Below, one piece after another: positions 1-64,000 of a stretch of 64,000 nt of DNA. The notes under the pieces are model-generated. The model did no database searches and was not told the origin of the DNA. It worked only from the letters and a program-made list of their open reading frames with translations. The position numbers and the translations under genes are program-made. Origin of the DNA: Candidatus Liberimonas magnetica (GTDB lineage Bacteria; Elusimicrobiota; Endomicrobiia; Endomicrobiales; JAFGIL01); the NCBI GenBank assembly GCA_020523885.1, contig JAJAPY010000012.1:1-64000 (forward strand). Reading direction: 5' to 3'. The first letter of the stretch is position 1. The number at the start of each line of letters is the position of its first letter.

Positions 1-194
1 TCTGGTTTGTTTTCTTGATTTGTATGTGTTCATTAACACCTATTTTTACGTCAATATGTATCTTTTGTCATATTTTCGCGCTGCGGGATGCTAATTTATA
101 GCTACTTCAATACTGCTTATAAACATCCTATTTATAAATTGTGCCTGGATTGACAAATGTGACTTATTTAAAATCAATAAAACAAACAAAACAT
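1..194. other. Intergenic edge, no gene
   Basis: No supported reading frame lies between the window edge and the stop of the HEPN gene. The stretch is AT-rich. At 42-66 it carries one copy of an imperfect direct repeat whose partner is at 1374-1397, on the far side of the toxin-antitoxin pair. Confidence 0.6.
42..66. repeat. Direct repeat flanking the MNT/HEPN module, left copy
   Basis: This copy reads ATTTTTACGTCA followed by ATATGTATCTTT. The copy at 1374-1397 reads ATTTTACGTCA followed by TAATGTATCTTT. The two are in the same orientation and differ at only a few positions. They bracket the two-gene toxin-antitoxin module and could be remnants of an insertion event. Confidence 0.5.
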
Positions 195-602
195 TCATCG
201 AAGCTGCATTTTTATCCAATTATAATAGCGTTCTGTCCGAATTAAAATATCATTTGCTTCTTTTTCTCTAAAAGATCTATCCTCATATTCAACGATATTT
301 TTCATAGCTATAATCTGAGTTAAGGTATTTGCGTACTTTTTGGTTTCTTCAAAATCTATCTGATCAACAAGAAGATGAATAAGGTCTCTATGGTCCTGAC
401 TTGAACACCTTATACCTTTCTTGCGAACCAAAAGGCAATCAGTTATCGAAATAGCGCAATGAACTGCTTCCAACCCGACTGAATGCCAGTTCTTGTTTGA
501 ATACGATTGAAGCATTGCACTGTAAAAATCATTAGCCTTATCTAAATATACCGTATACTTCGATTTCTCTATATTTTTGAAAGAAACATGTTTGGCATTC
601 AT
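195..602 (-). CDS. HEPN-domain protein, probable toxin of an MNT/HEPN pair
   Basis: 135 aa, small and mostly helical, as expected for a HEPN domain. Residues 65-71 (RCSSQDH) fit the Rx4-6H signature that many HEPN ribonucleases use for catalysis, so the protein may be an active RNase. That is inference from the motif. The start codon overlaps the stop of the upstream nucleotidyltransferase gene in an ATGA arrangement, so the two are translationally coupled. In known MNT/HEPN systems the HEPN partner is the toxin and the nucleotidyltransferase neutralises it, often by AMPylation. Here the antitoxin gene comes first, consistent with tight control of the toxin. A plain HEPN substrate-binding partner without toxicity is the alternative. 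Confidence 0.8.
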   Translation of the reverse strand: MNAKHVSFKNIEKSKYTVYLDKANDFYSAMLQSYSNKNWHSVGLEAVHCAISITDCLLVRKKGIRCSSQDHRDLIHLLVDQIDFEETKKYANTLTQIIAMKNIVEYEDRSFREKEANDILIRTERYYNWIKMQLR

Positions 603-1237
603 ATTGTTATTATCTCACCGGGTGTTTTACCGTAAACAGTTTTGCCAGATTTAATTATATTACTTATCAGTTTATCGCCTTTTTTAGCCTTTTTTATAAA
701 CTCATTTATAGTTAAAATATAAGGAGATAATGTGTTGCCGAAATGTTCCATAAAATAAGTGTTTTCTCCGCTGGCAATATCAATAATTTTATCTTTTGCC
801 GCAATATTTTTTATGATTACTAAAACATCTATATCACTTTTAGGTTTTTCATTTTCCGAAGCCAGGCTGCCAAAAAGTATTATTGAAAGAATTTCATTTT
901 TCAAGTTACCTAATGATTGGAGCAAAACAACCCCGATATCTTTTGTTAACTCAACAATACTTTCTTTTTCTGATTTAAATAATGGAATTAGAGTGTTTTT
1001 TACAAAATAATGCTCTTTGTTTAAAACAAATAAATGCATACTCCCTGTCTTTTTTACTTTAACTATGCCGTGCGCACAAAATTCCCTTAGCACTTTATGA
1101 CATTGCCAATGGTTTATATCTGCGGCAGCAGCAATCTCTCTTCCGCTTTGCTGGCCGCTATTGAACGCCAGGTGGCGCAATATTTTAACCTTTACCTTTT
1201 GGCCCAACAAACTGTCAAGTACATTCTTGTATTCCAT
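599..1237 (-). CDS. Winged-helix/minimal nucleotidyltransferase (MNT) antitoxin
   Basis: 212 aa. Residues 1-75 look like a winged-helix DNA-binding domain. A nucleotidyltransferase core follows with the signature GS-x10-DxD (GSLASENEKPKSDID), so both catalytic aspartates are present. In MNT/HEPN toxin-antitoxin systems this enzyme transfers AMP onto the HEPN toxin. The fused winged helix suggests that it also represses its own operon. Two 18-bp palindromes lie between the promoter and the start codon and are good candidates for its binding site. The gene overlaps the HEPN gene by 4 bp. It lies in an AT-rich island bounded by direct repeats, which fits horizontal acquisition. Confidence 0.82.
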   Translation of the reverse strand: MEYKNVLDSLLGQKVKVKILRHLAFNSGQQSGREIAAAADINHWQCHKVLREFCAHGIVKVKKTGSMHLFVLNKEHYFVKNTLIPLFKSEKESIVELTKDIGVVLLQSLGNLKNEILSIILFGSLASENEKPKSDIDVLVIIKNIAAKDKIIDIASGENTYFMEHFGNTLSPYILTINEFIKKAKKGDKLISNIIKSGKTVYGKTPGEIITI

Positions 1238-1244
1238 AACACCC

Positions 1245-1282
1245 TGTCTATTATTAAAGACATTTGTCTGCTATTGTAGACA
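1245..1282 (-). promoter_or_regulatory. Tandem palindromic operator of the MNT/HEPN operon
   Basis: There are two 18-bp sites of the form TGTCT-N8-AGACA, at 1245-1262 and 1265-1282. The half-sites are identical and the centres are 20 bp apart, so both sites fall on the same DNA face. They lie directly upstream of the ATG at 1237 and touch the -10 box. The arrangement fits autorepression by the winged helix of the antitoxin. That link is inference. Confidence 0.7.
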
Positions 1283-1309
1283 TTATAGCATTTTATAGCA
1301 AAAAGTCAA
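1282..1309 (-). promoter_or_regulatory. Sigma-70-type promoter of the MNT/HEPN operon
   Basis: Read on the minus strand, TTGACT (1309-1304) and TATAAT (1287-1282) are separated by 16 bp. Transcription would start inside the tandem palindromes at 1245-1282. Confidence 0.65.
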
Positions 1310-1373
1310 TACACCTGTCATGATTTTCTATTTTCTTAGTGTGAATTCCGGGGACACAATACTTAATTACCCC

Positions 1374-1397
1374 ATTTTACGTCATAATGTATCTTTA
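1374..1397. repeat. Direct repeat flanking the MNT/HEPN module, right copy
   Basis: Partner of 42-66. Just upstream, around 1340-1370, the string AATTCCGGGGACACAATACT resembles end sequences seen with IS200-like/REP-associated elements in other genomes. That resemblance is from memory and unverified. Apart from this and the repeat at 1467-1606, nothing coding was seen in 1310-1816. Confidence 0.5.
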
Positions 1398-1466
1398 TTA
1401 CAATTTAGTGGCATTTATACTTAATGTAGATATTGACGAAATCTTATCAATCCTTATCTTAATAAC

Positions 1467-1606
1467 GAGGCTGTTGCTGAACTCCTAAAGTGTCATTGCG
1501 AGGAGTCAAAAGACGACGTGGCAATCTACTTTACGACAATAATATATTTTTGAGATTGCTTCGCTAACGCTCGCAATGACAGAAAACAGAGTTCGGCAAC
1601 AGCCTC
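1467..1606. repeat. 140-bp palindromic MITE-like element, copy 1
   Basis: The outer arms GAGGCTGTTGCTGAACTC and GAGTTC.GGCAACAGCCTC are inverted repeats. Inside them are the core arms GTCATTGCGAG and CTCGCAATGAC, with inner arms GGCAATCT and AGATTGCTTCG. The copy at 4751-4898 has the same outer arms. The copy at 22200-22348 has the same core but different outer arms. The core arms also bound the GIY-YIG elements at 27718-28089 and 28891-29255. The element encodes nothing itself. Confidence 0.85.
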
Positions 1607-1816
1607 TAACTTAAGACCGTCCCCTATCCCTGCGTTTTTAAGATTTATATCAATAGACAAGACAAGTATACCTATTTAAAAATACCTTTTCAAACAAGAC
1701 ACAAGCTTGGCCCGGTATTGTTATGAAACTTTTTCTGATCTTATTTTGTCTAAATGGCGTAAGAGATAAAACCCAAAAATGGGTAAATAATAATGAGAAG
1801 TTAACAATTTAGAAGG

Positions 1817-1964
1817 GTTCAGTGAAGAAAGGCTCGCGAAGCGAGACTTTTTGAACGCCGAAGGGAAACTTAGTTTCCCTCGGGGAGCGTTCCGGCGATA
1901 AAATTCCCGATCGAGCCGGAACAATCCTGAGAGAAGCGAAGGTAAGTCCCGCACAAGGCGGGAC
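1817..1964 (+). promoter_or_regulatory. Structured 5' leader with mutually exclusive hairpins
   Basis: Four hairpins can form before the Spy-like gene: 1817-1856 (GTTCA...TGAAC with an inner CTCGC/GCGAG stem), 1862-1880 (AGGGAAAC/GTTTCCCT), 1889-1922 (GTTCCGGC/GCCGGAAC) and 1946-1964 (GTCCCGC/GCGGGAC). An alternative long hairpin pairs GAACGC (1853-1858) with GCGTTC (1887-1892) around the second hairpin. It would disrupt both the first and third hairpins. The last hairpin ends 10 nt before the AGGAGG Shine-Dalgarno. No known riboswitch class was recognised. Confidence 0.45.
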
Positions 1965-1987
1965 GCGACATAAAGGAGGAATAAACC

Positions 1988-2398
1988 ATGAGAAGATTAG
2001 TAGCTATGGTGCTTGCCTGTGTTTTTGCTTTGCAGGTGTACGGATTGTCGTATGCAATGGATTGCGGGGAAGGCTGCAAGCATTGCCAGAAAAAGGTGGA
2101 AAAATCAATGGATAAACACCTTGCAAAAATGACAAAGGAGTTGAGCCTCACGCCAGAACAAAAAGAAAAGGTTGGAGCTATACTGAAAGAAAAGAGCGAT
2201 AAGATCAAAGCTGAAATGCAAAAAATGTGCGATGCCAAAAAAGCTATCAAGGATGAATCCTACCAGAAGATAAAAGAGGTGTTAACCCCGGAACAGGTGC
2301 AGAAATTTGACGAGATGAAACAAAAACGCGAAGAAAAGATGAAAAAGAAAATGAAAAAATGCGAGGAGGATAAGAGCAAAGATGCGGTTGTAAAATAA
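1988..2398 (+). CDS. Spy/CpxP-like periplasmic protein
   Basis: 136 aa. An N-terminal signal peptide (MRRLVAMVLACVFALQVYG, then SYAMD) is followed by a short cysteine-containing stretch and a highly charged helical domain. Two LTPEQ motifs (in SLTPEQKEK and VLTPEQVQK) match the LTxxQ repeats of the Spy/CpxP family. Those are ATP-independent periplasmic chaperones and envelope-stress sensors. The lysine-rich tail carries one more cysteine. The start is supported by AAAGGAGGA 9 nt upstream. The gene stands alone, has a long structured leader and ends at a strong terminator. The chaperone role is inferred from family resemblance, and metal binding through the Cys/His-rich N-terminus is possible. 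Confidence 0.75.
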   Translation: MRRLVAMVLACVFALQVYGLSYAMDCGEGCKHCQKKVEKSMDKHLAKMTKELSLTPEQKEKVGAILKEKSDKIKAEMQKMCDAKKAIKDESYQKIKEVLTPEQVQKFDEMKQKREEKMKKKMKKCEEDKSKDAVVK

Positions 2399-2410
2399 AA
2401 AAAATAAAAT

Positions 2411-2456
2411 AGGACGGCCTTCGTTAACGTGAACTAACAAAAGGCCGTCCTTTTTT
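2411..2456 (+). terminator. Rho-independent terminator
   Basis: A perfect 11-bp stem (AGGACGGCCTT with AAGGCCGTCCT) is followed by six T residues. It closes the Spy-like transcript. The same hairpin could also act on the opposite strand downstream of the rubrerythrin gene. Confidence 0.9.
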
Positions 2457-2543
2457 ATTAATATTTTTTAATTCTTTATAGTAATTATGCTTTGACGGAG
2501 TTTAATCACCGCAATCAAGGGAATGCTGTTTTTCTGGCAGCCC

Positions 2544-3227
2544 CTATTTTACCTGCTCAAACTTGGATACAGGCGCATGGCATATTGCGCATTCTGCAAA
2601 ATTCAGGTTGTCTGTCAGGTTGCCGCATACAGTGCATACATAAAACCCTTTGGAAGCTTTTTTCCAGGCTTTAAGGTTTTTGAGGGATTGCTCAAACATC
2701 ATCTTATGGTTTTTTTCAACTCCCATTGCAGAACCGAAAGATATCGCGGCCATCTTTACATTATCCGCTTTTGCCTGTTCTAAGAATTTAGGATACATAG
2801 CGTCTGATTCGTAGCTTTCGCCTTTTAAGGCATCTTCAAGGTTTTCTTTTGTGGTTTTTATTTCAGGCAATTTAACCTCTGCCTTTGGCATGCCTCCGAG
2901 CTCGACAATAGCTTTTGAATGCAGGCCAGCGTGTATCTCTTCGGATCGGGCAGCAGCTCTAAAAAGCTGTGCTGCCTTTTTGTACCCTTCTTCGTCCGCT
3001 TTTTTTGCATAAGCCAGGTACTTTGCTTTAGCGTTTGACTCGCCGTTATAAGCCGTCATAAGGTTGGCCAATGTAGCGGACGGCTGGGGGGTGGCAACTG
3101 CGGTAAGTTCTTTTTTTGTATCCGGTGCTGCTATCTGATCCTCGGCATTAATTGAGATCGAAATGCCGGCAAGTACTGTGCAAATTCCTAAAACATACAA
3201 CACCGAACTTTTGCTGATTTGCTTCAT
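2544..3227 (-). CDS. Exported rubrerythrin-like peroxidase
   Basis: 227 aa. A ferritin-like four-helix domain carries the di-iron ligands: an E in YNGESNAK, ExxH in SEEIHAG, an E in KGESYES and ExxH in VEKNHK. A C-terminal rubredoxin-like knuckle follows, with CTVC and CAIC. Rubrerythrins reduce hydrogen peroxide with electrons passed through the rubredoxin centre. Unusually, residues 1-29 form a signal peptide or membrane anchor (hydrophobic VLYVLGICTVLAGISISINA), followed by a Pro/Thr/Ala-rich spacer, so the enzyme should act outside the cytoplasm. The start has a strong AGGAGGG Shine-Dalgarno. It faces the Spy-like gene convergently. Family assignment is firm; location and the electron donor are inference. 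Confidence 0.9.
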   Translation of the reverse strand: MKQISKSSVLYVLGICTVLAGISISINAEDQIAAPDTKKELTAVATPQPSATLANLMTAYNGESNAKAKYLAYAKKADEEGYKKAAQLFRAAARSEEIHAGLHSKAIVELGGMPKAEVKLPEIKTTKENLEDALKGESYESDAMYPKFLEQAKADNVKMAAISFGSAMGVEKNHKMMFEQSLKNLKAWKKASKGFYVCTVCGNLTDNLNFAECAICHAPVSKFEQVK

Positions 3228-3439
3228 ATACCCTCCTTTGTTTATTGAGCCTTATGGCTAATAGGATCGTTTGTTATAATTCTATCTTATTAATGCAGGC
3301 TAAAACAATAGCTCATCTCCTGAATAAACTGACTTTATTCTATCTTGCTCTTTAATTTTAAAAAATAATTTGTATAATCGTTGCGGAAGAACATTGGTTA
3401 TGACCCGTGTACGAAACTAGAATATCAGGGGGGCCTAAA

Positions 3440-3598
3440 ATGAAAACTATACCGTTAATGTTTGCAGTGATCTTTGCAGCAGCAGTTTCTCTTTTTGCAG
3501 ATATAATTTACCTTAACGATGGGCAGATATTTGGCGGCTGTTTCGCAGGAATGACAGAAAATGTCATTCCAAATCAACGGCCGGTCAACGATCTATAA
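3440..3598 (+). pseudogene. Truncated exported protein, broken gene remnant
   Basis: About 52 codons from the ATG at 3440, preceded by AGGGGGGCC. The product starts with a clear signal peptide (MKTIPLMFAVIFAAAVSLFA) and continues DIIYLNDGQIFGG. That resembles the first strand of small exported proteins that begin IxLxxGxxxxG. The frame then runs into a 9-bp-stem palindrome at 3548-3570, changes character and stops inside the 3' end of the convergent glycosyltransferase gene. The most likely reading is a gene whose 3' part was lost by repeat insertion or deletion. A genuine short peptide is possible. Confidence 0.4.
3548..3570. repeat. Short perfect palindrome
   Basis: GGAATGACA, a 5-nt loop, then TGTCATTCC. 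It sits at the point where the 3440 frame loses resemblance to an exported protein. It could also serve as a 3' stem for convergent transcripts, though no T-run follows. Confidence 0.6.
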
Positions 3599-4641
3599 AT
3601 ATTGTTAAAATCTTTGACAGTTTCATTCATGGATTTCAGAAGTATCGGTTCATAATCATTACTTAAAAGCAAGAGCTCTTTAATTTTAGCTATCATTTCT
3701 TTTTTATCGGTACAAATGCAGATCTTTTTATTTGGCGGCGTATGGCCCACATTAAAACAGACAACGTGAAGGCCGCAGTAAAGGGCTTCCATAAAAACGT
3801 ACCCCTGGCCCTCGTATATTGAAGTATGCAAAAATACCTTGCTTTGCTGCATGTATTTGAAGACTTCTCTACGCGGTAAGGAGCCGGTTAACGTTACATT
3901 GCTGTGTAAACCGAGGCCATCGATCTTTTGTTCGAGATATTCCTTTTCTACGCCGTCACCAATCAATACTGCTTTTAATTCCGGAAATTCCTTTGCCAGG
4001 ACGCTGATTATTTCTAAAAAAAGACTGTAATTTTTCACCGGTATTAATGAACCGGCGCCGAGTACATCTATTTCCCGTTTTGTGTTGCGGTCGTTTATGG
4101 GTACCTGTTCCCGGTCCAGCCCGAAAGGGATGACGGTATTTACATTTTTACCCGTAGCTTCACGAAAGAATCTGGATGCATTAGCGGAAGGAGTAGTGAC
4201 TGTAAGCCGGGAATACTTCAGGAGTCTTAAATAATGGTTTCCAGGTTTTGCATCCTGCCCCATTATACTGGCCACTTGAGGTATATTGAATATAAATGAC
4301 AGTATTTGCCCGATAAAACTGCATTCACCGAGCCAGAAACTGTGGATTATCCTGAAATTACCGGCTGAATGAAGCCTCGTGAAAAAGTAAATAACTTTAA
4401 GCCAGTCAAATAATCTAAGAAGCTTTCTATTCTTCCTTCCCATGGAATAGACTTCAATACCGTTCCATTTATAAGCACGTTTATTAAATGGATATTGAAA
4501 GGAAATAATGGTTATTTTCGAATCGGGAAATTGTTTTGCATAATACAGCACATAATTTTGTAATGCCGGAATACAGGCCGTATCATCCTCATTTTGCGGA
4601 AATCCGGGAACCAGGAACACGATGTTATTCTTTGGGTTCAT
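3574..4641 (-). CDS. GT4-family glycosyltransferase (GT-B fold)
   Basis: 355 aa. The N-terminal Rossmann half begins NIVFLVPGFPQNEDDTAC. The C-terminal nucleotide-sugar-binding half has GSLIPVKNYSLFLE, VLIGDGVEKEYLE and the EGQGYVFME (Ex7E) motif typical of GT4 enzymes. The protein transfers a sugar from an activated donor to a glycan or lipid acceptor at the cytoplasmic face. The acceptor cannot be read from sequence. The gene stands alone, ends convergently against the 3440 remnant, and its start is at the first good ATG (MNPKNN). No membrane segment is present. Confidence 0.85.
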   Translation of the reverse strand: MNPKNNIVFLVPGFPQNEDDTACIPALQNYVLYYAKQFPDSKITIISFQYPFNKRAYKWNGIEVYSMGRKNRKLLRLFDWLKVIYFFTRLHSAGNFRIIHSFWLGECSFIGQILSFIFNIPQVASIMGQDAKPGNHYLRLLKYSRLTVTTPSANASRFFREATGKNVNTVIPFGLDREQVPINDRNTKREIDVLGAGSLIPVKNYSLFLEIISVLAKEFPELKAVLIGDGVEKEYLEQKIDGLGLHSNVTLTGSLPRREVFKYMQQSKVFLHTSIYEGQGYVFMEALYCGLHVVCFNVGHTPPNKKICICTDKKEMIAKIKELLLLSNDYEPILLKSMNETVKDFNNIYRSLTGR

Positions 4642-4750
4642 AGTATCAACACTCCGTAAACAGAAATAATTATAGCAAATAGTATATTTGCACTGCTTAA
4701 TATTTAGTAAAATATATTATAGTTTAAATATGCGAAAATTAATTAACAAT

Positions 4751-4898
4751 GAAGCTGTTGCCGGACTTGATTTCCTGTCATTGCGATCCCGCAAAGCGGG
4801 AGAAGCAATCTCAAAGATTATTTATCGTTATAATGTAGATTGCCACGTCGCCCTTCGGACTCCTCGCAATGACACCTCAGGAGTCCGGCAACAGCCTC
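4751..4898. repeat. 148-bp palindromic MITE-like element, copy 2
   Basis: The outer arms GAAGCTGTTGCCGGAC and GTCCGGCAACAGCCTC are inverted repeats, and the core arms are GTCATTGCGA and CTCGCAATGAC. The layout and outer arms match the element at 1467-1606. It lies immediately upstream of the radical SAM operon, ending 17 bp before its first start codon, so it must be transcribed with it or contain its promoter. Confidence 0.85.
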
Positions 4899-4914
4899 TA
4901 ATGAGAATGTTAAA

Positions 4915-6381
4915 ATGATACTTTTTATAAACCCAAGAAGCGCCAGCAGAAAATACCGCGTTCCGTTATCTTTGCTTGCCCTGATGCGGATGTTCCCTGA
5001 AAATGAAACAAGTATAATCGACTGTAACGGAGTAAAAGACCCGGAAGTTGTCTCTCTAATACTGGAGCATATAGGACTAAAAAGGCCTATCACAGCGGCA
5101 GCTCTTACCGTCATGCCTGGCCCTCAATTAAAACCGGCGATAATCATAAGCCGCGCGATAAAAAAACGCTACCCGGAAATTCCTATTATCTGGGGGGGCT
5201 ATTTCCCAAGCATAAACACGGAAACAGTATTAAAGTCGGATTTTGTGGATATAGCAGTCAGGGGGCAGGGGGAGGAAACGTTTTTTGAAACAATAGAATG
5301 TTTAAAAAATAAAAAACCCCTTGCCCTTGTCAAAGGAATTTCTTTTCGCGAGGGTTCAAAGATAGTGCATAATAAAGACAGGGCTCAAACAGACCTCAAT
5401 CTGTTACCTATAATTGACTGGAACAGGCTTGATATTAATAAATACATTTCAAAAACTATCCTTGGCTCCCGTACTTTCAGCTACCATTCAAGTTACGGAT
5501 GCCCGTTTTTATGCAAATTCTGCGCTGTTAACACCGTATTTAAAAAAACATGGTTTGCCGAGACTCCTGAACGCATAATAGGAGCTTTAAAACCTTTAAT
5601 AGAAAAATATAGTATAAATGCCCTGGAATTTCACGATAACAATTTCTTCGTTTCTGAAAAACGCGCGATAGAGACCGCGGAACTTTTGAAACCCTTTAAA
5701 ATGCGCTGGTGGGCAGAAGGACGGATAGACAGCCTCAATTCTTTTTCTGAAACCACATGGCAGAAACTCAAAGAGAGCGGTTTATTCATGCTGTTCACAG
5801 GTGCGGAATCCGGGAATGATGAGACCCTTAGAAGTATCGGTAAGCCTGAAATCAACACAGAACAGATATTTAGTACGGTAAACTTGCTGAAAAAATACGA
5901 TATAATACCGGAATTATCGTTCATGCTTGGAACAACAAAAGACCCTGATAATGAACTGAAATCAGCTGTTACAATGGTTAGAAAAATAAAACGCATAGAA
6001 AAACGGAGCATAATTATTTTTTACCTGTATTCCCCGGTATATGATACTTCGCTTGCCGGAGAGTTGGCTGGCGGAGCTTTTGATTTTCCCGACAATTTAG
6101 CAGAATGGCAGAAGAGCAAGTGGGCGTCTTTTGATATGCGGCAGGGAAAACAAATTCCATGGTTGACTAAAAGATTCATACGCCGGGTGAAAGATGCCCA
6201 GACAGTTATAAATGCGCGGTTCCCGGCTATTACAGAAATTACAATAAAAACATGGCAAAGGTTATTGCTTAAACTGAGCGCTTCGTACCGTTATGCGTTT
6301 AATTTTTACAGTTTCCCGATAGAACAGCGGATATTATTTAAGTTGTTTTCTTACACCCACCCGAACGAAGAGGGGCTATGA
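4915..6381 (+). CDS. Cobalamin-binding radical SAM protein
   Basis: 488 aa. Residues 1-130 look like a B12-binding Rossmann domain (MILFINPRS, IPIIWGGYFPS, GQGEETFFE). Radical SAM follows, with the [4Fe-4S] motif CPFLCKFC near residue 197 and the later FTGAESGND motif. Family members (class B methylases and cyclases) use SAM and often cobalamin for radical chemistry on unactivated carbons. The substrate is unknown. It is the first gene of a tight operon: its last codon overlaps the next start (ATGA). The operon also holds two methyltransferases and a second B12-radical SAM gene, which suggests a small modification or lipid/antibiotic-like pathway. Confidence 0.88.
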   Translation: MILFINPRSASRKYRVPLSLLALMRMFPENETSIIDCNGVKDPEVVSLILEHIGLKRPITAAALTVMPGPQLKPAIIISRAIKKRYPEIPIIWGGYFPSINTETVLKSDFVDIAVRGQGEETFFETIECLKNKKPLALVKGISFREGSKIVHNKDRAQTDLNLLPIIDWNRLDINKYISKTILGSRTFSYHSSYGCPFLCKFCAVNTVFKKTWFAETPERIIGALKPLIEKYSINALEFHDNNFFVSEKRAIETAELLKPFKMRWWAEGRIDSLNSFSETTWQKLKESGLFMLFTGAESGNDETLRSIGKPEINTEQIFSTVNLLKKYDIIPELSFMLGTTKDPDNELKSAVTMVRKIKRIEKRSIIIFYLYSPVYDTSLAGELAGGAFDFPDNLAEWQKSKWASFDMRQGKQIPWLTKRFIRRVKDAQTVINARFPAITEITIKTWQRLLLKLSASYRYAFNFYSFPIEQRILFKLFSYTHPNEEGL

Positions 6382-7088
6382 ACAGATTCTGCTATGACCC
6401 TTTCTCTTTTCCGCGTAAATACGTGCGCGCTGTCTATAACAAGATGTTTCATAAAAGACTGCGCCTGCGCGCCGGCCGCACCGCCTGTGTAACAATAAAA
6501 GGCACCCGCTTCAATATAGACGAAGGTGTTTTTAACCCTCTCCTGTTTATGACCGGGAAACCATACGCAATAATGCTTGATAAAGTGTTGAAGGAAGGCA
6601 GCCGCGGCTCTGTCCTTGATATGGGTACGGGCTCAGGGGTCGGCGCGTTGATCGCAGCCAGGTATTCGGACAAGATCCATGCCGTTGACATCGATTCAAA
6701 AGCAGTCGCCTGCGCACGGGAAAACGTTGAGAATTCCGGCAAGATGAGTACGGTCCAGGTCTATCAGGGGGACCTTTTCGAACCTGTAGAAGGATTTGTA
6801 TATGATGCGATCCTGTTCAGCCCGCCGTATTTGGCTAAAATCCCGGTATCAGGCGCCGGCCGCGCACTTTACGGCGGCAATAACCTTGAAACTATAGACA
6901 GGTTTTTTTTCGGGGCAAAACAGCATCTGGCACCTTGCGGTGTAATCTATATGCTGTGCTCAAGCGAAGGGCAGAATGACATGATACTGGAATTTATTAA
7001 AAAGCACAAGTACCGGTTCACCCTTTCTGCAATGAGAGATATTATACTGGAGCGGTTGTTCCTTTACAGAATTAATCCGGAGTATTGA
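6378..7088 (+). CDS. Class I SAM methyltransferase (PrmC/HemK-like)
   Basis: 236 aa. Motif I is VLDMGTGSGVGALIA (residues about 75-90). Motif II is AVDIDSKAVACA. The catalytic-type motif is SPPY (in ILFSPPYLAKIP), the equivalent of NPPY in N-methyltransferases of glutamine or adenine. HemK-type proteins methylate release-factor glutamine. Here the SPPY variant and the operon position argue for a pathway-specific N-methyltransferase instead. The gene overlaps the upstream radical SAM stop by 4 bp and is followed by a 1-bp gap to the next start. Confidence 0.78.
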   Translation: MNRFCYDPFSFPRKYVRAVYNKMFHKRLRLRAGRTACVTIKGTRFNIDEGVFNPLLFMTGKPYAIMLDKVLKEGSRGSVLDMGTGSGVGALIAARYSDKIHAVDIDSKAVACARENVENSGKMSTVQVYQGDLFEPVEGFVYDAILFSPPYLAKIPVSGAGRALYGGNNLETIDRFFFGAKQHLAPCGVIYMLCSSEGQNDMILEFIKKHKYRFTLSAMRDIILERLFLYRINPEY

Positions 7089-7089
7089 A

Positions 7090-9402
7090 ATGGGCGAGAA
7101 AGAAAGGGTCCTAAAATTAGTATATTATTTTAATATGTTCGATTATCCGGTTTCTCCACGGGATATTTCCAGCCTGACCGGCATTAAAATCAATACAGCC
7201 CAAAAACTGCTTGAAGAAATGGCCGGGAACAGAGAAATTGAAAGAAACAGTGATTACTATTTTGTTCCCGGGAAAATATGGTCTGTTAAAAGGCGTCTGG
7301 AGAAAGAAAAAACTTACTCTATTTTAAAGAACAAGATAAGGACGGCAGCCTTCATCCTGTCTCTTATACCTTTTGTACGCGGAATTTTATTGACCGGTGC
7401 GGCAAGTAAAGGGGTTTTATCTTTTTATGATGATTTTGATTTTCTAATAATAGCAGAACACGGGCACATCTGGCTGTGCCGCACTATTATAGTGTTGTTG
7501 AGGAGGTTGGTCTCTTTTAATTTTCGCCATCCGCGTTTCAGAATGTTTTGCTGCAATTATTATGCAAGCGATGCCTGCCCGGAACTGCCTGACAAAAACG
7601 AATTTACTGCTATGGAACTAACAACATCCCAGCCTGTTTACAATGTTGCTCTTTGTAACAAGTTCTATGCGGATAATGCCTGGTCAAAAGGCTACTTTAT
7701 TTCAAGCCATGTAACGGATAAAGTGGCACCGGTTACTTTTAAATCGTCATTTCTAAAAAAGCCGCTTGAAATACTTATGACTTTTTTAGGAGCAAGGTAT
7801 ATCGAAGATAGATTAAAAAACATGTATTACAGGCACTGGCTCAAAAAAGGGTATATTTCCGGGTTAAACGATTTTTCTAACATGGTATCTGATTTTTATA
7901 TTAAGGCGAACCCCGGTAATATACAAAAATACCTGCTCGATAAAATAGCAAATTATAAAGCCGGGGAGCATCATTCAAAGCTGCGGACAAAAGCAATAAT
8001 GCGCCAGCTTGCGTTCTACCGGCCTAAAACATCGGACAAAATGCGGATCTTATTTACTCATGCTTATTATTTAGCGCAAACACTGGGAGAAAAAAGAATA
8101 ATGAAACCGTACGTGCCTCTAGGGCCGCTTTCTGTTGCATCATCAGTAAGAGAACGGGGATTTGTGGTAAATTTTTTTGATACCACATTTAAAAAAAATA
8201 TAAATTCTTTTGCCGGTTATTTATACTGGAACCCTCAGCCGGTAATAGGGATTTATATCCTTGAAACAACTAAAAAGAGCGCAGTTAAAATGATAAAAAT
8301 AGCCAGAGCTTCAGGAAGCGTAGTCGTAGCTGGGGGCCCTGAGCCTTCCGATGACCCTCAATATTACATAGATGCCGGAGCAAATGCGGTAGTAATAGGA
8401 GAAGGAGAGGAGACGGTTGTTGAGTTGTTGAATGCCATACAGTACGGCGACAAGCAGGTCAGCGAGATACCGGGCTTGTATTTAGGCAGGGATATCCCGT
8501 TTGCGGAAAGAAGACCTGTAAGAGACCTTGACCTTTTCCCTCAGCCTGCAAGGGACCTCGTTGACATGCGCCCGTATTTTAAAACCTGGCAACAGCATCA
8601 CTCAATAACGTCTTTGCATCTAACCACTTCCAGGGGGTGCCCTTACAAATGTTCCTGGTGTTCAAAACCGGTTTTTGGCACGTCTTTCAGGCAGCATTCG
8701 CCCAAATACGTAGTAGAAGAAATGTTGTACCTGAAAAAAAACTATAACCCTTCGCAGGTATGGATAACGGATGACACATTGGGTATTAACCGTTCATGGA
8801 TAAAAGATTTTCGTGATGAGGTGTTAAAAAAAGAGGCAGCTATTCCTTTTGAGTGCCTTTCGAGGGTGGATGTGGTTAACCCCGAGATGCTCAAACAGCT
8901 TAAAGAAACAGGTTGTTTCAGGGTATGGTACGGTGCGGAGTCAGGTTCGCAAAAAATCCTCGATAAAATGAACAAGTCTTTTACCATAGAAGACATAAAA
9001 AAAGCTTCTTGTCTTACCCGCAGTGCAGGCATCGAAGTGGGCTTCTTTATTATGGTAGCGTATCCGGGAGAGACTATAGCTGATATTGAACTAACCAGGA
9101 ACCTCATAAAGCAGGTTAAACCCGACCTGTGCGGTTCTGCGGTCGCATTCCCTATGAAAAAAACCAAGTTTTACGATGAAGTTGAACATCATCTTCTGCC
9201 TAACTGGCACTACCCCAGATTAGAGAACAACAATAAGCTTACTTTTAAGGCCGGGTATCCGGGAATATTTTTTAACCTGTCACGGCGCTTAATAGCAAAA
9301 GAATGCACGGTATTTGACAAACCCGGGACAGCGTTAAAAGATAAATTAAAGTATGAAATATATAAATCTGCATATGGGATCATGAAATATGTGTTGTCTT
9401 GA
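7090..9402 (+). CDS. Nucleotidyltransferase-like/B12-radical SAM fusion protein
   Basis: 770 aa. Residues 1-70 look like a winged helix. Residues about 95-125 carry a nucleotidyltransferase-like signature (LLTGAASKGVLSFYDDFDFLII, with a GA/GS head and DDFD acidic pair). From about 320 there is a B12-binding domain (IMKPYVPLGPLSVASSV, VVVAGGPEPSDDP, GEGEETVVE), then radical SAM with CPYKCSWC near residue 518. The fusion is unusual and both halves seem intact. The N-terminal half may bind a nucleotide-activated substrate or regulate. The gene starts 1 bp after the upstream stop and overlaps the next gene by 14 bp. Confidence 0.82.
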   Translation: MGEKERVLKLVYYFNMFDYPVSPRDISSLTGIKINTAQKLLEEMAGNREIERNSDYYFVPGKIWSVKRRLEKEKTYSILKNKIRTAAFILSLIPFVRGILLTGAASKGVLSFYDDFDFLIIAEHGHIWLCRTIIVLLRRLVSFNFRHPRFRMFCCNYYASDACPELPDKNEFTAMELTTSQPVYNVALCNKFYADNAWSKGYFISSHVTDKVAPVTFKSSFLKKPLEILMTFLGARYIEDRLKNMYYRHWLKKGYISGLNDFSNMVSDFYIKANPGNIQKYLLDKIANYKAGEHHSKLRTKAIMRQLAFYRPKTSDKMRILFTHAYYLAQTLGEKRIMKPYVPLGPLSVASSVRERGFVVNFFDTTFKKNINSFAGYLYWNPQPVIGIYILETTKKSAVKMIKIARASGSVVVAGGPEPSDDPQYYIDAGANAVVIGEGEETVVELLNAIQYGDKQVSEIPGLYLGRDIPFAERRPVRDLDLFPQPARDLVDMRPYFKTWQQHHSITSLHLTTSRGCPYKCSWCSKPVFGTSFRQHSPKYVVEEMLYLKKNYNPSQVWITDDTLGINRSWIKDFRDEVLKKEAAIPFECLSRVDVVNPEMLKQLKETGCFRVWYGAESGSQKILDKMNKSFTIEDIKKASCLTRSAGIEVGFFIMVAYPGETIADIELTRNLIKQVKPDLCGSAVAFPMKKTKFYDEVEHHLLPNWHYPRLENNNKLTFKAGYPGIFFNLSRRLIAKECTVFDKPGTALKDKLKYEIYKSAYGIMKYVLS

Positions 9403-10195
9403 TGATTTAAAATCAGAGTGGAATACTCAGGCAGAAGGGTATGATACCGGTTTTCGCAGCAGAGCTATTGCCCGGTATATTCATAAAAGAACGATGGTAT
9501 CCTTGAAAGAAGCCTTTAAACCAGGGATGCACCTGCTTGAAATCGGCTGCGGTACCGGTGAAGAAGCGATAGCTCTTGCAAAAATTGGAGTGAGGATAAC
9601 TGCTATCGATATTTCTTCAAGCATGATCGAGTGTTCAAAACAAAAGGCGAAAAACGAAAATGTGCAGGATTTGATCGATTTTAAGGTTCTACCTGCCGAG
9701 CAAATTAACCTTTTGGAACACGGACTATTTGACGGGGCTTACTCGCTTTTAGGCCCTGTAAACTGCATAAATAACATTCAAGTGTTTGCAGATTCCCTGA
9801 CTTCAATGCTTAAACCGCAAAGCAGCGTTGTTTTTTCTGTTATAAACAAGTATAACTTGTGGGAATTGTTCTATTACAGCTTGAAAATGGATTTTCCTAC
9901 TGCATTTAGAAGGCTGGGGCATTCCCCTGTTAAAGTAAAACTTACTCCTGGTTCTTGTGATATACATTTATGGTATTATACACCCGGTTCATTTTATAGT
10001 TTTTTTAAAAATAATTTTAATACTAAAGAGATAGCAGCTCTTCCGCTTATTATGCCTTCACGGTTTATGGAACGCTGCTGTAAAACAATAAAAATAGAAG
10101 GTATTTTAGAGTTTATTGAAAAAGTATTTTCAGGAATTTATCCTCTTAATTGTTTAGGGGATCATTTCCTGATAACAATGAACAAAAGGGGCTAG
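9389..10195 (+). CDS. Class I SAM methyltransferase
   Basis: 268 aa. Motif I is LLEIGCGTGEEAIALA and the acidic loop is ITAIDISSSMIECS, the Methyltransf_11/25 type. The GAYSLLGPVNCINN stretch corresponds to motif IV. The C-terminal half is longer and aromatic, likely for substrate recognition. The gene begins inside the 3' end of the nucleotidyltransferase-radical SAM fusion (14-bp overlap) and is followed after 1 bp by the barrel gene. The acceptor is unknown, but it is presumably a product of the two radical SAM enzymes. Confidence 0.8.
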   Translation: MCCLDDLKSEWNTQAEGYDTGFRSRAIARYIHKRTMVSLKEAFKPGMHLLEIGCGTGEEAIALAKIGVRITAIDISSSMIECSKQKAKNENVQDLIDFKVLPAEQINLLEHGLFDGAYSLLGPVNCINNIQVFADSLTSMLKPQSSVVFSVINKYNLWELFYYSLKMDFPTAFRRLGHSPVKVKLTPGSCDIHLWYYTPGSFYSFFKNNFNTKEIAALPLIMPSRFMERCCKTIKIEGILEFIEKVFSGIYPLNCLGDHFLITMNKRG

Positions 10196-10196
10196 C

Positions 10197-10967
10197 ATGA
10201 AACGATTTATTGCAGGTTTTATTTTTTTCACGTTTTTGGCTTCACCAGCCTTTACGATGTACAGCGATTTTTCGCAGGAGCCGTTCTTGAACCTCCTGCA
10301 AACCAAGCCCCTCGAAGACAGGGAGCTGCGGTTTTTCCTTCAGCATCATTATGATAGTGGGAATATCGCTTCAGCGAATATAAGGTTCGGTTACGGTTTC
10401 ACCAAAAATATAAATATGTATTTGTCTGTTTTAACCCATTCTCAGGTAATTTCAGATGGCACCAATTCTGAAAGCATAGATATAAAAGAATATGAATATT
10501 TGTTTTTAACTCCTGTATTAAAAGATAAAAGTAATAATTCTTTAACAAAAGCTTCTTTTATTGGAGGTATAAGCACATTGAGAGCTGACCAAAGCTCCAG
10601 CATCAAGTCAACAGGCTATAATAACCAGTACATTCTGCTTGGCTTGTTATATGATCTGTATTCTAAAGACCCGCTTATATTTGAAATAGCGCCGATCTTT
10701 GTTACTGATACGAAGGATAACAAAAGCGTATTTGAGGCTTCTTTCGGCTTAAAATATATGATAGGCAAAAGAACAGCGCTTTTTGCCGAATTGCCGATCC
10801 TTGTTTCCAATCCTAACAATTGGAAGAATCCGTATTCGCTGGGTTTGCAATATAAGCTTGGCCCGCATATTATTTCACTTTTCGTGACTAATACCTACGG
10901 TTTTACAACATCCTATGTCTTGCAGGGAATTGATACAACGTATTACGGTTTCAGGTTTTCTCTGTAG
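10197..10967 (+). CDS. Outer-membrane beta-barrel candidate (DUF5777-like)
   Basis: 256 aa. A signal peptide (MKRFIAGFIFFTFLASPAFT) is followed by alternating amphipathic strands (RFFLQHHYDSG, ANIRFGYGFTKNINMYLS, ALFAELPILVS, PYSLGLQYKLG). The C-terminus ends in aromatic YYGFRFSL, as in outer-membrane barrels. The strand pattern resembles DUF5777-type barrels from memory. It is the last gene of the operon and overlaps the 3' end of the convergent MFS gene by 17 bp. Its presence implies a diderm envelope and may provide a pore or anchor for the operon's product. Confidence 0.65.
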   Translation: MKRFIAGFIFFTFLASPAFTMYSDFSQEPFLNLLQTKPLEDRELRFFLQHHYDSGNIASANIRFGYGFTKNINMYLSVLTHSQVISDGTNSESIDIKEYEYLFLTPVLKDKSNNSLTKASFIGGISTLRADQSSSIKSTGYNNQYILLGLLYDLYSKDPLIFEIAPIFVTDTKDNKSVFEASFGLKYMIGKRTALFAELPILVSNPNNWKNPYSLGLQYKLGPHIISLFVTNTYGFTTSYVLQGIDTTYYGFRFSL

Positions 10968-12135
10968 GACTAATTGTTTTTATTTTGAGGGCAAAATACA
11001 GGTTGGTAAGAGAGATCACAGCGCCCAAGAGGAATATATATTCGTAGCCTACGGTTTTCCATATTAACCCGCCAAGAAGAGCAATACTTATAGAAAAAAT
11101 ATGATCTATGGATACTCCCGCTGTAAGAGTTGAGGTGAGCTCCTGCGGGTCGAGAGCTATTTTTTGTAAATAAGTGGCACGCGCCATACCAACCGACATA
11201 AGCAACTGGTCTGTAATAAAGCATGCACTGGCTATCAAAAGTGCGGTGTTTATAGAGAAGAACTTCTTTGCAAAACCGTATCCCATACAGACAAAAATAA
11301 GCACTACGGCTTCGCCGGCCAGGATAGTTTTTTCGCCGTATTTATCTATGGCTCGGCCCAGGATCGGTTTAAATACTATGCCTATAACACCGCCGATGGT
11401 AAGGAGTTTCGCTATGGACTGGGTCGGCTGTAAAAAGACGGTGACTAGTATCCACGGGGCAAAAGTCAAAAATATCTGTTTTCTTGTCCCATAGAGGACA
11501 GAAAGTATATAAAATAGTTTGTACTCTTTCCTGAACTTAAACCTCGTTCCGGCAGGTACAGGTTTGTTCTTTCTCATGCCGTAAATAAGGAGTGCTCCGA
11601 TAAAAAAACAAAATGCCGAGATACCAAAAGTGGCGGAAAAACTCAAATGCAGGTACTTAAAACCTAAAAACACCATAAAACTGCCGGCTATAGCGGCAAA
11701 ATTGCCTGCCCCCTGAAGCTGTCCAAGCCTTTTTCCGGTCTTACCTTCCTGGGCCAGCTCCATACCTATATCGGATGTAAGCGGCAGGAAAAGATGCTGG
11801 CCGAGGCTGTACACAAAAAGCCAGAGGAGCATGCTTGAATAACCGAAAGAGAAAAAGCCTATCATAAAAACCCCTAGGGCAGCTATCATCTGGGACATAG
11901 CCGCAAGGGTCCTGTTGCACATAAAGAAGAACAGGGCGGAAACAAAAATGACCGAAAGACCGGGGATTTCCCTTGGGAATTCAAGGAATGTCCTCTGGAA
12001 ATTTGTTATGTTAAAGCGCTCGTTTAAAAAATTATTAAATGTCGAGTCAATAATGCTCTGGGCAAAGCCCAGGCAGGCTGTCGCCAGGATAAATAAGAGA
12101 AAATCCCTTGAAATTGATTTGTTCAATATCTTCAT
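10951..12135 (-). CDS. MFS transporter
   Basis: 394 aa with about 12 hydrophobic segments and the usual 6+6 arrangement. The loop at residues about 260-275 contains GRAIDKYGEKT, a variant of the loop motif GxxxDrxGrr. It probably exports or imports a small solute by proton antiport or symport; substrate unknown. It is convergent with, and overlaps, the barrel gene. Divergent 12407 lies upstream, so the 271-bp gap holds both promoters. That gap also contains imperfect GC-rich inverted repeats around 12210-12265. Confidence 0.85.
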   Translation of the reverse strand: MKILNKSISRDFLLFILATACLGFAQSIIDSTFNNFLNERFNITNFQRTFLEFPREIPGLSVIFVSALFFFMCNRTLAAMSQMIAALGVFMIGFFSFGYSSMLLWLFVYSLGQHLFLPLTSDIGMELAQEGKTGKRLGQLQGAGNFAAIAGSFMVFLGFKYLHLSFSATFGISAFCFFIGALLIYGMRKNKPVPAGTRFKFRKEYKLFYILSVLYGTRKQIFLTFAPWILVTVFLQPTQSIAKLLTIGGVIGIVFKPILGRAIDKYGEKTILAGEAVVLIFVCMGYGFAKKFFSINTALLIASACFITDQLLMSVGMARATYLQKIALDPQELTSTLTAGVSIDHIFSISIALLGGLIWKTVGYEYIFLLGAVISLTNLYFALKIKTISPTEKT

Positions 12136-12406
12136 ACAGGGATAAATTGTATATTATTTAACCTTTCAAATCAATTTCATATTTTTATTAATTGTGTTTA
12201 AAAGCCATTACCGATGCGGGACCGGTAAGGGCTCACCGCAGACAGGCATTGCGGGAGTGGATGTCGGGCAAATCAACGTATATCGTTATTTTAGAGATAT
12301 ATTGTTAAATATATTTAAAAGTTGTAAAATAAGTAGGAATAAGGAAAAAGCCCGATACTCTTTGTAGGGCATGGTTCGCAGTTTGCATTATAGAAAAAGG
12401 GGAAAA

Positions 12407-14083
12407 ATGAAAAAAATATTAGTGTTTGCAGTATTAGTAATCGTTCTTGCCGTTCCTTACTTAAAAGCACAGGATGCCAGCCTTGATGCAGATCAAAGGC
12501 AGAGGTTCCTTGAATCTGACAGTGTTTTTTTTAAGTTATTTCAGCAACATGAATTGAAAAACGACCCGCCAAACATAATATTTTCCAGCGTTCCTTCGAT
12601 CCTTGTGTATATAGACGGTGACCCTGTATTTTGCCCCATTAAAGGTACGTCTTTGTCAAGAGTTGTTAACACTCAGGTATTTCTTTTAAAGGCCAAGACA
12701 GGGAAATATTATCTTCATGTTTTAGACGGATATATGGAAGCGCGGGATTTAAATAGTACTTGGGGCCTTGCAACCAAGCCGCCTCTTGATGAAGCAAAAA
12801 CACAAAAAATCGCGGACACTATCACGTCCTTAGACCTTCTTGAAGCAGAACCTGACCCCGACCCGGACGCAAACCCGCAAAAGAGGCCCTCTCTTAATAA
12901 AATGCAGGCGCCGCATATTTATGTTTCTACCACACCGGCTGAACTTATAGTCAGTGACGGTGAGCCGGATTACTTGCCCATAGACGGTACAAAACTTATG
13001 TATCTATCAAATACCGATGCAAATGTTTTTAAAGACCTTGACGGCCAAATGACTTACATTTTGCTTTCAGGCAGATGGTTCCGGGCAGGTTCTGAAAAAG
13101 GGCCGTGGGCATATATAAAAGGCTACGACCTGCCTCAGGATTTCGCAAAAATTCCGGATAAAAACCGGAAAGAAAATGTAAAAGCATCAGTTCGCGGGAC
13201 AAAACAGGCACATGAAGCTCTGATAGCTAACGAAATACCCACTACTGCAAGGATAGACCGCAGAACAGCAGATATCAAGCTTGATATTGACGGCGAACCA
13301 CAGTTAAAAGCCATCGAAGGTACTCCCTTATACTATATTTTCAATTGTTCTATACCCGTTATCAAGGTAGATCAAAACACCTGGTATGCGGTGTACAACA
13401 GCATCTGGTTTAAGGCAAATGATATTAACGGCCAATGGGCCGTTGCGGATTCTGTTCCAGCCGGGATATATTCCATACCGGTTAGTTCTCCGCTTCATTA
13501 TATTACCTATCTTAAGGTTTACGGCTCTACTCCGGAGTACGTTTATATAGGCCACACCCCGGGTTATTATGGTACCTTAGTATGTACCGATGGTACGCTT
13601 GTATTCGGGACAGGTTATATGTATCCGCCATACATAGGAAAAGATGTATGGTATATGCCGTGCCCTACCTACGGTTTTGGGTCTAATCTACGCTGGACTC
13701 CGTGGTACGGCTGGAGTTTTGCCTTCAGCTGCGGTTTTCCATATTATTGGCCGCCACGGCCGTTTTGGGGGCCTTTCCGTGCCAGGGGTCATGGTTGGGA
13801 AATATCTGTTTCCAGCAATAGTTATCACGGGGTTCAAGGATGGAAGGTTATGCAAGGTAGAGATGCATGGCCTGGCCGTGGTGCCGCTTACAATTCTATA
13901 ATCGGTAACGTGATCACAGGCCCACAAGGAGGCCTTAAGGTTATCTTTACAGAAAATCCTGACATAGGCCGTAACAAAAATAATGATATTCCCGGATATT
14001 TAAATAACCAGGGCAATAAAGCAGGCTCCCAGCCGGACTTGAATCTCAAGCAGGGAGAAAAAGTGCCGGATGTGAAAAAATAG
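12407..14083 (+). CDS. Exported protein with three repeated domains, unknown function
   Basis: 558 aa from the ATG at 12407, which is preceded by AAAAGGGGAAA. An upstream frame extends 12 codons further but lacks a signal. The signal peptide is MKKILVFAVLVIVLAVPYLKAQ. Three copies of an about 70-aa unit follow, each with a D/GxPxxxPIxGTxLxxxxNT core and a YxxxxxxW segment: VYIDGDPVFCPIKGTSL, VSDGEPDYLPIDGTKL and DIDGEPQLKAIEGTPL. A Trp/Tyr/Pro/Gly-rich region (HTPGYYG, GTGYMYPP, WTPWYGWSF) then precedes a low-complexity tail. Similar proteins occur in proteobacteria, often labelled only as exported or carbohydrate-binding proteins. The cell-surface role is inference. Confidence 0.7.
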   Translation: MKKILVFAVLVIVLAVPYLKAQDASLDADQRQRFLESDSVFFKLFQQHELKNDPPNIIFSSVPSILVYIDGDPVFCPIKGTSLSRVVNTQVFLLKAKTGKYYLHVLDGYMEARDLNSTWGLATKPPLDEAKTQKIADTITSLDLLEAEPDPDPDANPQKRPSLNKMQAPHIYVSTTPAELIVSDGEPDYLPIDGTKLMYLSNTDANVFKDLDGQMTYILLSGRWFRAGSEKGPWAYIKGYDLPQDFAKIPDKNRKENVKASVRGTKQAHEALIANEIPTTARIDRRTADIKLDIDGEPQLKAIEGTPLYYIFNCSIPVIKVDQNTWYAVYNSIWFKANDINGQWAVADSVPAGIYSIPVSSPLHYITYLKVYGSTPEYVYIGHTPGYYGTLVCTDGTLVFGTGYMYPPYIGKDVWYMPCPTYGFGSNLRWTPWYGWSFAFSCGFPYYWPPRPFWGPFRARGHGWEISVSSNSYHGVQGWKVMQGRDAWPGRGAAYNSIIGNVITGPQGGLKVIFTENPDIGRNKNNDIPGYLNNQGNKAGSQPDLNLKQGEKVPDVKK

Positions 14084-14210
14084 GACAGCGGCGGAAGCGG
14101 GCCGGGGAAATAGTAACTTGCAGTATAGGAATTTCAACGGCGAAGATAGGATATCATAATTCCGGGTATTATAATACCTAAATAAAAAATATTTAGAAGT
14201 ATGGGAAAAA

Positions 14211-14888
14211 ATGTGTTTTTCGGCTGAGGCGAGTTTTACCAGCAGTGTTGTCCTTTCGGGTTTCGGGGTTGCGGCTTATAAAAACCTGAGCAGGCGGCCG
14301 CAGCTGCTGTTTGCCTCTATACCGCTCGTATTTGCTTTCCAACAGTTTACCGAGGGCGTACTTTGGCTTACTATTCCTGCTGCGCATGAGTACGAACTCT
14401 TGCAAAAAATAACTACTTACATTTTTTTAATTATGGCTCAGGCTCTTTGGCCGGTACTCCTTCCTGTATCAGTTCTATTACTGGAAGAGGATACCGTACG
14501 AAAAAAGCTGATCTATGCGTTTCTTGCTTTAGGAGGGGTTGTAGTGCTGTATTACGGGTACGGCATATTGACTTCCAATGTCCAGCTTTCAGCAAAGAAC
14601 CATTATATCCAGTATCAGGAATATTCAAAAAGCGCATACACCAAGCTGTTTTTTGCGCTTTATACTCTTGCGGCTATCGTGCCTCTTTTTGTTTCAAGCG
14701 TTAAAGGAACATCCAAGATGGGCCTTCTTATGCTGGGCTCTTGTATAGTTACGCTGATTTTTTTCGTTCAGTTCCTTACCTCAGTCTGGTGCTTTTTTGC
14801 CGCCATAATAAGTTTCCTTGTCTATAAAATACTCAAAGACAGCAACCTTAAAACAAGTTCGGAGTTTCGAGTCCGGAGTTCGGAGTAA
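14211..14888 (+). CDS. Multi-pass membrane protein (DUF6629-like)
   Basis: 225 aa. It begins MCFSAEASFTSSVVL, the typical opening of DUF6629 proteins, and has about seven hydrophobic segments with a conserved QFTEGVLWL. Function unknown. The last codons (SEFRVRSSE) fall in a GTTCGGAGT-type tandem repeat, so the natural C-terminus is probably at DSNLKT and has been extended by the repeat. No clear Shine-Dalgarno was seen beyond GGGAAAA. Confidence 0.72.
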   Translation: MCFSAEASFTSSVVLSGFGVAAYKNLSRRPQLLFASIPLVFAFQQFTEGVLWLTIPAAHEYELLQKITTYIFLIMAQALWPVLLPVSVLLLEEDTVRKKLIYAFLALGGVVVLYYGYGILTSNVQLSAKNHYIQYQEYSKSAYTKLFFALYTLAAIVPLFVSSVKGTSKMGLLMLGSCIVTLIFFVQFLTSVWCFFAAIISFLVYKILKDSNLKTSSEFRVRSSE

Positions 14889-14931
14889 AATCTTATCTCT
14901 TACCCCTTACACCTTACCCCTGCCAATCGAA

Positions 14932-14961
14932 TTGATATTGACGGATTAAATTTGGTATAAT
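14932..14961 (+). promoter_or_regulatory. Promoter of the PgaB-like gene
   Basis: TTGATA (14932-14937), an 18-bp spacer, then TATAAT (14956-14961). The predicted start, near 14968, leaves a leader of nearly 200 nt before the ATG at 15165. Confidence 0.6.
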
Positions 14962-14981
14962 TACGCTCCATTTAATCACGC

Positions 14982-15118
14982 CTCCGATGCTTTAATACGG
15001 AGTCCGACAAAATCGCCGGACATGGCGGGATGTCACCCATCCTTCGTCCATTTCTGGGGCTACGGAGGGCGCAGCGCTATTGAAAGGAGACTCCGTTTCC
15101 TGCCGCAGGGGTTCCAAC
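14982..15118 (+). promoter_or_regulatory. Long leader sharing a motif with the downstream GT2 leader
   Basis: Hairpins CTCCG/CGGAG (14982-15002) and GTCCG/CGGAC (15002-15021) are followed by ATGGCGGGATGTCAC (15022-15036), AAAGGAG (15083-15089) and CCTGCCGCAGGGGTTCCAAC (15099-15118). The strings recur in the same order before the GT2 start (19142-19196). Here they are interrupted by a palindromic insertion, around CCTTCGTCC/GGCTACGGAGG. No known riboswitch consensus was recognised. Confidence 0.4.
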
Positions 15119-15164
15119 AGAGGAAAAAATCCATAAGAATCGGCCGTTTTTTTAAGGATGACGC

Positions 15165-18100
15165 ATGTCAAGTAAAAAAATTATTTATATTGTACTTAGC
15201 CTGATGCTTATTTTGGCAAACAGTGTTTTTGCTGCAAAAATGCAGAAGGTCCTGATACTCTATGATGAAGGCCCGGATAAACGCCAGCCTGCTTTGAATG
15301 ATGCCAGGTACCTGGCTAACCTGCTGGGGCATTTCAATACATCTATCAATCTCTTGCCTTTAAGCCAGTATAAATCCGGAGAAATAGCCAGGAATGAAAT
15401 AACTTTTTATGTAAACTATGAAAAAAAGATAGATTTCCCTCAAAGTTTTCTTTCTGACTTTTATCAAAACCAAAAAACTTTTTGCTGGTTGAACCATCAG
15501 ATCGGAGACGTTGAGCAGGGTTTCTTAAAAAAAAAATACGGGTTCCATTTCCGGGAGTACAGGGAAGACCTGAAATTCAACAAAGTTTTATATAATAATG
15601 TTATTTTTCCCAAAGGCGACGACAATATCTCCATCATTTCAATAGACAACCCCTCAATAGTTTCTGTCCTAAGCTATGCCATAAATATCAAAGGCGATAA
15701 AGTCCCTTATATAATTAAATCTAAAAACCTGTGGTATATCGCAGATTCCCCGTTCTCCTACTTTATGGAACAGGACAGGTACATAGCTTTTGCAGATATA
15801 CTCCATGAAATTGTAGGCGAGAACCATCCGGTGTCTCACACAGCCCTTGTCAGGATAGAGGACATCAATCCAAGCACTGAGCACGGGCAGCTTCTTAAGG
15901 TGGCGAGATTCCTTTCTTCTAAAAAAATCCCGTTTTCCGTAGGCCTTGTTCCGGTATTCATAAACCCTGCCAATAAGCTTGAGTACCATCTTGAAGACAA
16001 TCCCAGGCTCCTTTCTGTTTTAAAAAAGATCCCTTCGCTCGGCGGAACGATAGTCCTGCACGGCTATACCCATCAATACCACGGTGTTACGACAGACGAT
16101 TATGAATTTTGGGACGACATAGCGGATAAGCCCATAAGAGGCGATGCGGTAGAGAATATATCATTGAGGATAGAAAAAGGTTTGAGAGAATGTTTTAATA
16201 ATGATATATACCCTTTTGCCTGGGAGACTCCGCATTACTTCGCATCGAAAAATACATATCTTGCCATAAAAAAACATTTTTCTTATGAATACGGCAGGCG
16301 GGGAGTAATGCAGTACCTCGGAAGCGACCAGTTTTTCCCTTATCTGGTCACTGATATGTACGGCCAAAAAGTCATACCCGAGAACCTGGGGTATTTGCAT
16401 GTTGAAAATCCTGACCCGGATTCAATAATCGATGCCGCAAGGCTCAACCTTTCGGTAAGGGACGGGTATGCCAGCTTTTTCTTCCACCCTTTTATTGATG
16501 TTAAATACCTTAAAAGAATAATCACAGAACTTAAAGATATGGGTTATGTGTTTAAGGACCTGAAATCTTATTTGCCTGAAGTAAAAGCGCGCGACAAAAT
16601 AGTTATAACCGAAGATTCAAAAGTCAGCATTGAATCTCAGGAAAGGTACATATCTATAAGGGAGTTCGATTATTTCGGGAAAGAAAAGGAAAAGAACATT
16701 ATTCCCAATACCGTGGGAAAAATATTTACTGAAGTCATGAAATGCCCCTTAGGCAGGTATGCAGTGGTTAAAGCCCAGGATCAGCTCGAACCCAACTTCC
16801 TTATAAAAATTTGGAAATCGGCGAAAGCCGACATCAGTTATATGCGGGGCAAGACTATAAAAAAAGGTTACGGGAAACTCGCAGAAATAATGGAAGTAGT
16901 GTTCATAAACCCGCCTACTGCTATAACTTCAATTGAGGAAAAGAACGACCTTAACTCATTAAAATCTTCCCTTTCAGTTTCAGGAGTTGCGTATAACGAA
17001 GTAACGCCGGCAGATTTTGAAAAAGTTGACCTCCGTGATTACGATATCATCATACTCCCGTATGCCGCGGCAAAAACCTTATCGGAAGACGAACGCAGGC
17101 ACGTCAAAGAAGCCGTAAGTTCCGGCTCAAACCTTGTCTTTGACGGCAACAGCAAGATAACTGAAGACCTGGGTATAGGGCTGCAGGAAGCGCCTATTGT
17201 AGTCCGGCAGATACGCGATTATCAATTTCCGGAAGTACCGCTTTACTGGGCCACGCCTATAACAGTTCGTCCTGTATACAGGTCTGTAGAGAATGATTAC
17301 AGGACTCTATGTGTAGAAGATCAGACTAATGCTCCTCTGGTGGTTACAAAAAAGTACGAGAAAGGTTCGTATATCTATTTTTCAACGCTTTTTGACCCTA
17401 ATACCGATAAAGGCTACTCGCAGTACCCGTTTTTCATAGAGATGTTAAATACGGCGTTTGATTATAAGCCTATAGCCCACAGAAAGACTTTGGAGATGTA
17501 TTTTGACCCCGGGATGAGACAGAACATAAGCATTGAAAAACTTGCAAAACTTTGGCGTAAATACGGTGTAAATAAGATCTATGCAGGGGGCTGGCACTTC
17601 TACGACAAATATGCTTATGATTATGAGCGCTTAATAAGGGTCTGCCATCAAAACGGGATACTTGTCTATTGCTGGCTGGAACCTCCTATGGTAAACCAGA
17701 AATTTTGGAATAAGTATCCGCAGTGGAGAGAAAAAACAGCGCTCTTAAAAGACGCTAAAGTCTCCTGGCGTTTTCTTATGAACCTGGCAGACCAGAAATG
17801 CAGGCAAAAAGTATTTTCAGAAATAGCTTCTTTACTGTCCAAATATGAATGGGACGGCGTAAATCTAGCCGAGCTGTATTTTGAGTCTTCCTCAGGCCCC
17901 GAACAACCGCAAAACTTTACTCCGATGAACGATACCATAAGAAAAGAATTCAAAATAAGATACGGGTTTGACCCTGTCGACTTGTTCAATACCGAGAGCC
18001 AGCATTACTGGAAGACAAATAAAGAAGACTGGGAAAAATTCGTAGTTTTCAGGATAAACCTTTGTAACAAGCTGAAAATATACTTTCTTGACATGTTAAG

Positions 18101-19109
18101 GGATGTAAAGCAAAAAAAATCCGATTTTGAAATAATGATGACTGTTATTGACACCACCTTGATGCCTTCTCTTACGGAAAAAATAGCAGAGGATATGGAC
18201 GAATTGTTCAGGATGCAGAGAAAATATAAGATCACTGTCCAGATAGAGGATGCATCGTTCTTCTGGAGCGGGAAACCGGAAAGGTATTCAAACCTGGGAG
18301 AATATTACCGGAAGTTCATAAAAGAAAAGAACCGTCTGGTGCTTGACTGCAACGTATTAGAGAACCACAAGAAAGGGTTAGGGGATATACCCTGCGAAAA
18401 ACCGACAGGGGAAGAGATGCGGCATATCGCATACAATATGGCTGCAAGCGGCTGCAGGCCGGCCTTTTATTCCGAAGAAACGATATATGAAAATGATTAT
18501 AGCAACATCACAGCAACGCTTGCCCATGAGACTAAGATAAAATCAGAGACTGATACCCAGTGGAGGATACAGTCGCCTAACATGGTGAGTTTACATACCG
18601 GAAAGAAGAACCTGATGACACAGCTGGACGGAGAATTGTGGTTCGCTATCGACGGTGAAAATGTTATAATTCCTGCAGGGGACCACACTCTTAATTTTTT
18701 ATCAGAGTCGCGTTATTTTGACATGTCAAAGCTAAAACCCAGGCTGAGCTATATTTCAAGCGAATTGAAGTGGGCTACTTTTTTCAATAACCTTATAGAA
18801 TTTTCCTATTCAGGAGATGATGTACCCTGCTGGGTAGAGATAAGCAAGCGCCCGAATAAAATACTTATTGACGGTAACAAATATTCTTATACAGCTTTTA
18901 AAAGCGATAATGGTTTTACCTTGCGCTTACCCAGCGGGGACCATGTGGCAAAGATATCGGTCGGAGGCGGGTTGTCGGACCTGGTGGAAAGCTCAGGAGT
19001 TATCCTTCTTTCTATCATAATTATATTCGGGTTTTTTACCAGCGTTTTGTTCCTGGGGTTATTCATTATTATTCAAATAAAAAGGAAATTTACCCCGCCG
19101 CAAAGATAG
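15165..19109 (+). CDS. PgaB-like deacetylase/glycoside hydrolase fusion, membrane anchored
   Basis: 1314 aa. The signal peptide (about residues 1-25) is followed by a DUF2334-type polysaccharide-deacetylase-like domain at about 225-490 (ALVRIEDINPS, GTIVLHGYTHQYHG, FAWETPHYFAS). Next is a flavodoxin/GATase-like segment at 570-760. A TIM-barrel glycoside-hydrolase-like domain at about 780-1130 has YAGGWHFYD, YCWLEPPM, WDGVNLAELYFES and VQIEDASFFW. A single C-terminal membrane helix sits near 1283-1308. The deacetylase-plus-hydrolase plan resembles PgaB and PelA, which trim secreted polysaccharides. The next gene is a processive GT2, which supports exopolysaccharide export. The hydrolase family and catalytic acids are inferred, not proven. 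AAGGA precedes the start. Confidence 0.75.
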   Translation: MSSKKIIYIVLSLMLILANSVFAAKMQKVLILYDEGPDKRQPALNDARYLANLLGHFNTSINLLPLSQYKSGEIARNEITFYVNYEKKIDFPQSFLSDFYQNQKTFCWLNHQIGDVEQGFLKKKYGFHFREYREDLKFNKVLYNNVIFPKGDDNISIISIDNPSIVSVLSYAINIKGDKVPYIIKSKNLWYIADSPFSYFMEQDRYIAFADILHEIVGENHPVSHTALVRIEDINPSTEHGQLLKVARFLSSKKIPFSVGLVPVFINPANKLEYHLEDNPRLLSVLKKIPSLGGTIVLHGYTHQYHGVTTDDYEFWDDIADKPIRGDAVENISLRIEKGLRECFNNDIYPFAWETPHYFASKNTYLAIKKHFSYEYGRRGVMQYLGSDQFFPYLVTDMYGQKVIPENLGYLHVENPDPDSIIDAARLNLSVRDGYASFFFHPFIDVKYLKRIITELKDMGYVFKDLKSYLPEVKARDKIVITEDSKVSIESQERYISIREFDYFGKEKEKNIIPNTVGKIFTEVMKCPLGRYAVVKAQDQLEPNFLIKIWKSAKADISYMRGKTIKKGYGKLAEIMEVVFINPPTAITSIEEKNDLNSLKSSLSVSGVAYNEVTPADFEKVDLRDYDIIILPYAAAKTLSEDERRHVKEAVSSGSNLVFDGNSKITEDLGIGLQEAPIVVRQIRDYQFPEVPLYWATPITVRPVYRSVENDYRTLCVEDQTNAPLVVTKKYEKGSYIYFSTLFDPNTDKGYSQYPFFIEMLNTAFDYKPIAHRKTLEMYFDPGMRQNISIEKLAKLWRKYGVNKIYAGGWHFYDKYAYDYERLIRVCHQNGILVYCWLEPPMVNQKFWNKYPQWREKTALLKDAKVSWRFLMNLADQKCRQKVFSEIASLLSKYEWDGVNLAELYFESSSGPEQPQNFTPMNDTIRKEFKIRYGFDPVDLFNTESQHYWKTNKEDWEKFVVFRINLCNKLKIYFLDMLRDVKQKKSDFEIMMTVIDTTLMPSLTEKIAEDMDELFRMQRKYKITVQIEDASFFWSGKPERYSNLGEYYRKFIKEKNRLVLDCNVLENHKKGLGDIPCEKPTGEEMRHIAYNMAASGCRPAFYSEETIYENDYSNITATLAHETKIKSETDTQWRIQSPNMVSLHTGKKNLMTQLDGELWFAIDGENVIIPAGDHTLNFLSESRYFDMSKLKPRLSYISSELKWATFFNNLIEFSYSGDDVPCWVEISKRPNKILIDGNKYSYTAFKSDNGFTLRLPSGDHVAKISVGGGLSDLVESSGVILLSIIIIFGFFTSVLFLGLFIIIQIKRKFTPPQR

Positions 19110-19141
19110 CACCCGGCTCATGCCTGGGAGCAAATGTAAAT

Positions 19142-19196
19142 GATGGCGGGATGTCACATATTAAAGGAGCCTTCGGCTCTTGCCGGAGGGATTCCA
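19142..19196 (+). promoter_or_regulatory. Second copy of the shared leader motif
   Basis: ATGGCGGGATGTCAC, then AAAGGAGCC-TTCG-GGCTC (a short hairpin), then TTGCCGGAGGGATTCCAA. The same strings lie in the leader of the PgaB-like gene. Here GGAGGG also forms the Shine-Dalgarno of the GT2 gene, so folding of the motif could control its translation. Confidence 0.4.
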
Positions 19197-19200
19197 AAAA

Positions 19201-20441
19201 TGATAGTTGAGGTTTTGCTGGAGCTCATTTACCTGCTTTGCGTGGCTGTAATATGGCTGATGCTCCTTTATCAGGGGGTTCTTACTTTTGCGGGTTATCT
19301 TTATTCCAGGAAAAGGATCAAGGCGATGCATATCAAACATGCTGACATGCCTATGGTCACTATCCTTATCCCTGCAAGAAATGAAGAAAAAGTGATAGCC
19401 GAAACAGTGCGCTGCCTGTGCGGCCTCAAATACCCTGCAGATAAATTTGAAATAATCGTAATCAACGATGCTTCGACTGATAAAACAGCAGAGATCCTGT
19501 TTTCAATAAAAGATAAGAGATTAAAAGTGCTGAATGTTCCTGCAGAAAACAGCGGAAAAGGAAAAGCAAGCGTGCTTAATTTCGGGGTCACCAAAGCTTC
19601 GGGTGATATAATCGCTGTGTATGATGCGGATAACCGCCCGGAGGCAAGTGCGCTTTCTCTTTTGGTGCACGAACTTCTTGTAAATTCGGGTTTTGTAGCA
19701 GCTATTGGAAAGTTTCGTACTATAAATAAAAATAAAACATTCCTTACACGTTTTATTAATATCGAATCCCAGTCTTTCCAGTGGATACTTCAGGCAGGCA
19801 GGTCATTCCTTTTTGATATAGCGATCCTGCCGGGCACAAATTTTGTAATATGGAAAAAAACGCTTATGGAACTGGGAGGATGGGACGCAGCGGCCTTGAC
19901 GGAAGATGCGGAACTTTCGGAAAGGATATATAAATCAGGCGGAAAGATAAAGTTTGTACCGCATGCCATCACCTGGGAACAGGAGCCGGAAAAGGTAAAA
20001 GTGTGGCTGAAACAAAGGGAAAGATGGGTAAGAGGCAATAACTATGTCCTTAAAAAAGTCTTATTTGATTTTCTTGACTTTAAAGACAAAGCCATAGGCC
20101 TTGAGTTTTTGATATTTACATCGATGTACTATATCTTCTTCTTTGCGATGGTATTATCCGATATATTCTTTGTTTTGGGGCTCTTAAATATAATAGCAAT
20201 AAAGATAGAAGGGCCGTTTCTTGAGGTCTGGATAGTGGCGTATATGCTGTTTGTAAGCGAAATAGTCCTGACACTTTCAAGGGAACCGAACGAAGACAGC
20301 GCTAAAAACATATTTTACGTGATACTAATGTATTTTACTTACTGCCAGTTATGGATAATAGTGGTCTTTTCCGCATTCATAAAAGATTTTATCAAAAAGG
20401 AAAAGATGCTCTGGTATAAAACAGAACGCACAATCTCCTAA
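19201..20441 (+). CDS. Processive GT2 glycosyltransferase, PgaC-like
   Basis: 413 aa from the ATG at 19201, chosen because GGAGGG lies 11 nt upstream. An upstream in-frame ATG at 19140 would translate the leader motif. One or two N-terminal helices are followed by a GT2 domain with VTILIPARNEEKV, VINDASTDKT, the DxD motif in AVYDADN, the ED motif in LTEDAELSE and Q-x-x-R-W in KQRERWVRG. Several C-terminal helices follow. That is the layout of poly-GlcNAc, hyaluronan and cellulose synthases, which polymerise and export the chain. It works with the adjacent deacetylase/hydrolase protein. The sugar is unknown. Confidence 0.85.
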
Positions 20442-20522
20442 ATATGGTTTAGAATAACTCATAGTATTTTTTTTACCTTTTTCCCAAGCTTTACCTATCC
20501 TTTAATAAATCTGGAGTTCAAT

Positions 20523-22172
20523 ATGAACATGTTTTGTTATCAATGCCAGGAGACCGGCAACGGGAAAGGCTGTACCGCCCTGGGGATGTGCGGCAAGACA
20601 GATGAAACCGCAAACCTTCAGGACCTCCTTATATACACCCTTAAAGGCCTGGCTTTCTATGCAAGGTTTATATTTTCCTCAGGAAAACCTTTCAATCTGG
20701 AGTTAAAAAGAAAAACGGGCGTTATAATAACAGAGTCGCTTTTTGCGACCATAACGAACACTAATTTTGACCCTTCAAGGATACTTTCATATACTGAGCG
20801 TGCTTTAAGGCACAGGGAAGCCTTGCACAAGGAATATTTAAAGGCAGTTGATGCGCCATCTCCCGTCCCGGGGACGGGGGCGGCAAATGTGATCCCTGAG
20901 AGTGCGCGCTGGGTTTATAGCAGTAAAAAAGACCTGTATCAGAAAAGCTATACCGTAGGTGTCCTTGAGACACGTGACCCAGACCTTAGGTCTGTCAAAG
21001 AAACAATAACTTATGCCTTAAAAGGAATGTCAGCCTATACTTACCATGCGGCTGTCCTTGGTTTTTATGATGACTCCATATTTGATTTTATCTTTGATGC
21101 CCTTTTTAAAATCGATACGGAAACACAGATCGAAAAGCTTTTACCGGTCGTAATTAAAACAGGAGAATATAACCTAAAAGCCCTGGAGGTTTTAGACAAG
21201 GCAAATACAGCGGTTTACGGCATGCCGAGCCCTGTAAAAGTAAGGACAAAGCCCGGAACCCGGCCGGGGATATTGGTGACCGGCCATGACTTGAAGGACT
21301 TAGAAATGCTTATGCACCAAAGCGAAAACCAGGGCATAGATGTATACACGAACGGCGAAATGGTACTTGCTCAGAGCCTTCCTTTTTTCAGGAAATTCAA
21401 ACATTTGGCAGGCAACTACGGCAATGCCTGGTGGCAGCAGGCGGAAGAGTTCAGGTCTTTTAACGGGCCCGTACTTGTTACCTCAAACTGCATTATTCCG
21501 CCTGATGAATCGTACGTTAAAAGGATGTTTACCACCAGCGTAGCAGGGTTTCCGGGAATCCCCCACATAGAAGAAAAAAACGGCACAAAAGATTTCTCAA
21601 CCCTTATTTCTTTAGCCAAAACCCTTCCGCCTCCGGCACCGTTAAAGGACAATGAGTTCATGAGCGGGTTCGGCAATAAATATTTGTTAAGCGTTAAAGA
21701 CAAAGTTATTGAGCTTGTAAAGGACGGCAAGATAAAAAAATTTATCGTAATGGGCGGTTGTGACGGCAGGGAAACCAAACGGAAATATTATAAGGACAAA
21801 GCGCTGACGCTTCCCAAAGATACTGTAATACTTACTGCCGGGTGTGCAAAATACAGGTTCATTAAAGATATTTCCGATACTATTGAAGGTATCCCAAGAG
21901 TCCTTGATGCAGGCCAGTGCAGCGACAATTATTCCTTCCTGGTTTTTGCTCTTGAACTGGCCAAGTCTTTGGACATAAAGGACCTGAACGAACTTCCTAT
22001 AGAATACGACATAGCCTGGTATGACCAAAAGGCTGTGGCTGTGCTTCTTACCCTTGTTTATCTCGGCATAAAAAAGATAAAATTCGGGCCTACACTCCCT
22101 GAGTTCCTTACCCAGTACATAATAAAGAATATTAAAGATAAATCGGATATTTCTACGGTTTATAAAGAGTAG
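20523..22172 (+). CDS. hcp: Hydroxylamine reductase / hybrid cluster protein
   Basis: 549 aa, the usual length. The N-terminal cysteines C5-x2-C8-x8-C17-x5-C23 bind the cubane cluster. Later conserved segments (VTGHDLKDLEMLM, HLAGNYGNAWWQQ, VTSNCIIPP, AGCAKYRF, VLDAGQCSDNYS) supply the hybrid Fe-S-O cluster ligands. Hcp reduces hydroxylamine in vitro and acts as an NO reductase in vivo, so the gene belongs to nitrosative-stress defence in an anaerobe. Start preceded by GGAG. It is monocistronic, with a palindromic repeat between its stop and the convergent typA. Confidence 0.97.
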   Translation: MNMFCYQCQETGNGKGCTALGMCGKTDETANLQDLLIYTLKGLAFYARFIFSSGKPFNLELKRKTGVIITESLFATITNTNFDPSRILSYTERALRHREALHKEYLKAVDAPSPVPGTGAANVIPESARWVYSSKKDLYQKSYTVGVLETRDPDLRSVKETITYALKGMSAYTYHAAVLGFYDDSIFDFIFDALFKIDTETQIEKLLPVVIKTGEYNLKALEVLDKANTAVYGMPSPVKVRTKPGTRPGILVTGHDLKDLEMLMHQSENQGIDVYTNGEMVLAQSLPFFRKFKHLAGNYGNAWWQQAEEFRSFNGPVLVTSNCIIPPDESYVKRMFTTSVAGFPGIPHIEEKNGTKDFSTLISLAKTLPPPAPLKDNEFMSGFGNKYLLSVKDKVIELVKDGKIKKFIVMGGCDGRETKRKYYKDKALTLPKDTVILTAGCAKYRFIKDISDTIEGIPRVLDAGQCSDNYSFLVFALELAKSLDIKDLNELPIEYDIAWYDQKAVAVLLTLVYLGIKKIKFGPTLPEFLTQYIIKNIKDKSDISTVYKE

Positions 22173-22195
22173 GCCTGCCAATAATTCAGCAGGCC
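22172..22195 (+). terminator. Hairpin after hcp, possible weak terminator
   Basis: GGCCTGC pairs with GCAGGCC around a 10-nt loop immediately at the hcp stop. There is no T-run, so termination, if any, would be inefficient. The palindrome at 22200-22348 follows directly. Confidence 0.35.
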
Positions 22196-22199
22196 ATTA

Positions 22200-22348
22200 C
22201 ACTACTTCGTTAGATCTAATGTTATAAGATAGTTTTCTTTTTCGGTGTCATTGCGAGTAGTAAAGCGACGTGGCAATCTCAAAAACGACGAGATTGCTTC
22301 TCCCGCTTTGCGGGATCGCAATGACAAATCTTACTTAACGAAGTAGTG
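22200..22348. repeat. 149-bp palindromic element, copy 3, with different outer arms
   Basis: The outer arms CACTACTTCGTTA (22200-22212) and TAACGAAGTAGTG (22336-22348) are perfect inverted repeats. They do not match the outer arms of the copies at 1467 and 4751. The core arms GTCATTGCGA (22247-22256) and TCGCAATGAC (22316-22325), and the inner GGCAATCT/AGATTGCTTC, are the shared family. It sits between convergent hcp and typA. Confidence 0.85.
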
Positions 22349-22427
22349 ATGATTACAGTGATAAAACAGAATGATTACGGTGATACGTCGCCGTTCAAAT
22401 AAATAAATATGCACGGGTAACAGTGCC

Positions 22428-24284
22428 TTATTTGTTATTTGTCCCTTCTTCTTTTGCTTTATTGGCCGAGCGGATCCTTGAGCGTGTCAGCTGTGAAAGG
22501 AATGTTTTTCTAAGGCGGATGTTCTTCGGTGTGACCTCAACAAGCTCGTCGCTTTTTATAAAAACTATCGCTTTTTCAAGAGTCATCGGCTGGACCGGGG
22601 TAAGGAGTATGTTGTCGTCTTTTGCAGCAGCCCTCATGTTCGAGAGTTTCTTTTCCTTGCAGACGTTTACGTTCAGGTCATTATCCCTGTTGTGTTCGCC
22701 GACTATCATGCCTTCATAAACCCTGTCTCCCGGCCGCACGAAGAGAATACCCCTGGGCTCCAGGTTAAAAAGCCCGTAGCCGTTCGCTTCGCCTTCGCGG
22801 TCGGATACTAAAGACCCGTTGACCCGCGTATCAAAATCTCCCCTGTATTCTTCGTAACCTTTAAGGTAAGAATTCATTAAGCCCGTACCCCTGGTGTCGG
22901 TCAAAAACTCGCTGCGGTAACCTATAAGCGAGCGGGAAGGTATGGAAAACTCCATGCGCACCCTTCCTGTACCGTGGTTGACCATATTCGTCATTCTTCC
23001 TTTTTTTCTGGATAACTTTTCTGTCACTATCCCTATACATGATTCATCGCAGTCTATAAAAAGGTTTTCTATAGGTTCAAGTTTCTTGCCGTCTTTTTCT
23101 TTATAGATCACCTGCGGCCTGCCTACGCTTAACTCATAGCCTTCGCGGCGCATGGTCTCTATCAGTATTTCCATCTGGAACTCACCGCGCCCTTTTACAA
23201 TGAATTTGTCGGAATCCGGCATATCCGTCACCTGGATGGCGACATTTTGCAGGGTTTCTTTATGGAGCCTCTCCGCGATCTTTTTTGACTGGACAAACCT
23301 GCCTTCCTGGCCGGAAAAGGGGGAGGTATTTATCGTAAACATCATTGAAATGGTAGGCTCGTCAACTTTAAGCCTTTTAAGCGCTTTCGGATTTTCCTTG
23401 TTGCATATAGTATCCCCGATGACTACGTCTTCTATCCCGGAAAGTATCACTATATCGCCGGCATGAACGCTTTCTACTTCTTTATAATTAATGCCTTCAT
23501 AGATCTGGAGTTTTGAAACTTTTAATGTGATGATATTATTATTTTCTTTAATACATGCCAGGTTGTCGCTTAATTTTGCCGAGCCGTGGAAAACCCTTCC
23601 AATGGCGAGCCGTCCGAGGTAATCCGAATAATCAAGGTCGGACACAAGCATCTGGAACGGCTCGGATTCGTCATATATCGGTGCAGGCACCAGGCTTAAT
23701 ATAGTTTCAAAAAGTATCTTAAGGTCTTTTCCTTTTTCTTCCAGTGTTTTTTGCGCCAGGCCTTTTCTTCCTACGGCATAAAGCACGGGAAAATCGATAT
23801 GATGGTCTTTGGCATCAAGGTCCATGAACAGGCCGTATATCTCGTCAAGAACTTCTTTCGGTCTTGCGTCTTTCCTGTCTATCTTGTTTACTATAACAAT
23901 TATTTTAAGCCCTGCTTCCAGGGCTTTTCCAAGGACAAACCGAGTCTGCGGCAGAGGTCCTTCCGAAGCGTCTACAAGGAGGATGGCGCCATCTACCATG
24001 CTTAAGGCCCGCTCTACCTCGCCTCCGAAATCCGAATGGCCCGGCGTATCGATAATGTTTATACTGACGCCCTTATAGTGTATAGAACAATTTTTAGCAG
24101 CTATGGTAACCCCGCGCTCACGCTCAAGGTCCAGGCTGTCCATCACCCTTTCGGATACTTCCTGGTTTTCGCGGAATATCCCGCCCTGCCTCAACATGTG
24201 ATCCACAAGAGTAGTTTTTCCGTGGTCAACATGCGCTATTATGGCTATATTCCTTATTTTTTCATTTATGATTAATTTACTCAT
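22428..24284 (-). CDS. typA: Ribosome-associated GTPase BipA/TypA
   Basis: 618 aa, the family length. G1 is AHVDHGKTTLV, G3 is DTPGHSDFGGEVERAL and G4 is NKIDRKDARP, with the translation-factor architecture of domains II, III and V plus the BipA-specific C-terminus (PRGILFVRPGDRVYEGMIVGE). BipA binds the ribosome and is needed for 50S assembly and growth under stress or cold. AAAGGGG precedes the start. It is transcribed divergently from the antiporter gene and has its own promoter at 24309-24337. Confidence 0.97.
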   Translation of the reverse strand: MSKLIINEKIRNIAIIAHVDHGKTTLVDHMLRQGGIFRENQEVSERVMDSLDLERERGVTIAAKNCSIHYKGVSINIIDTPGHSDFGGEVERALSMVDGAILLVDASEGPLPQTRFVLGKALEAGLKIIVIVNKIDRKDARPKEVLDEIYGLFMDLDAKDHHIDFPVLYAVGRKGLAQKTLEEKGKDLKILFETILSLVPAPIYDESEPFQMLVSDLDYSDYLGRLAIGRVFHGSAKLSDNLACIKENNNIITLKVSKLQIYEGINYKEVESVHAGDIVILSGIEDVVIGDTICNKENPKALKRLKVDEPTISMMFTINTSPFSGQEGRFVQSKKIAERLHKETLQNVAIQVTDMPDSDKFIVKGRGEFQMEILIETMRREGYELSVGRPQVIYKEKDGKKLEPIENLFIDCDESCIGIVTEKLSRKKGRMTNMVNHGTGRVRMEFSIPSRSLIGYRSEFLTDTRGTGLMNSYLKGYEEYRGDFDTRVNGSLVSDREGEANGYGLFNLEPRGILFVRPGDRVYEGMIVGEHNRDNDLNVNVCKEKKLSNMRAAAKDDNILLTPVQPMTLEKAIVFIKSDELVEVTPKNIRLRKTFLSQLTRSRIRSANKAKEEGTNNK

Positions 24285-24308
24285 TTAATACCCCTTTAAA
24301 GAGAGAAT

Positions 24309-24337
24309 ATTATACATTAAGTGAGAAAATAAGTCCA
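24309..24337 (-). promoter_or_regulatory. Promoter of typA
   Basis: On the minus strand, TGGACT (24337-24332), a 17-bp spacer and TATAAT (24314-24309), 25 bp before the start codon. The leader is therefore very short. Confidence 0.6.
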
Positions 24338-24353
24338 CTAAAAAATACAATAT

Positions 24354-24382
24354 TTGACTTTTGTTTCAGAGCGCTATATAAT
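24354..24382 (+). promoter_or_regulatory. Promoter of the antiporter-yciB transcript
   Basis: TTGACT (24354-24359), a 17-bp spacer and TATAAT (24377-24382). It is divergent from the typA promoter, with -35 boxes only 16 bp apart. Confidence 0.7.
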
Positions 24383-24413
24383 AATACGAATATAATCACC
24401 AATGGAATAATAA

Positions 24414-25883
24414 ATGCCTTCAATCGAACATATCATAACCGGTTTTTCCCTGCTTCTGATAATTAGCATAATCGCAAGCAAAGCGTCCTCAAGGTTTGGG
24501 ATCCCTTCTCTTCTGATATTCCTGTTTATCGGTATCTTTGTGGGCTCAAAGCAGATAGGAGATATATCTTTTCATGATACCCGCCTGGCGCAGTATATCG
24601 GGGTAGTCGCACTTGTATTCATACTCTTTTCAGGAGGCCTTGAAACCGACTGGAAAGTGGTAAAACCTGTCCTGTGGCACGGGATATACCTTTCTACTTT
24701 CGGTGTTCTGATAACAGCTGTTGCCCTGGGTTTTTTTGCTGTTTATGTACTCCATTTTTCGATCATAGAGGGGCTTTTGCTTGGCTCGGTCGTTTCATCT
24801 ACAGATGCTGCAGCCGTTTTCTCCGTACTGCGCTCAAGGAAGATAAGCCTTTCCGGGAATTTAAGGCCTTTATTAGAACTTGAATCCGGCAGCAATGACC
24901 CGATGGCCGTGTTTTTGACCATTGGATTTATAAGCATATTGTCAGAAACCAGTAAATCTATGTTAGATATGATTCCTCTTTTTGTGATGCAAATGGGCAT
25001 CGGTGCATTCATGGGGTATCTGTTTGGAAAAGGAATTCTTTTGTTAATAAACAAGGTAAAACTTGAATATGACGGCCTTTATCCTGTGTTTACAACTTCC
25101 CTGGTCCTATTGGCGTATGCCCTGACGAACATGTTCAACGGGAGCGGATTTTTGGCGATATATATCGCGGGGCTGATGATGGGGAACAGCAACTTCGTGC
25201 AAAAAAGGAACCTGATACATTTTCACTCTGGTATAGCGTGGCTCATGCAGATAGCTATGTTCTTAACCCTCGGGTTATTGGTAGTACCGTCAAAGATAGC
25301 GTCTATAGCCTGGACGGGGTTTATGGTTTCGATATTTTTAATGTTCGTAGCAAGGCCCTTGAGCGTATTCATAGCTTTATTTAAGACGGGACTTTTTTTC
25401 AGAGAAAAACTGTTTATTTCCTGGGTGGGTTTAAGAGGTTCAGTGCCGATAATCCTTGCGACTTTTCCTCTCTTAGCGGGTGTCCAAATAGCAGATATGG
25501 TCTTTAACATAGCTTTTTTTATTGTCCTGACATCTGCGATATTTCAGGGTACGTCTATAGCTTTTATGGCAAAACTCTTAAAAGTAGAAGTACCGTTCAA
25601 AGACAAGATACAATACCCGCTTCAGTTCGAACAGACCGATGACCTTAATACTAGGTTGATAGATTTCACCATCCCTTATAATTCGTGGATGATAGATAAA
25701 ACTGTCGCCCGGATCGGCCTTCCGGACGATAGTCTGATAACCCTTATCGCCCGGAGCGATGATTTTGTGGTGCCGAGCGGAAAAACAAAAGTTGAGGCAG
25801 GAGATGTGCTTTTGATACTGGTAAATAACAACAACCTGCAGGAAATACTGGACCTGCTGTCGAGTAAACACAGGGATAATTAA
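24414..25883 (+). CDS. CPA1-type Na+/K+:H+ antiporter with RCK_C domain (NhaP2/CvrA-like)
   Basis: 489 aa. About 12-13 transmembrane helices form a Na_H_Exchanger domain with the core motifs SSTDAAAVFSVL and LELESGSNDPMA, whose aspartates exchange cations for protons. Residues about 405-485 form a TrkA-C/RCK_C domain (LIDFTIPYNSWMIDKTVARI, VEAGDVLLILVN), the usual regulatory module of NhaP2/CvrA. The role is potassium or sodium efflux and pH/volume homeostasis at the inner membrane. It lies 22 bp upstream of yciB in the same transcript. Confidence 0.92.
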   Translation: MPSIEHIITGFSLLLIISIIASKASSRFGIPSLLIFLFIGIFVGSKQIGDISFHDTRLAQYIGVVALVFILFSGGLETDWKVVKPVLWHGIYLSTFGVLITAVALGFFAVYVLHFSIIEGLLLGSVVSSTDAAAVFSVLRSRKISLSGNLRPLLELESGSNDPMAVFLTIGFISILSETSKSMLDMIPLFVMQMGIGAFMGYLFGKGILLLINKVKLEYDGLYPVFTTSLVLLAYALTNMFNGSGFLAIYIAGLMMGNSNFVQKRNLIHFHSGIAWLMQIAMFLTLGLLVVPSKIASIAWTGFMVSIFLMFVARPLSVFIALFKTGLFFREKLFISWVGLRGSVPIILATFPLLAGVQIADMVFNIAFFIVLTSAIFQGTSIAFMAKLLKVEVPFKDKIQYPLQFEQTDDLNTRLIDFTIPYNSWMIDKTVARIGLPDDSLITLIARSDDFVVPSGKTKVEAGDVLLILVNNNNLQEILDLLSSKHRDN

Positions 25884-25904
25884 AAGTATAAGGATAATAA
25901 AAAA

Positions 25905-26444
25905 ATGAAATTTCTTTTTGAACTTCTACCTATCATTTTGTTTTTTGTAGCATATAAATTTAAAGGCATATTTTTTGCCACCTCCCTGGCTATAGCCGCA
26001 AGCCTCGTGCAGATAGCTTTTACTTATTTACGCACAAGAAAAGTTGAGCTTATAATGTGGGTGAGCCTGGGCGTTATATTAGTATTTGGAAGCGCCACTC
26101 TTATTTTCCGCAATGAGATATTCATAAAATGGAAACCCACGGTCCTTTACTGGATATTTGCCGGTGCGATTTTTTCGATCAAATTTATATTTAAAAAAAA
26201 TGCCATACAGGGCCTTCTTAAAAGCCAGCTTGTGTTGCCTCAAAACGTATGGGAAAGATTAAATATAGGATGGGGAACGTTTTTTGCGGTACTTGGCGCG
26301 ATAAATCTTTTTGTTGCATATAATTTCCCGACTAATACCTGGGTAAATTTTAAATTATTCGGAATAATGGGGCTTGTATTGTTATTTGTTATACTGCAGG
26401 GGATATTCCTTGCCAAGTACATTGAAGAAGATAAAAAATCTTGA
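25905..26444 (+). CDS. yciB: Inner-membrane-spanning protein YciB (septation protein A family)
   Basis: 179 aa, identical in length to many family members, with five or more membrane helices. Conserved blocks are LFELLPIILFFVAYKF at the N-terminus, IKWKPTVLYWIFAGAIF in the middle and ERLNIGWGTFFAVLGAINLFVAYNF near the C-terminus. YciB interacts with the elongation and division machinery and affects envelope synthesis. Likely co-transcribed with the antiporter. A perfect promoter for the next unit overlaps its last codons. Confidence 0.93.
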   Translation: MKFLFELLPIILFFVAYKFKGIFFATSLAIAASLVQIAFTYLRTRKVELIMWVSLGVILVFGSATLIFRNEIFIKWKPTVLYWIFAGAIFSIKFIFKKNAIQGLLKSQLVLPQNVWERLNIGWGTFFAVLGAINLFVAYNFPTNTWVNFKLFGIMGLVLLFVILQGIFLAKYIEEDKKS

Positions 26445-26469
26445 CAATAAATATTTTGCATGTTATAAT
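26441..26469 (+). promoter_or_regulatory. Consensus sigma-70 promoter
   Basis: TTGACA (26441-26446), exactly 17 bp, then TATAAT (26464-26469). Both boxes match consensus fully, the strongest promoter seen in the window. It drives the structured RNA at about 26476. Confidence 0.9.
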
Positions 26470-26475
26470 TATCCT

Positions 26476-26640
26476 GTCATGAGCAATACTTTAACAAATT
26501 CAATTAAACGCGCATTGGTCCTTGTTAGCCTTGTCCTCTGGGATAAGGCAGGGAGGGGTGCGTTTTAATTTGTTAAAGTAAAGAATCAAACAATTAACTA
26601 AAAATTAGAACCACCACTTTTAAAGCCGGTGGTTTTTTTG
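26476..26640 (+). ncRNA. Structured small RNA or attenuator leader, no known family
   Basis: About 165 nt run from the consensus promoter to a rho-independent terminator at 26609-26639 (AACCACC/GGTGGTT plus seven T). The main fold is a long helix. CTTTAACAAATT (26489-26500) pairs perfectly with AATTTGTTAAAG (26567-26578). AAACGCGC (26507-26514) pairs with GTGCGTTT, with one G-U. An asymmetric bubble and an apical hairpin GCCTT/AAGGC (26528-26549) complete it. No start codon with a good ribosome site lies inside. It may be a trans-acting RNA or the leader of the 74-aa gene and methyltransferase that follow. It does not match SRP or 6S RNA. Confidence 0.6.
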
Positions 26641-26671
26641 TTTGCCCCGAAAAAGAGAAAAGGATGGTAAA

Positions 26672-26896
26672 ATGAGTGCATTTGACATGGTTTCAAACCA
26701 ATATGCAAAAAAGGCATTAGTCCAATCAGGTGATGCAAACGGATTTACAAAGAAAGAATATTATAAAGTAGGGATAGACGATGAATACTTTATTGCTTTC
26801 AACGAAAAAGTTAAGAACGAGTTTGAGAAAGAGGCTAAAAACGGGAAAGTAGGTTTAGATTTCAACAGGTTATATTATATAGGAGAAAAAACATGA
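26672..26896 (+). CDS. Small acidic protein, unknown
   Basis: 74 aa from the ATG at 26672, preceded by AAAAGGATGG. A TTG start 10 codons upstream would begin at the end of the terminator and is unlikely. The protein has no cysteine or membrane segment and begins MSAFDMVSNQYAKKALVQSG. It contains a central GIDDEYFIAFNEKVKNEFEK helix. Not recognised. It overlaps the methyltransferase start by 4 bp (ATGA), so the two proteins probably work together, perhaps as substrate or carrier and modifying enzyme. Confidence 0.65.
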   Translation: MSAFDMVSNQYAKKALVQSGDANGFTKKEYYKVGIDDEYFIAFNEKVKNEFEKEAKNGKVGLDFNRLYYIGEKT

Positions 26897-27675
26897 GATA
26901 TACATTCGGAACATCAGAGACAGCTTCACAAAGGCTTCAAAAAATATCAGAGATATTTAATCCGCATTCAATGGATTTTATAAGGGATAATATCCGCTCC
27001 CCAATAACTTCGGCTCTTGACCTGGGGTGCGGCCCGGGTTTTACCACGCATATGCTTTCTATGGCTGTTAATACAAAGCAGGTGTACGGGCTTGATAATT
27101 CGGAAGAATTCCTGATTAAAGCCATGGACAGGTTCTCTCAATGCATATTTATCAGGCATGATGCCAAAAAAATACCGTTCCCGATCAACCCGGACATTAT
27201 GTATATGAGGTTTGTACTCTCGCACCTTGCTAACCCGGTCAGGCTCATCAATATGTGGATAAATGAAATAAATGACGGCGGGATGATCCTTATTGAAGAA
27301 ATGGAGGGAATAGATACAGGCGTGGAACTGTTCAAAAGATATCTTAAGATCAACACCGGGCTTGTCAACTCGCAAGGAGCAAGTCTTTACGTGGGCAAAG
27401 AACTCTCCAAAGGCCGGTATAATGCGGATGTCCTTATTAATGAATGCATCGAGCTGCCTGTAAAGAACTGCGACGCTGCTGCCATGTTCTATCCAAACAC
27501 TATAAGTATATGGCAGAAAGAAAGGTATGTCCTTAATAACTGCTCCTGTAAGGAAAGAAAGGAGATATCGGAAGGGATCAAGAAAATAATGAATTCAAAT
27601 GACGGGCGAACCGGGACCACCTGGAAGATGAGGCGGATCGTGTTAAGAAGAAGCGGTTATGAAATGTTCATTTAG
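26893..27675 (+). CDS. Class I SAM methyltransferase
   Basis: 260 aa. Motif I is ALDLGCGPGFTTHML, motif II is VYGLDNSEEFLIKA, the post-I acidic DAKKIPFP and motif IV region MYMRFVLSHLANP, of Methyltransf_11/25 type. The ending GTTWKMRRIVLRRSGYEMF is basic. Translationally coupled to the 74-aa gene. Substrate unknown. Confidence 0.82.
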   Translation: MRYTFGTSETASQRLQKISEIFNPHSMDFIRDNIRSPITSALDLGCGPGFTTHMLSMAVNTKQVYGLDNSEEFLIKAMDRFSQCIFIRHDAKKIPFPINPDIMYMRFVLSHLANPVRLINMWINEINDGGMILIEEMEGIDTGVELFKRYLKINTGLVNSQGASLYVGKELSKGRYNADVLINECIELPVKNCDAAAMFYPNTISIWQKERYVLNNCSCKERKEISEGIKKIMNSNDGRTGTTWKMRRIVLRRSGYEMFI

Positions 27676-27717
27676 CAGCCAGCGGAGCCCTTTTGGCAGG
27701 AGAGGCTGTATCATAAT

Positions 27718-28089
27718 GTCATTGCGATCCCGCAAAGCGGGAGAAGCAATCTATTACATTAATTCAAGATAGAGATCTTTCCACATCTTATTTGAGCTAT
27801 TTATTAAATCTATCTTTTTACTTCTAGAGCCGCCTTTAATCTGTTTTTCTCTGGCAATTGCATTTTTTATATCGCTGTAGACTTCATAATAAACCAGTTT
27901 TATAATATTGTATCTTTTAGTGAAACCTTCTAGAACCTTATTTTTGTGTTCATATACTCTTTTTATTATATCATTTGTAACTCCAGTGTAAAGAACAGTA
28001 TTATTTTTATTCGTCATTATGTAAATATAGTATTGTTTTCCCATGATAGTAGAGATTGCTTCGTCGCCCTACCGGCTCCTCGCAATGAC
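27718..28089 (-). mobile_element. GIY-YIG element 1 bounded by palindromic arms
   Basis: The left arm 27718-27752 (GTCATTGCGA...GAAGCAATCT) and right arm 28053-28089 (AGATTGCTTC...CGCAATGAC) are inverted. They enclose only the GIY-YIG gene, whose start and stop lie within about 10 bp of the arms. The arms are the same as the core of the empty repeats at 1467, 4751 and 22200. A second complete copy is at 28891-29255. Confidence 0.7.
27754..28044 (-). CDS. Single-domain GIY-YIG endonuclease, copy 1
   Basis: 96 aa. The catalytic motif reads YIYIMTNKNNTVLYTGVTND, a GIY-YIG variant (YxY...YTG), with the downstream conserved R in IIKRVYEHK and E in AIAREKQIKG. Such stand-alone GIY-YIG proteins are common and poorly understood. 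Some are thought to be mobile. The product differs from copy 2 (28920-29210) at about ten residues. Its position between inverted repeat arms suggests a role in repeat movement. Confidence 0.88.
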   Translation of the reverse strand: MGKQYYIYIMTNKNNTVLYTGVTNDIIKRVYEHKNKVLEGFTKRYNIIKLVYYEVYSDIKNAIAREKQIKGGSRSKKIDLINSSNKMWKDLYLELM

Positions 28090-28133
28090 ATTTCTTTATC
28101 GATGACAACTCTAAGGAATATTCAGATGTAAAG

Positions 28134-28841
28134 TTATTTTTGTGATACAATATAAGCGTATAATATTTTTGCCGCGCTGCGTGCCGCATTCCTTACGGTT
28201 TCCATGTTTTCTTTTTTAAAAGTGCCGTAAAAGGGGTTAGATTTTAAAATATCAGTAACATACAGCAGGGAAACGGCGGGTTTTTTTACATAATTTGCTG
28301 CGGCCAGGAAAGCGGCAGTTTCCATATCAACAACTTTAATTTTGTGGTTTTTTAATAAATCTAAATATTCTTCTTCCAGTTTTAATGAACCTACGGATAA
28401 ACAGGCCCCTTTTATGATATCGGATGAAAAACCGCTAAGAAGTTCTTTGTCCGGATAAAAAACATCCAGTGTTTTTCTTTTAAGGAGCATATTTACGAAG
28501 CTGTCCTGCGAATATGCTTTTTCCGCTAAGAAGGCATCGCCTATAGCAAGGCCCTTGTCAACCGCACCGGAAGAACCCAAAAATATAAGTTTTTTGCATT
28601 TTGTATCTTTTAAATATAAAACAGCGTCTCCGACAAACCCGGCACCCATCTTTGTTATGATCAGCGAAAAATTATCATCGCTGCCCGCAGAATAAAGAAG
28701 GCCTCTGTTTATCTCAAGTATCTTAAGTTCATTTATAATGTCTTTTGAAAAAAATGGGATTATTACACAGGTTTCTTTTATTTCTACCTGTCTTATGCCG
28801 AACAAAAATTTAAATATATCGTTTTGTTTTATTTTTTTCAT
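28134..28841 (-). CDS. Nucleoside phosphorylase / MTA-SAH nucleosidase-like
   Basis: 235 aa from the ATG at 28841. An upstream in-frame ATG at 28895 would add 18 residues (including SHCEERSDEAIS) that are simply translated repeat arm, so it is rejected. PNP_UDP_1 features are visible: KMGAGFVGDAVLYL, KLIFLGSSGAVDKGLAIGD, the substrate-binding VVDMETAAFLAAA (ME motif) and VLYVTDILK. The enzyme cleaves a purine nucleoside or related compound in salvage or SAM recycling. The gene is enclosed between two GIY-YIG elements and its upstream region is repeat DNA. Exact substrate uncertain. Confidence 0.82.
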   Translation of the reverse strand: MKKIKQNDIFKFLFGIRQVEIKETCVIIPFFSKDIINELKILEINRGLLYSAGSDDNFSLIITKMGAGFVGDAVLYLKDTKCKKLIFLGSSGAVDKGLAIGDAFLAEKAYSQDSFVNMLLKRKTLDVFYPDKELLSGFSSDIIKGACLSVGSLKLEEEYLDLLKNHKIKVVDMETAAFLAAANYVKKPAVSLLYVTDILKSNPFYGTFKKENMETVRNAARSAAKILYAYIVSQK

Positions 28842-28890
28842 GATAGTAGAGATTGCTTCGTCGCTTCGCTCCTCGCAATGACTGCAATAA

Positions 28891-29255
28891 GTCATTGCGA
28901 GCGACAGCGAAGCAATCTATTACATTAATTCAAGATAGAGATCCTTCCATGTCTTATTTGAGTTATTTACTAAAGTAATCTTTTTATTTCTAGAACCACC
29001 CTTAATCTGTTTTTCCCTTGCAATTGCATTTTTTATATCATTAAAAACTTCATAATAAACCAGTTTTGTAATATTGTATCTTTTAGTAAAACCTTCAGTA
29101 ACCTTGTTCTTGTGTTCATATACTCTTTTTATTATATCATTTGTAACTCCGGTGTAAAGAACAGTGTTATTTTTATTCGTCATTATGTAAATATAGTATT
29201 GTTTTTCCATGCTATTAAGGATTGCTTCGTCGCCCTGCGGGCTCCTCGCAATGAC
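28891..29255 (-). mobile_element. GIY-YIG element 2 bounded by palindromic arms
   Basis: Left arm 28891-28918 (GTCATTGCGA...GAAGCAATCT) and right arm 29219-29255 (GATTGCTTC...CGCAATGAC) enclose the second GIY-YIG gene. Its size (365 bp) nearly equals that of element 1 (372 bp). It directly abuts another right arm at 28850-28882 and a left arm at 29264-29298, so arms occur in tandem. Confidence 0.7.
28920..29210 (-). CDS. Single-domain GIY-YIG endonuclease, copy 2
   Basis: 96 aa, near-identical to copy 1, with substitutions such as L38T, I48T, S75N and D79T. The same catalytic residues are intact (YIYIM, YTGVTND, R in IIKRVYEHK, E in REKQIKG), so both copies may be active. The stop codon lies at the edge of the left repeat arm. 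The high similarity of the pair implies recent duplication. Confidence 0.88.
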   Translation of the reverse strand: MEKQYYIYIMTNKNNTVLYTGVTNDIIKRVYEHKNKVTEGFTKRYNITKLVYYEVFNDIKNAIAREKQIKGGSRNKKITLVNNSNKTWKDLYLELM

Positions 29256-29263
29256 TACAATAA

Positions 29264-29298
29264 GTCATCGCGATCCCGCAAAGCGGGAGAAGCAATCT
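29264..29298. repeat. Repeat left arm reaching the stop of the SPL-type gene
   Basis: GTCATCGCGA...GAAGCAATCT, a one-base variant of the GIY-YIG element left arm. Its end, read on the minus strand as TAGATTGCTTC, provides the TAG stop codon of the radical SAM gene at 29297-30148. The repeat therefore inserted at or near the 3' end of that gene and may have shortened it. Confidence 0.7.
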
Positions 29299-30148
29299 AA
29301 TTATTTGAATTGCTATATGTGTTTTTAAAATAGTCCTTCCGGCCGTGGATATAGACATTATATACTTTATTATTTTCTTTTGCATATTTTTCTATGCTGT
29401 TTTTAATTGACTGCCATGTGCCGTTGTAGATTTTATTGTCGGTAACCATAGCATTGTATTTTTGTTTTAAATACGGATAGGAACCTGTAATGGCATCGAT
29501 AACTTTGGAAATGTTGCCGAGGTTAAAATTTAATCCCTCAAAATTCATCGTATCGTATTTTTCAAAGCCAGCAAAGATATCGTTAATATCAGTTACAAAC
29601 GGCAGGATGGGAGAAAAGCTCGGGATCACGGGTATTTTGTTATAGTGAAGTTCTTCAATTGCAGCCAACCTGTCTTTAAAAGGCGGGCTTTTTAGTTCGA
29701 TCTTATTTTTCAGGTCTTGCCCAAAATTGTTTATAGTAAAATAAATAGCTTTACAGTAACCTTCTTTTAAGAGGTGCAAGCTTTCCCTTATCAAAGGCGA
29801 ACGGGTCAGTATAGAATAATAGACCCCGTGTTTATTCAGTATTTCAAGGACCTTGTTTGTTATCTTGTATTTAGTTTCAACAGGCTGGAAACACTCTGTT
29901 ATCGAACCGATAAGGACCTGTTTCGGTTTTTTAATAAGTATTTCTTTTTCCAGCAGAAGAGGGGCATTCAGCCTAACATCTACGAACGAACCCCATTTTC
30001 TTTTATCTTTCAGCGTGGATTTGTTGAATTGAGCATAGCAGTAAATGCAGGAAAACTGGCATCCTTTATACGGATTTATTACATAATCTCCAAGATCAAT
30101 CGATGTCGGGTTTAATATCCTTGAAACGCCTACTTCCCTTATTTCCAT
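29297..30148 (-). CDS. SPL-family radical SAM protein
   Basis: 283 aa. The opening SRILNPTSIDLGDYVINPYKGC is followed by CQFSCIYC (CxxxCxxC), as in the Rv2578c/SPL (spore-photolyase-like) branch of radical SAM. Further blocks are VLIGSITECFQPVE, ILTRSPLI and VIPSFSPILPFVTD. Members include DNA-lesion repair lyases and uncharacterised enzymes. The C-terminal cysteine used by true SPL is not evident. It overlaps the upstream B12-radical SAM gene by 10 bp, so they form an operon. Its stop codon is supplied by the repeat arm. Confidence 0.82.
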   Translation of the reverse strand: MEIREVGVSRILNPTSIDLGDYVINPYKGCQFSCIYCYAQFNKSTLKDKRKWGSFVDVRLNAPLLLEKEILIKKPKQVLIGSITECFQPVETKYKITNKVLEILNKHGVYYSILTRSPLIRESLHLLKEGYCKAIYFTINNFGQDLKNKIELKSPPFKDRLAAIEELHYNKIPVIPSFSPILPFVTDINDIFAGFEKYDTMNFEGLNFNLGNISKVIDAITGSYPYLKQKYNAMVTDNKIYNGTWQSIKNSIEKYAKENNKVYNVYIHGRKDYFKNTYSNSNN

Positions 30149-31449
30149 TTTTCCTCAACCAGGTTTTTCATGAAAGCATTAGTATACTTAAAACCTTCTT
30201 TTTTTATGGTCTCTATGAACAGGTTCACTTTATGAATAGACTCTTTATTGATTCTGTAGTCAGCTTTTCTTTCTATACTTGTGCCTTCATAATAGACATA
30301 GGGGTTTATCTGTTCTATCTTCTTTATAAGAGCTTTGTTCCTTATCAAAAAATACAGGCTTTCTTTATAATCCTCTATCGTCTCGCCCGGGAACCCTACT
30401 ATAAGGCTTACTCCGAAATTTAAATCAGCGGAATTCAGTTTCTTGAAGAATAAGGCAGCGTCAGCCGCTGTAAAACCCTTGTTCATATTTCTTAAAGTAT
30501 TGTTGCAGCCTGACTCAAGGCCGACAAAAAGGTTGTAACAGCCGCTGGTTTTCATTTTTTTAAATAAACTGTCCGGCATAGCGTTCCTTACTGCGATTTG
30601 CGCCTCCCAGTTTATAGAGCCGAAATTCGATATGATATTATCCAAAAGGTTTTCAAAGGCTTCTAAATCGCCGTTTATTAAAGAGTCGTTAAAAATAAAA
30701 TTCTTTATACCTTCTTTTTTTAGTTCTCTTATACTATCTATTATTTTATCTACCGGATAAGTCCTGAATTTTTTATACAACAAACGTTCTGAGCAGAAAC
30801 CGCAGTTTCTTATGCAGCCCCTTGAAAAGATAAGCGAGACAGCTCCTTTTTTAGGGTAATCATTGAGGTTAAAGTCGGAATAATCTGCGCAGGAAAAATC
30901 ATCAGGATTTTGTATTTCATTAAACAGGATGACTTTTTCACCCATTTTTTTCTCTGTGATATAAGCTAACAGGGCGTGCTCGCCCTCGCCTACCACAAAA
31001 AGATCGGACAAACCGGAATATTCTTTAGCCAGGCCGTCTTTAAATTTGAAATATTGGCTTGCTATCTCAGGGCCTCCAAAAATGATTTTAATTTCCGGAT
31101 TTTTGGCTTTCAATATCCCTGCGACTTCCTTTACGACGCTAAAGTTGCTTTTATAACATGAAAAACCGATTATTTTATAGCTTAAAAGCCTGTCTATCAT
31201 TAGATTAAAATCTTTTTGATGGTTTTTTTTAACTGCGGCAAGGAATGAATTTTCAAAATCTGGATTAGAGCTTGTTTGCCATTGTTTTTTAATGTTGTTG
31301 TCCATGATACGAAAAAAATAATTATTGAAATCAAGGATATCTGATCCGGTCTGGTTTTGTTTAAGATAACCTTTCAGGGCCGCAAGGCCAAGCGGCGGGA
31401 GGTTCGGCCAGAAAACAGGCAGTAAGACAAGAGCGGTTTCATGATTCAT
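30139..31449 (-). CDS. B12-binding radical SAM protein
   Basis: 436 aa. The N-terminal cobalamin-binding-like region (ALVLLPVFWPNLPPLGLAALKG, IKIIFGGPEIAS, VGEGEHALL) is followed by radical SAM with CIRNCGFC, the VGLESGCNNTLRNM motif and SLIVGFPGETIEDY. This is the BchE/P-methylase class. It is transcribed with the SPL-type gene (10-bp overlap), and both start divergently from the small gene at 31577. Substrate unknown. Confidence 0.87.
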   Translation of the reverse strand: MNHETALVLLPVFWPNLPPLGLAALKGYLKQNQTGSDILDFNNYFFRIMDNNIKKQWQTSSNPDFENSFLAAVKKNHQKDFNLMIDRLLSYKIIGFSCYKSNFSVVKEVAGILKAKNPEIKIIFGGPEIASQYFKFKDGLAKEYSGLSDLFVVGEGEHALLAYITEKKMGEKVILFNEIQNPDDFSCADYSDFNLNDYPKKGAVSLIFSRGCIRNCGFCSERLLYKKFRTYPVDKIIDSIRELKKEGIKNFIFNDSLINGDLEAFENLLDNIISNFGSINWEAQIAVRNAMPDSLFKKMKTSGCYNLFVGLESGCNNTLRNMNKGFTAADAALFFKKLNSADLNFGVSLIVGFPGETIEDYKESLYFLIRNKALIKKIEQINPYVYYEGTSIERKADYRINKESIHKVNLFIETIKKEGFKYTNAFMKNLVEEKWK

Positions 31450-31576
31450 AATAAGTAATATTATACGAAAAATATGGAAGTTAAGAAAGGATTTGTCACT
31501 ATATATATCAAATTTTATAAATATTTTACATATTTTTTATATTGATTCCAAACTGTTTATATATTATATATATATT

Positions 31577-32092
31577 ATGAAGAAAATAGCAGTGCTCATC
31601 ATATTCAGTTTCATTCTCTACCATTGTTCGTTTTTATTAGTAACCGATAGTTTAGGCGAACAAAATATTTTTGCAAGCGCTGCAGCTGTAGGCGATAGAT
31701 TTTTTGTCTCTCAATATCTAGCGCAGAACGTTGTTAAAGTGGTAGACCTGCTGCTTTCAAACAGCTCTTCGAATCCGCCTATCAACAAAGCTAAACCGCA
31801 GGAAAAAGAATCGAAGCATGAGGCAGACCAGACCTTGCCTTCCATGAACAAAGAGTTTTCTTTCACTGTCAAGACTATTCACAGCCAGGGTGGTATTTTA
31901 TTAAGCATTGCAAAAAGTCCTTGTATTTACAATGCTTTTATTGATGTATTACACCCAGGAAGGGATGTTTCCTGGCATCTAACCAGGTTCAGGTGTTTTA
32001 AGACATATATATTTTTAATTTTGTTTAAGGCCCTGCCCCGTGGTGCTTTGGATATATATTACAATATTGCAGGTTTGAATAGAGCTGTATAG
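31577..32092 (+). CDS. Small exported protein of unknown function, upstream of giant A
   Basis: 171 aa from the ATG at 31577; an in-frame upstream ATG at 31493 gives no signal peptide. The start follows a very AT-rich stretch. The product begins with a signal peptide or lipoprotein-like leader (MKKIAVLIIFSFILYHCSF), then a helical region, a Lys/Glu/Gln-rich linker and a hydrophobic C-terminus (TYIFLILFKALP). Not recognised. A terminator follows at once, and giant A begins 56 bp after the stop, so this may be a leader gene controlled by read-through. Confidence 0.6.
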   Translation: MKKIAVLIIFSFILYHCSFLLVTDSLGEQNIFASAAAVGDRFFVSQYLAQNVVKVVDLLLSNSSSNPPINKAKPQEKESKHEADQTLPSMNKEFSFTVKTIHSQGGILLSIAKSPCIYNAFIDVLHPGRDVSWHLTRFRCFKTYIFLILFKALPRGALDIYYNIAGLNRAV

Positions 32093-32124
32093 CCCGATCC
32101 CTATGTTACGGAATCGGGTTTTTT
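32093..32124 (+). terminator. Terminator between the 171-aa gene and giant A
   Basis: CCCGATCC pairs with GGAATCGGG (one bulge) and is followed by TTTTTT. It lies 24 bp before the giant A start and covers the alternative upstream ATG at 32103. Only about 23 bp separate it from the giant start, so giant A must use read-through or a promoter overlapping the terminator. Confidence 0.75.
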
Positions 32125-32147
32125 ATTGTTTAAAAAGGTTATCGGAT

Positions 32148-35100
32148 ATGAAAAGAAAAGTCATCGCTATTATCACAATATTCTGCTTCGTATTCTCATT
32201 TGTTATCGCGCAACCATTACAGGCATCTTTAGAGAGGATACGGGACATAAATTCTGTAAACGAAATACTTGACGGTTTTATGCTGCCTGCGTCTGTGGGG
32301 CGGATAACGGATAACTACAGTTCAGAGTTCGGTGTGTCCTTGGGTCGCGAAGCGGAAGTTCAGAGTTCGGAGTTTAAAAATCAAGGGTTTGGAAGCAGTC
32401 CTGGACTACGAACTAATAACTCAAATACTGTAGTAATTAACATCCAGGATCTCCACTGCCATCCTGAAGTTCAAAGAAATATATCAAAAATCATATCGAT
32501 TATAGATAACAAATACCATATAAAACATGTATATATTGAAGGCGCCTATGGTTCTGTAGATACTTCCTGGCTTACCGGTGTAAAAGACAAGGAATTAAAT
32601 GCAAAGGTTCTTGAAGTGCTCATGGAAACAGGGAAGTTATCTGGATCTGAGTATTATGCTGCGCTCTCCGGGAGGAACGACCTGTTATTTGGAGTTGATG
32701 ACAAAAGACTTCATTGTCAAAACGTCCTCAGGTTAAATACCATTGTATCTGAACAGGAGCAAATTAATCAAAAAATCGAAAACCTTGCCAGGGATTTAGA
32801 AGTATTAAAAAATATATATTATGATGCTGATAACAAGAGGCTTGATACTATCCTTAAGAAGTACAAAAACGGCGCTATCAATCCTAAAAAATTCTATAAG
32901 GCCCTTGCCAAATATTCTTTGGAACTGGACATAGACATCCGTGATTACAAAAATACGTCTGAGTTCATAAAAACATTTGACAGGTCTTTTGATTACAAAA
33001 AAGTCTCAAAAGAACTGCAGGCACTTTTAGGGCTGTTAAAACAAAAACTTCCTTATCAAGCATATCAAAACCTGGCGGTAAAAACAGCCAACTTTTCCCA
33101 GCTGCAGTATTTGTGCCTGTACTTGCCTAAGATAGCTGCTAAATACAAACTTGACATTTCAAACGACTACCCCAACCTTAAAAAGTTTTTTGATTACCTC
33201 GAGATAAGCCAGGGCATAAATTCTATAAAACTTATCAGTGAAGAATATAAACTGCTCAATGAAATCAGGCTAAGGCTTGCACGTAAAAAGAGTGAACGTG
33301 ACATTATATTTTTGATTGAATTTTCAAGATATCTTAAAGATTATCTGTCCTACAAAAGCTCATCTGAAGATTACGATTTTGTCCGCGAGAACCTGTCAAA
33401 ATTTGAGCTTTTGTGGAAACAATATATCGGAAATAACAAGCTCTCTCAAATAAAAGACAGCCTCGGCCTGCTCGAAGACTATTATCAGGTGAACCTGAAG
33501 AGAAATGAGTGCCTGCTTAATAACTGCATGAACGGCAGGGTACAGGGGGCAGGGCTCAGGGTTCAGGCGCTCAATGAAACAGCATTCCAGCATAAGCAGG
33601 ATGTAAGCATGGTTTCTAAGCCTCAGAGCTTCACAGCTTCAGAGCAGGACGACATAGTCGTGCTTGTGACCGGCGGTTTCCATACTCAGGGTATTTCTGT
33701 CCTTATGAAGGAACGGGGCATCCCTTACATTGTCATTACCCCTAATGTAACCCAGGATAATGCGTTTTCTGAATCTGTATATGCAGAGCTGCTTCAGGCT
33801 CAGACAAGGATAATAAAGGCTGCTTCTCAACGCATGAATCAACCGGTCCAACAGGGCACTGTCAAAGGCCTGGATTCGCTGCAGATAGTAGTGCTTTCAG
33901 CTCTCGGTCTTCTTGATAAAGTGCCGTTACTGGCAGACGACTTAATGGCAGGGTTATATAAAGATCCGAAGTTCAACAAAAACGGCAAGCTCGATATAGG
34001 TGCCAGCAACCGGTTATTCGGCCAGCTTTTTAAAGAAATAGGAGACACAGGCAAAACAAACGTTCTAGTAGAAGAAACTGAAACAGGGTATAAACTTTCC
34101 ATACATTATGCCGATATAGCTGATCCGGATAAAGCATTAGTTAAGACCATAGCTTATGATAAAAAATGCAAACGCATTACAGGCGATGAGGCCGTAGCTT
34201 CGGCAAAACTAAGCCCGCAGGAAGTGCGCAAAGCGCTCAGAAACTATGTCCAGAAAAATAAATGGATAATTCCCAAAGACATATTGACGACCCTCGAAGA
34301 CAAGGCGGTAAATGCCGCCGGGCTGGGATACATAGGCGATAAGCTTAAGAAAGGATTGTCAATGCTCCTTGCCGAGACCCTGCTGCTTACTGCTGGTACT
34401 ATAGCAGCAAAAATGCTTATCCACGTCAGCCTTCTGACTCCTAGTCCGGTTTCACCTATAATAATCGGAGCTGCACTGTTGCTGGGCGCTGTATTTTCCT
34501 TCATGCATTCCGATCTATATCGTGAAGGCCTGGACAGGAGAGAAAGGATACTGTTGTTCTTTAACAGGTTCCTGGGAGGGGCGGGTTTGAGCTTGCTGCT
34601 TTTTGCCGCTCCGCTTGAGCTGGCCATACCGCTGGCGGCCGGGATCCATGAACTATGGAATTTTTTGGCTCTGGCCGGGGAACGGTACCGCTACTATGAA
34701 GGAAGGAATCTAGGAAAACTTGTACTGAAAAATATGCGGGTGCTTTCTCTGAGCGGGCCGCAAAAGCTTTATGAAGTTATCTCCGGCGCCGAAGTGCTTA
34801 AAACCCTGGGTTTTGACGTCAAAAAAACCGCCAGCGGGCGGCTTGTAATAGATAAAAAGGACTATGAACTTTTTAACGAATTGAAAAAATCTCATGCCAG
34901 CTTTAATCGTGACGTGCTAAAAGATTTTCCTCTGGCGCAAAGCTACATATTTTCCCTGCGGGCCCAGGAACGCTTTGTCAAAACCGTGCTTGAGTTCATA
35001 AACGCTTACCAAAAGCTCCCCAAAGAAAAAAAGAAGGGTTATGAAATAGGCAGGGATGCTTCAGGCAGGGCTAATGTCGAGCCTTTAGGGCAAGCTATCC

Positions 35101-38100
35101 TTTTTGCCATTAAACAACATTACGGCGACCTGATAGGAGCTGACAATATCTTAAAGCACCTTTTCCACTTTTATCCATTTATCAGGCCTTCTGATTTATC
35201 CAATAAAAAACTTCTGGACGATTTATTTTCCATCAAGCCTGATTATAAAAATTATGTTGAAACAGCAGCCTATGCTTTAGCTACTAATGATCCGGTATTA
35301 TTTAATTTAGAGAGCGGCAGCGACCGGGTTTTGATGGAAGCTTTGGACCGCGTGTCCAGGGACAGGAGTATAACGGTCTCAAAGCTGTGGGCCCATCCGT
35401 TCACTGAAGAAGGCCAGATCCTGGGGCAGAAGGTCCCGCGCAAGAGCGATAACCACATCGTCCTCGGGTACGGCGAGCTTACCAGGTGCATAAAAGAAGC
35501 CGGTAAGGAAGTGGAAACAGCCGGGAAGGAAGGGCGGCCGCCCCGTAAACATGTGCTTATCATTAAAAATGTCGAGTCTATGCAGCCAGAGGTGCGCATA
35601 ATGCTTCAGGAACTTCTTAACCTTAGGGAAACAACGCATCCTGAATTCGGTACTATCAGGCTGCCGGACAATTTCCAGATACTGTTCACTAAACATGAAG
35701 GTGCAAACCTGCAGGATGAATCGTTCTATGACCGCCTTATTGTAAAGAAGGTAAAAAAACCGGCAGGTTTTAAACCTGCTGCCTTAACGGCATTTCCGGA
35801 ACAGGTGAATGAAAGAAACTATACCGATTACTTGCGTATTGATAGGGAAAACAGCGCTGTGTTCCTGGTGATAGACAATACCAAAATCCCGTTATCGGAA
35901 GGACAATTTGGCACTCTGAAAGAAGGTTTAAAGGGAGAGGATGTGCTGGATGCTGTCCATGAAAGGAGCGGGCTCATACTGGATTTTGATACTATTAAAA
36001 TGCTTTATTTTTATCATCAGGCTGCGGTAACAAAAACTAAGATCCTTCAGCTGCAGGGGGCGACCGGCGTAGGAAAGACCTACACTGCCGGCAAGCACGC
36101 AAAATCGCAAGGCAAGGATTTTTACAGCGGTTCTACGAGCGAGGGTACGGAGCTGGCTGATTTCATAGGCGGTTTTGAAATGGACGCAAGCGGCGCTTTG
36201 AGTTTTAATCCGTCAACAACATTCAAGGAACGGGCTGAGGCTGAAAACGGGAGCGTAATAGCGCTCAGCGAGTTCAATACCCTTATTGATGACCAGGAAC
36301 GTACAGCCCTGGCCTGGTGGCTTGTCCAGGTGGCGGAAGCAAAACCGGGGGATGAGGTAGGGGATATAACAATCCGGCTTACTGAAGTACCCGTACCGGA
36401 AGGCGAAGAAGTCAAGGTTATCCGCATAAGCCCCAAGACGCAGATCGTAGTTGATATAAATCCAGCCGATTATATAGCCAGGGGCATATTCCCTGACGTT
36501 TGGAAAGAATATGTGCCTGTGATTACAGTTGATAAGTTTGTTACCGGCAATGAAAGCCGTAAAGAAAGCGAGATAGACAAACTTTTCCTCTATGCCTCAA
36601 TGTATCTCAAGCACGGCTGGAAGACGGAAGCTGGTGCCGTAAAAGCCCCGGGCATAAGTGATGCTAAATTACGCGGGCAGATTTCTTCTACTCTTGCCTT
36701 TGCCTACTTATGTGTCGTAGCTTCGTATGCAGGCGGTAAACTGGGGGCTCAGGAAAAAAAGATTTTTTCTGCCCGCGAGCTGCGGCGCCTTTGCGAAGAC
36801 GTATTGTATGACATCTCTTTGGGCAAAGATGAGAAAACAGCTGTTGCCAAGGCTGTCCGCACCCATCTCGTTGCCGGCTGGAAAGAACCGTCTGACCAAA
36901 AAACTGTTATTGAAGCACTCCAGGAAATGTTTACATATAACGGAATGAAGATCAGGGCTTCAGCTATAATGAATCTATTCGAATCTCCTAAGAAGTTAAA
37001 GGAAACTAGAAGCTTTGCATCTGCTGATATAAGAGCTGAAGTCTTAGCCCTGGTGCCGCCGGAGTCTCTTGAGTCTTTGAATAAACCTACCGGATTTACT
37101 GAATTTGTAACAGACCAGATGCTTACCAAAGGGCGCCTGGTTCATATAAACGTTGAGCCGGATACCGACCTGCAGCATGAGATCAAAAACCTTGAATCAT
37201 CAGTTAACGGCACAATAAAAACAATACCCGTCACGGATAAAACAGACCGTTTTATGCTTGAAGGAGGCCTGGTCCCTACACCTGACGGGCTCGGGACTGT
37301 ATTCGGGCAGGGACTGTTGGGAAAATTACGCGAAGAAGCTTTAAGAGACCCTTCAAAACAGGTAGTATACATTTTAGATAATATCCACAACATGAGGCCG
37401 GAAGATGCTGTAGCCCTTAATGAGATCAGCCAATTGCCTGCGAATGCGCACATTCTGATGATAAGCCGCTCGCCTCTGTTGTGGTCGCCCGCGGAGCAAT
37501 CCCGCTATCCCTTATTATGCTACCGGCAGGCAAACGAGTACCGCCGGCAATACCTGGCTGAAAAACTGCTGAACGTACTTAAGGTCCAGCACAAGGTTTC
37601 TGATATAGTGATCAGGAACCTGTTCAACCTGTTAGAAAAAACCTATCAAAACCTCAAGAACGACTTCGCAGGGCAGCCCTTTCAGGTACAAATATCACAC
37701 AGGAAGTTCGTGCTGTTCCTGGCCCGGCTAAGTACAATGATAGCAGAAACTCCCAGGGGAGTTCTTAATTCAGCTCTTCTGTACGAATATATTGAAAGGG
37801 CTTTTGAACTTGTTTTTCTTCTCGATTTTGAACCGGTACAGCGTGCGGCTCTGAGCCGCAAGTTTTTAAGGGCTCTAGTTCAATATCTAAGCACCAGCCA
37901 GTTGACTGAGGAACTCAGCGCACAGCAAAAAATGCAGTTTCCCAAAGGTGTTGAACTCGTCCAGGCTCAATTTGAGTTTGAGAATGGAAAGGCTGATGCA
38001 GTGTCCAGGGATGCAGCAGCTGGTAAAATAGCTGATATCCTGAAAGCCAATCCGGATATAGGAATGTGGGAATATCCGGCGCCGGCTGAGCTTGAAAAAG

Positions 38101-41100
38101 GGGACATCGTGCGTACATACAGAGCAGGTAAGGCCTCAGGCGACGTACCGGACAGCCATAAAAGAACAAGAGCGCAGACTAATGACGGCAAAACCTGGGC
38201 AACCGGCTATGTGTTTGACGAGGTACGCATACATACTCTTGATAGGGACGGGAATCACCGCGAGAAACCGCTCGATTATGCAAGCATTGCATTAAAAGAG
38301 AAAGAAGATAAAGACAAATTTAAAGATAAATATAAAGGTAAAAGGATTAGAACGATAGCTCTCAGCAGTGACGGTAAAACCATGGTCGTAGGAGCAGATG
38401 ATGCTATTACTGGAGGGAAAGTATTAATTTTTAATATAAACGATTTGGGGGAACCTGTTTATAAGGCGCTGGTTCCGATATTTATGGATATTAAGGGAAT
38501 TGCTTTGAGCAGTGACGGCAGGACCCTTATGACATCCGATAATTTATGGACGAATGTATATACCCTTTCTTCCGAAGGAGAAATCATTAAAGAAAGCGTC
38601 ATAAATGACGACGGGACAGTTACCGATGAAGAGAAAAAAGATACCATGACATCACTGGATGACGAAATTATAGAAGTTTCAATGAGCATCAGCGGCAATG
38701 TCCTGGCTATAGGAAAGTATGGAGGGGTAACTAACGTTTATCAAATGGGAGATGACGGAAAACCCGTTATGATAGGAAAAATAAACGCGGGTACTGCAGG
38801 AACTAATATTACTTCACTTTCAGTAAGTGGCGACGGCAAGACCATAGTTGTTACTACCGGTAATAAACAGGTACGGGTGTTTCACAGGGGAGATGACGGG
38901 GCAATACCATTATTGCCTGCGGCGGTTATTGATTTTGATGAGGACTCTATTAAATCAATTGCTGTAAGTGATGATGGAAAGACTTTAGTATTAGCACACT
39001 ATAACCTAACAGGGAATGCTCAGGTAGAAGTGTATACTATAAATTCCTACGCAGAACCTTTCGCTGTGCTTCAAGGAAGCCTGGACGTACCTGCAAGACA
39101 GATCACCCAGGTAGCAATGAATGCCGACGGCTCTAATATAACGGTAAGCGGCGATGACGGCAAAACTTATGATTTTGAGAAATCGGAGTTTATAATTGAA
39201 GATAACGAAATTGTGCTGAAACTTGATAGTAAAGAAAGAATACCCCGCAGGAGCCTTTCCGAGGTTTGTGAAGTCCTGGATACTCACAGCAGCGTAAGCA
39301 CTCCGCTTGAAAGAATAAAAAAGATCCAGGAAGCATTGTATTCTACTAAAACAGCTGACGGAATAAAAAGGATAGCAGCCGAACTAAGGAAGATTCTAAA
39401 AAGCAGGGCTGCTGCCTTATCGTGGAAAACCGCAGATACAGATAAACTTGCCGTTTCAGATGTTATGTATGGCTACGGGATAACTAAGAATATAACGGAT
39501 TTTGACGGTTCTTTGCTGGAATCTGCAGCCCTGAGCGGTGACGGCAAAACTATAATAAAAATAAATGCGTCTAAGGAAATGAGCATTTGCAGTGCTTCAG
39601 CTGACAATTCTTTTATAAGGGGCAGTTCCCTGGGTCTCCAATCTAATTTTATAGATGTATTAGCGGTAAGCGAAGACGGCGGGACCGTTGTGTTAAGAAA
39701 CAGGAACGGTGATTCGTTTTTAATGATAAATGGAGAAATTAGAATTTTCCCCGGATTGGTTCCTCTTAACTCTGGTGCAGCGGTAAGCCAGGACGGATCA
39801 ACAGTAGTATTTAATACTAAAAAGGGCAAAACATATGTGTTTAAGATTAATTATGAAGGGGAAGAGGCTAAGATCAGCAATCCAAGGATTATTGAAACTG
39901 AACTTATTGCCGATTCAGTATCCTTAAGCAGTGACGGCAAGACTCTTGTGCTTGGAATGGCTGATTGGAATACCCGCGTATACAGGCTGGATAACGACAG
40001 AATACCCGGTTTAATAGCAACGTTGTCTGATGCAAAAAGCAGCATAACATCGGTTGCTGTAGCAGGAGACGGAAGTACCATAGCTGTAGGAAGTAAAGAT
40101 AAGAAGGTGTATGTCTACAGGGTTGGCCAGGACGGTACAGTCAATCAGTCCCCTGCAGTGGCACTTGAAGATGCCGCAAACCCGATAACGTCTGTTTCTA
40201 TGAACAGGGACGGCACGGCGCTAATAGCCTCAGACGGCAGTGAAAACCTGTGTATCTATAATCTGGAATACGGCGAAAATATTTCAGATAAGCCTTCAGT
40301 ATTAAAGAGCCGTATTACTGCTGCAGAGAAAATCCAATCAGCCTCTATAACACTGGACGGCTCGGCCATCCTTGCCATAAGCAGCGATAAGAAAACATTC
40401 CTGATTAAATATGCACCTTACCTGATAAATAATCTTGCTTTAGCAACAAACCTCGATAGCGAGGAAAGAATAAACCTCGAACGCCTTTCAACTACCTGCA
40501 AACTGCTGGATACAAAAGCTGATATGACACCCGAACAACGGCTTCGCCAGGCCCATAGCGAGGTTATAAATGCCGCAGATGATATAAAGGCCCGTGCGCT
40601 GGAGGAGATGAGAACGGTTTTAAAAACGTCTCCTCTTTCCAATGCCTTGGAATACAGGAATGCGGACGAGCTGCAGCCGCCGGATATTATAAGCACGTAT
40701 AAAATAAAAAATACTATTTCCACTGGCAGAGATGATGAGATGATTAATTCGCTGGCACAAAACGATAAATATATAGTCGGCGGCTGCAGCGACGGGAAAG
40801 TGCGGGTTTATGCCAAGGTTAACGATAAAGCCAACCCTGACCCTGTTGCGTTTTGTGATATCGAAGATAGTATTATTTCAACAGCGATAAGCGGAGACAC
40901 TATAATAATAGGAACCAGCAATGATAAAAAAGAATGCAACAATGTGTATATATTCCGCATCGGAGAACGGGAAGGAGCGGTTAGTCTGGCCCCTGTATCC
41001 CGTCTTAGCATCGAAGGTAAAATCACGGACGTTGTTAGTGACGGTAATACTTTGGTTGTAGCCGCCTATACTGATGTCGCTAAAGCGCATGTATACAGTA

Positions 41101-44100
41101 TGAATAAAGACAAAACAATACATGAATTATTGTCATCAATTAATTGCCCTGACGGATTTGATTCGATAAAATTATACGGAAATACTCTAGCGGTAAGCAA
41201 GCCGGCTAGGGACAACACGGAAACAGTGTATATGTACAGAGTTGAAAAAAATAGTTCAGAACCTGTTGATTCCTTTGTGATTGAAGAGTCAGTCCCCGGT
41301 TTGGCAATTTATGAAGATTTTGTAGTTGTTTTAGGGTTTAAACCCTGGGAAAGCGGCGTTATTATGCAGATATATAATAGAAAAGAACGAAAAATAACAG
41401 AGTCTGTCAGCATACCCTACCTTCCTACTGCAATAGAAAGGGATGGAAACACCCTTGTAGTTGGCACAGAGAACGGTTATGTCTACGTCTATGGAATAGT
41501 AGACGGTAAAATCAGCCCTGAAGCAATACAGGAAATGCATGTCCGGGGCGGAGTTGTATCCCTGGCGGTTAGTGATGATACAACAGCGGTTTTAAATGAT
41601 AAAGGGAATATATATTTATTTGGAAAAACCCCTTCTTACATAATAAAAGACGGCGATAAGATGATACAAATTGAAACAGGAGCTGTAATAAGCAAAACAA
41701 AGCTCCCAAAATTGTGCGAGGTAGTGAAGTTTGAACAGCATGAAGCTGCTCTGCCTGAGCAAAAACCGTTTAAACAGCTCTATGGCAAGAAAACGTTTTA
41801 TTTTGAAGCCGGGCAGGACGATACCCTATACCTGAATTTTAATGGAAAACGGTATAAAACCCGGCATACATTGATAAAATCCATTGAAAAACAGGGTGAA
41901 TATACACCGGTTGATTTTAGCGCTTTGCGAAACCCGTATAAAGAAGGCAGGCTTCCATGCACTAAACAAGATTTTCTTATGAGGACTGATTTGCTGGCGG
42001 AAGTGGAAGACTCTATAGTACAGGCTTTTGCTGAAGGCTGGCATGTTGATTTGGAAGGCCCTCCCGGCGGGGGCAAGACGAGTATCGGCCGCGAGATGGC
42101 GATGCTTTTTGGATTGCCGCGGCACCTGTTCCAGATGCACGGTGAGCGGGAATTGGCAGACCTTATAGGCGGTTTTAAGGAAGACAGCCAGGGAAGGCTG
42201 ATCCTGACCAGCGAGCCGGTCAAAGATGCAAACGGCGCGGTTATCTTTGATAAGAAAGACGGCAAGCCTCATTACAGGCAGAAATTCCTGGAGTGTCTGG
42301 TGCACGGCGGCGTGTACATTTTTGATGAAGGCGCTGTGGGCGAACAGGGCAGGGAGCTGCTGAGCTGGCTCAGCGCTGTAGGCAGAGGAGATACTGAAAT
42401 ATACCTTGAGGAGTTTCCCGGCCGCACTATTAAGCTTGAAGTAAGCAAAGATTTTCATATCGTTATTACCAACAACACGCTTAAGTACCCGTTGAAAAGC
42501 GAAATTGCATCTAATATTCAATTTATTTATGTGGACGAAGATGATTCGGCTCCTGTCCTTGAAAATCTTTTTGAATATATACTCGGAGATAATACGTCCC
42601 TGCCTAAAGACAGGAAAACAGCCTTGGCAAAGATAGCAGCGGCTGTTTACTGGGATGTGAAGCCTCTGATAGGAAAAAATCTGGGGAAAGAAAAAAAGAA
42701 CAGGTACCTTGTTTCAAAACGTGAAATACGGCGCATAGCATCACAGGTCCGCAAACAGGTGCAGGCTCTCGGCCCTGATGATGACATGTACATATTGTAC
42801 AAGTCCCTGTTCGTCGTGTTTGAAGTTATGTTCCCGCACCCGGAAGAACGGATTCTGGCCCATAGGATCATTCAAAACAGGCTGGGCAGTGACTTAACCC
42901 AGCAGTTTGAGGAGAGGCTTAAGCAAGAGATAAAACAGAAGTTTGGCAGCGCTTTAACCTGGACTGAAGCCTGTGCAGCGTTTGTGACCGAGGCCATGTT
43001 TGACCAGGATGAGCCTGTATGTTATATAGCCGAACATGATGCCAGGGCTCAGGACGTTATCGCCCAGCTGGCAGATAAACACAAGGCGGAACGAGTGGTC
43101 ATAGATGCGCTTCCTGAACATACAGAGCTTGAAATCCTGGGCGGTTCATTACCCATTTTTGGAGGGCCCGGGTCAAAAAAATCAATGTTTGTACCGGGAA
43201 GCATAACCAAATACCTGCTCAAGCAGGAAGAGCTTGAAAATCAGGCAAAAAGGGATGAAGTTATTGTCTGGATCCGGAACATAGACCAGTGGAACGAGGA
43301 AATACGCACCGCTCTTTACGGGCTCCTTGAGGACGGTTATATAGAGTTGGAAGACGAAGAAGGCTCTGTCCATACTTATTATAAGCCGCCGTGGGTGCAC
43401 CTGGTGTCTGACCTTTCGTTTGACAATACTGAGGATTTTAACAGTGCGTTTTTCAACCGGTGGATAAAGATCGGGTTGTCGAACGAAAAACCCGCGGGTT
43501 TTGATGCAGAAGGAAAGGAAGATAAGAAACTAAAAAGTGATTTTGAAATGGTGTTAGAAAAAGGCTATAGCCTGGACCCGCTAGAACGTACGATACTGAC
43601 AAACCTGTATGCCGGGTTAAAGGAGATGGACGAAAAACCTTATTGGGCGCGGCAGGCGAGGTATGATCTAGGCCCTGAAATATTCTATATGCTGGCAGAC
43701 GCTATAATACAGGCGAAAGAAGAAAATAATGAATGGCAGCAGCTCCTCCTGCGTATAGAAGAGCTGAAAAAAAGAGGAGATACTAAGTTTGACCCGCGCT
43801 CCTGGTCCGGCAGGGGCCCTCCTTCACAAAAAGAGGCAGCAGCCCTCTGGGATGAATATCTTCGTCTTGAAAAAGAAATCCTAGCTCAGGAACTTGTAAC
43901 CATACTAGGCTACAGGTTTTCCACCCGGTTGTACCCGTCATTACCTTCTGATTTTGAACGTTTTAGAGATGTTGTACAAAATTGTTTATTCCCTGTTTTT
44001 GGCACTACCTATTTAACGCTTCCTGACCCGGCTGTTCATGTACGGCCAGAGGGTGTTGTAGAGAGCATCGGGAACGTGCCGTTAAATCCCGGTGAAGGCG

Positions 44101-47100
44101 CCCTGGCGCCCGGGAAGCTGGGCAAGGACAGCCTTATAGATTATAATTACGAAGCGCGTAAAGGTCTTTCGATCCTTGCCCGGGCAAAGAGGCTGGGCAG
44201 GGCGGTATTTCTTACCGGGGGCCCGGGCTCTCTTAAGACCAGGCTCACCAAACATTTTGCAGATATAACCGGCAGTTTCTACTTTAAATTCCAGTCTCAT
44301 AAAGCAAGCAGCTACTCAGACCTGACGTTTACTCTTGCCCAGGATGAAACAGGGGCTTTTGAGGTCGAGATGAGAAGCTTCTATAAAATGTTAGAAGAAG
44401 AAACACGGGATATAGTCATAGATATAGATGAGGCAAATGCCAACCCTGCGATCCTGGGGGTCCTGGAGCCTTTATTGCGCGGTGAACGCAGGATTTATCC
44501 GGCATTTCCCGGGGCAAAACCGATTGACATAAAAGCAAAACACGTTTTGCTTACCATGACCGCAAATCCGGCATTTTTTTCAGGAAGGTCAGAAATAGGC
44601 AGGAGAATCACCAGCCGCATGATAATAGCGAATATGAACCAGCCCGGTATAAATGATGAAGCAAATATTATAGGCAGTATATTCTACGGCGTAAATTTAA
44701 GAGAACTAGAACCTGAACCGGAAATCGTTAAAACAGCGCAGGAAGAGGCAGTCAAGGAAGAGGAAGCCCGAATAACAATCAAGGAAGAAGTTCCCGCAGA
44801 TACCGGAGAAGATGAAACAATAACCGGTTATGAGGGTGTTGAAGAAGGGCACTCTTCCGTCGAGCCTGCTGTTGAACTTAAGGCAGAAGCAGCAAAAGGC
44901 GCTAAAACCAAAGCAAAAAGTAAAAGAGAAAAACCCCAGGAAGCTAAGAGAACAAAACCGGCTGCCCAGGAGCAGGCTAAAGCGGATGAAACAGCAGAAG
45001 AAGTGCAGACCCCTTTAGCTAAAGCAGTACAAGAAGCGCTAACTAATGCACAAGCACAAGAAACAGTAGCTAACGCAGCAGCAGATAAGGTAGCGGCCAA
45101 GGACAAGCAGTTTGAAGGAACGTCCGCTCCAGGTAAGCCTGCTGTTGGACCTGGGGCAAAAGCACCTCAAAGAGCTGATAGCGGCGAATACTCCGGCAGC
45201 CGGAAGATGGGTGAAAACGCATCCTGGACACGGGAAGAAGAAAATCCTACGCCGGAACAGGTCAGGGAATGGCAAAAGAAAACAGAACCCGCCTACGGCG
45301 TATTCAGCCCGGAAATATATCCTAATACGCGGTATAATGTATTAAATAAATTAAAGGTGACAGGCAATAAAATAACTTTATCCGGGCAAAAAGAACCGGA
45401 CTATCCCGGAGGCAGGGTAAGTTTCACTACCGCTCCTGAACGGGATTTGAAAAAGACCCACGATTTCTTTGACGGTACGTTCCCTGTCGAAGCCTTAAGT
45501 TCTTCCTGGCAGCGCGTGCCTTCAGCAGGCGCAGGTATGCTTATGCTCTCTGCAGAGGCAGTGGATGAAAACGGCAAAAAAACAGCTGTTGAGCTTGAAT
45601 TTGCAAAAGACAGCGCTGATAACTATTATGTGCGCTCGCCAAAGCAGGCTGTGCCTGTTAAAGCGACCCTGAAATACCGCGTTGCAGTGCGCGCCGCTTA
45701 CTTTAGCAGTGAAATACCTGACGGCACGTTTACTTGGAAAAAAGATATACCCGAACCTGTGGTTGAAGCCCTGGAGCTTATAGGTATAAAACAAGGAGAC
45801 AGCTATCAAAAGGTAGTATTTAAATTAACAGATTTTTTTAGGAACAAGGTTTCAAGTACCAAGGATATTGAAAATATTACAGGGAATGTATATTTAGATA
45901 TTATAAAAAGCCCTTACTCTAAGTGTGACCAGCGCACCTTCGCCTTTGTTGTTACAGCGCTCAGTCTGGGGATTGATGCAAGGATGGTAATAACCGGCCC
46001 TGAGAAGCATGCTTATCCGGAAATATTTGTGCCGTTTAATGATCTGGGCTGGGTGCGGCTCGGCAAAACCGGGCTTGGCGGCGGCGGAGACCCCATGAAA
46101 AATGACCTGAACCAGCTTGCAGGGGAACTGCATAGTGAAAGGTTTAAAAATAATCTTCCCGTGCCTGACCAATTGATAAAGGAATCTGAACGGTGGAAAG
46201 AACGCCAGGAAAAAGCTATGGCTCTGCAGGGTATTAAACCGCAGATAAAAACCATGCCCGCTGCAAGCAGCAGCGCTTTACCGGATAAAATAGAGTCTTT
46301 AAGCGTCGACAGGCAGGACATAGACCGGAGAGTCCGGTATGGAGTTGACGGTACGATAAGAGGAATAGTACAGGTTATAAAAACGAACGACCCTGTATCT
46401 GCCATGATGCTGCAAGGCCAGAGCGGTGAAACCTGGTTTGTTTTTAACCGGATAGTGAGCGCCGTTTTGTCAAAATACCGTACAACAACAAAAATGGTGC
46501 GCAGAGGCATAGGAGAAGTAGACGTGCAGGCAGTGGCAGCCGGAAAAGACAAAAAAATAAAAATAAGAAGAAAGGTGAATAAACCGCGGTCTGTGGCTGC
46601 TATGAACCTCATTGATTTTAGCGGCAGCCAGGAACCCAGGAAAAATGAGCTTGAGTATACTATAAGTATGATAGGCAGGCGGTTTTGGCAAGTAGGCCAG
46701 GTCATACCTCACAATTTTTTATGGGACCTGACCCATTTCACCAACCAGGCATTCAAGCCCGCTGTAGCGTTGGGTGAAAGTTTAACCGAAGACCAGAATG
46801 ACGAAAGAATAAAGTCTATGGCGAAACTGATCGGCAAAGGCGGCACCAATATCACCGCGGCTCTGTATTGGAAACTGCAGGATTATTTAGCCAGTCAGGA
46901 AGCGAAAAATGCTGAGGTTAAGTATCTTGTGTTAGTCACGGATGCCAAGGATGAAGAAGCAGGCATAAAAGACGGCAAAATAACAGATGTCCCGGTAAAA
47001 GTAGGAGTGGATGAAAAGACCGGCAAGGATATAGAAATCAGTTTGAAGAAGATACTTGAGCAGTATCGCGAGCAAGGCATAGAAATCATTGCTATCGGCA

Positions 47101-50100
47101 TAGGGGCAGGGGTCAAGGATATAGGTGCCTTTACCGGCCCCGGGGTGTATAATGTCCGTATCGGCCAAGGCAAGAACTATGATATAGCACTGGCCATTGC
47201 AAAAATAGCCGAACTTAAGATCACCGGGCCCGGGACCCTGCGCGATTTTGGAGGCGATATTACCGGTTTCCTGCAGCTGGCAGATCCGGATACAGAGAGT
47301 GATGAGCCTTTGACCAGTTTATTGGATCCTATACTGAAGGCAGCGGCGCGGTTTATCGCTGACAAAGGTTTTGAAAACGCTACCGTTTATGTAAATGTTC
47401 TGCGCAATCTCTTTAATGCTATTTCAGGCCTGTGGGAAGAACCGGTGTTCAGGTACGGCGGGCTTATGGTTATTCCTTCTCTTCTTGGATGCCTGGGAGT
47501 TGCTCCGTTACTTGCACTCGGCATCGGGTTGGTGTGGAGCGGCCCGGTATTTTTATTCCTGCATACGTTTATACGCTGGCTCGTGCGTTCAAGCCCGGCA
47601 GTTAAGTGGCAGGGATGGAAAAAAGAGCTTGCCGGTGAATTCTTCGTGCCGGTGCCTGCACTAAAACGTACATTGCCAAATACAGTTATGTCCTTTGTTA
47701 AATCGCAGGCCTTTGCAACGATAATATACAATGCGGTCTTTATAATATTGGCGGGTTCCAGAGCTCTTGCCTGCGGGATGATACCCGCTGGGCAGCTTAT
47801 CTCCCTGGCTCTTGTTGCCGCCATTGTTGTGCACATAGCCAAGGATATGAAGATAATATGGGGAAAACAATTAAAGGACAGCATTCTTATAAAACTTCAC
47901 GCTAAATTCAAAATAGGGTTTCATGAACTGGTCCATGCAACCGAGATTTCAGTGCTGAAGGGGCAGCAGGATATTGATATGCAGCGGGACGGGTTCATTT
48001 CAAGAACGCGGTGCGGTATTAATGTGCTTGGTATCGCGCCTGTTACGGGTGCGGAAAGAGAACAGCGTTTAAGGAACGTGCAGGGGATCATTGACAAAGA
48101 TTTTGTTCAGATCACGAATGAAACCGCCGGAATACCAGCGGTAGTTTTTAAAGGCGAGCGGCTGAAGGTATTTAGAGAGCTTATTGATGCAGGCGACGGC
48201 AGTTATGCGGTCCTGCTCCGCTTTGAACAACCGGCAGGCCTAGAAGCCCTGAGCGATGAGGATCTAAGCGAGATCGGGCACCAGGTTATAGGTTTTATTT
48301 GTAACAATGACAAGTTCAACAAAGAACTGATGCGCTATCTTCCGGGCCGCAACAGCAAGAAAGCTCTTAAACCTGATATCGTGTACGCAGAGGGAAAACT
48401 TGCCGGGTATATGCTCCCCGGCGATGATTTTGAGCAGGCGCTCAGGTATAAAAACACCCTGTTCATCGAGGTAGAAAAAGACAAGGTAAATGCGCAGGGA
48501 AATATCTCTGCCGGCGCTGATATCGTCATTTCCTATGATGACGTCACTAGGCTTGATACGGACGTTTTTATTAAAACAAAACTCGGTCCTGCTTACAGGA
48601 CCAAACTGCGGGAATCCATGATAAGCCGTGAAGCAGAACGGATAATAGAGGTCCGGCTCGGCGCAAATCCCGAGGCTGAATTACCGATAAAAGCGCAGGA
48701 ACAACTAAAGAAGATCTGCGGCGGCCAGGTTACATCGGCGCTTACTAAATGTGCTGTCATAAGGACACTGGAGCCTGTGCTGGATCCGGATAACAAAGAT
48801 TTTAAATCCAGAGAAGCCCAGGTATTATCAGCAAGAAAAAAAATGAAAGAACAAATAGAGAGGGGCTATACTGTAAAAAATATGCAGCAGCTGGAACTGC
48901 TGCCTTTTCTTTTAGCACGGACCCTGGAATTCTGGCCTTACAGGTTTTACGTTGACTTAAGCGGGCTTGACGGATTAAAAGAAGGTGAGTTTGATACCCT
49001 TATGAGTAAGCTGGAAACATTAAGCCGCAGAAACCCTGATACGCGGGTAATATTTGCACTGCCGTTGTCCCTGGAGAGCGCTGTGAGTAGCCGCATGGAA
49101 CAAAGGATACGGGCGGTGCGTAATTTTTATGTTGAGCGTTTATGTGTTCTTGGCCAGGTTATTCCGCTTGCAAAAGAAGACAACTTGTATTTCCGGATAG
49201 TCTATAATAACCTGCTAAACGAAGAAGATAATAAGAAGGCTGCCCGGCGTTTAGCCCAATCAGGAGCCGAGGGGTTTGTCCTCATGCCTCTTGAAAACCT
49301 CCAGGTTGCGCAGGTCCTTATGCAGGAGATATTAGAGGGGCTGATAGGCATCTCCCGCCCGCAGACACCGCAGGAACGGTTCATGCAGGCCTACCGGCGC
49401 CACGGGCTCGGTTTTTTTGACGAGAAAAATAAGCCTGCGATTAAAATAGAAGACCCGAATTTTAGCGAATTAGCTAAAATTGTGCGTGTTTATTTTACTA
49501 CCTATCACAAGGAGTTTATTGAACCTCAGGAAAAGAGAACTCTAGAACCCCTCAAAAGCGGCCCGTATATCTCAGGAATGCTTGCTGCCGTGCAAAAAAT
49601 AATTGAGAACGAACAATTTAGTTCCGGTGAATTATACCGGTTCCGGCTTAAAGCCGAACGGTATATTGAGAAGATAAGGGACTCGAACGGCGATGAACAG
49701 CTTGTTTTGTTTAGTGAGTTTATGGGTTTTACGCGCGGTATACTGGAATCATTATATAAAGGGAAAGATACTCCGAACTTCGTGACTGAACGGTGCGATA
49801 CAGCATACGGTGCGATCCTTATGAATGCTGTAACAGTGCCGGGCACAGCGCTTGAAGAAGTGCCCTTGCTCTTGGCCAGAGGCGATTATGGCCTGGCCGT
49901 AGAAATAGTGAATAATGAAATAGACAGGATAGATAAAAGCGCTGCTGCGGATGAAAGCCGGCTGAGGCTGGTTGAAGTGGCAGGCATGCTTTTGGAATAC
50001 CGCGGCAAAGGGTTTGGCCTGGATAGAAATATGAGGGGAAAAATAAATGAATTTATAGTACGCACTGCGGAAGACTATGTGGTTCAGCTGGCAAAAGAAG

Positions 50101-50570
50101 GCTTCCTTGAGGGGTTAAATCAAAAGCCGGACGGATTGAAAGCTCTTTTGTATACTACCTTAAACAAAGGAGCAGCAGTGCTGGGCGAACGGGGTGACCA
50201 GGGCCGTGCAACCCAATGGCTTGCTTATGCAGATAAGATACTTAATAATCTAAAACCAAAGCTAGGGCAGATATCTCAAGGCAACTATAGGGATGAGGAT
50301 ATTCCTTATTTTTCAGCATATATGAGCCTCTATGTTAATACCGTAACAGGCAGTGATTTCCAAATTGCCGTAGACAAGGTCCTGGCCCGGACTCTTGAAA
50401 GCTTTATTGAAGAGGCTGTCCTGCCCGGCGGCGGCTGGTCCGTTACCGAGCTTCTTATAGTATTGGATGTCTATGAACAAAGGTTACCTGAGTTTGGTGA
50501 TAAGATAAAGGAAACGCTAGGTGCCGGCATCAAAGCCAACCTGTATACCGCCATAGAAGTCGCCGGGTAG
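32148..50570 (+). CDS. Giant A: membrane-associated six-AAA+/beta-propeller/transglutaminase/VWA protein (midasin-like plan)
   Basis: About 6140 aa from the ATG at 32148, chosen for its signal peptide. An earlier ATG lies in the terminator. In order: TIKI/TraB-like domain 95-530; membrane bundle 738-845; AAA1 (degenerate), AAA2 (GATGVGKT 1304-1311), AAA3 (degenerate); three WD40-like propellers 1986-3168; AAA4 (GPPGGGKT 3304-3311, FDEG 3392), AAA5 (degenerate), AAA6 (GGPGSLKT 4024-4031, DIDEAN 4092); acidic/Lys/Ala linker 4188-4320; transglutaminase-like domain with C4593 and H4621; VWA with DFSGS 4823, T4900 and D4932; membrane bundle 5105-5234; HELVH at 5259; helical tail. Six AAA plus MIDAS recalls midasin; MoxR-VWA-transglutaminase also recalls bacterial MoxR operons. 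A remodelling role at the membrane is inferred. No frameshift is visible. Confidence 0.9.
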   Translation: MKRKVIAIITIFCFVFSFVIAQPLQASLERIRDINSVNEILDGFMLPASVGRITDNYSSEFGVSLGREAEVQSSEFKNQGFGSSPGLRTNNSNTVVINIQDLHCHPEVQRNISKIISIIDNKYHIKHVYIEGAYGSVDTSWLTGVKDKELNAKVLEVLMETGKLSGSEYYAALSGRNDLLFGVDDKRLHCQNVLRLNTIVSEQEQINQKIENLARDLEVLKNIYYDADNKRLDTILKKYKNGAINPKKFYKALAKYSLELDIDIRDYKNTSEFIKTFDRSFDYKKVSKELQALLGLLKQKLPYQAYQNLAVKTANFSQLQYLCLYLPKIAAKYKLDISNDYPNLKKFFDYLEISQGINSIKLISEEYKLLNEIRLRLARKKSERDIIFLIEFSRYLKDYLSYKSSSEDYDFVRENLSKFELLWKQYIGNNKLSQIKDSLGLLEDYYQVNLKRNECLLNNCMNGRVQGAGLRVQALNETAFQHKQDVSMVSKPQSFTASEQDDIVVLVTGGFHTQGISVLMKERGIPYIVITPNVTQDNAFSESVYAELLQAQTRIIKAASQRMNQPVQQGTVKGLDSLQIVVLSALGLLDKVPLLADDLMAGLYKDPKFNKNGKLDIGASNRLFGQLFKEIGDTGKTNVLVEETETGYKLSIHYADIADPDKALVKTIAYDKKCKRITGDEAVASAKLSPQEVRKALRNYVQKNKWIIPKDILTTLEDKAVNAAGLGYIGDKLKKGLSMLLAETLLLTAGTIAAKMLIHVSLLTPSPVSPIIIGAALLLGAVFSFMHSDLYREGLDRRERILLFFNRFLGGAGLSLLLFAAPLELAIPLAAGIHELWNFLALAGERYRYYEGRNLGKLVLKNMRVLSLSGPQKLYEVISGAEVLKTLGFDVKKTASGRLVIDKKDYELFNELKKSHASFNRDVLKDFPLAQSYIFSLRAQERFVKTVLEFINAYQKLPKEKKKGYEIGRDASGRANVEPLGQAILFAIKQHYGDLIGADNILKHLFHFYPFIRPSDLSNKKLLDDLFSIKPDYKNYVETAAYALATNDPVLFNLESGSDRVLMEALDRVSRDRSITVSKLWAHPFTEEGQILGQKVPRKSDNHIVLGYGELTRCIKEAGKEVETAGKEGRPPRKHVLIIKNVESMQPEVRIMLQELLNLRETTHPEFGTIRLPDNFQILFTKHEGANLQDESFYDRLIVKKVKKPAGFKPAALTAFPEQVNERNYTDYLRIDRENSAVFLVIDNTKIPLSEGQFGTLKEGLKGEDVLDAVHERSGLILDFDTIKMLYFYHQAAVTKTKILQLQGATGVGKTYTAGKHAKSQGKDFYSGSTSEGTELADFIGGFEMDASGALSFNPSTTFKERAEAENGSVIALSEFNTLIDDQERTALAWWLVQVAEAKPGDEVGDITIRLTEVPVPEGEEVKVIRISPKTQIVVDINPADYIARGIFPDVWKEYVPVITVDKFVTGNESRKESEIDKLFLYASMYLKHGWKTEAGAVKAPGISDAKLRGQISSTLAFAYLCVVASYAGGKLGAQEKKIFSARELRRLCEDVLYDISLGKDEKTAVAKAVRTHLVAGWKEPSDQKTVIEALQEMFTYNGMKIRASAIMNLFESPKKLKETRSFASADIRAEVLALVPPESLESLNKPTGFTEFVTDQMLTKGRLVHINVEPDTDLQHEIKNLESSVNGTIKTIPVTDKTDRFMLEGGLVPTPDGLGTVFGQGLLGKLREEALRDPSKQVVYILDNIHNMRPEDAVALNEISQLPANAHILMISRSPLLWSPAEQSRYPLLCYRQANEYRRQYLAEKLLNVLKVQHKVSDIVIRNLFNLLEKTYQNLKNDFAGQPFQVQISHRKFVLFLARLSTMIAETPRGVLNSALLYEYIERAFELVFLLDFEPVQRAALSRKFLRALVQYLSTSQLTEELSAQQKMQFPKGVELVQAQFEFENGKADAVSRDAAAGKIADILKANPDIGMWEYPAPAELEKGDIVRTYRAGKASGDVPDSHKRTRAQTNDGKTWATGYVFDEVRIHTLDRDGNHREKPLDYASIALKEKEDKDKFKDKYKGKRIRTIALSSDGKTMVVGADDAITGGKVLIFNINDLGEPVYKALVPIFMDIKGIALSSDGRTLMTSDNLWTNVYTLSSEGEIIKESVINDDGTVTDEEKKDTMTSLDDEIIEVSMSISGNVLAIGKYGGVTNVYQMGDDGKPVMIGKINAGTAGTNITSLSVSGDGKTIVVTTGNKQVRVFHRGDDGAIPLLPAAVIDFDEDSIKSIAVSDDGKTLVLAHYNLTGNAQVEVYTINSYAEPFAVLQGSLDVPARQITQVAMNADGSNITVSGDDGKTYDFEKSEFIIEDNEIVLKLDSKERIPRRSLSEVCEVLDTHSSVSTPLERIKKIQEALYSTKTADGIKRIAAELRKILKSRAAALSWKTADTDKLAVSDVMYGYGITKNITDFDGSLLESAALSGDGKTIIKINASKEMSICSASADNSFIRGSSLGLQSNFIDVLAVSEDGGTVVLRNRNGDSFLMINGEIRIFPGLVPLNSGAAVSQDGSTVVFNTKKGKTYVFKINYEGEEAKISNPRIIETELIADSVSLSSDGKTLVLGMADWNTRVYRLDNDRIPGLIATLSDAKSSITSVAVAGDGSTIAVGSKDKKVYVYRVGQDGTVNQSPAVALEDAANPITSVSMNRDGTALIASDGSENLCIYNLEYGENISDKPSVLKSRITAAEKIQSASITLDGSAILAISSDKKTFLIKYAPYLINNLALATNLDSEERINLERLSTTCKLLDTKADMTPEQRLRQAHSEVINAADDIKARALEEMRTVLKTSPLSNALEYRNADELQPPDIISTYKIKNTISTGRDDEMINSLAQNDKYIVGGCSDGKVRVYAKVNDKANPDPVAFCDIEDSIISTAISGDTIIIGTSNDKKECNNVYIFRIGEREGAVSLAPVSRLSIEGKITDVVSDGNTLVVAAYTDVAKAHVYSMNKDKTIHELLSSINCPDGFDSIKLYGNTLAVSKPARDNTETVYMYRVEKNSSEPVDSFVIEESVPGLAIYEDFVVVLGFKPWESGVIMQIYNRKERKITESVSIPYLPTAIERDGNTLVVGTENGYVYVYGIVDGKISPEAIQEMHVRGGVVSLAVSDDTTAVLNDKGNIYLFGKTPSYIIKDGDKMIQIETGAVISKTKLPKLCEVVKFEQHEAALPEQKPFKQLYGKKTFYFEAGQDDTLYLNFNGKRYKTRHTLIKSIEKQGEYTPVDFSALRNPYKEGRLPCTKQDFLMRTDLLAEVEDSIVQAFAEGWHVDLEGPPGGGKTSIGREMAMLFGLPRHLFQMHGERELADLIGGFKEDSQGRLILTSEPVKDANGAVIFDKKDGKPHYRQKFLECLVHGGVYIFDEGAVGEQGRELLSWLSAVGRGDTEIYLEEFPGRTIKLEVSKDFHIVITNNTLKYPLKSEIASNIQFIYVDEDDSAPVLENLFEYILGDNTSLPKDRKTALAKIAAAVYWDVKPLIGKNLGKEKKNRYLVSKREIRRIASQVRKQVQALGPDDDMYILYKSLFVVFEVMFPHPEERILAHRIIQNRLGSDLTQQFEERLKQEIKQKFGSALTWTEACAAFVTEAMFDQDEPVCYIAEHDARAQDVIAQLADKHKAERVVIDALPEHTELEILGGSLPIFGGPGSKKSMFVPGSITKYLLKQEELENQAKRDEVIVWIRNIDQWNEEIRTALYGLLEDGYIELEDEEGSVHTYYKPPWVHLVSDLSFDNTEDFNSAFFNRWIKIGLSNEKPAGFDAEGKEDKKLKSDFEMVLEKGYSLDPLERTILTNLYAGLKEMDEKPYWARQARYDLGPEIFYMLADAIIQAKEENNEWQQLLLRIEELKKRGDTKFDPRSWSGRGPPSQKEAAALWDEYLRLEKEILAQELVTILGYRFSTRLYPSLPSDFERFRDVVQNCLFPVFGTTYLTLPDPAVHVRPEGVVESIGNVPLNPGEGALAPGKLGKDSLIDYNYEARKGLSILARAKRLGRAVFLTGGPGSLKTRLTKHFADITGSFYFKFQSHKASSYSDLTFTLAQDETGAFEVEMRSFYKMLEEETRDIVIDIDEANANPAILGVLEPLLRGERRIYPAFPGAKPIDIKAKHVLLTMTANPAFFSGRSEIGRRITSRMIIANMNQPGINDEANIIGSIFYGVNLRELEPEPEIVKTAQEEAVKEEEARITIKEEVPADTGEDETITGYEGVEEGHSSVEPAVELKAEAAKGAKTKAKSKREKPQEAKRTKPAAQEQAKADETAEEVQTPLAKAVQEALTNAQAQETVANAAADKVAAKDKQFEGTSAPGKPAVGPGAKAPQRADSGEYSGSRKMGENASWTREEENPTPEQVREWQKKTEPAYGVFSPEIYPNTRYNVLNKLKVTGNKITLSGQKEPDYPGGRVSFTTAPERDLKKTHDFFDGTFPVEALSSSWQRVPSAGAGMLMLSAEAVDENGKKTAVELEFAKDSADNYYVRSPKQAVPVKATLKYRVAVRAAYFSSEIPDGTFTWKKDIPEPVVEALELIGIKQGDSYQKVVFKLTDFFRNKVSSTKDIENITGNVYLDIIKSPYSKCDQRTFAFVVTALSLGIDARMVITGPEKHAYPEIFVPFNDLGWVRLGKTGLGGGGDPMKNDLNQLAGELHSERFKNNLPVPDQLIKESERWKERQEKAMALQGIKPQIKTMPAASSSALPDKIESLSVDRQDIDRRVRYGVDGTIRGIVQVIKTNDPVSAMMLQGQSGETWFVFNRIVSAVLSKYRTTTKMVRRGIGEVDVQAVAAGKDKKIKIRRKVNKPRSVAAMNLIDFSGSQEPRKNELEYTISMIGRRFWQVGQVIPHNFLWDLTHFTNQAFKPAVALGESLTEDQNDERIKSMAKLIGKGGTNITAALYWKLQDYLASQEAKNAEVKYLVLVTDAKDEEAGIKDGKITDVPVKVGVDEKTGKDIEISLKKILEQYREQGIEIIAIGIGAGVKDIGAFTGPGVYNVRIGQGKNYDIALAIAKIAELKITGPGTLRDFGGDITGFLQLADPDTESDEPLTSLLDPILKAAARFIADKGFENATVYVNVLRNLFNAISGLWEEPVFRYGGLMVIPSLLGCLGVAPLLALGIGLVWSGPVFLFLHTFIRWLVRSSPAVKWQGWKKELAGEFFVPVPALKRTLPNTVMSFVKSQAFATIIYNAVFIILAGSRALACGMIPAGQLISLALVAAIVVHIAKDMKIIWGKQLKDSILIKLHAKFKIGFHELVHATEISVLKGQQDIDMQRDGFISRTRCGINVLGIAPVTGAEREQRLRNVQGIIDKDFVQITNETAGIPAVVFKGERLKVFRELIDAGDGSYAVLLRFEQPAGLEALSDEDLSEIGHQVIGFICNNDKFNKELMRYLPGRNSKKALKPDIVYAEGKLAGYMLPGDDFEQALRYKNTLFIEVEKDKVNAQGNISAGADIVISYDDVTRLDTDVFIKTKLGPAYRTKLRESMISREAERIIEVRLGANPEAELPIKAQEQLKKICGGQVTSALTKCAVIRTLEPVLDPDNKDFKSREAQVLSARKKMKEQIERGYTVKNMQQLELLPFLLARTLEFWPYRFYVDLSGLDGLKEGEFDTLMSKLETLSRRNPDTRVIFALPLSLESAVSSRMEQRIRAVRNFYVERLCVLGQVIPLAKEDNLYFRIVYNNLLNEEDNKKAARRLAQSGAEGFVLMPLENLQVAQVLMQEILEGLIGISRPQTPQERFMQAYRRHGLGFFDEKNKPAIKIEDPNFSELAKIVRVYFTTYHKEFIEPQEKRTLEPLKSGPYISGMLAAVQKIIENEQFSSGELYRFRLKAERYIEKIRDSNGDEQLVLFSEFMGFTRGILESLYKGKDTPNFVTERCDTAYGAILMNAVTVPGTALEEVPLLLARGDYGLAVEIVNNEIDRIDKSAAADESRLRLVEVAGMLLEYRGKGFGLDRNMRGKINEFIVRTAEDYVVQLAKEGFLEGLNQKPDGLKALLYTTLNKGAAVLGERGDQGRATQWLAYADKILNNLKPKLGQISQGNYRDEDIPYFSAYMSLYVNTVTGSDFQIAVDKVLARTLESFIEEAVLPGGGWSVTELLIVLDVYEQRLPEFGDKIKETLGAGIKANLYTAIEVAG
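35200..37560 (+). other. Giant A segment: AAA1-AAA3
   Basis: AAA1 has a degenerate Walker A (NLESGSDRV near residue 1053), but keeps a Walker-B-like strand (HVLIIKNVESMQPEVRIMLQ at about 1134) and a sensor-like FQILFTKHE. AAA2 is canonical: GATGVGKT, the midasin/MoxR-type helix-2 insert ELADFIGGFEMD, and Walker-B-like VIALSEFNTL in which E1375 remains. AAA3 lacks a P-loop but has QVVYILDNIHNMRPEDAVAL (from 1738) and AHILMISRSP. All fit the AAA_5/MoxR-midasin branch. Confidence 0.75.
38103..41650 (+). repeat. Giant A segment: three tandem WD40-like beta-propellers
   Basis: Three blocks (about 38103-39180, 39463-40411, 40684-41640) each contain 5-7 blades of the form IxxxALSxDGKTxxVGxxxxxVxVYxxxxDG. 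Each block starts with a (D)IxxTYKIKNxI-like strand. Helical linkers at 39220-39460 and 40440-40680 separate them and are themselves related: LDSxERIxxxxLSxxCxxLDT, then RKILKS or RTVLKT. The whole block therefore arose by triplication of propeller plus linker. WD40 propellers usually bind proteins or peptides. Confidence 0.8.
41940..44660 (+). other. Giant A segment: AAA4-AAA6
   Basis: AAA4 is fully canonical (GPPGGGKTS, ERELADLIGGFKED insert, VYIFDEG Walker B, HIVITNNT sensor 1). AAA5 has lost the P-loop (YIAEHDARAQDVIAQL) but keeps EVIVWIRNIDQWNEEIRTAL and HLVSDLS. AAA6 is canonical (GGPGSLKTR, IVIDIDEANANP, LLTMTANPAFF, then GRRITSRM as an arginine-finger region). Confidence 0.8.
46320..47260 (+). 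other. Giant A segment: VWA domain with complete MIDAS
   Basis: The core strand AAMNLIDFSGSQEP gives DxSxS (D4823, S4825, S4827), KGGTNITAAL gives T4900 and LVLVTDAKDEE gives D4932. All five metal-coordinating positions of a MIDAS are present. In midasin and in MoxR partners the VWA domain binds substrate through a metal ion and an acidic residue. Just upstream is the transglutaminase-like domain, with SKCDQRTF and KHAYPEIFV. Confidence 0.85.
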
Positions 50571-50634
50571 AAATAGAGAAATAGGGGACGGCTGAGGCAA
50601 AAAAAAGGGGTTTTCAATTAACTCAATTTTTAAA

Positions 50635-53600
50635 TTATGCTGCACCGAGGACGCTTTTTACTGAGTTTATGTCCATTGTGCCGTAGTTTTTGTTTATGGA
50701 TTTTCTTATTGTATAATCTGAAGTTACATCCAACAAAATCATATCTATAACTGCTGTCATAGACCCGGATATTCCTTTTACGCGGTCATTATTCTTTTCT
50801 ATTAATGAAGAATTAAAGTTGCCTCCAGAAAAGTTTGTTTTACTTATAGCATAGTCACCTTTATCTGTTTCAAGCTCCGCTGGTTTCATTTTAAACTGCT
50901 GCAGCAAGGCTTTCCCGATCATTTCTTCATGTAAAGGGTTTGTGAACTTATAGGTTCCTTTTTCATAATCCAGGCCCAATTCCTTACTCTTATTTGATAA
51001 TGCCTGCAAGATCAATATTTTTTCCGCTACAGCGGTTAAGAATTCCTTCTTTAATTCCAAGTTGCCCAATTCCTGTGACTGTTCATATATTGCAGAGTCG
51101 GCTGCAAGCCCTGAAGTTTCAAGAATTCCTTCACTTAAAGCTTTAAGCTGTTCAGGCTCAAGCTTGGGCAGGTCCTTTACGCTCCAGTTATAAGCAAGCC
51201 GCCTTGCTTTTTCGGGAGTTTCTATTTTAGCTTTGCCGAAATTTAACAATATATTTAAAATCAAGACGATATTTTTCTTATCAGTGATATCTCTTGTTGC
51301 GTGTAGCAATTTTTTAGCGTCCTGGCTGTGGAATATTATGGTATTTGCCAAAGGCAGGTATTCCATATATTGTTTTATGTTCTCTTTTTTGATGCCTTCA
51401 GGTATTTCAATATCAATAACAACATTAGCGTCGAATTTCGAATCTGCCGACAATTGGTTGAGTTTAACTATTTGCACGGGTTTTGGCGAAGCTATTCCTT
51501 CAGGCATGATTACCGAGATTATAGGATAACCTTTTAAAGCCTCCAAGAAGCTGTTTGCCTCTGTTCCCAAAACACTAAGGTCAAGCCCTACATCACAAAA
51601 ACCCAGGTCAATAAGCTCCTTAACTTTTTTATAGCCTTCTCTATTTTCTGCCTTATAATTTACATGAATTGCAACTCCGTATTTTTTAGCATTTATAAGC
51701 AAGGCTTTTATTTTATTTTCATCGATTTTCTTTTTATCCAAAGCCTGTTGAAAGATATCCCAGTCAACAAGCATCTGGCTGTTGCCGACGGAATTAAATA
51801 TGTCCAGCGTTTTAATGAAACCTTTTATATCGGAGATGTCCATTTTAAGTATCTTGTTTTCCGCCATTGTCACAGACACCGCATCGTGCTTAATAAGAGT
51901 TTTTTGTATGAAATCCTTTATCTTTATTTCCGGGATATTTTCTAATTTAGATGACGGCATTACTAACACTTTGTTTATGCCTGAATCAGACAAAGTCCAT
52001 TTTATTGTACCACTGGGATCAATATGGTCAACGAGCATTGCCGGTTTAAAGGGAATTTCTAATCCTGCTTCTTCGCAAACCTTTTTAACTTTCTTCTGTG
52101 CACTTTTGGCTCCTTTTTCGTTGTCAGTACCGCATAAATGCTTTAAGAGCTGCACAGTGGCCTCTTGCAATTTGTAGCTATCGTCAAATTCGGGTATCCC
52201 GAATCCATAGTCACTTTGTTGGGATATTTTTTTAAAGTTTATGGAAAATACCAGAGTACCGTCAATGACCCCAAAACGGGTATCAACCGGCTTACCGTCA
52301 AAACTTACGTTAAACTTCGGAAGTTTATTGCTTACCTCACTGTTCGAATTCGTGAAAATAACATGTGTAAATTCACCGTCATTTTTATACTTCCGGATAG
52401 TTTCCACAAGCTTGTCCGGGCTTACTATATGGCTTATCATTTTTGAATTTACCTGGCCTGCCTTAAATAGACCCAGAACTTTGGATATAAAAGACGTTTT
52501 TTCCTTGTAGGCCGGCCCGGTTTTTTGTGGTTTTTTAAAAAGGTTCAATACCGGTGCCGGTAAACTGCGCATCTTTTGAAAGGCTTTTTCTACGGATTCT
52601 GACACGTCATGTATTTCATTTAAATGATTGAGCACAGGGGTAATATGTACGCTGTGAGGCTGGCGTATATAATATGCCAATAAAAGGGTATAGACAAGGC
52701 TTGTGAGCTGGTCTACCAAAACCGCTATCCCGGGGGGAGCAAAATGGACGGCAATAAGAATAGGGATAGTAGTTATTAAAAGGTCCAGGGTGCTGAATTC
52801 AAGCCATTTTAATTTATCTCTGTGAGTAGCTGTGTCTTTTTCTAAGAGAGCTCTTGCTATAGGAAGGACAGGGATAAGGATATCGGCGATTTCTCCTAAA
52901 AGGCCTCTTATGCCTTCATCTTTCAATATCTGGGCTAAGTTCAGCTTGGGTTCCGCTTTAATTTCTTCAATGAATATCCCGCGCAAAGAAAAGTACAAAT
53001 AACCAAGGAGCGTATTTGCCACCAGAACGAACAGGAAGCTTAAAGGCCCGGTAATGCCGGCTGCTGTATAGAAAATAACTACAACTACGGTATTATAAAG
53101 CGCAGACCCGAGAACCGTTACCGTAAGCTGTTTGCCGAGGTTTTGTTTGTTAGAGAGTGAATGGCTTACTATTTCTGAAATGATGGCGATGACCTCGCCT
53201 ATCAGAATGCTGATGAAGGGTATATGCATCCCGAAAGGGAGCGTAAAAAAATACTTGCCCTCGAGGCTGGCAAAAACCTCTCCTATCCCGGGAGGAAGCC
53301 CGAATATTGCAATAGCTAAAGATACGGCGGTTATCACCCCGACAATTAAAATTATTTTCTTATAGTTATCAGGTACGGCATAATTTAATTTTGCTGCTTT
53401 TTCCTCTTGCGCAGGTGCAAAGACGGAAGGAGCAGGTTTTGAATATTCATCGACAATGCCGTAGAGCCATTGTAAAAATATCCTGTAGGATGAAATATCC
53501 AGTGCTTCATCCAAGGAATGGGCATCTTTCGCCCATGGGCCTATTAGTATTCCGTCAAAAACTTCGCCATAATGATTTCTTCTGACTGCCATGACTCCAA

Positions 53601-56600
53601 GCTCGGCCGTATCCTGGGCCGCATGTTCTGCATCAATAAGTACCGCCTCTTTACCGATTATTTTTTCTAATATAAGCTTTGCCATCCTTCCGATTTCAAA
53701 GTTTTTAGAACTGTCAAAGACGGCGTTCTCGGCAATAACTTTTCCTGAAAGCTCTGAAGTATAGAGACGGTTGAATTCATCCAGCTCCGGCTGATTTGTG
53801 CCGCGTAACAATATGTCAGCGGCTGCCCTGGCTGGATTACCTTCTAATGTACCGAGATTGATACTTGATTTAACTAAGCTGGTATCGCCGTACCTTGTAA
53901 GAACACCCCATTTCAACGATTCTTTTACAATAGCTGCTATCAAGCCCTGGATAGCATTATTTCCGCCGGACGAGTTGTATGCCGTTACTAAATCTTGTCC
54001 TGTTACAAAAATATCTTTATCTGTGACAGGATCTCTGCCAGTTTTTATTTTTACTGTGCTGATTTTTCTTTCTTTTAAATAAAGGTTTAGTCCTGGATCC
54101 GTATCTCTGTATTTCTGTTTTAATTCTGCATAAGCTTTTTTTATGATTTCGTTGGCTTGGTCAGTATTTTTGGCCCTGATAACCACTGTTGCATTTTCAG
54201 GTATGGCATTTTCTGCAAAACCGCCTTTAAAAAAGACTACCTCTAGTGAAGGTATAGCCTTTACAATATCAATTAATGCATTTACAGCGTTATTCCTTCC
54301 GGCGTCTATATCGCATCCTGAATGCCCGCCTTTTCCGCCCTCTAATCTAATTTCCAGCACAGGTGCAGCTTCATTAAGCGGGACAAAATTATCTTTTACT
54401 TCACCATTAGACGGAGTTTCTCTTGCAACTTCCAGACTAACTGACCCTGCCAAACCTGTTGCAATACGGGTTTCAGCATTTTTACCGAAATCAACGTCAT
54501 TATCAAGGTTGATGATATTTCTTGATTTAAACTGGCCCATATCTATTTTGTCTGCGCCTTCCATCTTTTTTTCTTCATCAACGGTTAAAGCAAATTCCAT
54601 ACCGCAATGAGGTTTATTACCTTTAAGGAGCTTGCCTGCAACCAGTAATATTGCAGCTATACCCGCGCCATCATCAGTCCCCAGGTTTGCATCTACGCCT
54701 TTTAGCCAGAATTTTCTAGTTCCTTCCCATATCATGGTTTTTACACGTTTTGTCCAGTCTCTGTCCGGCGGGTTTAACACCATGTCCATATGCGCCTGAA
54801 GCAGGAGGTATTTTTCTTCACTAATAGTTGGATAAATCCTGACAAGCAAATTTCCTGTATTATCCATAGTGAAAATGCCCGGGACACTAGGGTCTTCCTG
54901 GTCGATAAGCTTGCCGCCTTCTATATATTTTAAGCCCAGTGCCGCAAAGTTTTTCCTGAGATATTCTGCCATCTTTTCTTCATGCCTGGATTCGCAGTGG
55001 ATAGCTACCGTATTAAAAAAAGTGGCCCAGGAAACAACAAAATCCTTCAGTTTTTCATCTAATTTTTTCGGGTCTATCCGTTTAGCTGTAAGGAATGCAT
55101 TAACGACCTCTTCAGCCTTTTGTCTTGCAACGGCAACCGGCACGCCGTTTAAGGACATCTCGTGGATTGATAGCTGGCGTAGAATTAAGGAAGCAAGTTC
55201 TGCAGGGTCTAAATCAACTATGGCGATATCCTGAATCACTATTTTCCCTGAAGCAGGATCAATCCAAACCAGGTCTTCTACAGAGTTAAGCTTATCGGTA
55301 TCATGCACGATAGTAGTTTCAATTATTTTTTTATTGCCTACAGCCGTGGGTCCGCTGTTTGCCGAATAGACTATTTCCTCCTGGCTTGCATCTGTTTTGA
55401 TAATAGAATTAAGTTTAATAAAAAATTGTTCTTCATTGTTCCGCGCAACGGGAAGAGGAACTGCAAAGGCCTTTCCTTTTAATTCTTGCCCGGCCTTTTG
55501 TAAGATATATTCTCTCTCACCCAAATACAAAACCTTATTTACCAGTAAGCCGCGCAGTTCTTGGAGGTACGGCAGGTTAGCTTTGTCCAGGTTTCTTAAA
55601 TAACCTATCAGCTCGTCTTTTTTGCCGGTACATATAAAAGATGCTGTATTTAGCATATCAAAAAACTCACCGGCATCTATATTTGTTTTTTTTCTGAATT
55701 CTACAGCTAAGTCAGCTATCGCCAGGCTTGTTTCGGCGTCATCCAAGAGGCCGCGTTTTTCGTCTAAAAACCGTATAAGCATACTTGGATATTTGGGGTC
55801 GTTTTGCATAGCAGAAATTTTCTTTAACGAGCCGGGCAGTATTACTTCAAGGTTATATAAGAGATAGCAGTAATCCCTGTCAAACTTATTTTCATCATAC
55901 CTGTAGTTTTGTTCAAGTTCCCTGTTCTTTGATTTAAACGCAGTATACACTTCTTCGGTTAATGCTATTATTTCATTATGTTTTTCAATGCCGGATTTTA
56001 ATACCGTTTCTATCACATAGCTATTGCCTAAAGCATATAACAGGCCGGATTTACTATATATTTCAATTATTGAATCTGCAGTCAAGCTTGACTGCGGGGT
56101 TTTTTCCAGGTTATCGTGCAGTATTTGTGTTAATCCTATGGTTAATTCAGCGGCTCTATCAGGCCTGTCTTCATAACATAGTTCAATAGCTTTCCTGACA
56201 TCGCTGATACCAATGTTGTTAACATGGGCCTTTATTGCTTCTAAGGCTATTAAGCCGGCTTTATAAGACATTTCAGTTTGATAAGGCTTATAATTTTCAT
56301 TACCAAAACATAGATCAATAGCTTTCCTGACATCAGCGGAGGTAATGCCGCTAATATGGGACTTTATGGCTTCTATGGCTATCTGTCCTGCCCTGTCAGG
56401 CTCGCCTTTTAAACATAAGAAGTCAAAAGCTTTCCTGACATCGCCAGCGGAAATATCGTAAATATGGGCATTTTTCGCTTCTATGGCTATGTCAATGGCA
56501 TCATGGAGCCAGCCTTTTTTAAAACACAAGTCAATAGCTTTCCTGACATCAGTATCGGAAATTTCACTAATACCTGCCTTTATCGCTTCTACGGCTATAT

Positions 56601-59600
56601 GTCCGGCTTTATCAGGCATGTTGTGTTTATCGTCAAAACATAAATCAAAAGCTTTTCTGAGGTCGCCGGCTGTTATTTCACTAATACCTGCCTTTATCGC
56701 TTCTAAGGCTATTTTAGCGGCTAAAGCAGGCTTATCTTCAAGGCACAGGTTAAAAGCTTTCCTGAGATCGCCGGCTGTTATTTCACTAATGCCGGCTTTC
56801 ATCGCTTCTAAGGCTATATTTGCGGCTCTATCTGGATCGGGACCATAGGATAAGTTAAAAGCTTTCTTCACATAACTAAGGGGAATTTCACTGATACCTA
56901 TCTTTATCGCTTCTACGGATATATTCCCTGCCATACCGGGGTAGCCGTGTTCAAAACATAAATCAACAGCTTTCCTGACATCGCTGGCGGAAATTTCACT
57001 AATACCTGCCTTTATCGCTTCTACGGCTAGAATGCCGGCATCAATAGGCCAGTCTTTTTCAAAAGATTTGTCTATCCATACCTTGATATCGCCGGCAGAA
57101 ATACCTCTAACATGAGCCCTTAGCGCTTCTACAGCTATAGTACCTGCCAGAAAGGGGACTTTTCTTTCAAAACATGCGTTGATAGCTTTCCTGATGTTGG
57201 AAATATTGTTTATGTAATCACATATTTCATTGCTTTTTTCTGGTCCTGATAATTTTTGTGCTAATACCCAGAGTTCATCTGGTGTTAAATTTTCGGCTTT
57301 AAGTGGAGGGGCATTGGGATGTTCCATATCGTATTTTGCATGGGTGCGGATATTTGCGGCTTTACCTGCTCTTTTGGCAAGCTTGAATGCTTTGGAAATT
57401 GCAGTTTTGTGTATGAGTAAAGAAAGGAAGCTGTAAGTCCAGGCAGAATATGTGGCTGCTGTTATAGCTGCTACGCCCAATGCCATTGTTATATAACCGC
57501 TCTTATAGGCGCCAGCGCCTCTGAAATGCTCCCAATAAAACTTAAACGGGTTAAGCGAATCTTTATATTCAAGCTCTGCTATCTTCCTTGCGATATCCCA
57601 GGTTAGTTTTCCGTTTTCGGGTATAAGGTGCCTGTTCTTGGGAAGGACAAGAGATGCAGCTGCAGCAGGTTTAGTAGGCAGTGTCTCAGCAGTCGGCCCG
57701 GACTCTTCATATTCATCTTCCGTCTCCGGCTCTACCATATTTAGAGCTGTTGTAAACACAAACTTTCTATTAACTGCAATATCTTTTAACTGCTTAATTA
57801 TTGCTTCCCGGTTGCCCGGGATCTGGTTAGAGGCTACAAATAAATCAATGTCTTTTTTAGTTCCGGTTTCCTGCAGTATAAAAACCTTTTTAAGAAGGTT
57901 CTTGGCCAGCTTGTGCATCTTTTCAAGGTCTTTCTCATCTTCCAGGACAAAATCATAACGGCCGTTTTTGGGGATAAGAATTCCGGCATCCCTCAGTTCC
58001 TTTATTATGATATTGTAGCCCTTCCAATAGTCCTCGTTATCCGTTAAGGCAAACCCGCGGAACATCGTTGTTATGAAAGAAACGTATTCCTCTCTGGCTT
58101 TTTGAAAGTCTATTTCTTTGTTAAAATACCGGTCTCCGGTCGTATAAATCGAAAAAATCTCAGCTACGAGCTCTAAAATAACATCGAGATTTTTACCGAG
58201 TATGCTGTCCCTTGATTCTAACCCGAAAAGAAGCATGTGGCCTATTTCATGGTGAACGGTCAGGTCAATTAAACTTTCAAAACCCGGTACGTATTTTTCC
58301 GCATTGTTGAACAGGCTCTTGGCTATTTGCCCGATAGCATCGCCTATAGTCAATTTAAACAGGTTAACACTTATTATACTGGTGTTTTCGTCTAAATCCT
58401 CATCACCGGGGTGCGTCATGCCGAGGCTGGGATAATTACAGTAACTGCGGTCAAAAAATGTGTTATATAAAAGCACTTTTTTTGTTTGTTTCCCTTTTAC
58501 ACCGCTCCTGTACTTCTTAAGTACTCCGGCAAACTCCGGGTCATCTTCTGCCAGGCGGTCTATGGACGCTTCATAGTTTTTCAAATCCCGGTTTATTTTC
58601 TGTGCTTTATCTCTCCTGTCTTTATCTGTTATCCAGATATAGGTTTCATAAAACATCTTCTTTTTTGCTACGTCATCCGGAGTATAATCGGACGGGGCAA
58701 GAACAAAAGTAAAAGGCAGATCCTTGGTCCTGAGCCAGGCCCGGGATACATTCTGAAACAAAGCGTCGCACTTTGCTATATCTTTTTCCTTAAGCGCTAT
58801 TATTAGCACTCTAATATATTCCTTCATTTTCTTGTTTATACCCTCGACCTGTTCTGCAAGCTCAAGAGAATCGCATATCTTTTCTATTTCTTCGCTGTAC
58901 TCTTCTGCAAACGGGACAGCTTTCAGTTCCCAGTCTCCGTTGACGAAGTTTCCTTTAATTACCGTATAATGGCTTAAAAGCGCGGCATTTTCTTTAGGCT
59001 GGCCCGGATGGTCGGCTATATATTTTTCTATGGCTTCGGCAGTAAGCCCGGGCGGGTAGAGCCCCTTGCCTGCAAGATCCTTAGTGCCCCTGGGTGCCTG
59101 CAAACGATGCAATTTCTCGACCCGGTCACAGGCGTTCATAACATACTGCATGCATTCCCTGTTGGCTTTTGATAACCTTGAAAGCTCTTTTTGCTCGAAT
59201 ACAACCGGCACAAGCACGCTTTTTCCTCCGGAAGGTAGTGCTTTTATTTCATTTAGGTCCCATAAAGAGTGGAAAAGCTTTCCTGCTGGCCGGCTGTAAT
59301 AAAATGACGTTATGGTAATTATAAGCGTTACGATTACTGCGACAGGGGAAGAAAAACTGTTAAAGCTTGCCCATGCCACAGCTATGCTTAAAAGTAGAGG
59401 AGCGGCAAAATAGTTGAAAGCAGTGATTCCTATAACACCTATAAGCCTTGAGAAACCCGGTTCATGCGCTTTATAGAATTCTTTCGGATGCAGGGATTCT
59501 TCGTATTCTATCTTGCCTATCTGCCTTGCTATCCACCAGTTTGACTTACCTGCTTCTTTCCATTGCTGTACCTGAGCTCTGTTCTTGGGAAGGATTAAGA

Positions 59601-62600
59601 ATTGCGATTTAAATGCTGACTCTATATTTTCAACTTTTGTTGAAGGAAGCGTAAGGGGGGTATTTGGTATCTGATAATTAAGCATTGCGCCGGGATTTCT
59701 TTCAAATTCTTTTGTTGTAGCGATAAACTGTAAAAGGCTTTTTACTGCCTGTTCTTCGGTTATAGCTTCCTTAAATGTGGCTATGCCGCTTTCCGGATGG
59801 AGATCAGTGTTTTGCCCGGAATTTATAAGCGTCAAATAATTTCTGGGGAATCTAACCCCCTGGTTATACAAGTTATCCAAGGCCCTATTCATTTTTTCTT
59901 TAAAAGCATCGGTACCTTCCAGGTAAATGCCGTATCTCGTTAGCTGTGGCTTGAGACTATGTACGATAAACCCTGCTATAAAATTTGTTTTTGCCAGAGA
60001 CTCAAGCTCAACGATGTTTTCTTTAGGCTTATACGGGATTGTTATTTTACCTGTAGCTTTGCTGTAAATAAGAACCGGTATCCTTGAGCCAACAGCAAAT
60101 TGCCCCCTGATAAGCGCCCTAAGCAAAAGGGAATCGTCTTTATAAAATTCCTTTAGGTCAATTCCTTCCGGAACAAAAACGGTAATGATTCGTGTCCGCC
60201 TGTTGTAAGCGGAGGAAATATCTTTTATCTTAGAGCCCTGCATAACCTGAACCAGAGGGTGGTAAGATAAGTTTGTCATAAGCTTAAATTCTATTTCTGC
60301 TTCGAACTCGTCGGCTTCTGCAAGCACTTTATCCAATATCTTTTCGGCCTTTTCCTGCAAATTCTGTAGTTCCGCTGTATTGCTCTGATACTCTCCGGTA
60401 AAATATACACTATTAGTACCTGTTTGACGGGACTTAATAACTCCTTTTTCTGCAAGTATTGCAAGCATTTTATCTGCTTCTTCCTGGAGCAAATAGAACT
60501 CTTCCCTGAAAAGTTTAGGTGTATAAACCAGGCCATTAGCCATTTTGCCTTTCATAACCTCAATGATTTCGTCTATATTATATAAAGGCCTATATTCACT
60601 AATCTTATATTTGTCCAGGCCTTCAATAATCGATAATCTATGAATCCCGTCAACACTTATCGGCTGTTCGTCCCACCAATAACCGCGTTGTATAATACCT
60701 ATAAACTCATACAGTAAAGGGAACCAGGATAGATATTTTTTCCCGTGAGTTAAGGTCCAGTTAGCCGTTTGATATATGGTTCCTGCTGTGCCGTGGTAAT
60801 AATAGAGAAAGCCATCCTGGCGGTTTTTTAAAGAAAACAGATTCATGGCTGCATAACCTCTTCTTAAATAGAGGTATTGTATGACTGATTCTAAATCTAC
60901 TATTGATAATCTGGAGATGAACCTTTTAGAGGGGATGAATGTTGTTCTACCCGGGACATCCCGCACTCCAAAACGATTTTGAAAACCGTCCCAAAGAGGC
61001 TGTTCAACAACAACCAGCCTTTCCGGGTGCAGCAGGTCATCGTTCAATTGCTCAAGGATTTTTTTATCATAAGGAGAACTTGATTTTTGAAGTTCATCTC
61101 TTAGATCCTGAAGGGCTTTGATGACTGAATCCTTGGAAATTTCATTGACCTTACTTTTATAGATTTTAACCTTGAATAATAAATATACGGCACTTGGAAC
61201 AATTACTATTGCCGTAACTACCTGTTGCCAATGTATAACAAAAAGGCCTAAGAGAAAAAGGCTTGCGCCAGTAAAAATGATAAAAAGAGGATATAACTCA
61301 TGTTTGATACGGTAATTCCTATATTCAGCTCTAAGCGATTTTTCCTGAGATTTTGTCAATGGTTTATAAGTCTTTCCTGCAGTATCGGCAATTCCGTTTT
61401 CTTTTGATTTTTCCAAAGCAGTTTCAATTATTTGCCTCAGCTCATTTTCATCCGGTGTTGTAAAGCTATCTGCATTTTTAGCCTTGGGAAGCACTACGTC
61501 ATTCTTGTTGCCTGAGCGGAACCTATGAATATTTTCAAGGTACGTAGCCGACCAGTGGGGTTTTCCTGCATCACGCAAAAAGTTAATGAGTTTATCGAGG
61601 TTGTCTGAAAAATAATTATTTGAACGGCCGGTTAAAGTTACTTCGCTTCCAACAGGCCTATAGTCGATAGTGTCCAGAAGAACTTCAGTGCCGGGGTTTG
61701 TAAGGTAAGCAGTCAGGATTTTTAACAGGTAATCCGCGTTTTGTTTTTGAGCAACCGAAAAAGCCCCGAGAACATATTTTTGTTTTGCTGAAAGCGGTTT
61801 TTTTGAGCTGATTGTTTCTTTAACAGAATCGAAGACAAAACCCGGGATTGCTAACGAGGGACCGTTTGACCGGTATTTAAGCAGGCATATCGCGTCAAAC
61901 ATTCCCGGAGCAAAATCATCTTTATTGTTGAACCTGATTAAATCCAGAGGCGATGATTCTAAATGTGCCTTCCAGCCGGAATTTCCAACATTCGGAGAAC
62001 CGAACGGATAAGCTGATATCTCTACTCTATGACCCAATTCATTTTTATGCTGTAACCATTTCAAGTGGCCCGCACAAAGGTTGGTCAAGGCACCACCCAG
62101 GGAATGGCCTGTTACGATTATCTGGTCCGGGTTTTCAGCCTTAATTACTTCGATGATAGTGTCTTTAACCGCATTATAACCCCGGTTAAAACCTTCATGG
62201 ACTTTAATATCACCTGGTTCATCCTTAAGCCAGTCAGGGGTTACCTGCCTGTAATCAAAGTCCATTAGCAATTCGTTGATATTTGATAAATCCGTTCCCC
62301 TGAAACTAATGTAAAGCTTCTTTTTGCCAGAAAATCCTTTTTTAACTTTTCGGCAGATAAGCACCTGAATGTCATTTTTAGGGTCTTTTACGTCTATCCA
62401 TTCAACTTTTTCCAGGCCCTTAAAGGCCTCAAAATTTATTTTTGCCAGGGGGATTGAGCTGAACCTGCTCCGCAGATATTTTAGCGGATTAAATTTTTTC
62501 CATTTGAGATGTTTTTTAGAATAATCATTCCATTGTGATAAAGCACTATATTTTTTAAAAGGTTCTTCCGGGATATCATAATATTTATATGCAAGGTTAG

Positions 62601-64000
62601 CTAACTCCATTGAAGTTACAACTTCTTCTACCTTTTCAGTGTCCAAGTCTATTTTAGCAGGTTCCTCAGGCTTGATTTTGCTCATTTCAGGCAAGTCAAA
62701 TAAGGCGTGGATAAGCCTGCCGAGATAATTGCCAATCACGAACGAAGACGTTACAGCTATAACAAGCGTAACAGCAAGCAGAACAGGGGATGTAATGCTG
62801 CCAAACCAGTGTCTGCCTACGAATACAACGATTAGGGGCATATAATTGCAGATAGTTATAAGGGCAGTTTCAAATAACCTTGCTATATGGCCGCCTTTAT
62901 AAGCTTTGCCTGTTATGTTACCTTTTTTATCAACAGAATCCTTATAATGGTCCAGGTAGAAAGTTATCGGGGAATAGGTGGCCCAAGCTTCTGTGTTGGC
63001 AAGCTGCCAGGCCCTCTGCCAGGCAGTACCCTGCAGTTGTTTAACGAGCTGCTGGTTCCTGGGAAGGATCAAACTTCTATCAGTTTTATCGGAGACTGCC
63101 GGAAGAGAAGCTTCAGCTTTTACCGGTTTAACATCTATAATATGCGAAAAATCAGGTGCTTTTGATTCTTCTGTTTCTAACACAGGAGACAGCATGCTTT
63201 GCGGGAATAAAAGATTTTTTACATGTTTTTGTGCATTGGCCTTAATTCCCGCAATTCTTTCAGGGTCTTTGAATAAAGCTGTAAGAGCTTGTTCTAATGA
63301 TGATGTCAAACTCCTTTCTTCAGCAAGGGCAACTATTTTTTCAGGCAGGGCAGAAGGTTCCGGAGATTCTTTTATCAGGTCATACATATCTTTTGTAATC
63401 TGGGGATCTTTCCCTGCCATCGGGACAAGGATTCCTGTTTTCCCGTTTTCAATCTGCATCCTTAAACCGCCGACATCGGTGCCGATTATTACAGCGCCAG
63501 CAAGCATTGCTTGTGAAACTACCAACCCGTACCCTTCATATATTGCGCTGTGCAAAAGGACCGAAGCGGTTTTATATAAAGCATTTATTTCAAGTTGATC
63601 GATGTCATAAGGTGTTAGTTTGTCAGGATCATAGCCCATTTTTATCAAAGCTTGTCTTTCTTCATCGGTAAGGGTAATAATTTCAATGATAGAACTCAGG
63701 ATATGTGCGTTTTTAAGCCCCGCATTTTTGGACAGCCAATTTAGAATGCCTTGTTCAGCAGAAGCACACTTTGACTCAAAATTTGTTCCTGTGGCGCCTA
63801 TAACTCCTATATGGGCATACTGAATTTGTCTGCCTGTTTTTGCTAATTCTTTTTGCGCTTTTGAAAATGCAACAAGGCCTGATATAGGGTCTTTCATGGG
63901 GTGGAAACGCGAGTCCTGGAGGACTAGAGGCATGTCAGGGTCTATATTGTATTTTTTTAATACTGCTTTTTTCCATTCAGGAGTTATTTCTTGGTTAATA
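50635..64000 (-). CDS. Giant B: multi-enzyme membrane-linked polypeptide, 5' end outside the window
   Basis: At least 4450 aa; the frame is open through the window edge (residues before M at 63933 read YNIDPD), so the start is not seen. In order: GT4 domain resembling trehalose-synthase-type enzymes (SAIYEGYGLVVSQAMLAG; 63120-64000); membrane-linker module 1; class-3 lipase (GHSLGGA; 61700-62640); membrane pair near 61200; a ParB-like DGIHRL stretch near 60640; module 2; a metallopeptidase with HEIGHM (57730-59240); module 3; a ten-unit helical solenoid (56120-57197); an M20C-type dipeptidase (53440-55030); membrane bundles (52650-53400); and a TIM-barrel-like and helical tail. The enzymes suggest degradation of lipids, peptides and glycans by one envelope-tethered chain. 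Function is inferred. Confidence 0.88.
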   Translation of the reverse strand, partial: INQEITPEWKKAVLKKYNIDPDMPLVLQDSRFHPMKDPISGLVAFSKAQKELAKTGRQIQYAHIGVIGATGTNFESKCASAEQGILNWLSKNAGLKNAHILSSIIEIITLTDEERQALIKMGYDPDKLTPYDIDQLEINALYKTASVLLHSAIYEGYGLVVSQAMLAGAVIIGTDVGGLRMQIENGKTGILVPMAGKDPQITKDMYDLIKESPEPSALPEKIVALAEERSLTSSLEQALTALFKDPERIAGIKANAQKHVKNLLFPQSMLSPVLETEESKAPDFSHIIDVKPVKAEASLPAVSDKTDRSLILPRNQQLVKQLQGTAWQRAWQLANTEAWATYSPITFYLDHYKDSVDKKGNITGKAYKGGHIARLFETALITICNYMPLIVVFVGRHWFGSITSPVLLAVTLVIAVTSSFVIGNYLGRLIHALFDLPEMSKIKPEEPAKIDLDTEKVEEVVTSMELANLAYKYYDIPEEPFKKYSALSQWNDYSKKHLKWKKFNPLKYLRSRFSSIPLAKINFEAFKGLEKVEWIDVKDPKNDIQVLICRKVKKGFSGKKKLYISFRGTDLSNINELLMDFDYRQVTPDWLKDEPGDIKVHEGFNRGYNAVKDTIIEVIKAENPDQIIVTGHSLGGALTNLCAGHLKWLQHKNELGHRVEISAYPFGSPNVGNSGWKAHLESSPLDLIRFNNKDDFAPGMFDAICLLKYRSNGPSLAIPGFVFDSVKETISSKKPLSAKQKYVLGAFSVAQKQNADYLLKILTAYLTNPGTEVLLDTIDYRPVGSEVTLTGRSNNYFSDNLDKLINFLRDAGKPHWSATYLENIHRFRSGNKNDVVLPKAKNADSFTTPDENELRQIIETALEKSKENGIADTAGKTYKPLTKSQEKSLRAEYRNYRIKHELYPLFIIFTGASLFLLGLFVIHWQQVVTAIVIVPSAVYLLFKVKIYKSKVNEISKDSVIKALQDLRDELQKSSSPYDKKILEQLNDDLLHPERLVVVEQPLWDGFQNRFGVRDVPGRTTFIPSKRFISRLSIVDLESVIQYLYLRRGYAAMNLFSLKNRQDGFLYYYHGTAGTIYQTANWTLTHGKKYLSWFPLLYEFIGIIQRGYWWDEQPISVDGIHRLSIIEGLDKYKISEYRPLYNIDEIIEVMKGKMANGLVYTPKLFREEFYLLQEEADKMLAILAEKGVIKSRQTGTNSVYFTGEYQSNTAELQNLQEKAEKILDKVLAEADEFEAEIEFKLMTNLSYHPLVQVMQGSKIKDISSAYNRRTRIITVFVPEGIDLKEFYKDDSLLLRALIRGQFAVGSRIPVLIYSKATGKITIPYKPKENIVELESLAKTNFIAGFIVHSLKPQLTRYGIYLEGTDAFKEKMNRALDNLYNQGVRFPRNYLTLINSGQNTDLHPESGIATFKEAITEEQAVKSLLQFIATTKEFERNPGAMLNYQIPNTPLTLPSTKVENIESAFKSQFLILPKNRAQVQQWKEAGKSNWWIARQIGKIEYEESLHPKEFYKAHEPGFSRLIGVIGITAFNYFAAPLLLSIAVAWASFNSFSSPVAVIVTLIITITSFYYSRPAGKLFHSLWDLNEIKALPSGGKSVLVPVVFEQKELSRLSKANRECMQYVMNACDRVEKLHRLQAPRGTKDLAGKGLYPPGLTAEAIEKYIADHPGQPKENAALLSHYTVIKGNFVNGDWELKAVPFAEEYSEEIEKICDSLELAEQVEGINKKMKEYIRVLIIALKEKDIAKCDALFQNVSRAWLRTKDLPFTFVLAPSDYTPDDVAKKKMFYETYIWITDKDRRDKAQKINRDLKNYEASIDRLAEDDPEFAGVLKKYRSGVKGKQTKKVLLYNTFFDRSYCNYPSLGMTHPGDEDLDENTSIISVNLFKLTIGDAIGQIAKSLFNNAEKYVPGFESLIDLTVHHEIGHMLLFGLESRDSILGKNLDVILELVAEIFSIYTTGDRYFNKEIDFQKAREEYVSFITTMFRGFALTDNEDYWKGYNIIIKELRDAGILIPKNGRYDFVLEDEKDLEKMHKLAKNLLKKVFILQETGTKKDIDLFVASNQIPGNREAIIKQLKDIAVNRKFVFTTALNMVEPETEDEYEESGPTAETLPTKPAAAASLVLPKNRHLIPENGKLTWDIARKIAELEYKDSLNPFKFYWEHFRGAGAYKSGYITMALGVAAITAATYSAWTYSFLSLLIHKTAISKAFKLAKRAGKAANIRTHAKYDMEHPNAPPLKAENLTPDELWVLAQKLSGPEKSNEICDYINNISNIRKAINACFERKVPFLAGTIAVEALRAHVRGISAGDIKVWIDKSFEKDWPIDAGILAVEAIKAGISEISASDVRKAVDLCFEHGYPGMAGNISVEAIKIGISEIPLSYVKKAFNLSYGPDPDRAANIALEAMKAGISEITAGDLRKAFNLCLEDKPALAAKIALEAIKAGISEITAGDLRKAFDLCFDDKHNMPDKAGHIAVEAIKAGISEISDTDVRKAIDLCFKKGWLHDAIDIAIEAKNAHIYDISAGDVRKAFDFLCLKGEPDRAGQIAIEAIKSHISGITSADVRKAIDLCFGNENYKPYQTEMSYKAGLIALEAIKAHVNNIGISDVRKAIELCYEDRPDRAAELTIGLTQILHDNLEKTPQSSLTADSIIEIYSKSGLLYALGNSYVIETVLKSGIEKHNEIIALTEEVYTAFKSKNRELEQNYRYDENKFDRDYCYLLYNLEVILPGSLKKISAMQNDPKYPSMLIRFLDEKRGLLDDAETSLAIADLAVEFRKKTNIDAGEFFDMLNTASFICTGKKDELIGYLRNLDKANLPYLQELRGLLVNKVLYLGEREYILQKAGQELKGKAFAVPLPVARNNEEQFFIKLNSIIKTDASQEEIVYSANSGPTAVGNKKIIETTIVHDTDKLNSVEDLVWIDPASGKIVIQDIAIVDLDPAELASLILRQLSIHEMSLNGVPVAVARQKAEEVVNAFLTAKRIDPKKLDEKLKDFVVSWATFFNTVAIHCESRHEEKMAEYLRKNFAALGLKYIEGGKLIDQEDPSVPGIFTMDNTGNLLVRIYPTISEEKYLLLQAHMDMVLNPPDRDWTKRVKTMIWEGTRKFWLKGVDANLGTDDGAGIAAILLVAGKLLKGNKPHCGMEFALTVDEEKKMEGADKIDMGQFKSRNIINLDNDVDFGKNAETRIATGLAGSVSLEVARETPSNGEVKDNFVPLNEAAPVLEIRLEGGKGGHSGCDIDAGRNNAVNALIDIVKAIPSLEVVFFKGGFAENAIPENATVVIRAKNTDQANEIIKKAYAELKQKYRDTDPGLNLYLKERKISTVKIKTGRDPVTDKDIFVTGQDLVTAYNSSGGNNAIQGLIAAIVKESLKWGVLTRYGDTSLVKSSINLGTLEGNPARAAADILLRGTNQPELDEFNRLYTSELSGKVIAENAVFDSSKNFEIGRMAKLILEKIIGKEAVLIDAEHAAQDTAELGVMAVRRNHYGEVFDGILIGPWAKDAHSLDEALDISSYRIFLQWLYGIVDEYSKPAPSVFAPAQEEKAAKLNYAVPDNYKKIILIVGVITAVSLAIAIFGLPPGIGEVFASLEGKYFFTLPFGMHIPFISILIGEVIAIISEIVSHSLSNKQNLGKQLTVTVLGSALYNTVVVVIFYTAAGITGPLSFLFVLVANTLLGYLYFSLRGIFIEEIKAEPKLNLAQILKDEGIRGLLGEIADILIPVLPIARALLEKDTATHRDKLKWLEFSTLDLLITTIPILIAVHFAPPGIAVLVDQLTSLVYTLLLAYYIRQPHSVHITPVLNHLNEIHDVSESVEKAFQKMRSLPAPVLNLFKKPQKTGPAYKEKTSFISKVLGLFKAGQVNSKMISHIVSPDKLVETIRKYKNDGEFTHVIFTNSNSEVSNKLPKFNVSFDGKPVDTRFGVIDGTLVFSINFKKISQQSDYGFGIPEFDDSYKLQEATVQLLKHLCGTDNEKGAKSAQKKVKKVCEEAGLEIPFKPAMLVDHIDPSGTIKWTLSDSGINKVLVMPSSKLENIPEIKIKDFIQKTLIKHDAVSVTMAENKILKMDISDIKGFIKTLDIFNSVGNSQMLVDWDIFQQALDKKKIDENKIKALLINAKKYGVAIHVNYKAENREGYKKVKELIDLGFCDVGLDLSVLGTEANSFLEALKGYPIISVIMPEGIASPKPVQIVKLNQLSADSKFDANVVIDIEIPEGIKKENIKQYMEYLPLANTIIFHSQDAKKLLHATRDITDKKNIVLILNILLNFGKAKIETPEKARRLAYNWSVKDLPKLEPEQLKALSEGILETSGLAADSAIYEQSQELGNLELKKEFLTAVAEKILILQALSNKSKELGLDYEKGTYKFTNPLHEEMIGKALLQQFKMKPAELETDKGDYAISKTNFSGGNFNSSLIEKNNDRVKGISGSMTAVIDMILLDVTSDYTIRKSINKNYGTMDINSVKSVLGAA
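53440..55030 (-). other. Giant B segment: M20C (PepD-like) aminoacyl-histidine dipeptidase domain
   Basis: The order and spacing of motifs match Xaa-His dipeptidase PepD: SRHEEKMAEYLRK, LLLQAHMDMV (zinc His and catalytic Asp), DANLGTDDGAGIA (bridging Asp), FALTVDEEKKMEGA (catalytic Glu pair), IINLDND and a final AKDAHSLDEALDI His. The full set of catalytic residues is present, so activity is plausible. Confidence 0.85.
56120..57197 (-). repeat. Ten tandem helical repeats of about 36 residues in giant B
   Basis: The consensus unit is DVRKAxDLCFxxxxPDxAGxIAxEAIKAGISEISAG. Ten units are visible. The central ones (units 4-6) are near-identical, indicating recent internal duplication. Units 6 and 9 carry insertions. 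The two-helix pattern suggests a TPR/SEL1/PPR-like solenoid used for binding. Confidence 0.85.
57370..57657 (-). repeat. Giant B membrane-linker module 3
   Basis: LVLPKNRHLIPE, then LTWDIARKIAELEYKDSLNP and FKFYWEHFRG, then helices AALGVAAITAATYS-like and FLSLLIHKTA. It precedes the helical solenoid. Confidence 0.7.
57730..59240 (-). other. Giant B segment: HEIGH metallopeptidase domain
   Basis: The zinc motif HEIGH is at 58237-58251 (VHHEIGHMLLFG), with a further downstream Glu in VILELVAEIFS as likely third ligand. The preceding 350 residues (FTFVLAPSDYTPDD, MFYETYIWITDKD) loosely recall M49-type enzymes. This resemblance is weak. Confidence 0.7.
59250..59610 (-). repeat. Giant B membrane-linker module 2
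   Basis: LILPKNRAQVQQW, then NWWIARQIGKIEYEESLHP and KEFYKAHEP, then membrane helices ending GKLFHSLWDLNEI. It is the clearest copy of the module and precedes the metallopeptidase domain. Confidence 0.75.
61700..62640 (-). other. Giant B segment: class-3 lipase domain
   Basis: The oxyanion region is YISFRGTDLSN. The nucleophile elbow is VTGHSLGGALTNL, with the Ser codon at 62101-62103. The catalytic Asp is likely in NKDDFAPGMF. This is the fungal-type alpha/beta-hydrolase Lipase_3 fold, which cleaves acylglycerols or phospholipids. The domain follows a membrane pair, so it should act close to a membrane. Confidence 0.85.
62690..63085 (-). repeat. Giant B membrane-linker module 1
   Basis: LILPRNQQL, then WQRAWQLANTEAW and PITFYLDHYKD, then two to three membrane helices ending GRLIHALFDLPEM. 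It is the first of three diverged copies. It separates the GT4 from the lipase domain. Confidence 0.7.

Follow-up and report, generated by a model that had tools for sequence, protein, structure and literature searches.

Introduction

The well-known single-chain AAA+ rings (dynein, midasin and RNF213) are eukaryotic. In single-chain rings such as dynein each module completes the ATP site of the one before it (module i+1 that of module i), and the MIDAS of midasin binds UBL domains of ribosome assembly factors. In midasin (Rea1 or Mdn1) one chain contains six MoxR-midasin-branch AAA modules, a charged linker and a C-terminal MIDAS/VWA domain, the linker being structured and approximately 1,800 aa long (PMC8837202). 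Bacterial MoxR-VWA pairs such as NorQ-NorD combine a MoxR-branch ring of identical single-module subunits with a VWA/MIDAS partner that is a separate protein. AAA rings with one VWA are known from NorQD (PMC13036017) and midasin (PMC8837202); in both, the AAA ring carries the VWA, a loop of which lies in the pore, the MIDAS grips the target and ring motion twists or pulls it (PMC13036017; PMC8837202). The MoxR-vWA ternary conflict systems (Kaur et al. 2020, PMC7159879) bring together a MoxR AAA protein with a single module, a vWA, beta-propellers and transglutaminase-like or metallo-peptidases, all encoded by separate genes. Elusimicrobiota and Omnitrophota are rich in huge proteins (PMC11573180), and the giant ORFs of Omnitrophota (Seymour et al. 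2023, PMC10066038), with a suspected role in cell-cell interaction, are described as sparsely annotated in domains and poorly conserved; the portion of that text searched contains no six-AAA family. In the open-access subset of the literature that was searched, no report of a bacterial six-AAA chain was found.

Here we describe P0001, a six-AAA giant encoded at positions 32103–50570 (+) of the window, a 64,000-nucleotide stretch of contig JAJAPY010000012.1 from Candidatus Liberimonas magnetica. It shares with midasin the six MoxR-midasin-branch modules, the charged linker and the C-terminal MIDAS/VWA domain, and with NorQ-NorD the MoxR-branch AAA, the VWA/MIDAS and an arginine finger before strand 5. 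Its domains overlap with those of the ternary conflict systems, here with six AAA modules and joined in one chain. Like dynein it is a single chain of six AAA modules, although no stalk or microtubule-binding domain was recognised and dynein lacks a VWA. Giant size, and the phylum to which many of its relatives belong, are held in common with the Omnitrophota ORFs.

Architecture of P0001

The P0001 product is 6155 aa long from the first ATG at 32103, from which residues are numbered here (numbers in the first-pass annotation of the window are 15 lower), and 6140 aa long from the ATG at 32148, which lies just before a signal-peptide-like segment. That annotation had proposed one uninterrupted frame, and no internal stop was found in the 6155 codons, including those from ATG 32148, against 173–549 stops in the other five frames. 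Chance or misassembly is excluded because the same architecture occurs in independent assemblies. All features described below lie on the plus strand. An N-terminal cassette (residues 16–569; 32148–33809), identified by homology and comprising the signal-peptide-like segment and a domain of approximately 530 aa, is followed by three hydrophobic TM-like segments upstream of AAA1 (residues 755–834; 34365–34604; hydropathy only).

All six AAA modules previously proposed were located by Pfam and family profiles between residues 1061 and 4195. AAA1 (residues 1061–1240; 35283–35822), AAA3 (residues 1659–1824; 37077–37574) and AAA5 (residues 3619–3798; 42957–43496) are degenerate modules without a P-loop and carry arginine fingers at R1211, R1801 and R3786, respectively. 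AAA2 (residues 1285–1480; 35955–36542) has the Walker A sequence GATGVGKT (K1325), Walker B S1389-E1390 and sensor-1 N1453; the corresponding features are GPPGGGKT (K3325), DE 3408-3409 and N3458 in AAA4 (residues 3288–3499; 41964–42599) and GGPGSLKT (K4045), DE 4109-4110 and N4155 in AAA6 (residues 4011–4195; 44133–44687). Pfam AAA_5 matched AAA6 (1.2e-10), AAA4 (1.7e-4), AAA1 (0.003) and AAA2 (0.009), while AAA3 and AAA5 gave no Pfam match and were recovered with family profiles only. The ELADxIGGF motif that had been assigned to helix 2 of the modules is present in AAA2 and AAA4 and absent from the other four; in low-confidence models this ELAD(F/L)IGGF signature of AAA2/AAA4 is followed by strands. 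The modules are not contiguous, a point absent from the first-pass annotation, as a WD40/EML-type beta-propeller region (residues ~2020–3200; 38160–41702) interrupts them after AAA3.

Downstream of AAA6 lie an acidic, then Lys/Ala-rich linker (residues 4199–4350; 44697–45152), a transglutaminase-like domain of thiol-peptidase fold (residues 4450–4690; 45450–46172) and a VWA domain (residues 4800–5045; 46500–47237; Pfam 6.3e-6). The charged linker and the VWA had both been correctly anticipated, the intervening transglutaminase-like domain had not. The DxSxS...T...D pattern of the MIDAS is complete, as previously noted for D4823, S4825, S4827, T4900 and D4932, which here are D4838, S4840, S4842, T4915 and D4947. 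Further hydrophobic TM-like segments (residues 5119–5245; 47457–47837; hydropathy only) precede a C-terminal tail (residues 5246–6155; 47838–50567) that is missing in several relatives.

Distribution of the family

A second six-AAA giant, P0003, was found on another contig of the same genome (3.39 Mb, 97.8% complete). It is at least 5109 aa long, the contig edge cutting the frame, and has six AAA modules and a VWA with a MIDAS but no propellers. P0001 and P0003 are colinear in AAA1 (27% identity), AAA2 (32%) and AAA4-5 (24%). A single-sequence search of 60 related genomes gave a match in P0001's own genome only, and other relatives became detectable only after the switch to a two-sequence profile. 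Profile searches covered genomes of Elusimicrobiota, which is the phylum of the window rather than Omnitrophota, the one named at first pass, and genomes of Omnitrophota. With an AAA4-6 profile, 11 of 341 Elusimicrobiota genomes matched, seven of them strongly. Of 384 Omnitrophota genomes, 35 matched at E up to 0.001, an upper figure since the weaker matches include ordinary small proteins; 22 of these 35 encode a matching frame of at least 2,500 aa, the longest being 18,421 aa. Relatives include proteins of the Elusimicrobia MAGs JAHFCE010000005, MGUU01000006 and CAIKVT010000069 and one of the same plan in an Omnitrophota MAG (JADFXQ010000002). Relatives with the six-module order, for which an HMM search had been suggested, occur in both phyla, across which identity is 22–28%. 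No family name for the six-AAA giants was found in Pfam or NCBIfam, and they apparently constitute an undescribed family of two little-known bacterial phyla.

The number of propeller units differs among relatives, from two to five. G066 (L047:1909-19077) has five tandem units of approximately 430 aa each that are 74–83% identical, G264 has four and G293 two, and this variation suggests recent expansion. Further Omnitrophota giants with several AAA modules and a VWA, mostly also with an HExxH motif, were observed at L087/L088 (G359), L089 (G357), L090 (G388), L091 (G376), L092 (G372), L093 (G374) and L086 (G369); their module profiles are out of the 1–6 order and they are possibly sister families. 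The 18,421-aa open frame, in Omnitrophota genome G593 (C33, L096), has a weak AAA match.

Module order, phylogeny and ATP sites

Module profiles were trained on five proteins (P0001, G066, G264, G293 and L061). When these were applied to eight held-out giants (P0003, G070, G529a, G529b, G507, G360, G633 and G437), the best-profile order was 1-2-3-4-5-6 in all eight, the runner-up profile at each module being of the same odd or even parity; in G653 five of six modules were in the expected order. For a maximum-likelihood tree, 72 modules taken from 12 proteins were combined with four modules of Rea1 and three further AAA proteins encoded in the genome; six positional clades were resolved (ultrafast bootstrap 93–100, SH-aLRT 88–99). 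Odd modules grouped together (99/98), a grouping to which their common P-loop loss could contribute, as did even modules (100/99). Recent tandem duplication of modules inside one protein was rejected, the modules clustering by position across two phyla. The simplest reading of the tree is that an inactive-active pair was triplicated before the subfamilies split.

Motifs were counted in 14 proteins (42 even and 42 odd modules). The Walker A Lys, Walker B Glu and sensor-1 Asn are each present in 42/42 even modules, and a P-loop in 0/42 odd modules. Ser or Asn stands in for the Walker B Asp of AAA2 in all 14 proteins (S1389 in P0001), the Glu being kept, an unusual and consistent substitution which indicates that this module may bind rather than hydrolyse ATP. 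The residue before the AAA6 Lys is not Gly in any of the 14. An arginine finger just before strand 5 is invariant in AAA1 and AAA5 (14/14 each) and in AAA3 (14/14, of which 12 by alignment and two, G653 SVAEINRF and G633 SPAEINRF, read by eye), while no conserved Arg occupies the finger position of the even modules in the 14 aligned proteins. The MIDAS motif is kept in nearly all family members. With the site of module i completed by module i+1, the expected pairs are AAA2-AAA3, AAA4-AAA5 and AAA6-AAA1; conservation of the AAA1 finger would be best explained by a closed ring, and the overall motif pattern is that expected for a closed pseudo-hexamer with three ATP sites. The conserved family, the alternation of active and inactive modules and a peptidase-like slot (see below) were further points absent from the first-pass annotation.

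Predicted structures and proposed mechanism

Half-ring models of P0001 were generated separately for AAA1-3 and AAA4-6, the latter (956 aa) from a five-sequence alignment with no templates. The AAA4-6 model (pLDDT 67, pTM 0.66) contains three AAA cores, and in Foldseek searches against the PDB the whole half-ring was placed on dynein AAA rings, its top structural match, with E down to 5.9e-23 (TM by query 0.51–0.54, ~966 columns). The AAA1-3 model (pLDDT 60.8, pTM 0.46) matched dynein best (1.9e-13), ahead of Rea1 (7.3e-10), at a low TM of ~0.2; AAA1 and AAA3 were folded and AAA2 was poorly modelled. Fewer than six AAA folds would have spoken against the earlier proposal, and this outcome was not seen: AAA1, 3, 4, 5 and 6 were predicted as AAA folds, and AAA2 has Walker A and sensor motifs. 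These models speak for AAA folds, and that of AAA4-6 also for a ring-like arrangement, but they stop short of showing closure of all six modules, and rings of dynein or Rea1 in the AlphaFold training data may have shaped them.

Taken together, P0001 is probably a single-chain MoxR-VWA remodelling machine with its six AAA modules arranged as a closed pseudo-hexamer. From the conserved order, motifs and domains we infer closure of the ring, its ATPase activity, docking of the VWA, a remodelling function and the site of action. The ring would consist of three inactive-active pairs in one polypeptide, with ATP at AAA2, AAA4 and AAA6; the degenerate module that follows each of them would supply the finger (AAA3 and AAA5, and AAA1 through ring closure). 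Tethered in the same chain, the VWA would dock on the ring and grip a target protein through the MIDAS metal, as in midasin and NorQ-NorD, and ATP-driven ring motion would pull or twist this target. Recruitment or processing (or binding) would fall to the propellers and to the peptidase-like domain that precedes the VWA. Remodelling or extraction of a specific protein is, in our view, the most likely role of the giant. Mean pLDDT values of only 61 and 67, the poorly predicted AAA2, its missing Walker B Asp and the AAA1-3 TM of ~0.2 weigh against a closed-ring machine.

N-terminus and site of action

A Sec-like hydrophobic segment was predicted from hydropathy at the N-terminus of all ten members in which this end is intact, in conflict with a cytoplasmic ATP-using ring. 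Seven members (G264, G293, L061, G529a, G529b, G507 and G638) have no further TM-like segment before AAA1; P0001, P0003 and G066 have extra ones, which could return the ring to the cytoplasm. Residues 16–569 of P0001 match the start (residues 1–583) of a neighbouring, otherwise unrelated 12,025-aa giant with 36% identity (3e-106), and the same cassette matches the Omnitrophota giants G529a/b (L077, L078); no Pfam match was obtained for its ~530 aa. A second N-terminal cassette is common to L061, G507 and G653. The neighbouring giant converges tail to tail with P0001, the minus-strand ORF at 50635–63933 (-), 4432 aa, being the C-terminal part of its frame, which reaches contig position C12:86712. 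Its domains comprise a PPDK ATP-binding domain (2.5e-76), a PEP-utiliser domain, two class-3 lipases, a GT4 glycosyltransferase, an APH-like kinase, an M20 peptidase and HEAT repeats. With PPDK in the neighbour and AAA in P0001, ATP-using domains repeatedly follow the cassette. Either the segment exports nothing downstream of it, or the ATP comes from another cell at the place where the proteins act.

Export of the ring, with the ATPase active inside host or prey cells or using ATP released outside, is possible and not favoured. The ten Sec-like N-termini and the seven members lacking further TM-like segments before AAA1 point that way, and Omnitrophota are inferred to be predators or symbionts whose giant ORFs are suspected to act on other cells (PMC10066038). 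On the other side, no delivery route or target is known, the topology is drawn from hydropathy only, the extra TM-like segments of three members could restore a cytoplasmic ring, and a PPDK domain behind the same cassette suits the cytoplasm. A broader proposal, in which a triplicated inactive-active MoxR pair, fused to its VWA partner and an exchangeable peptidase-like domain, gave rise to a single-chain AAA+ ring for a third time, separately from midasin and dynein, and in which the machine is also exported and acts outside its producer, possibly in a host or prey cell with ATP, seems to us rather doubtful.

Spacing of the AAA modules

The long separation of AAA3 and AAA4 in P0001 and its subfamily (approximately 1,460 residues in P0001, of which approximately 1,200 are WD40-type propellers), together with models that cover half-rings only, is also consistent with an arrangement in which AAA1-3 and AAA4-6 each pair with half of another chain to give a dimer of giants. 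This is unlikely, as six modules follow in direct succession, unbroken by propellers, in P0003, G070, G360, G437 and G529a, and the longest gap of G529b and G507 separates AAA4 from AAA5 rather than AAA3 from AAA4, indicating that the insertion site marks no fixed half-ring boundary. All six positions are moreover conserved together, and closure within one chain remains the preferred reading.

The peptidase-like slot

Nearly all members have a peptidase-like slot between the ring modules and the VWA. In the propeller subfamily (P0001, G066, G264, G293, L061 and G068) it is occupied by the transglutaminase-like domain just before the VWA. The Cys, His and Asp positions are all present in the other five proteins, and P0001, with a profile match of 1.4e-4 just under the Pfam cut-off, keeps the Cys and His positions and has lost the Asp. 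An HExxH motif was found in the same interval of 16 of 17 other giants, including the P0003 paralogue, against a shuffle mean of 0.225 and maximum of 3/17, and is rare elsewhere in these 17 proteins. Judged from the motif the region may be a zinc peptidase; Pfam gave no peptidase match for it, and neither Pfam nor NCBIfam a family name. Such a conserved slot raises the question of a polyprotein, in which the peptidase-like domain cuts the chain and AAA pieces join other copies as an ordinary hexamer. We regard this as improbable: modules that are specific to their positions cannot be exchanged like subunits, AAA1-6 would stay one chain after cutting in the slot, and the slot of P0001 looks catalytically damaged.

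The missing triad position of P0001 would also fit a decaying or structural giant (a coat or adhesin) with AAA modules as passengers without ATPase function, and bacterial giant ORFs are often proposed to be adhesins or coats (PMC10066038). Retention of Lys, Glu and Asn in 42/42 even modules and of fingers in 42/42 odd modules, across two phyla at 22–28% identity, makes this most improbable, and the preferred reading is still that of an ATP-using machine.

Relationship to midasin

Midasin was the first PDB match of both the AAA4-6 profile (8.5e-55, ahead of NorQ at 8.1e-7 and McrB at 3.8e-4) and the AAA1-3 profile (5.4e-39, ahead of dynein at 4.6e-5 and McrB at 1.6e-4), and AAA6 alone matched it at 1.7e-44. 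Midasins thus ranked far above NorQ, dynein, ClpC and McrB, and the sequence match to dynein is far weaker; with the AAA_5 matches, this fits the earlier assignment to the MoxR/midasin branch. Matches to several modules inflate the whole-protein scores; taken singly, the best domain is Rea1 AAA3 at 4.5e-12. With the AAA6 profile Rea1 AAA3 scored 47–49 bits against no more than 18 for the genome's other AAA_5 proteins, and likewise exceeded them with the AAA2 profile, the Rea1 pieces having been chosen from search matches, a mild selection.

The giant differs from midasin in its three strictly alternating dead modules and in lacking the ~1,800-aa structured linker between AAA6 and the MIDAS domain; in P0001 this stretch is ~640 aa, part of it the transglutaminase-like domain. 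It is bacterial and adds propellers, a peptidase-like domain, TM-like segments and a signal-peptide-like N-terminus. Rea1 modules fell outside the bacterial odd and even groups of the 72-module tree, in which three of six Rea1 positions were sampled (AAA1, AAA3 and AAA5), and positional orthology was rejected (module 3 with Rea1 AAA3, AU p 0.000914; module 5 with Rea1 AAA5, AU p 2.0e-5). A true midasin, eukaryote-derived or co-inherited as a six-module chain, would account for midasin being the best solved relative of both half-rings and for the AAA2 and AAA6 scores of Rea1 AAA3, but given these rejected joins and a bacterial AAA6 best matched by Rea1 AAA3 rather than Rea1 AAA6 it deserves hardly any credence. 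On sequence grounds the midasin-like layout of the P0001 family seems to have evolved independently, by convergence, from the MoxR branch, in keeping with the convergent or distant analogue, not orthologue, first proposed; we conclude that P0001 probably works like midasin yet is no midasin.

Significance

MoxR-VWA machines are already known, and what appears to be new here is the one-chain six-module form, its midasin-like architecture being probably convergent. A bacterial family with the same plan as midasin, three-site alternation and a conserved peptidase-like slot represents an independent evolutionary experiment, and illustrates how a homohexameric MoxR ring and its VWA partner may become one polypeptide. 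Ring closure is testable by one mutation, the AAA1 finger and the AAA6 site lying approximately 3,000 residues apart. The family also provides a concrete candidate machine for a share of the so far unexplained giant genes that Omnitrophota and Elusimicrobiota carry.
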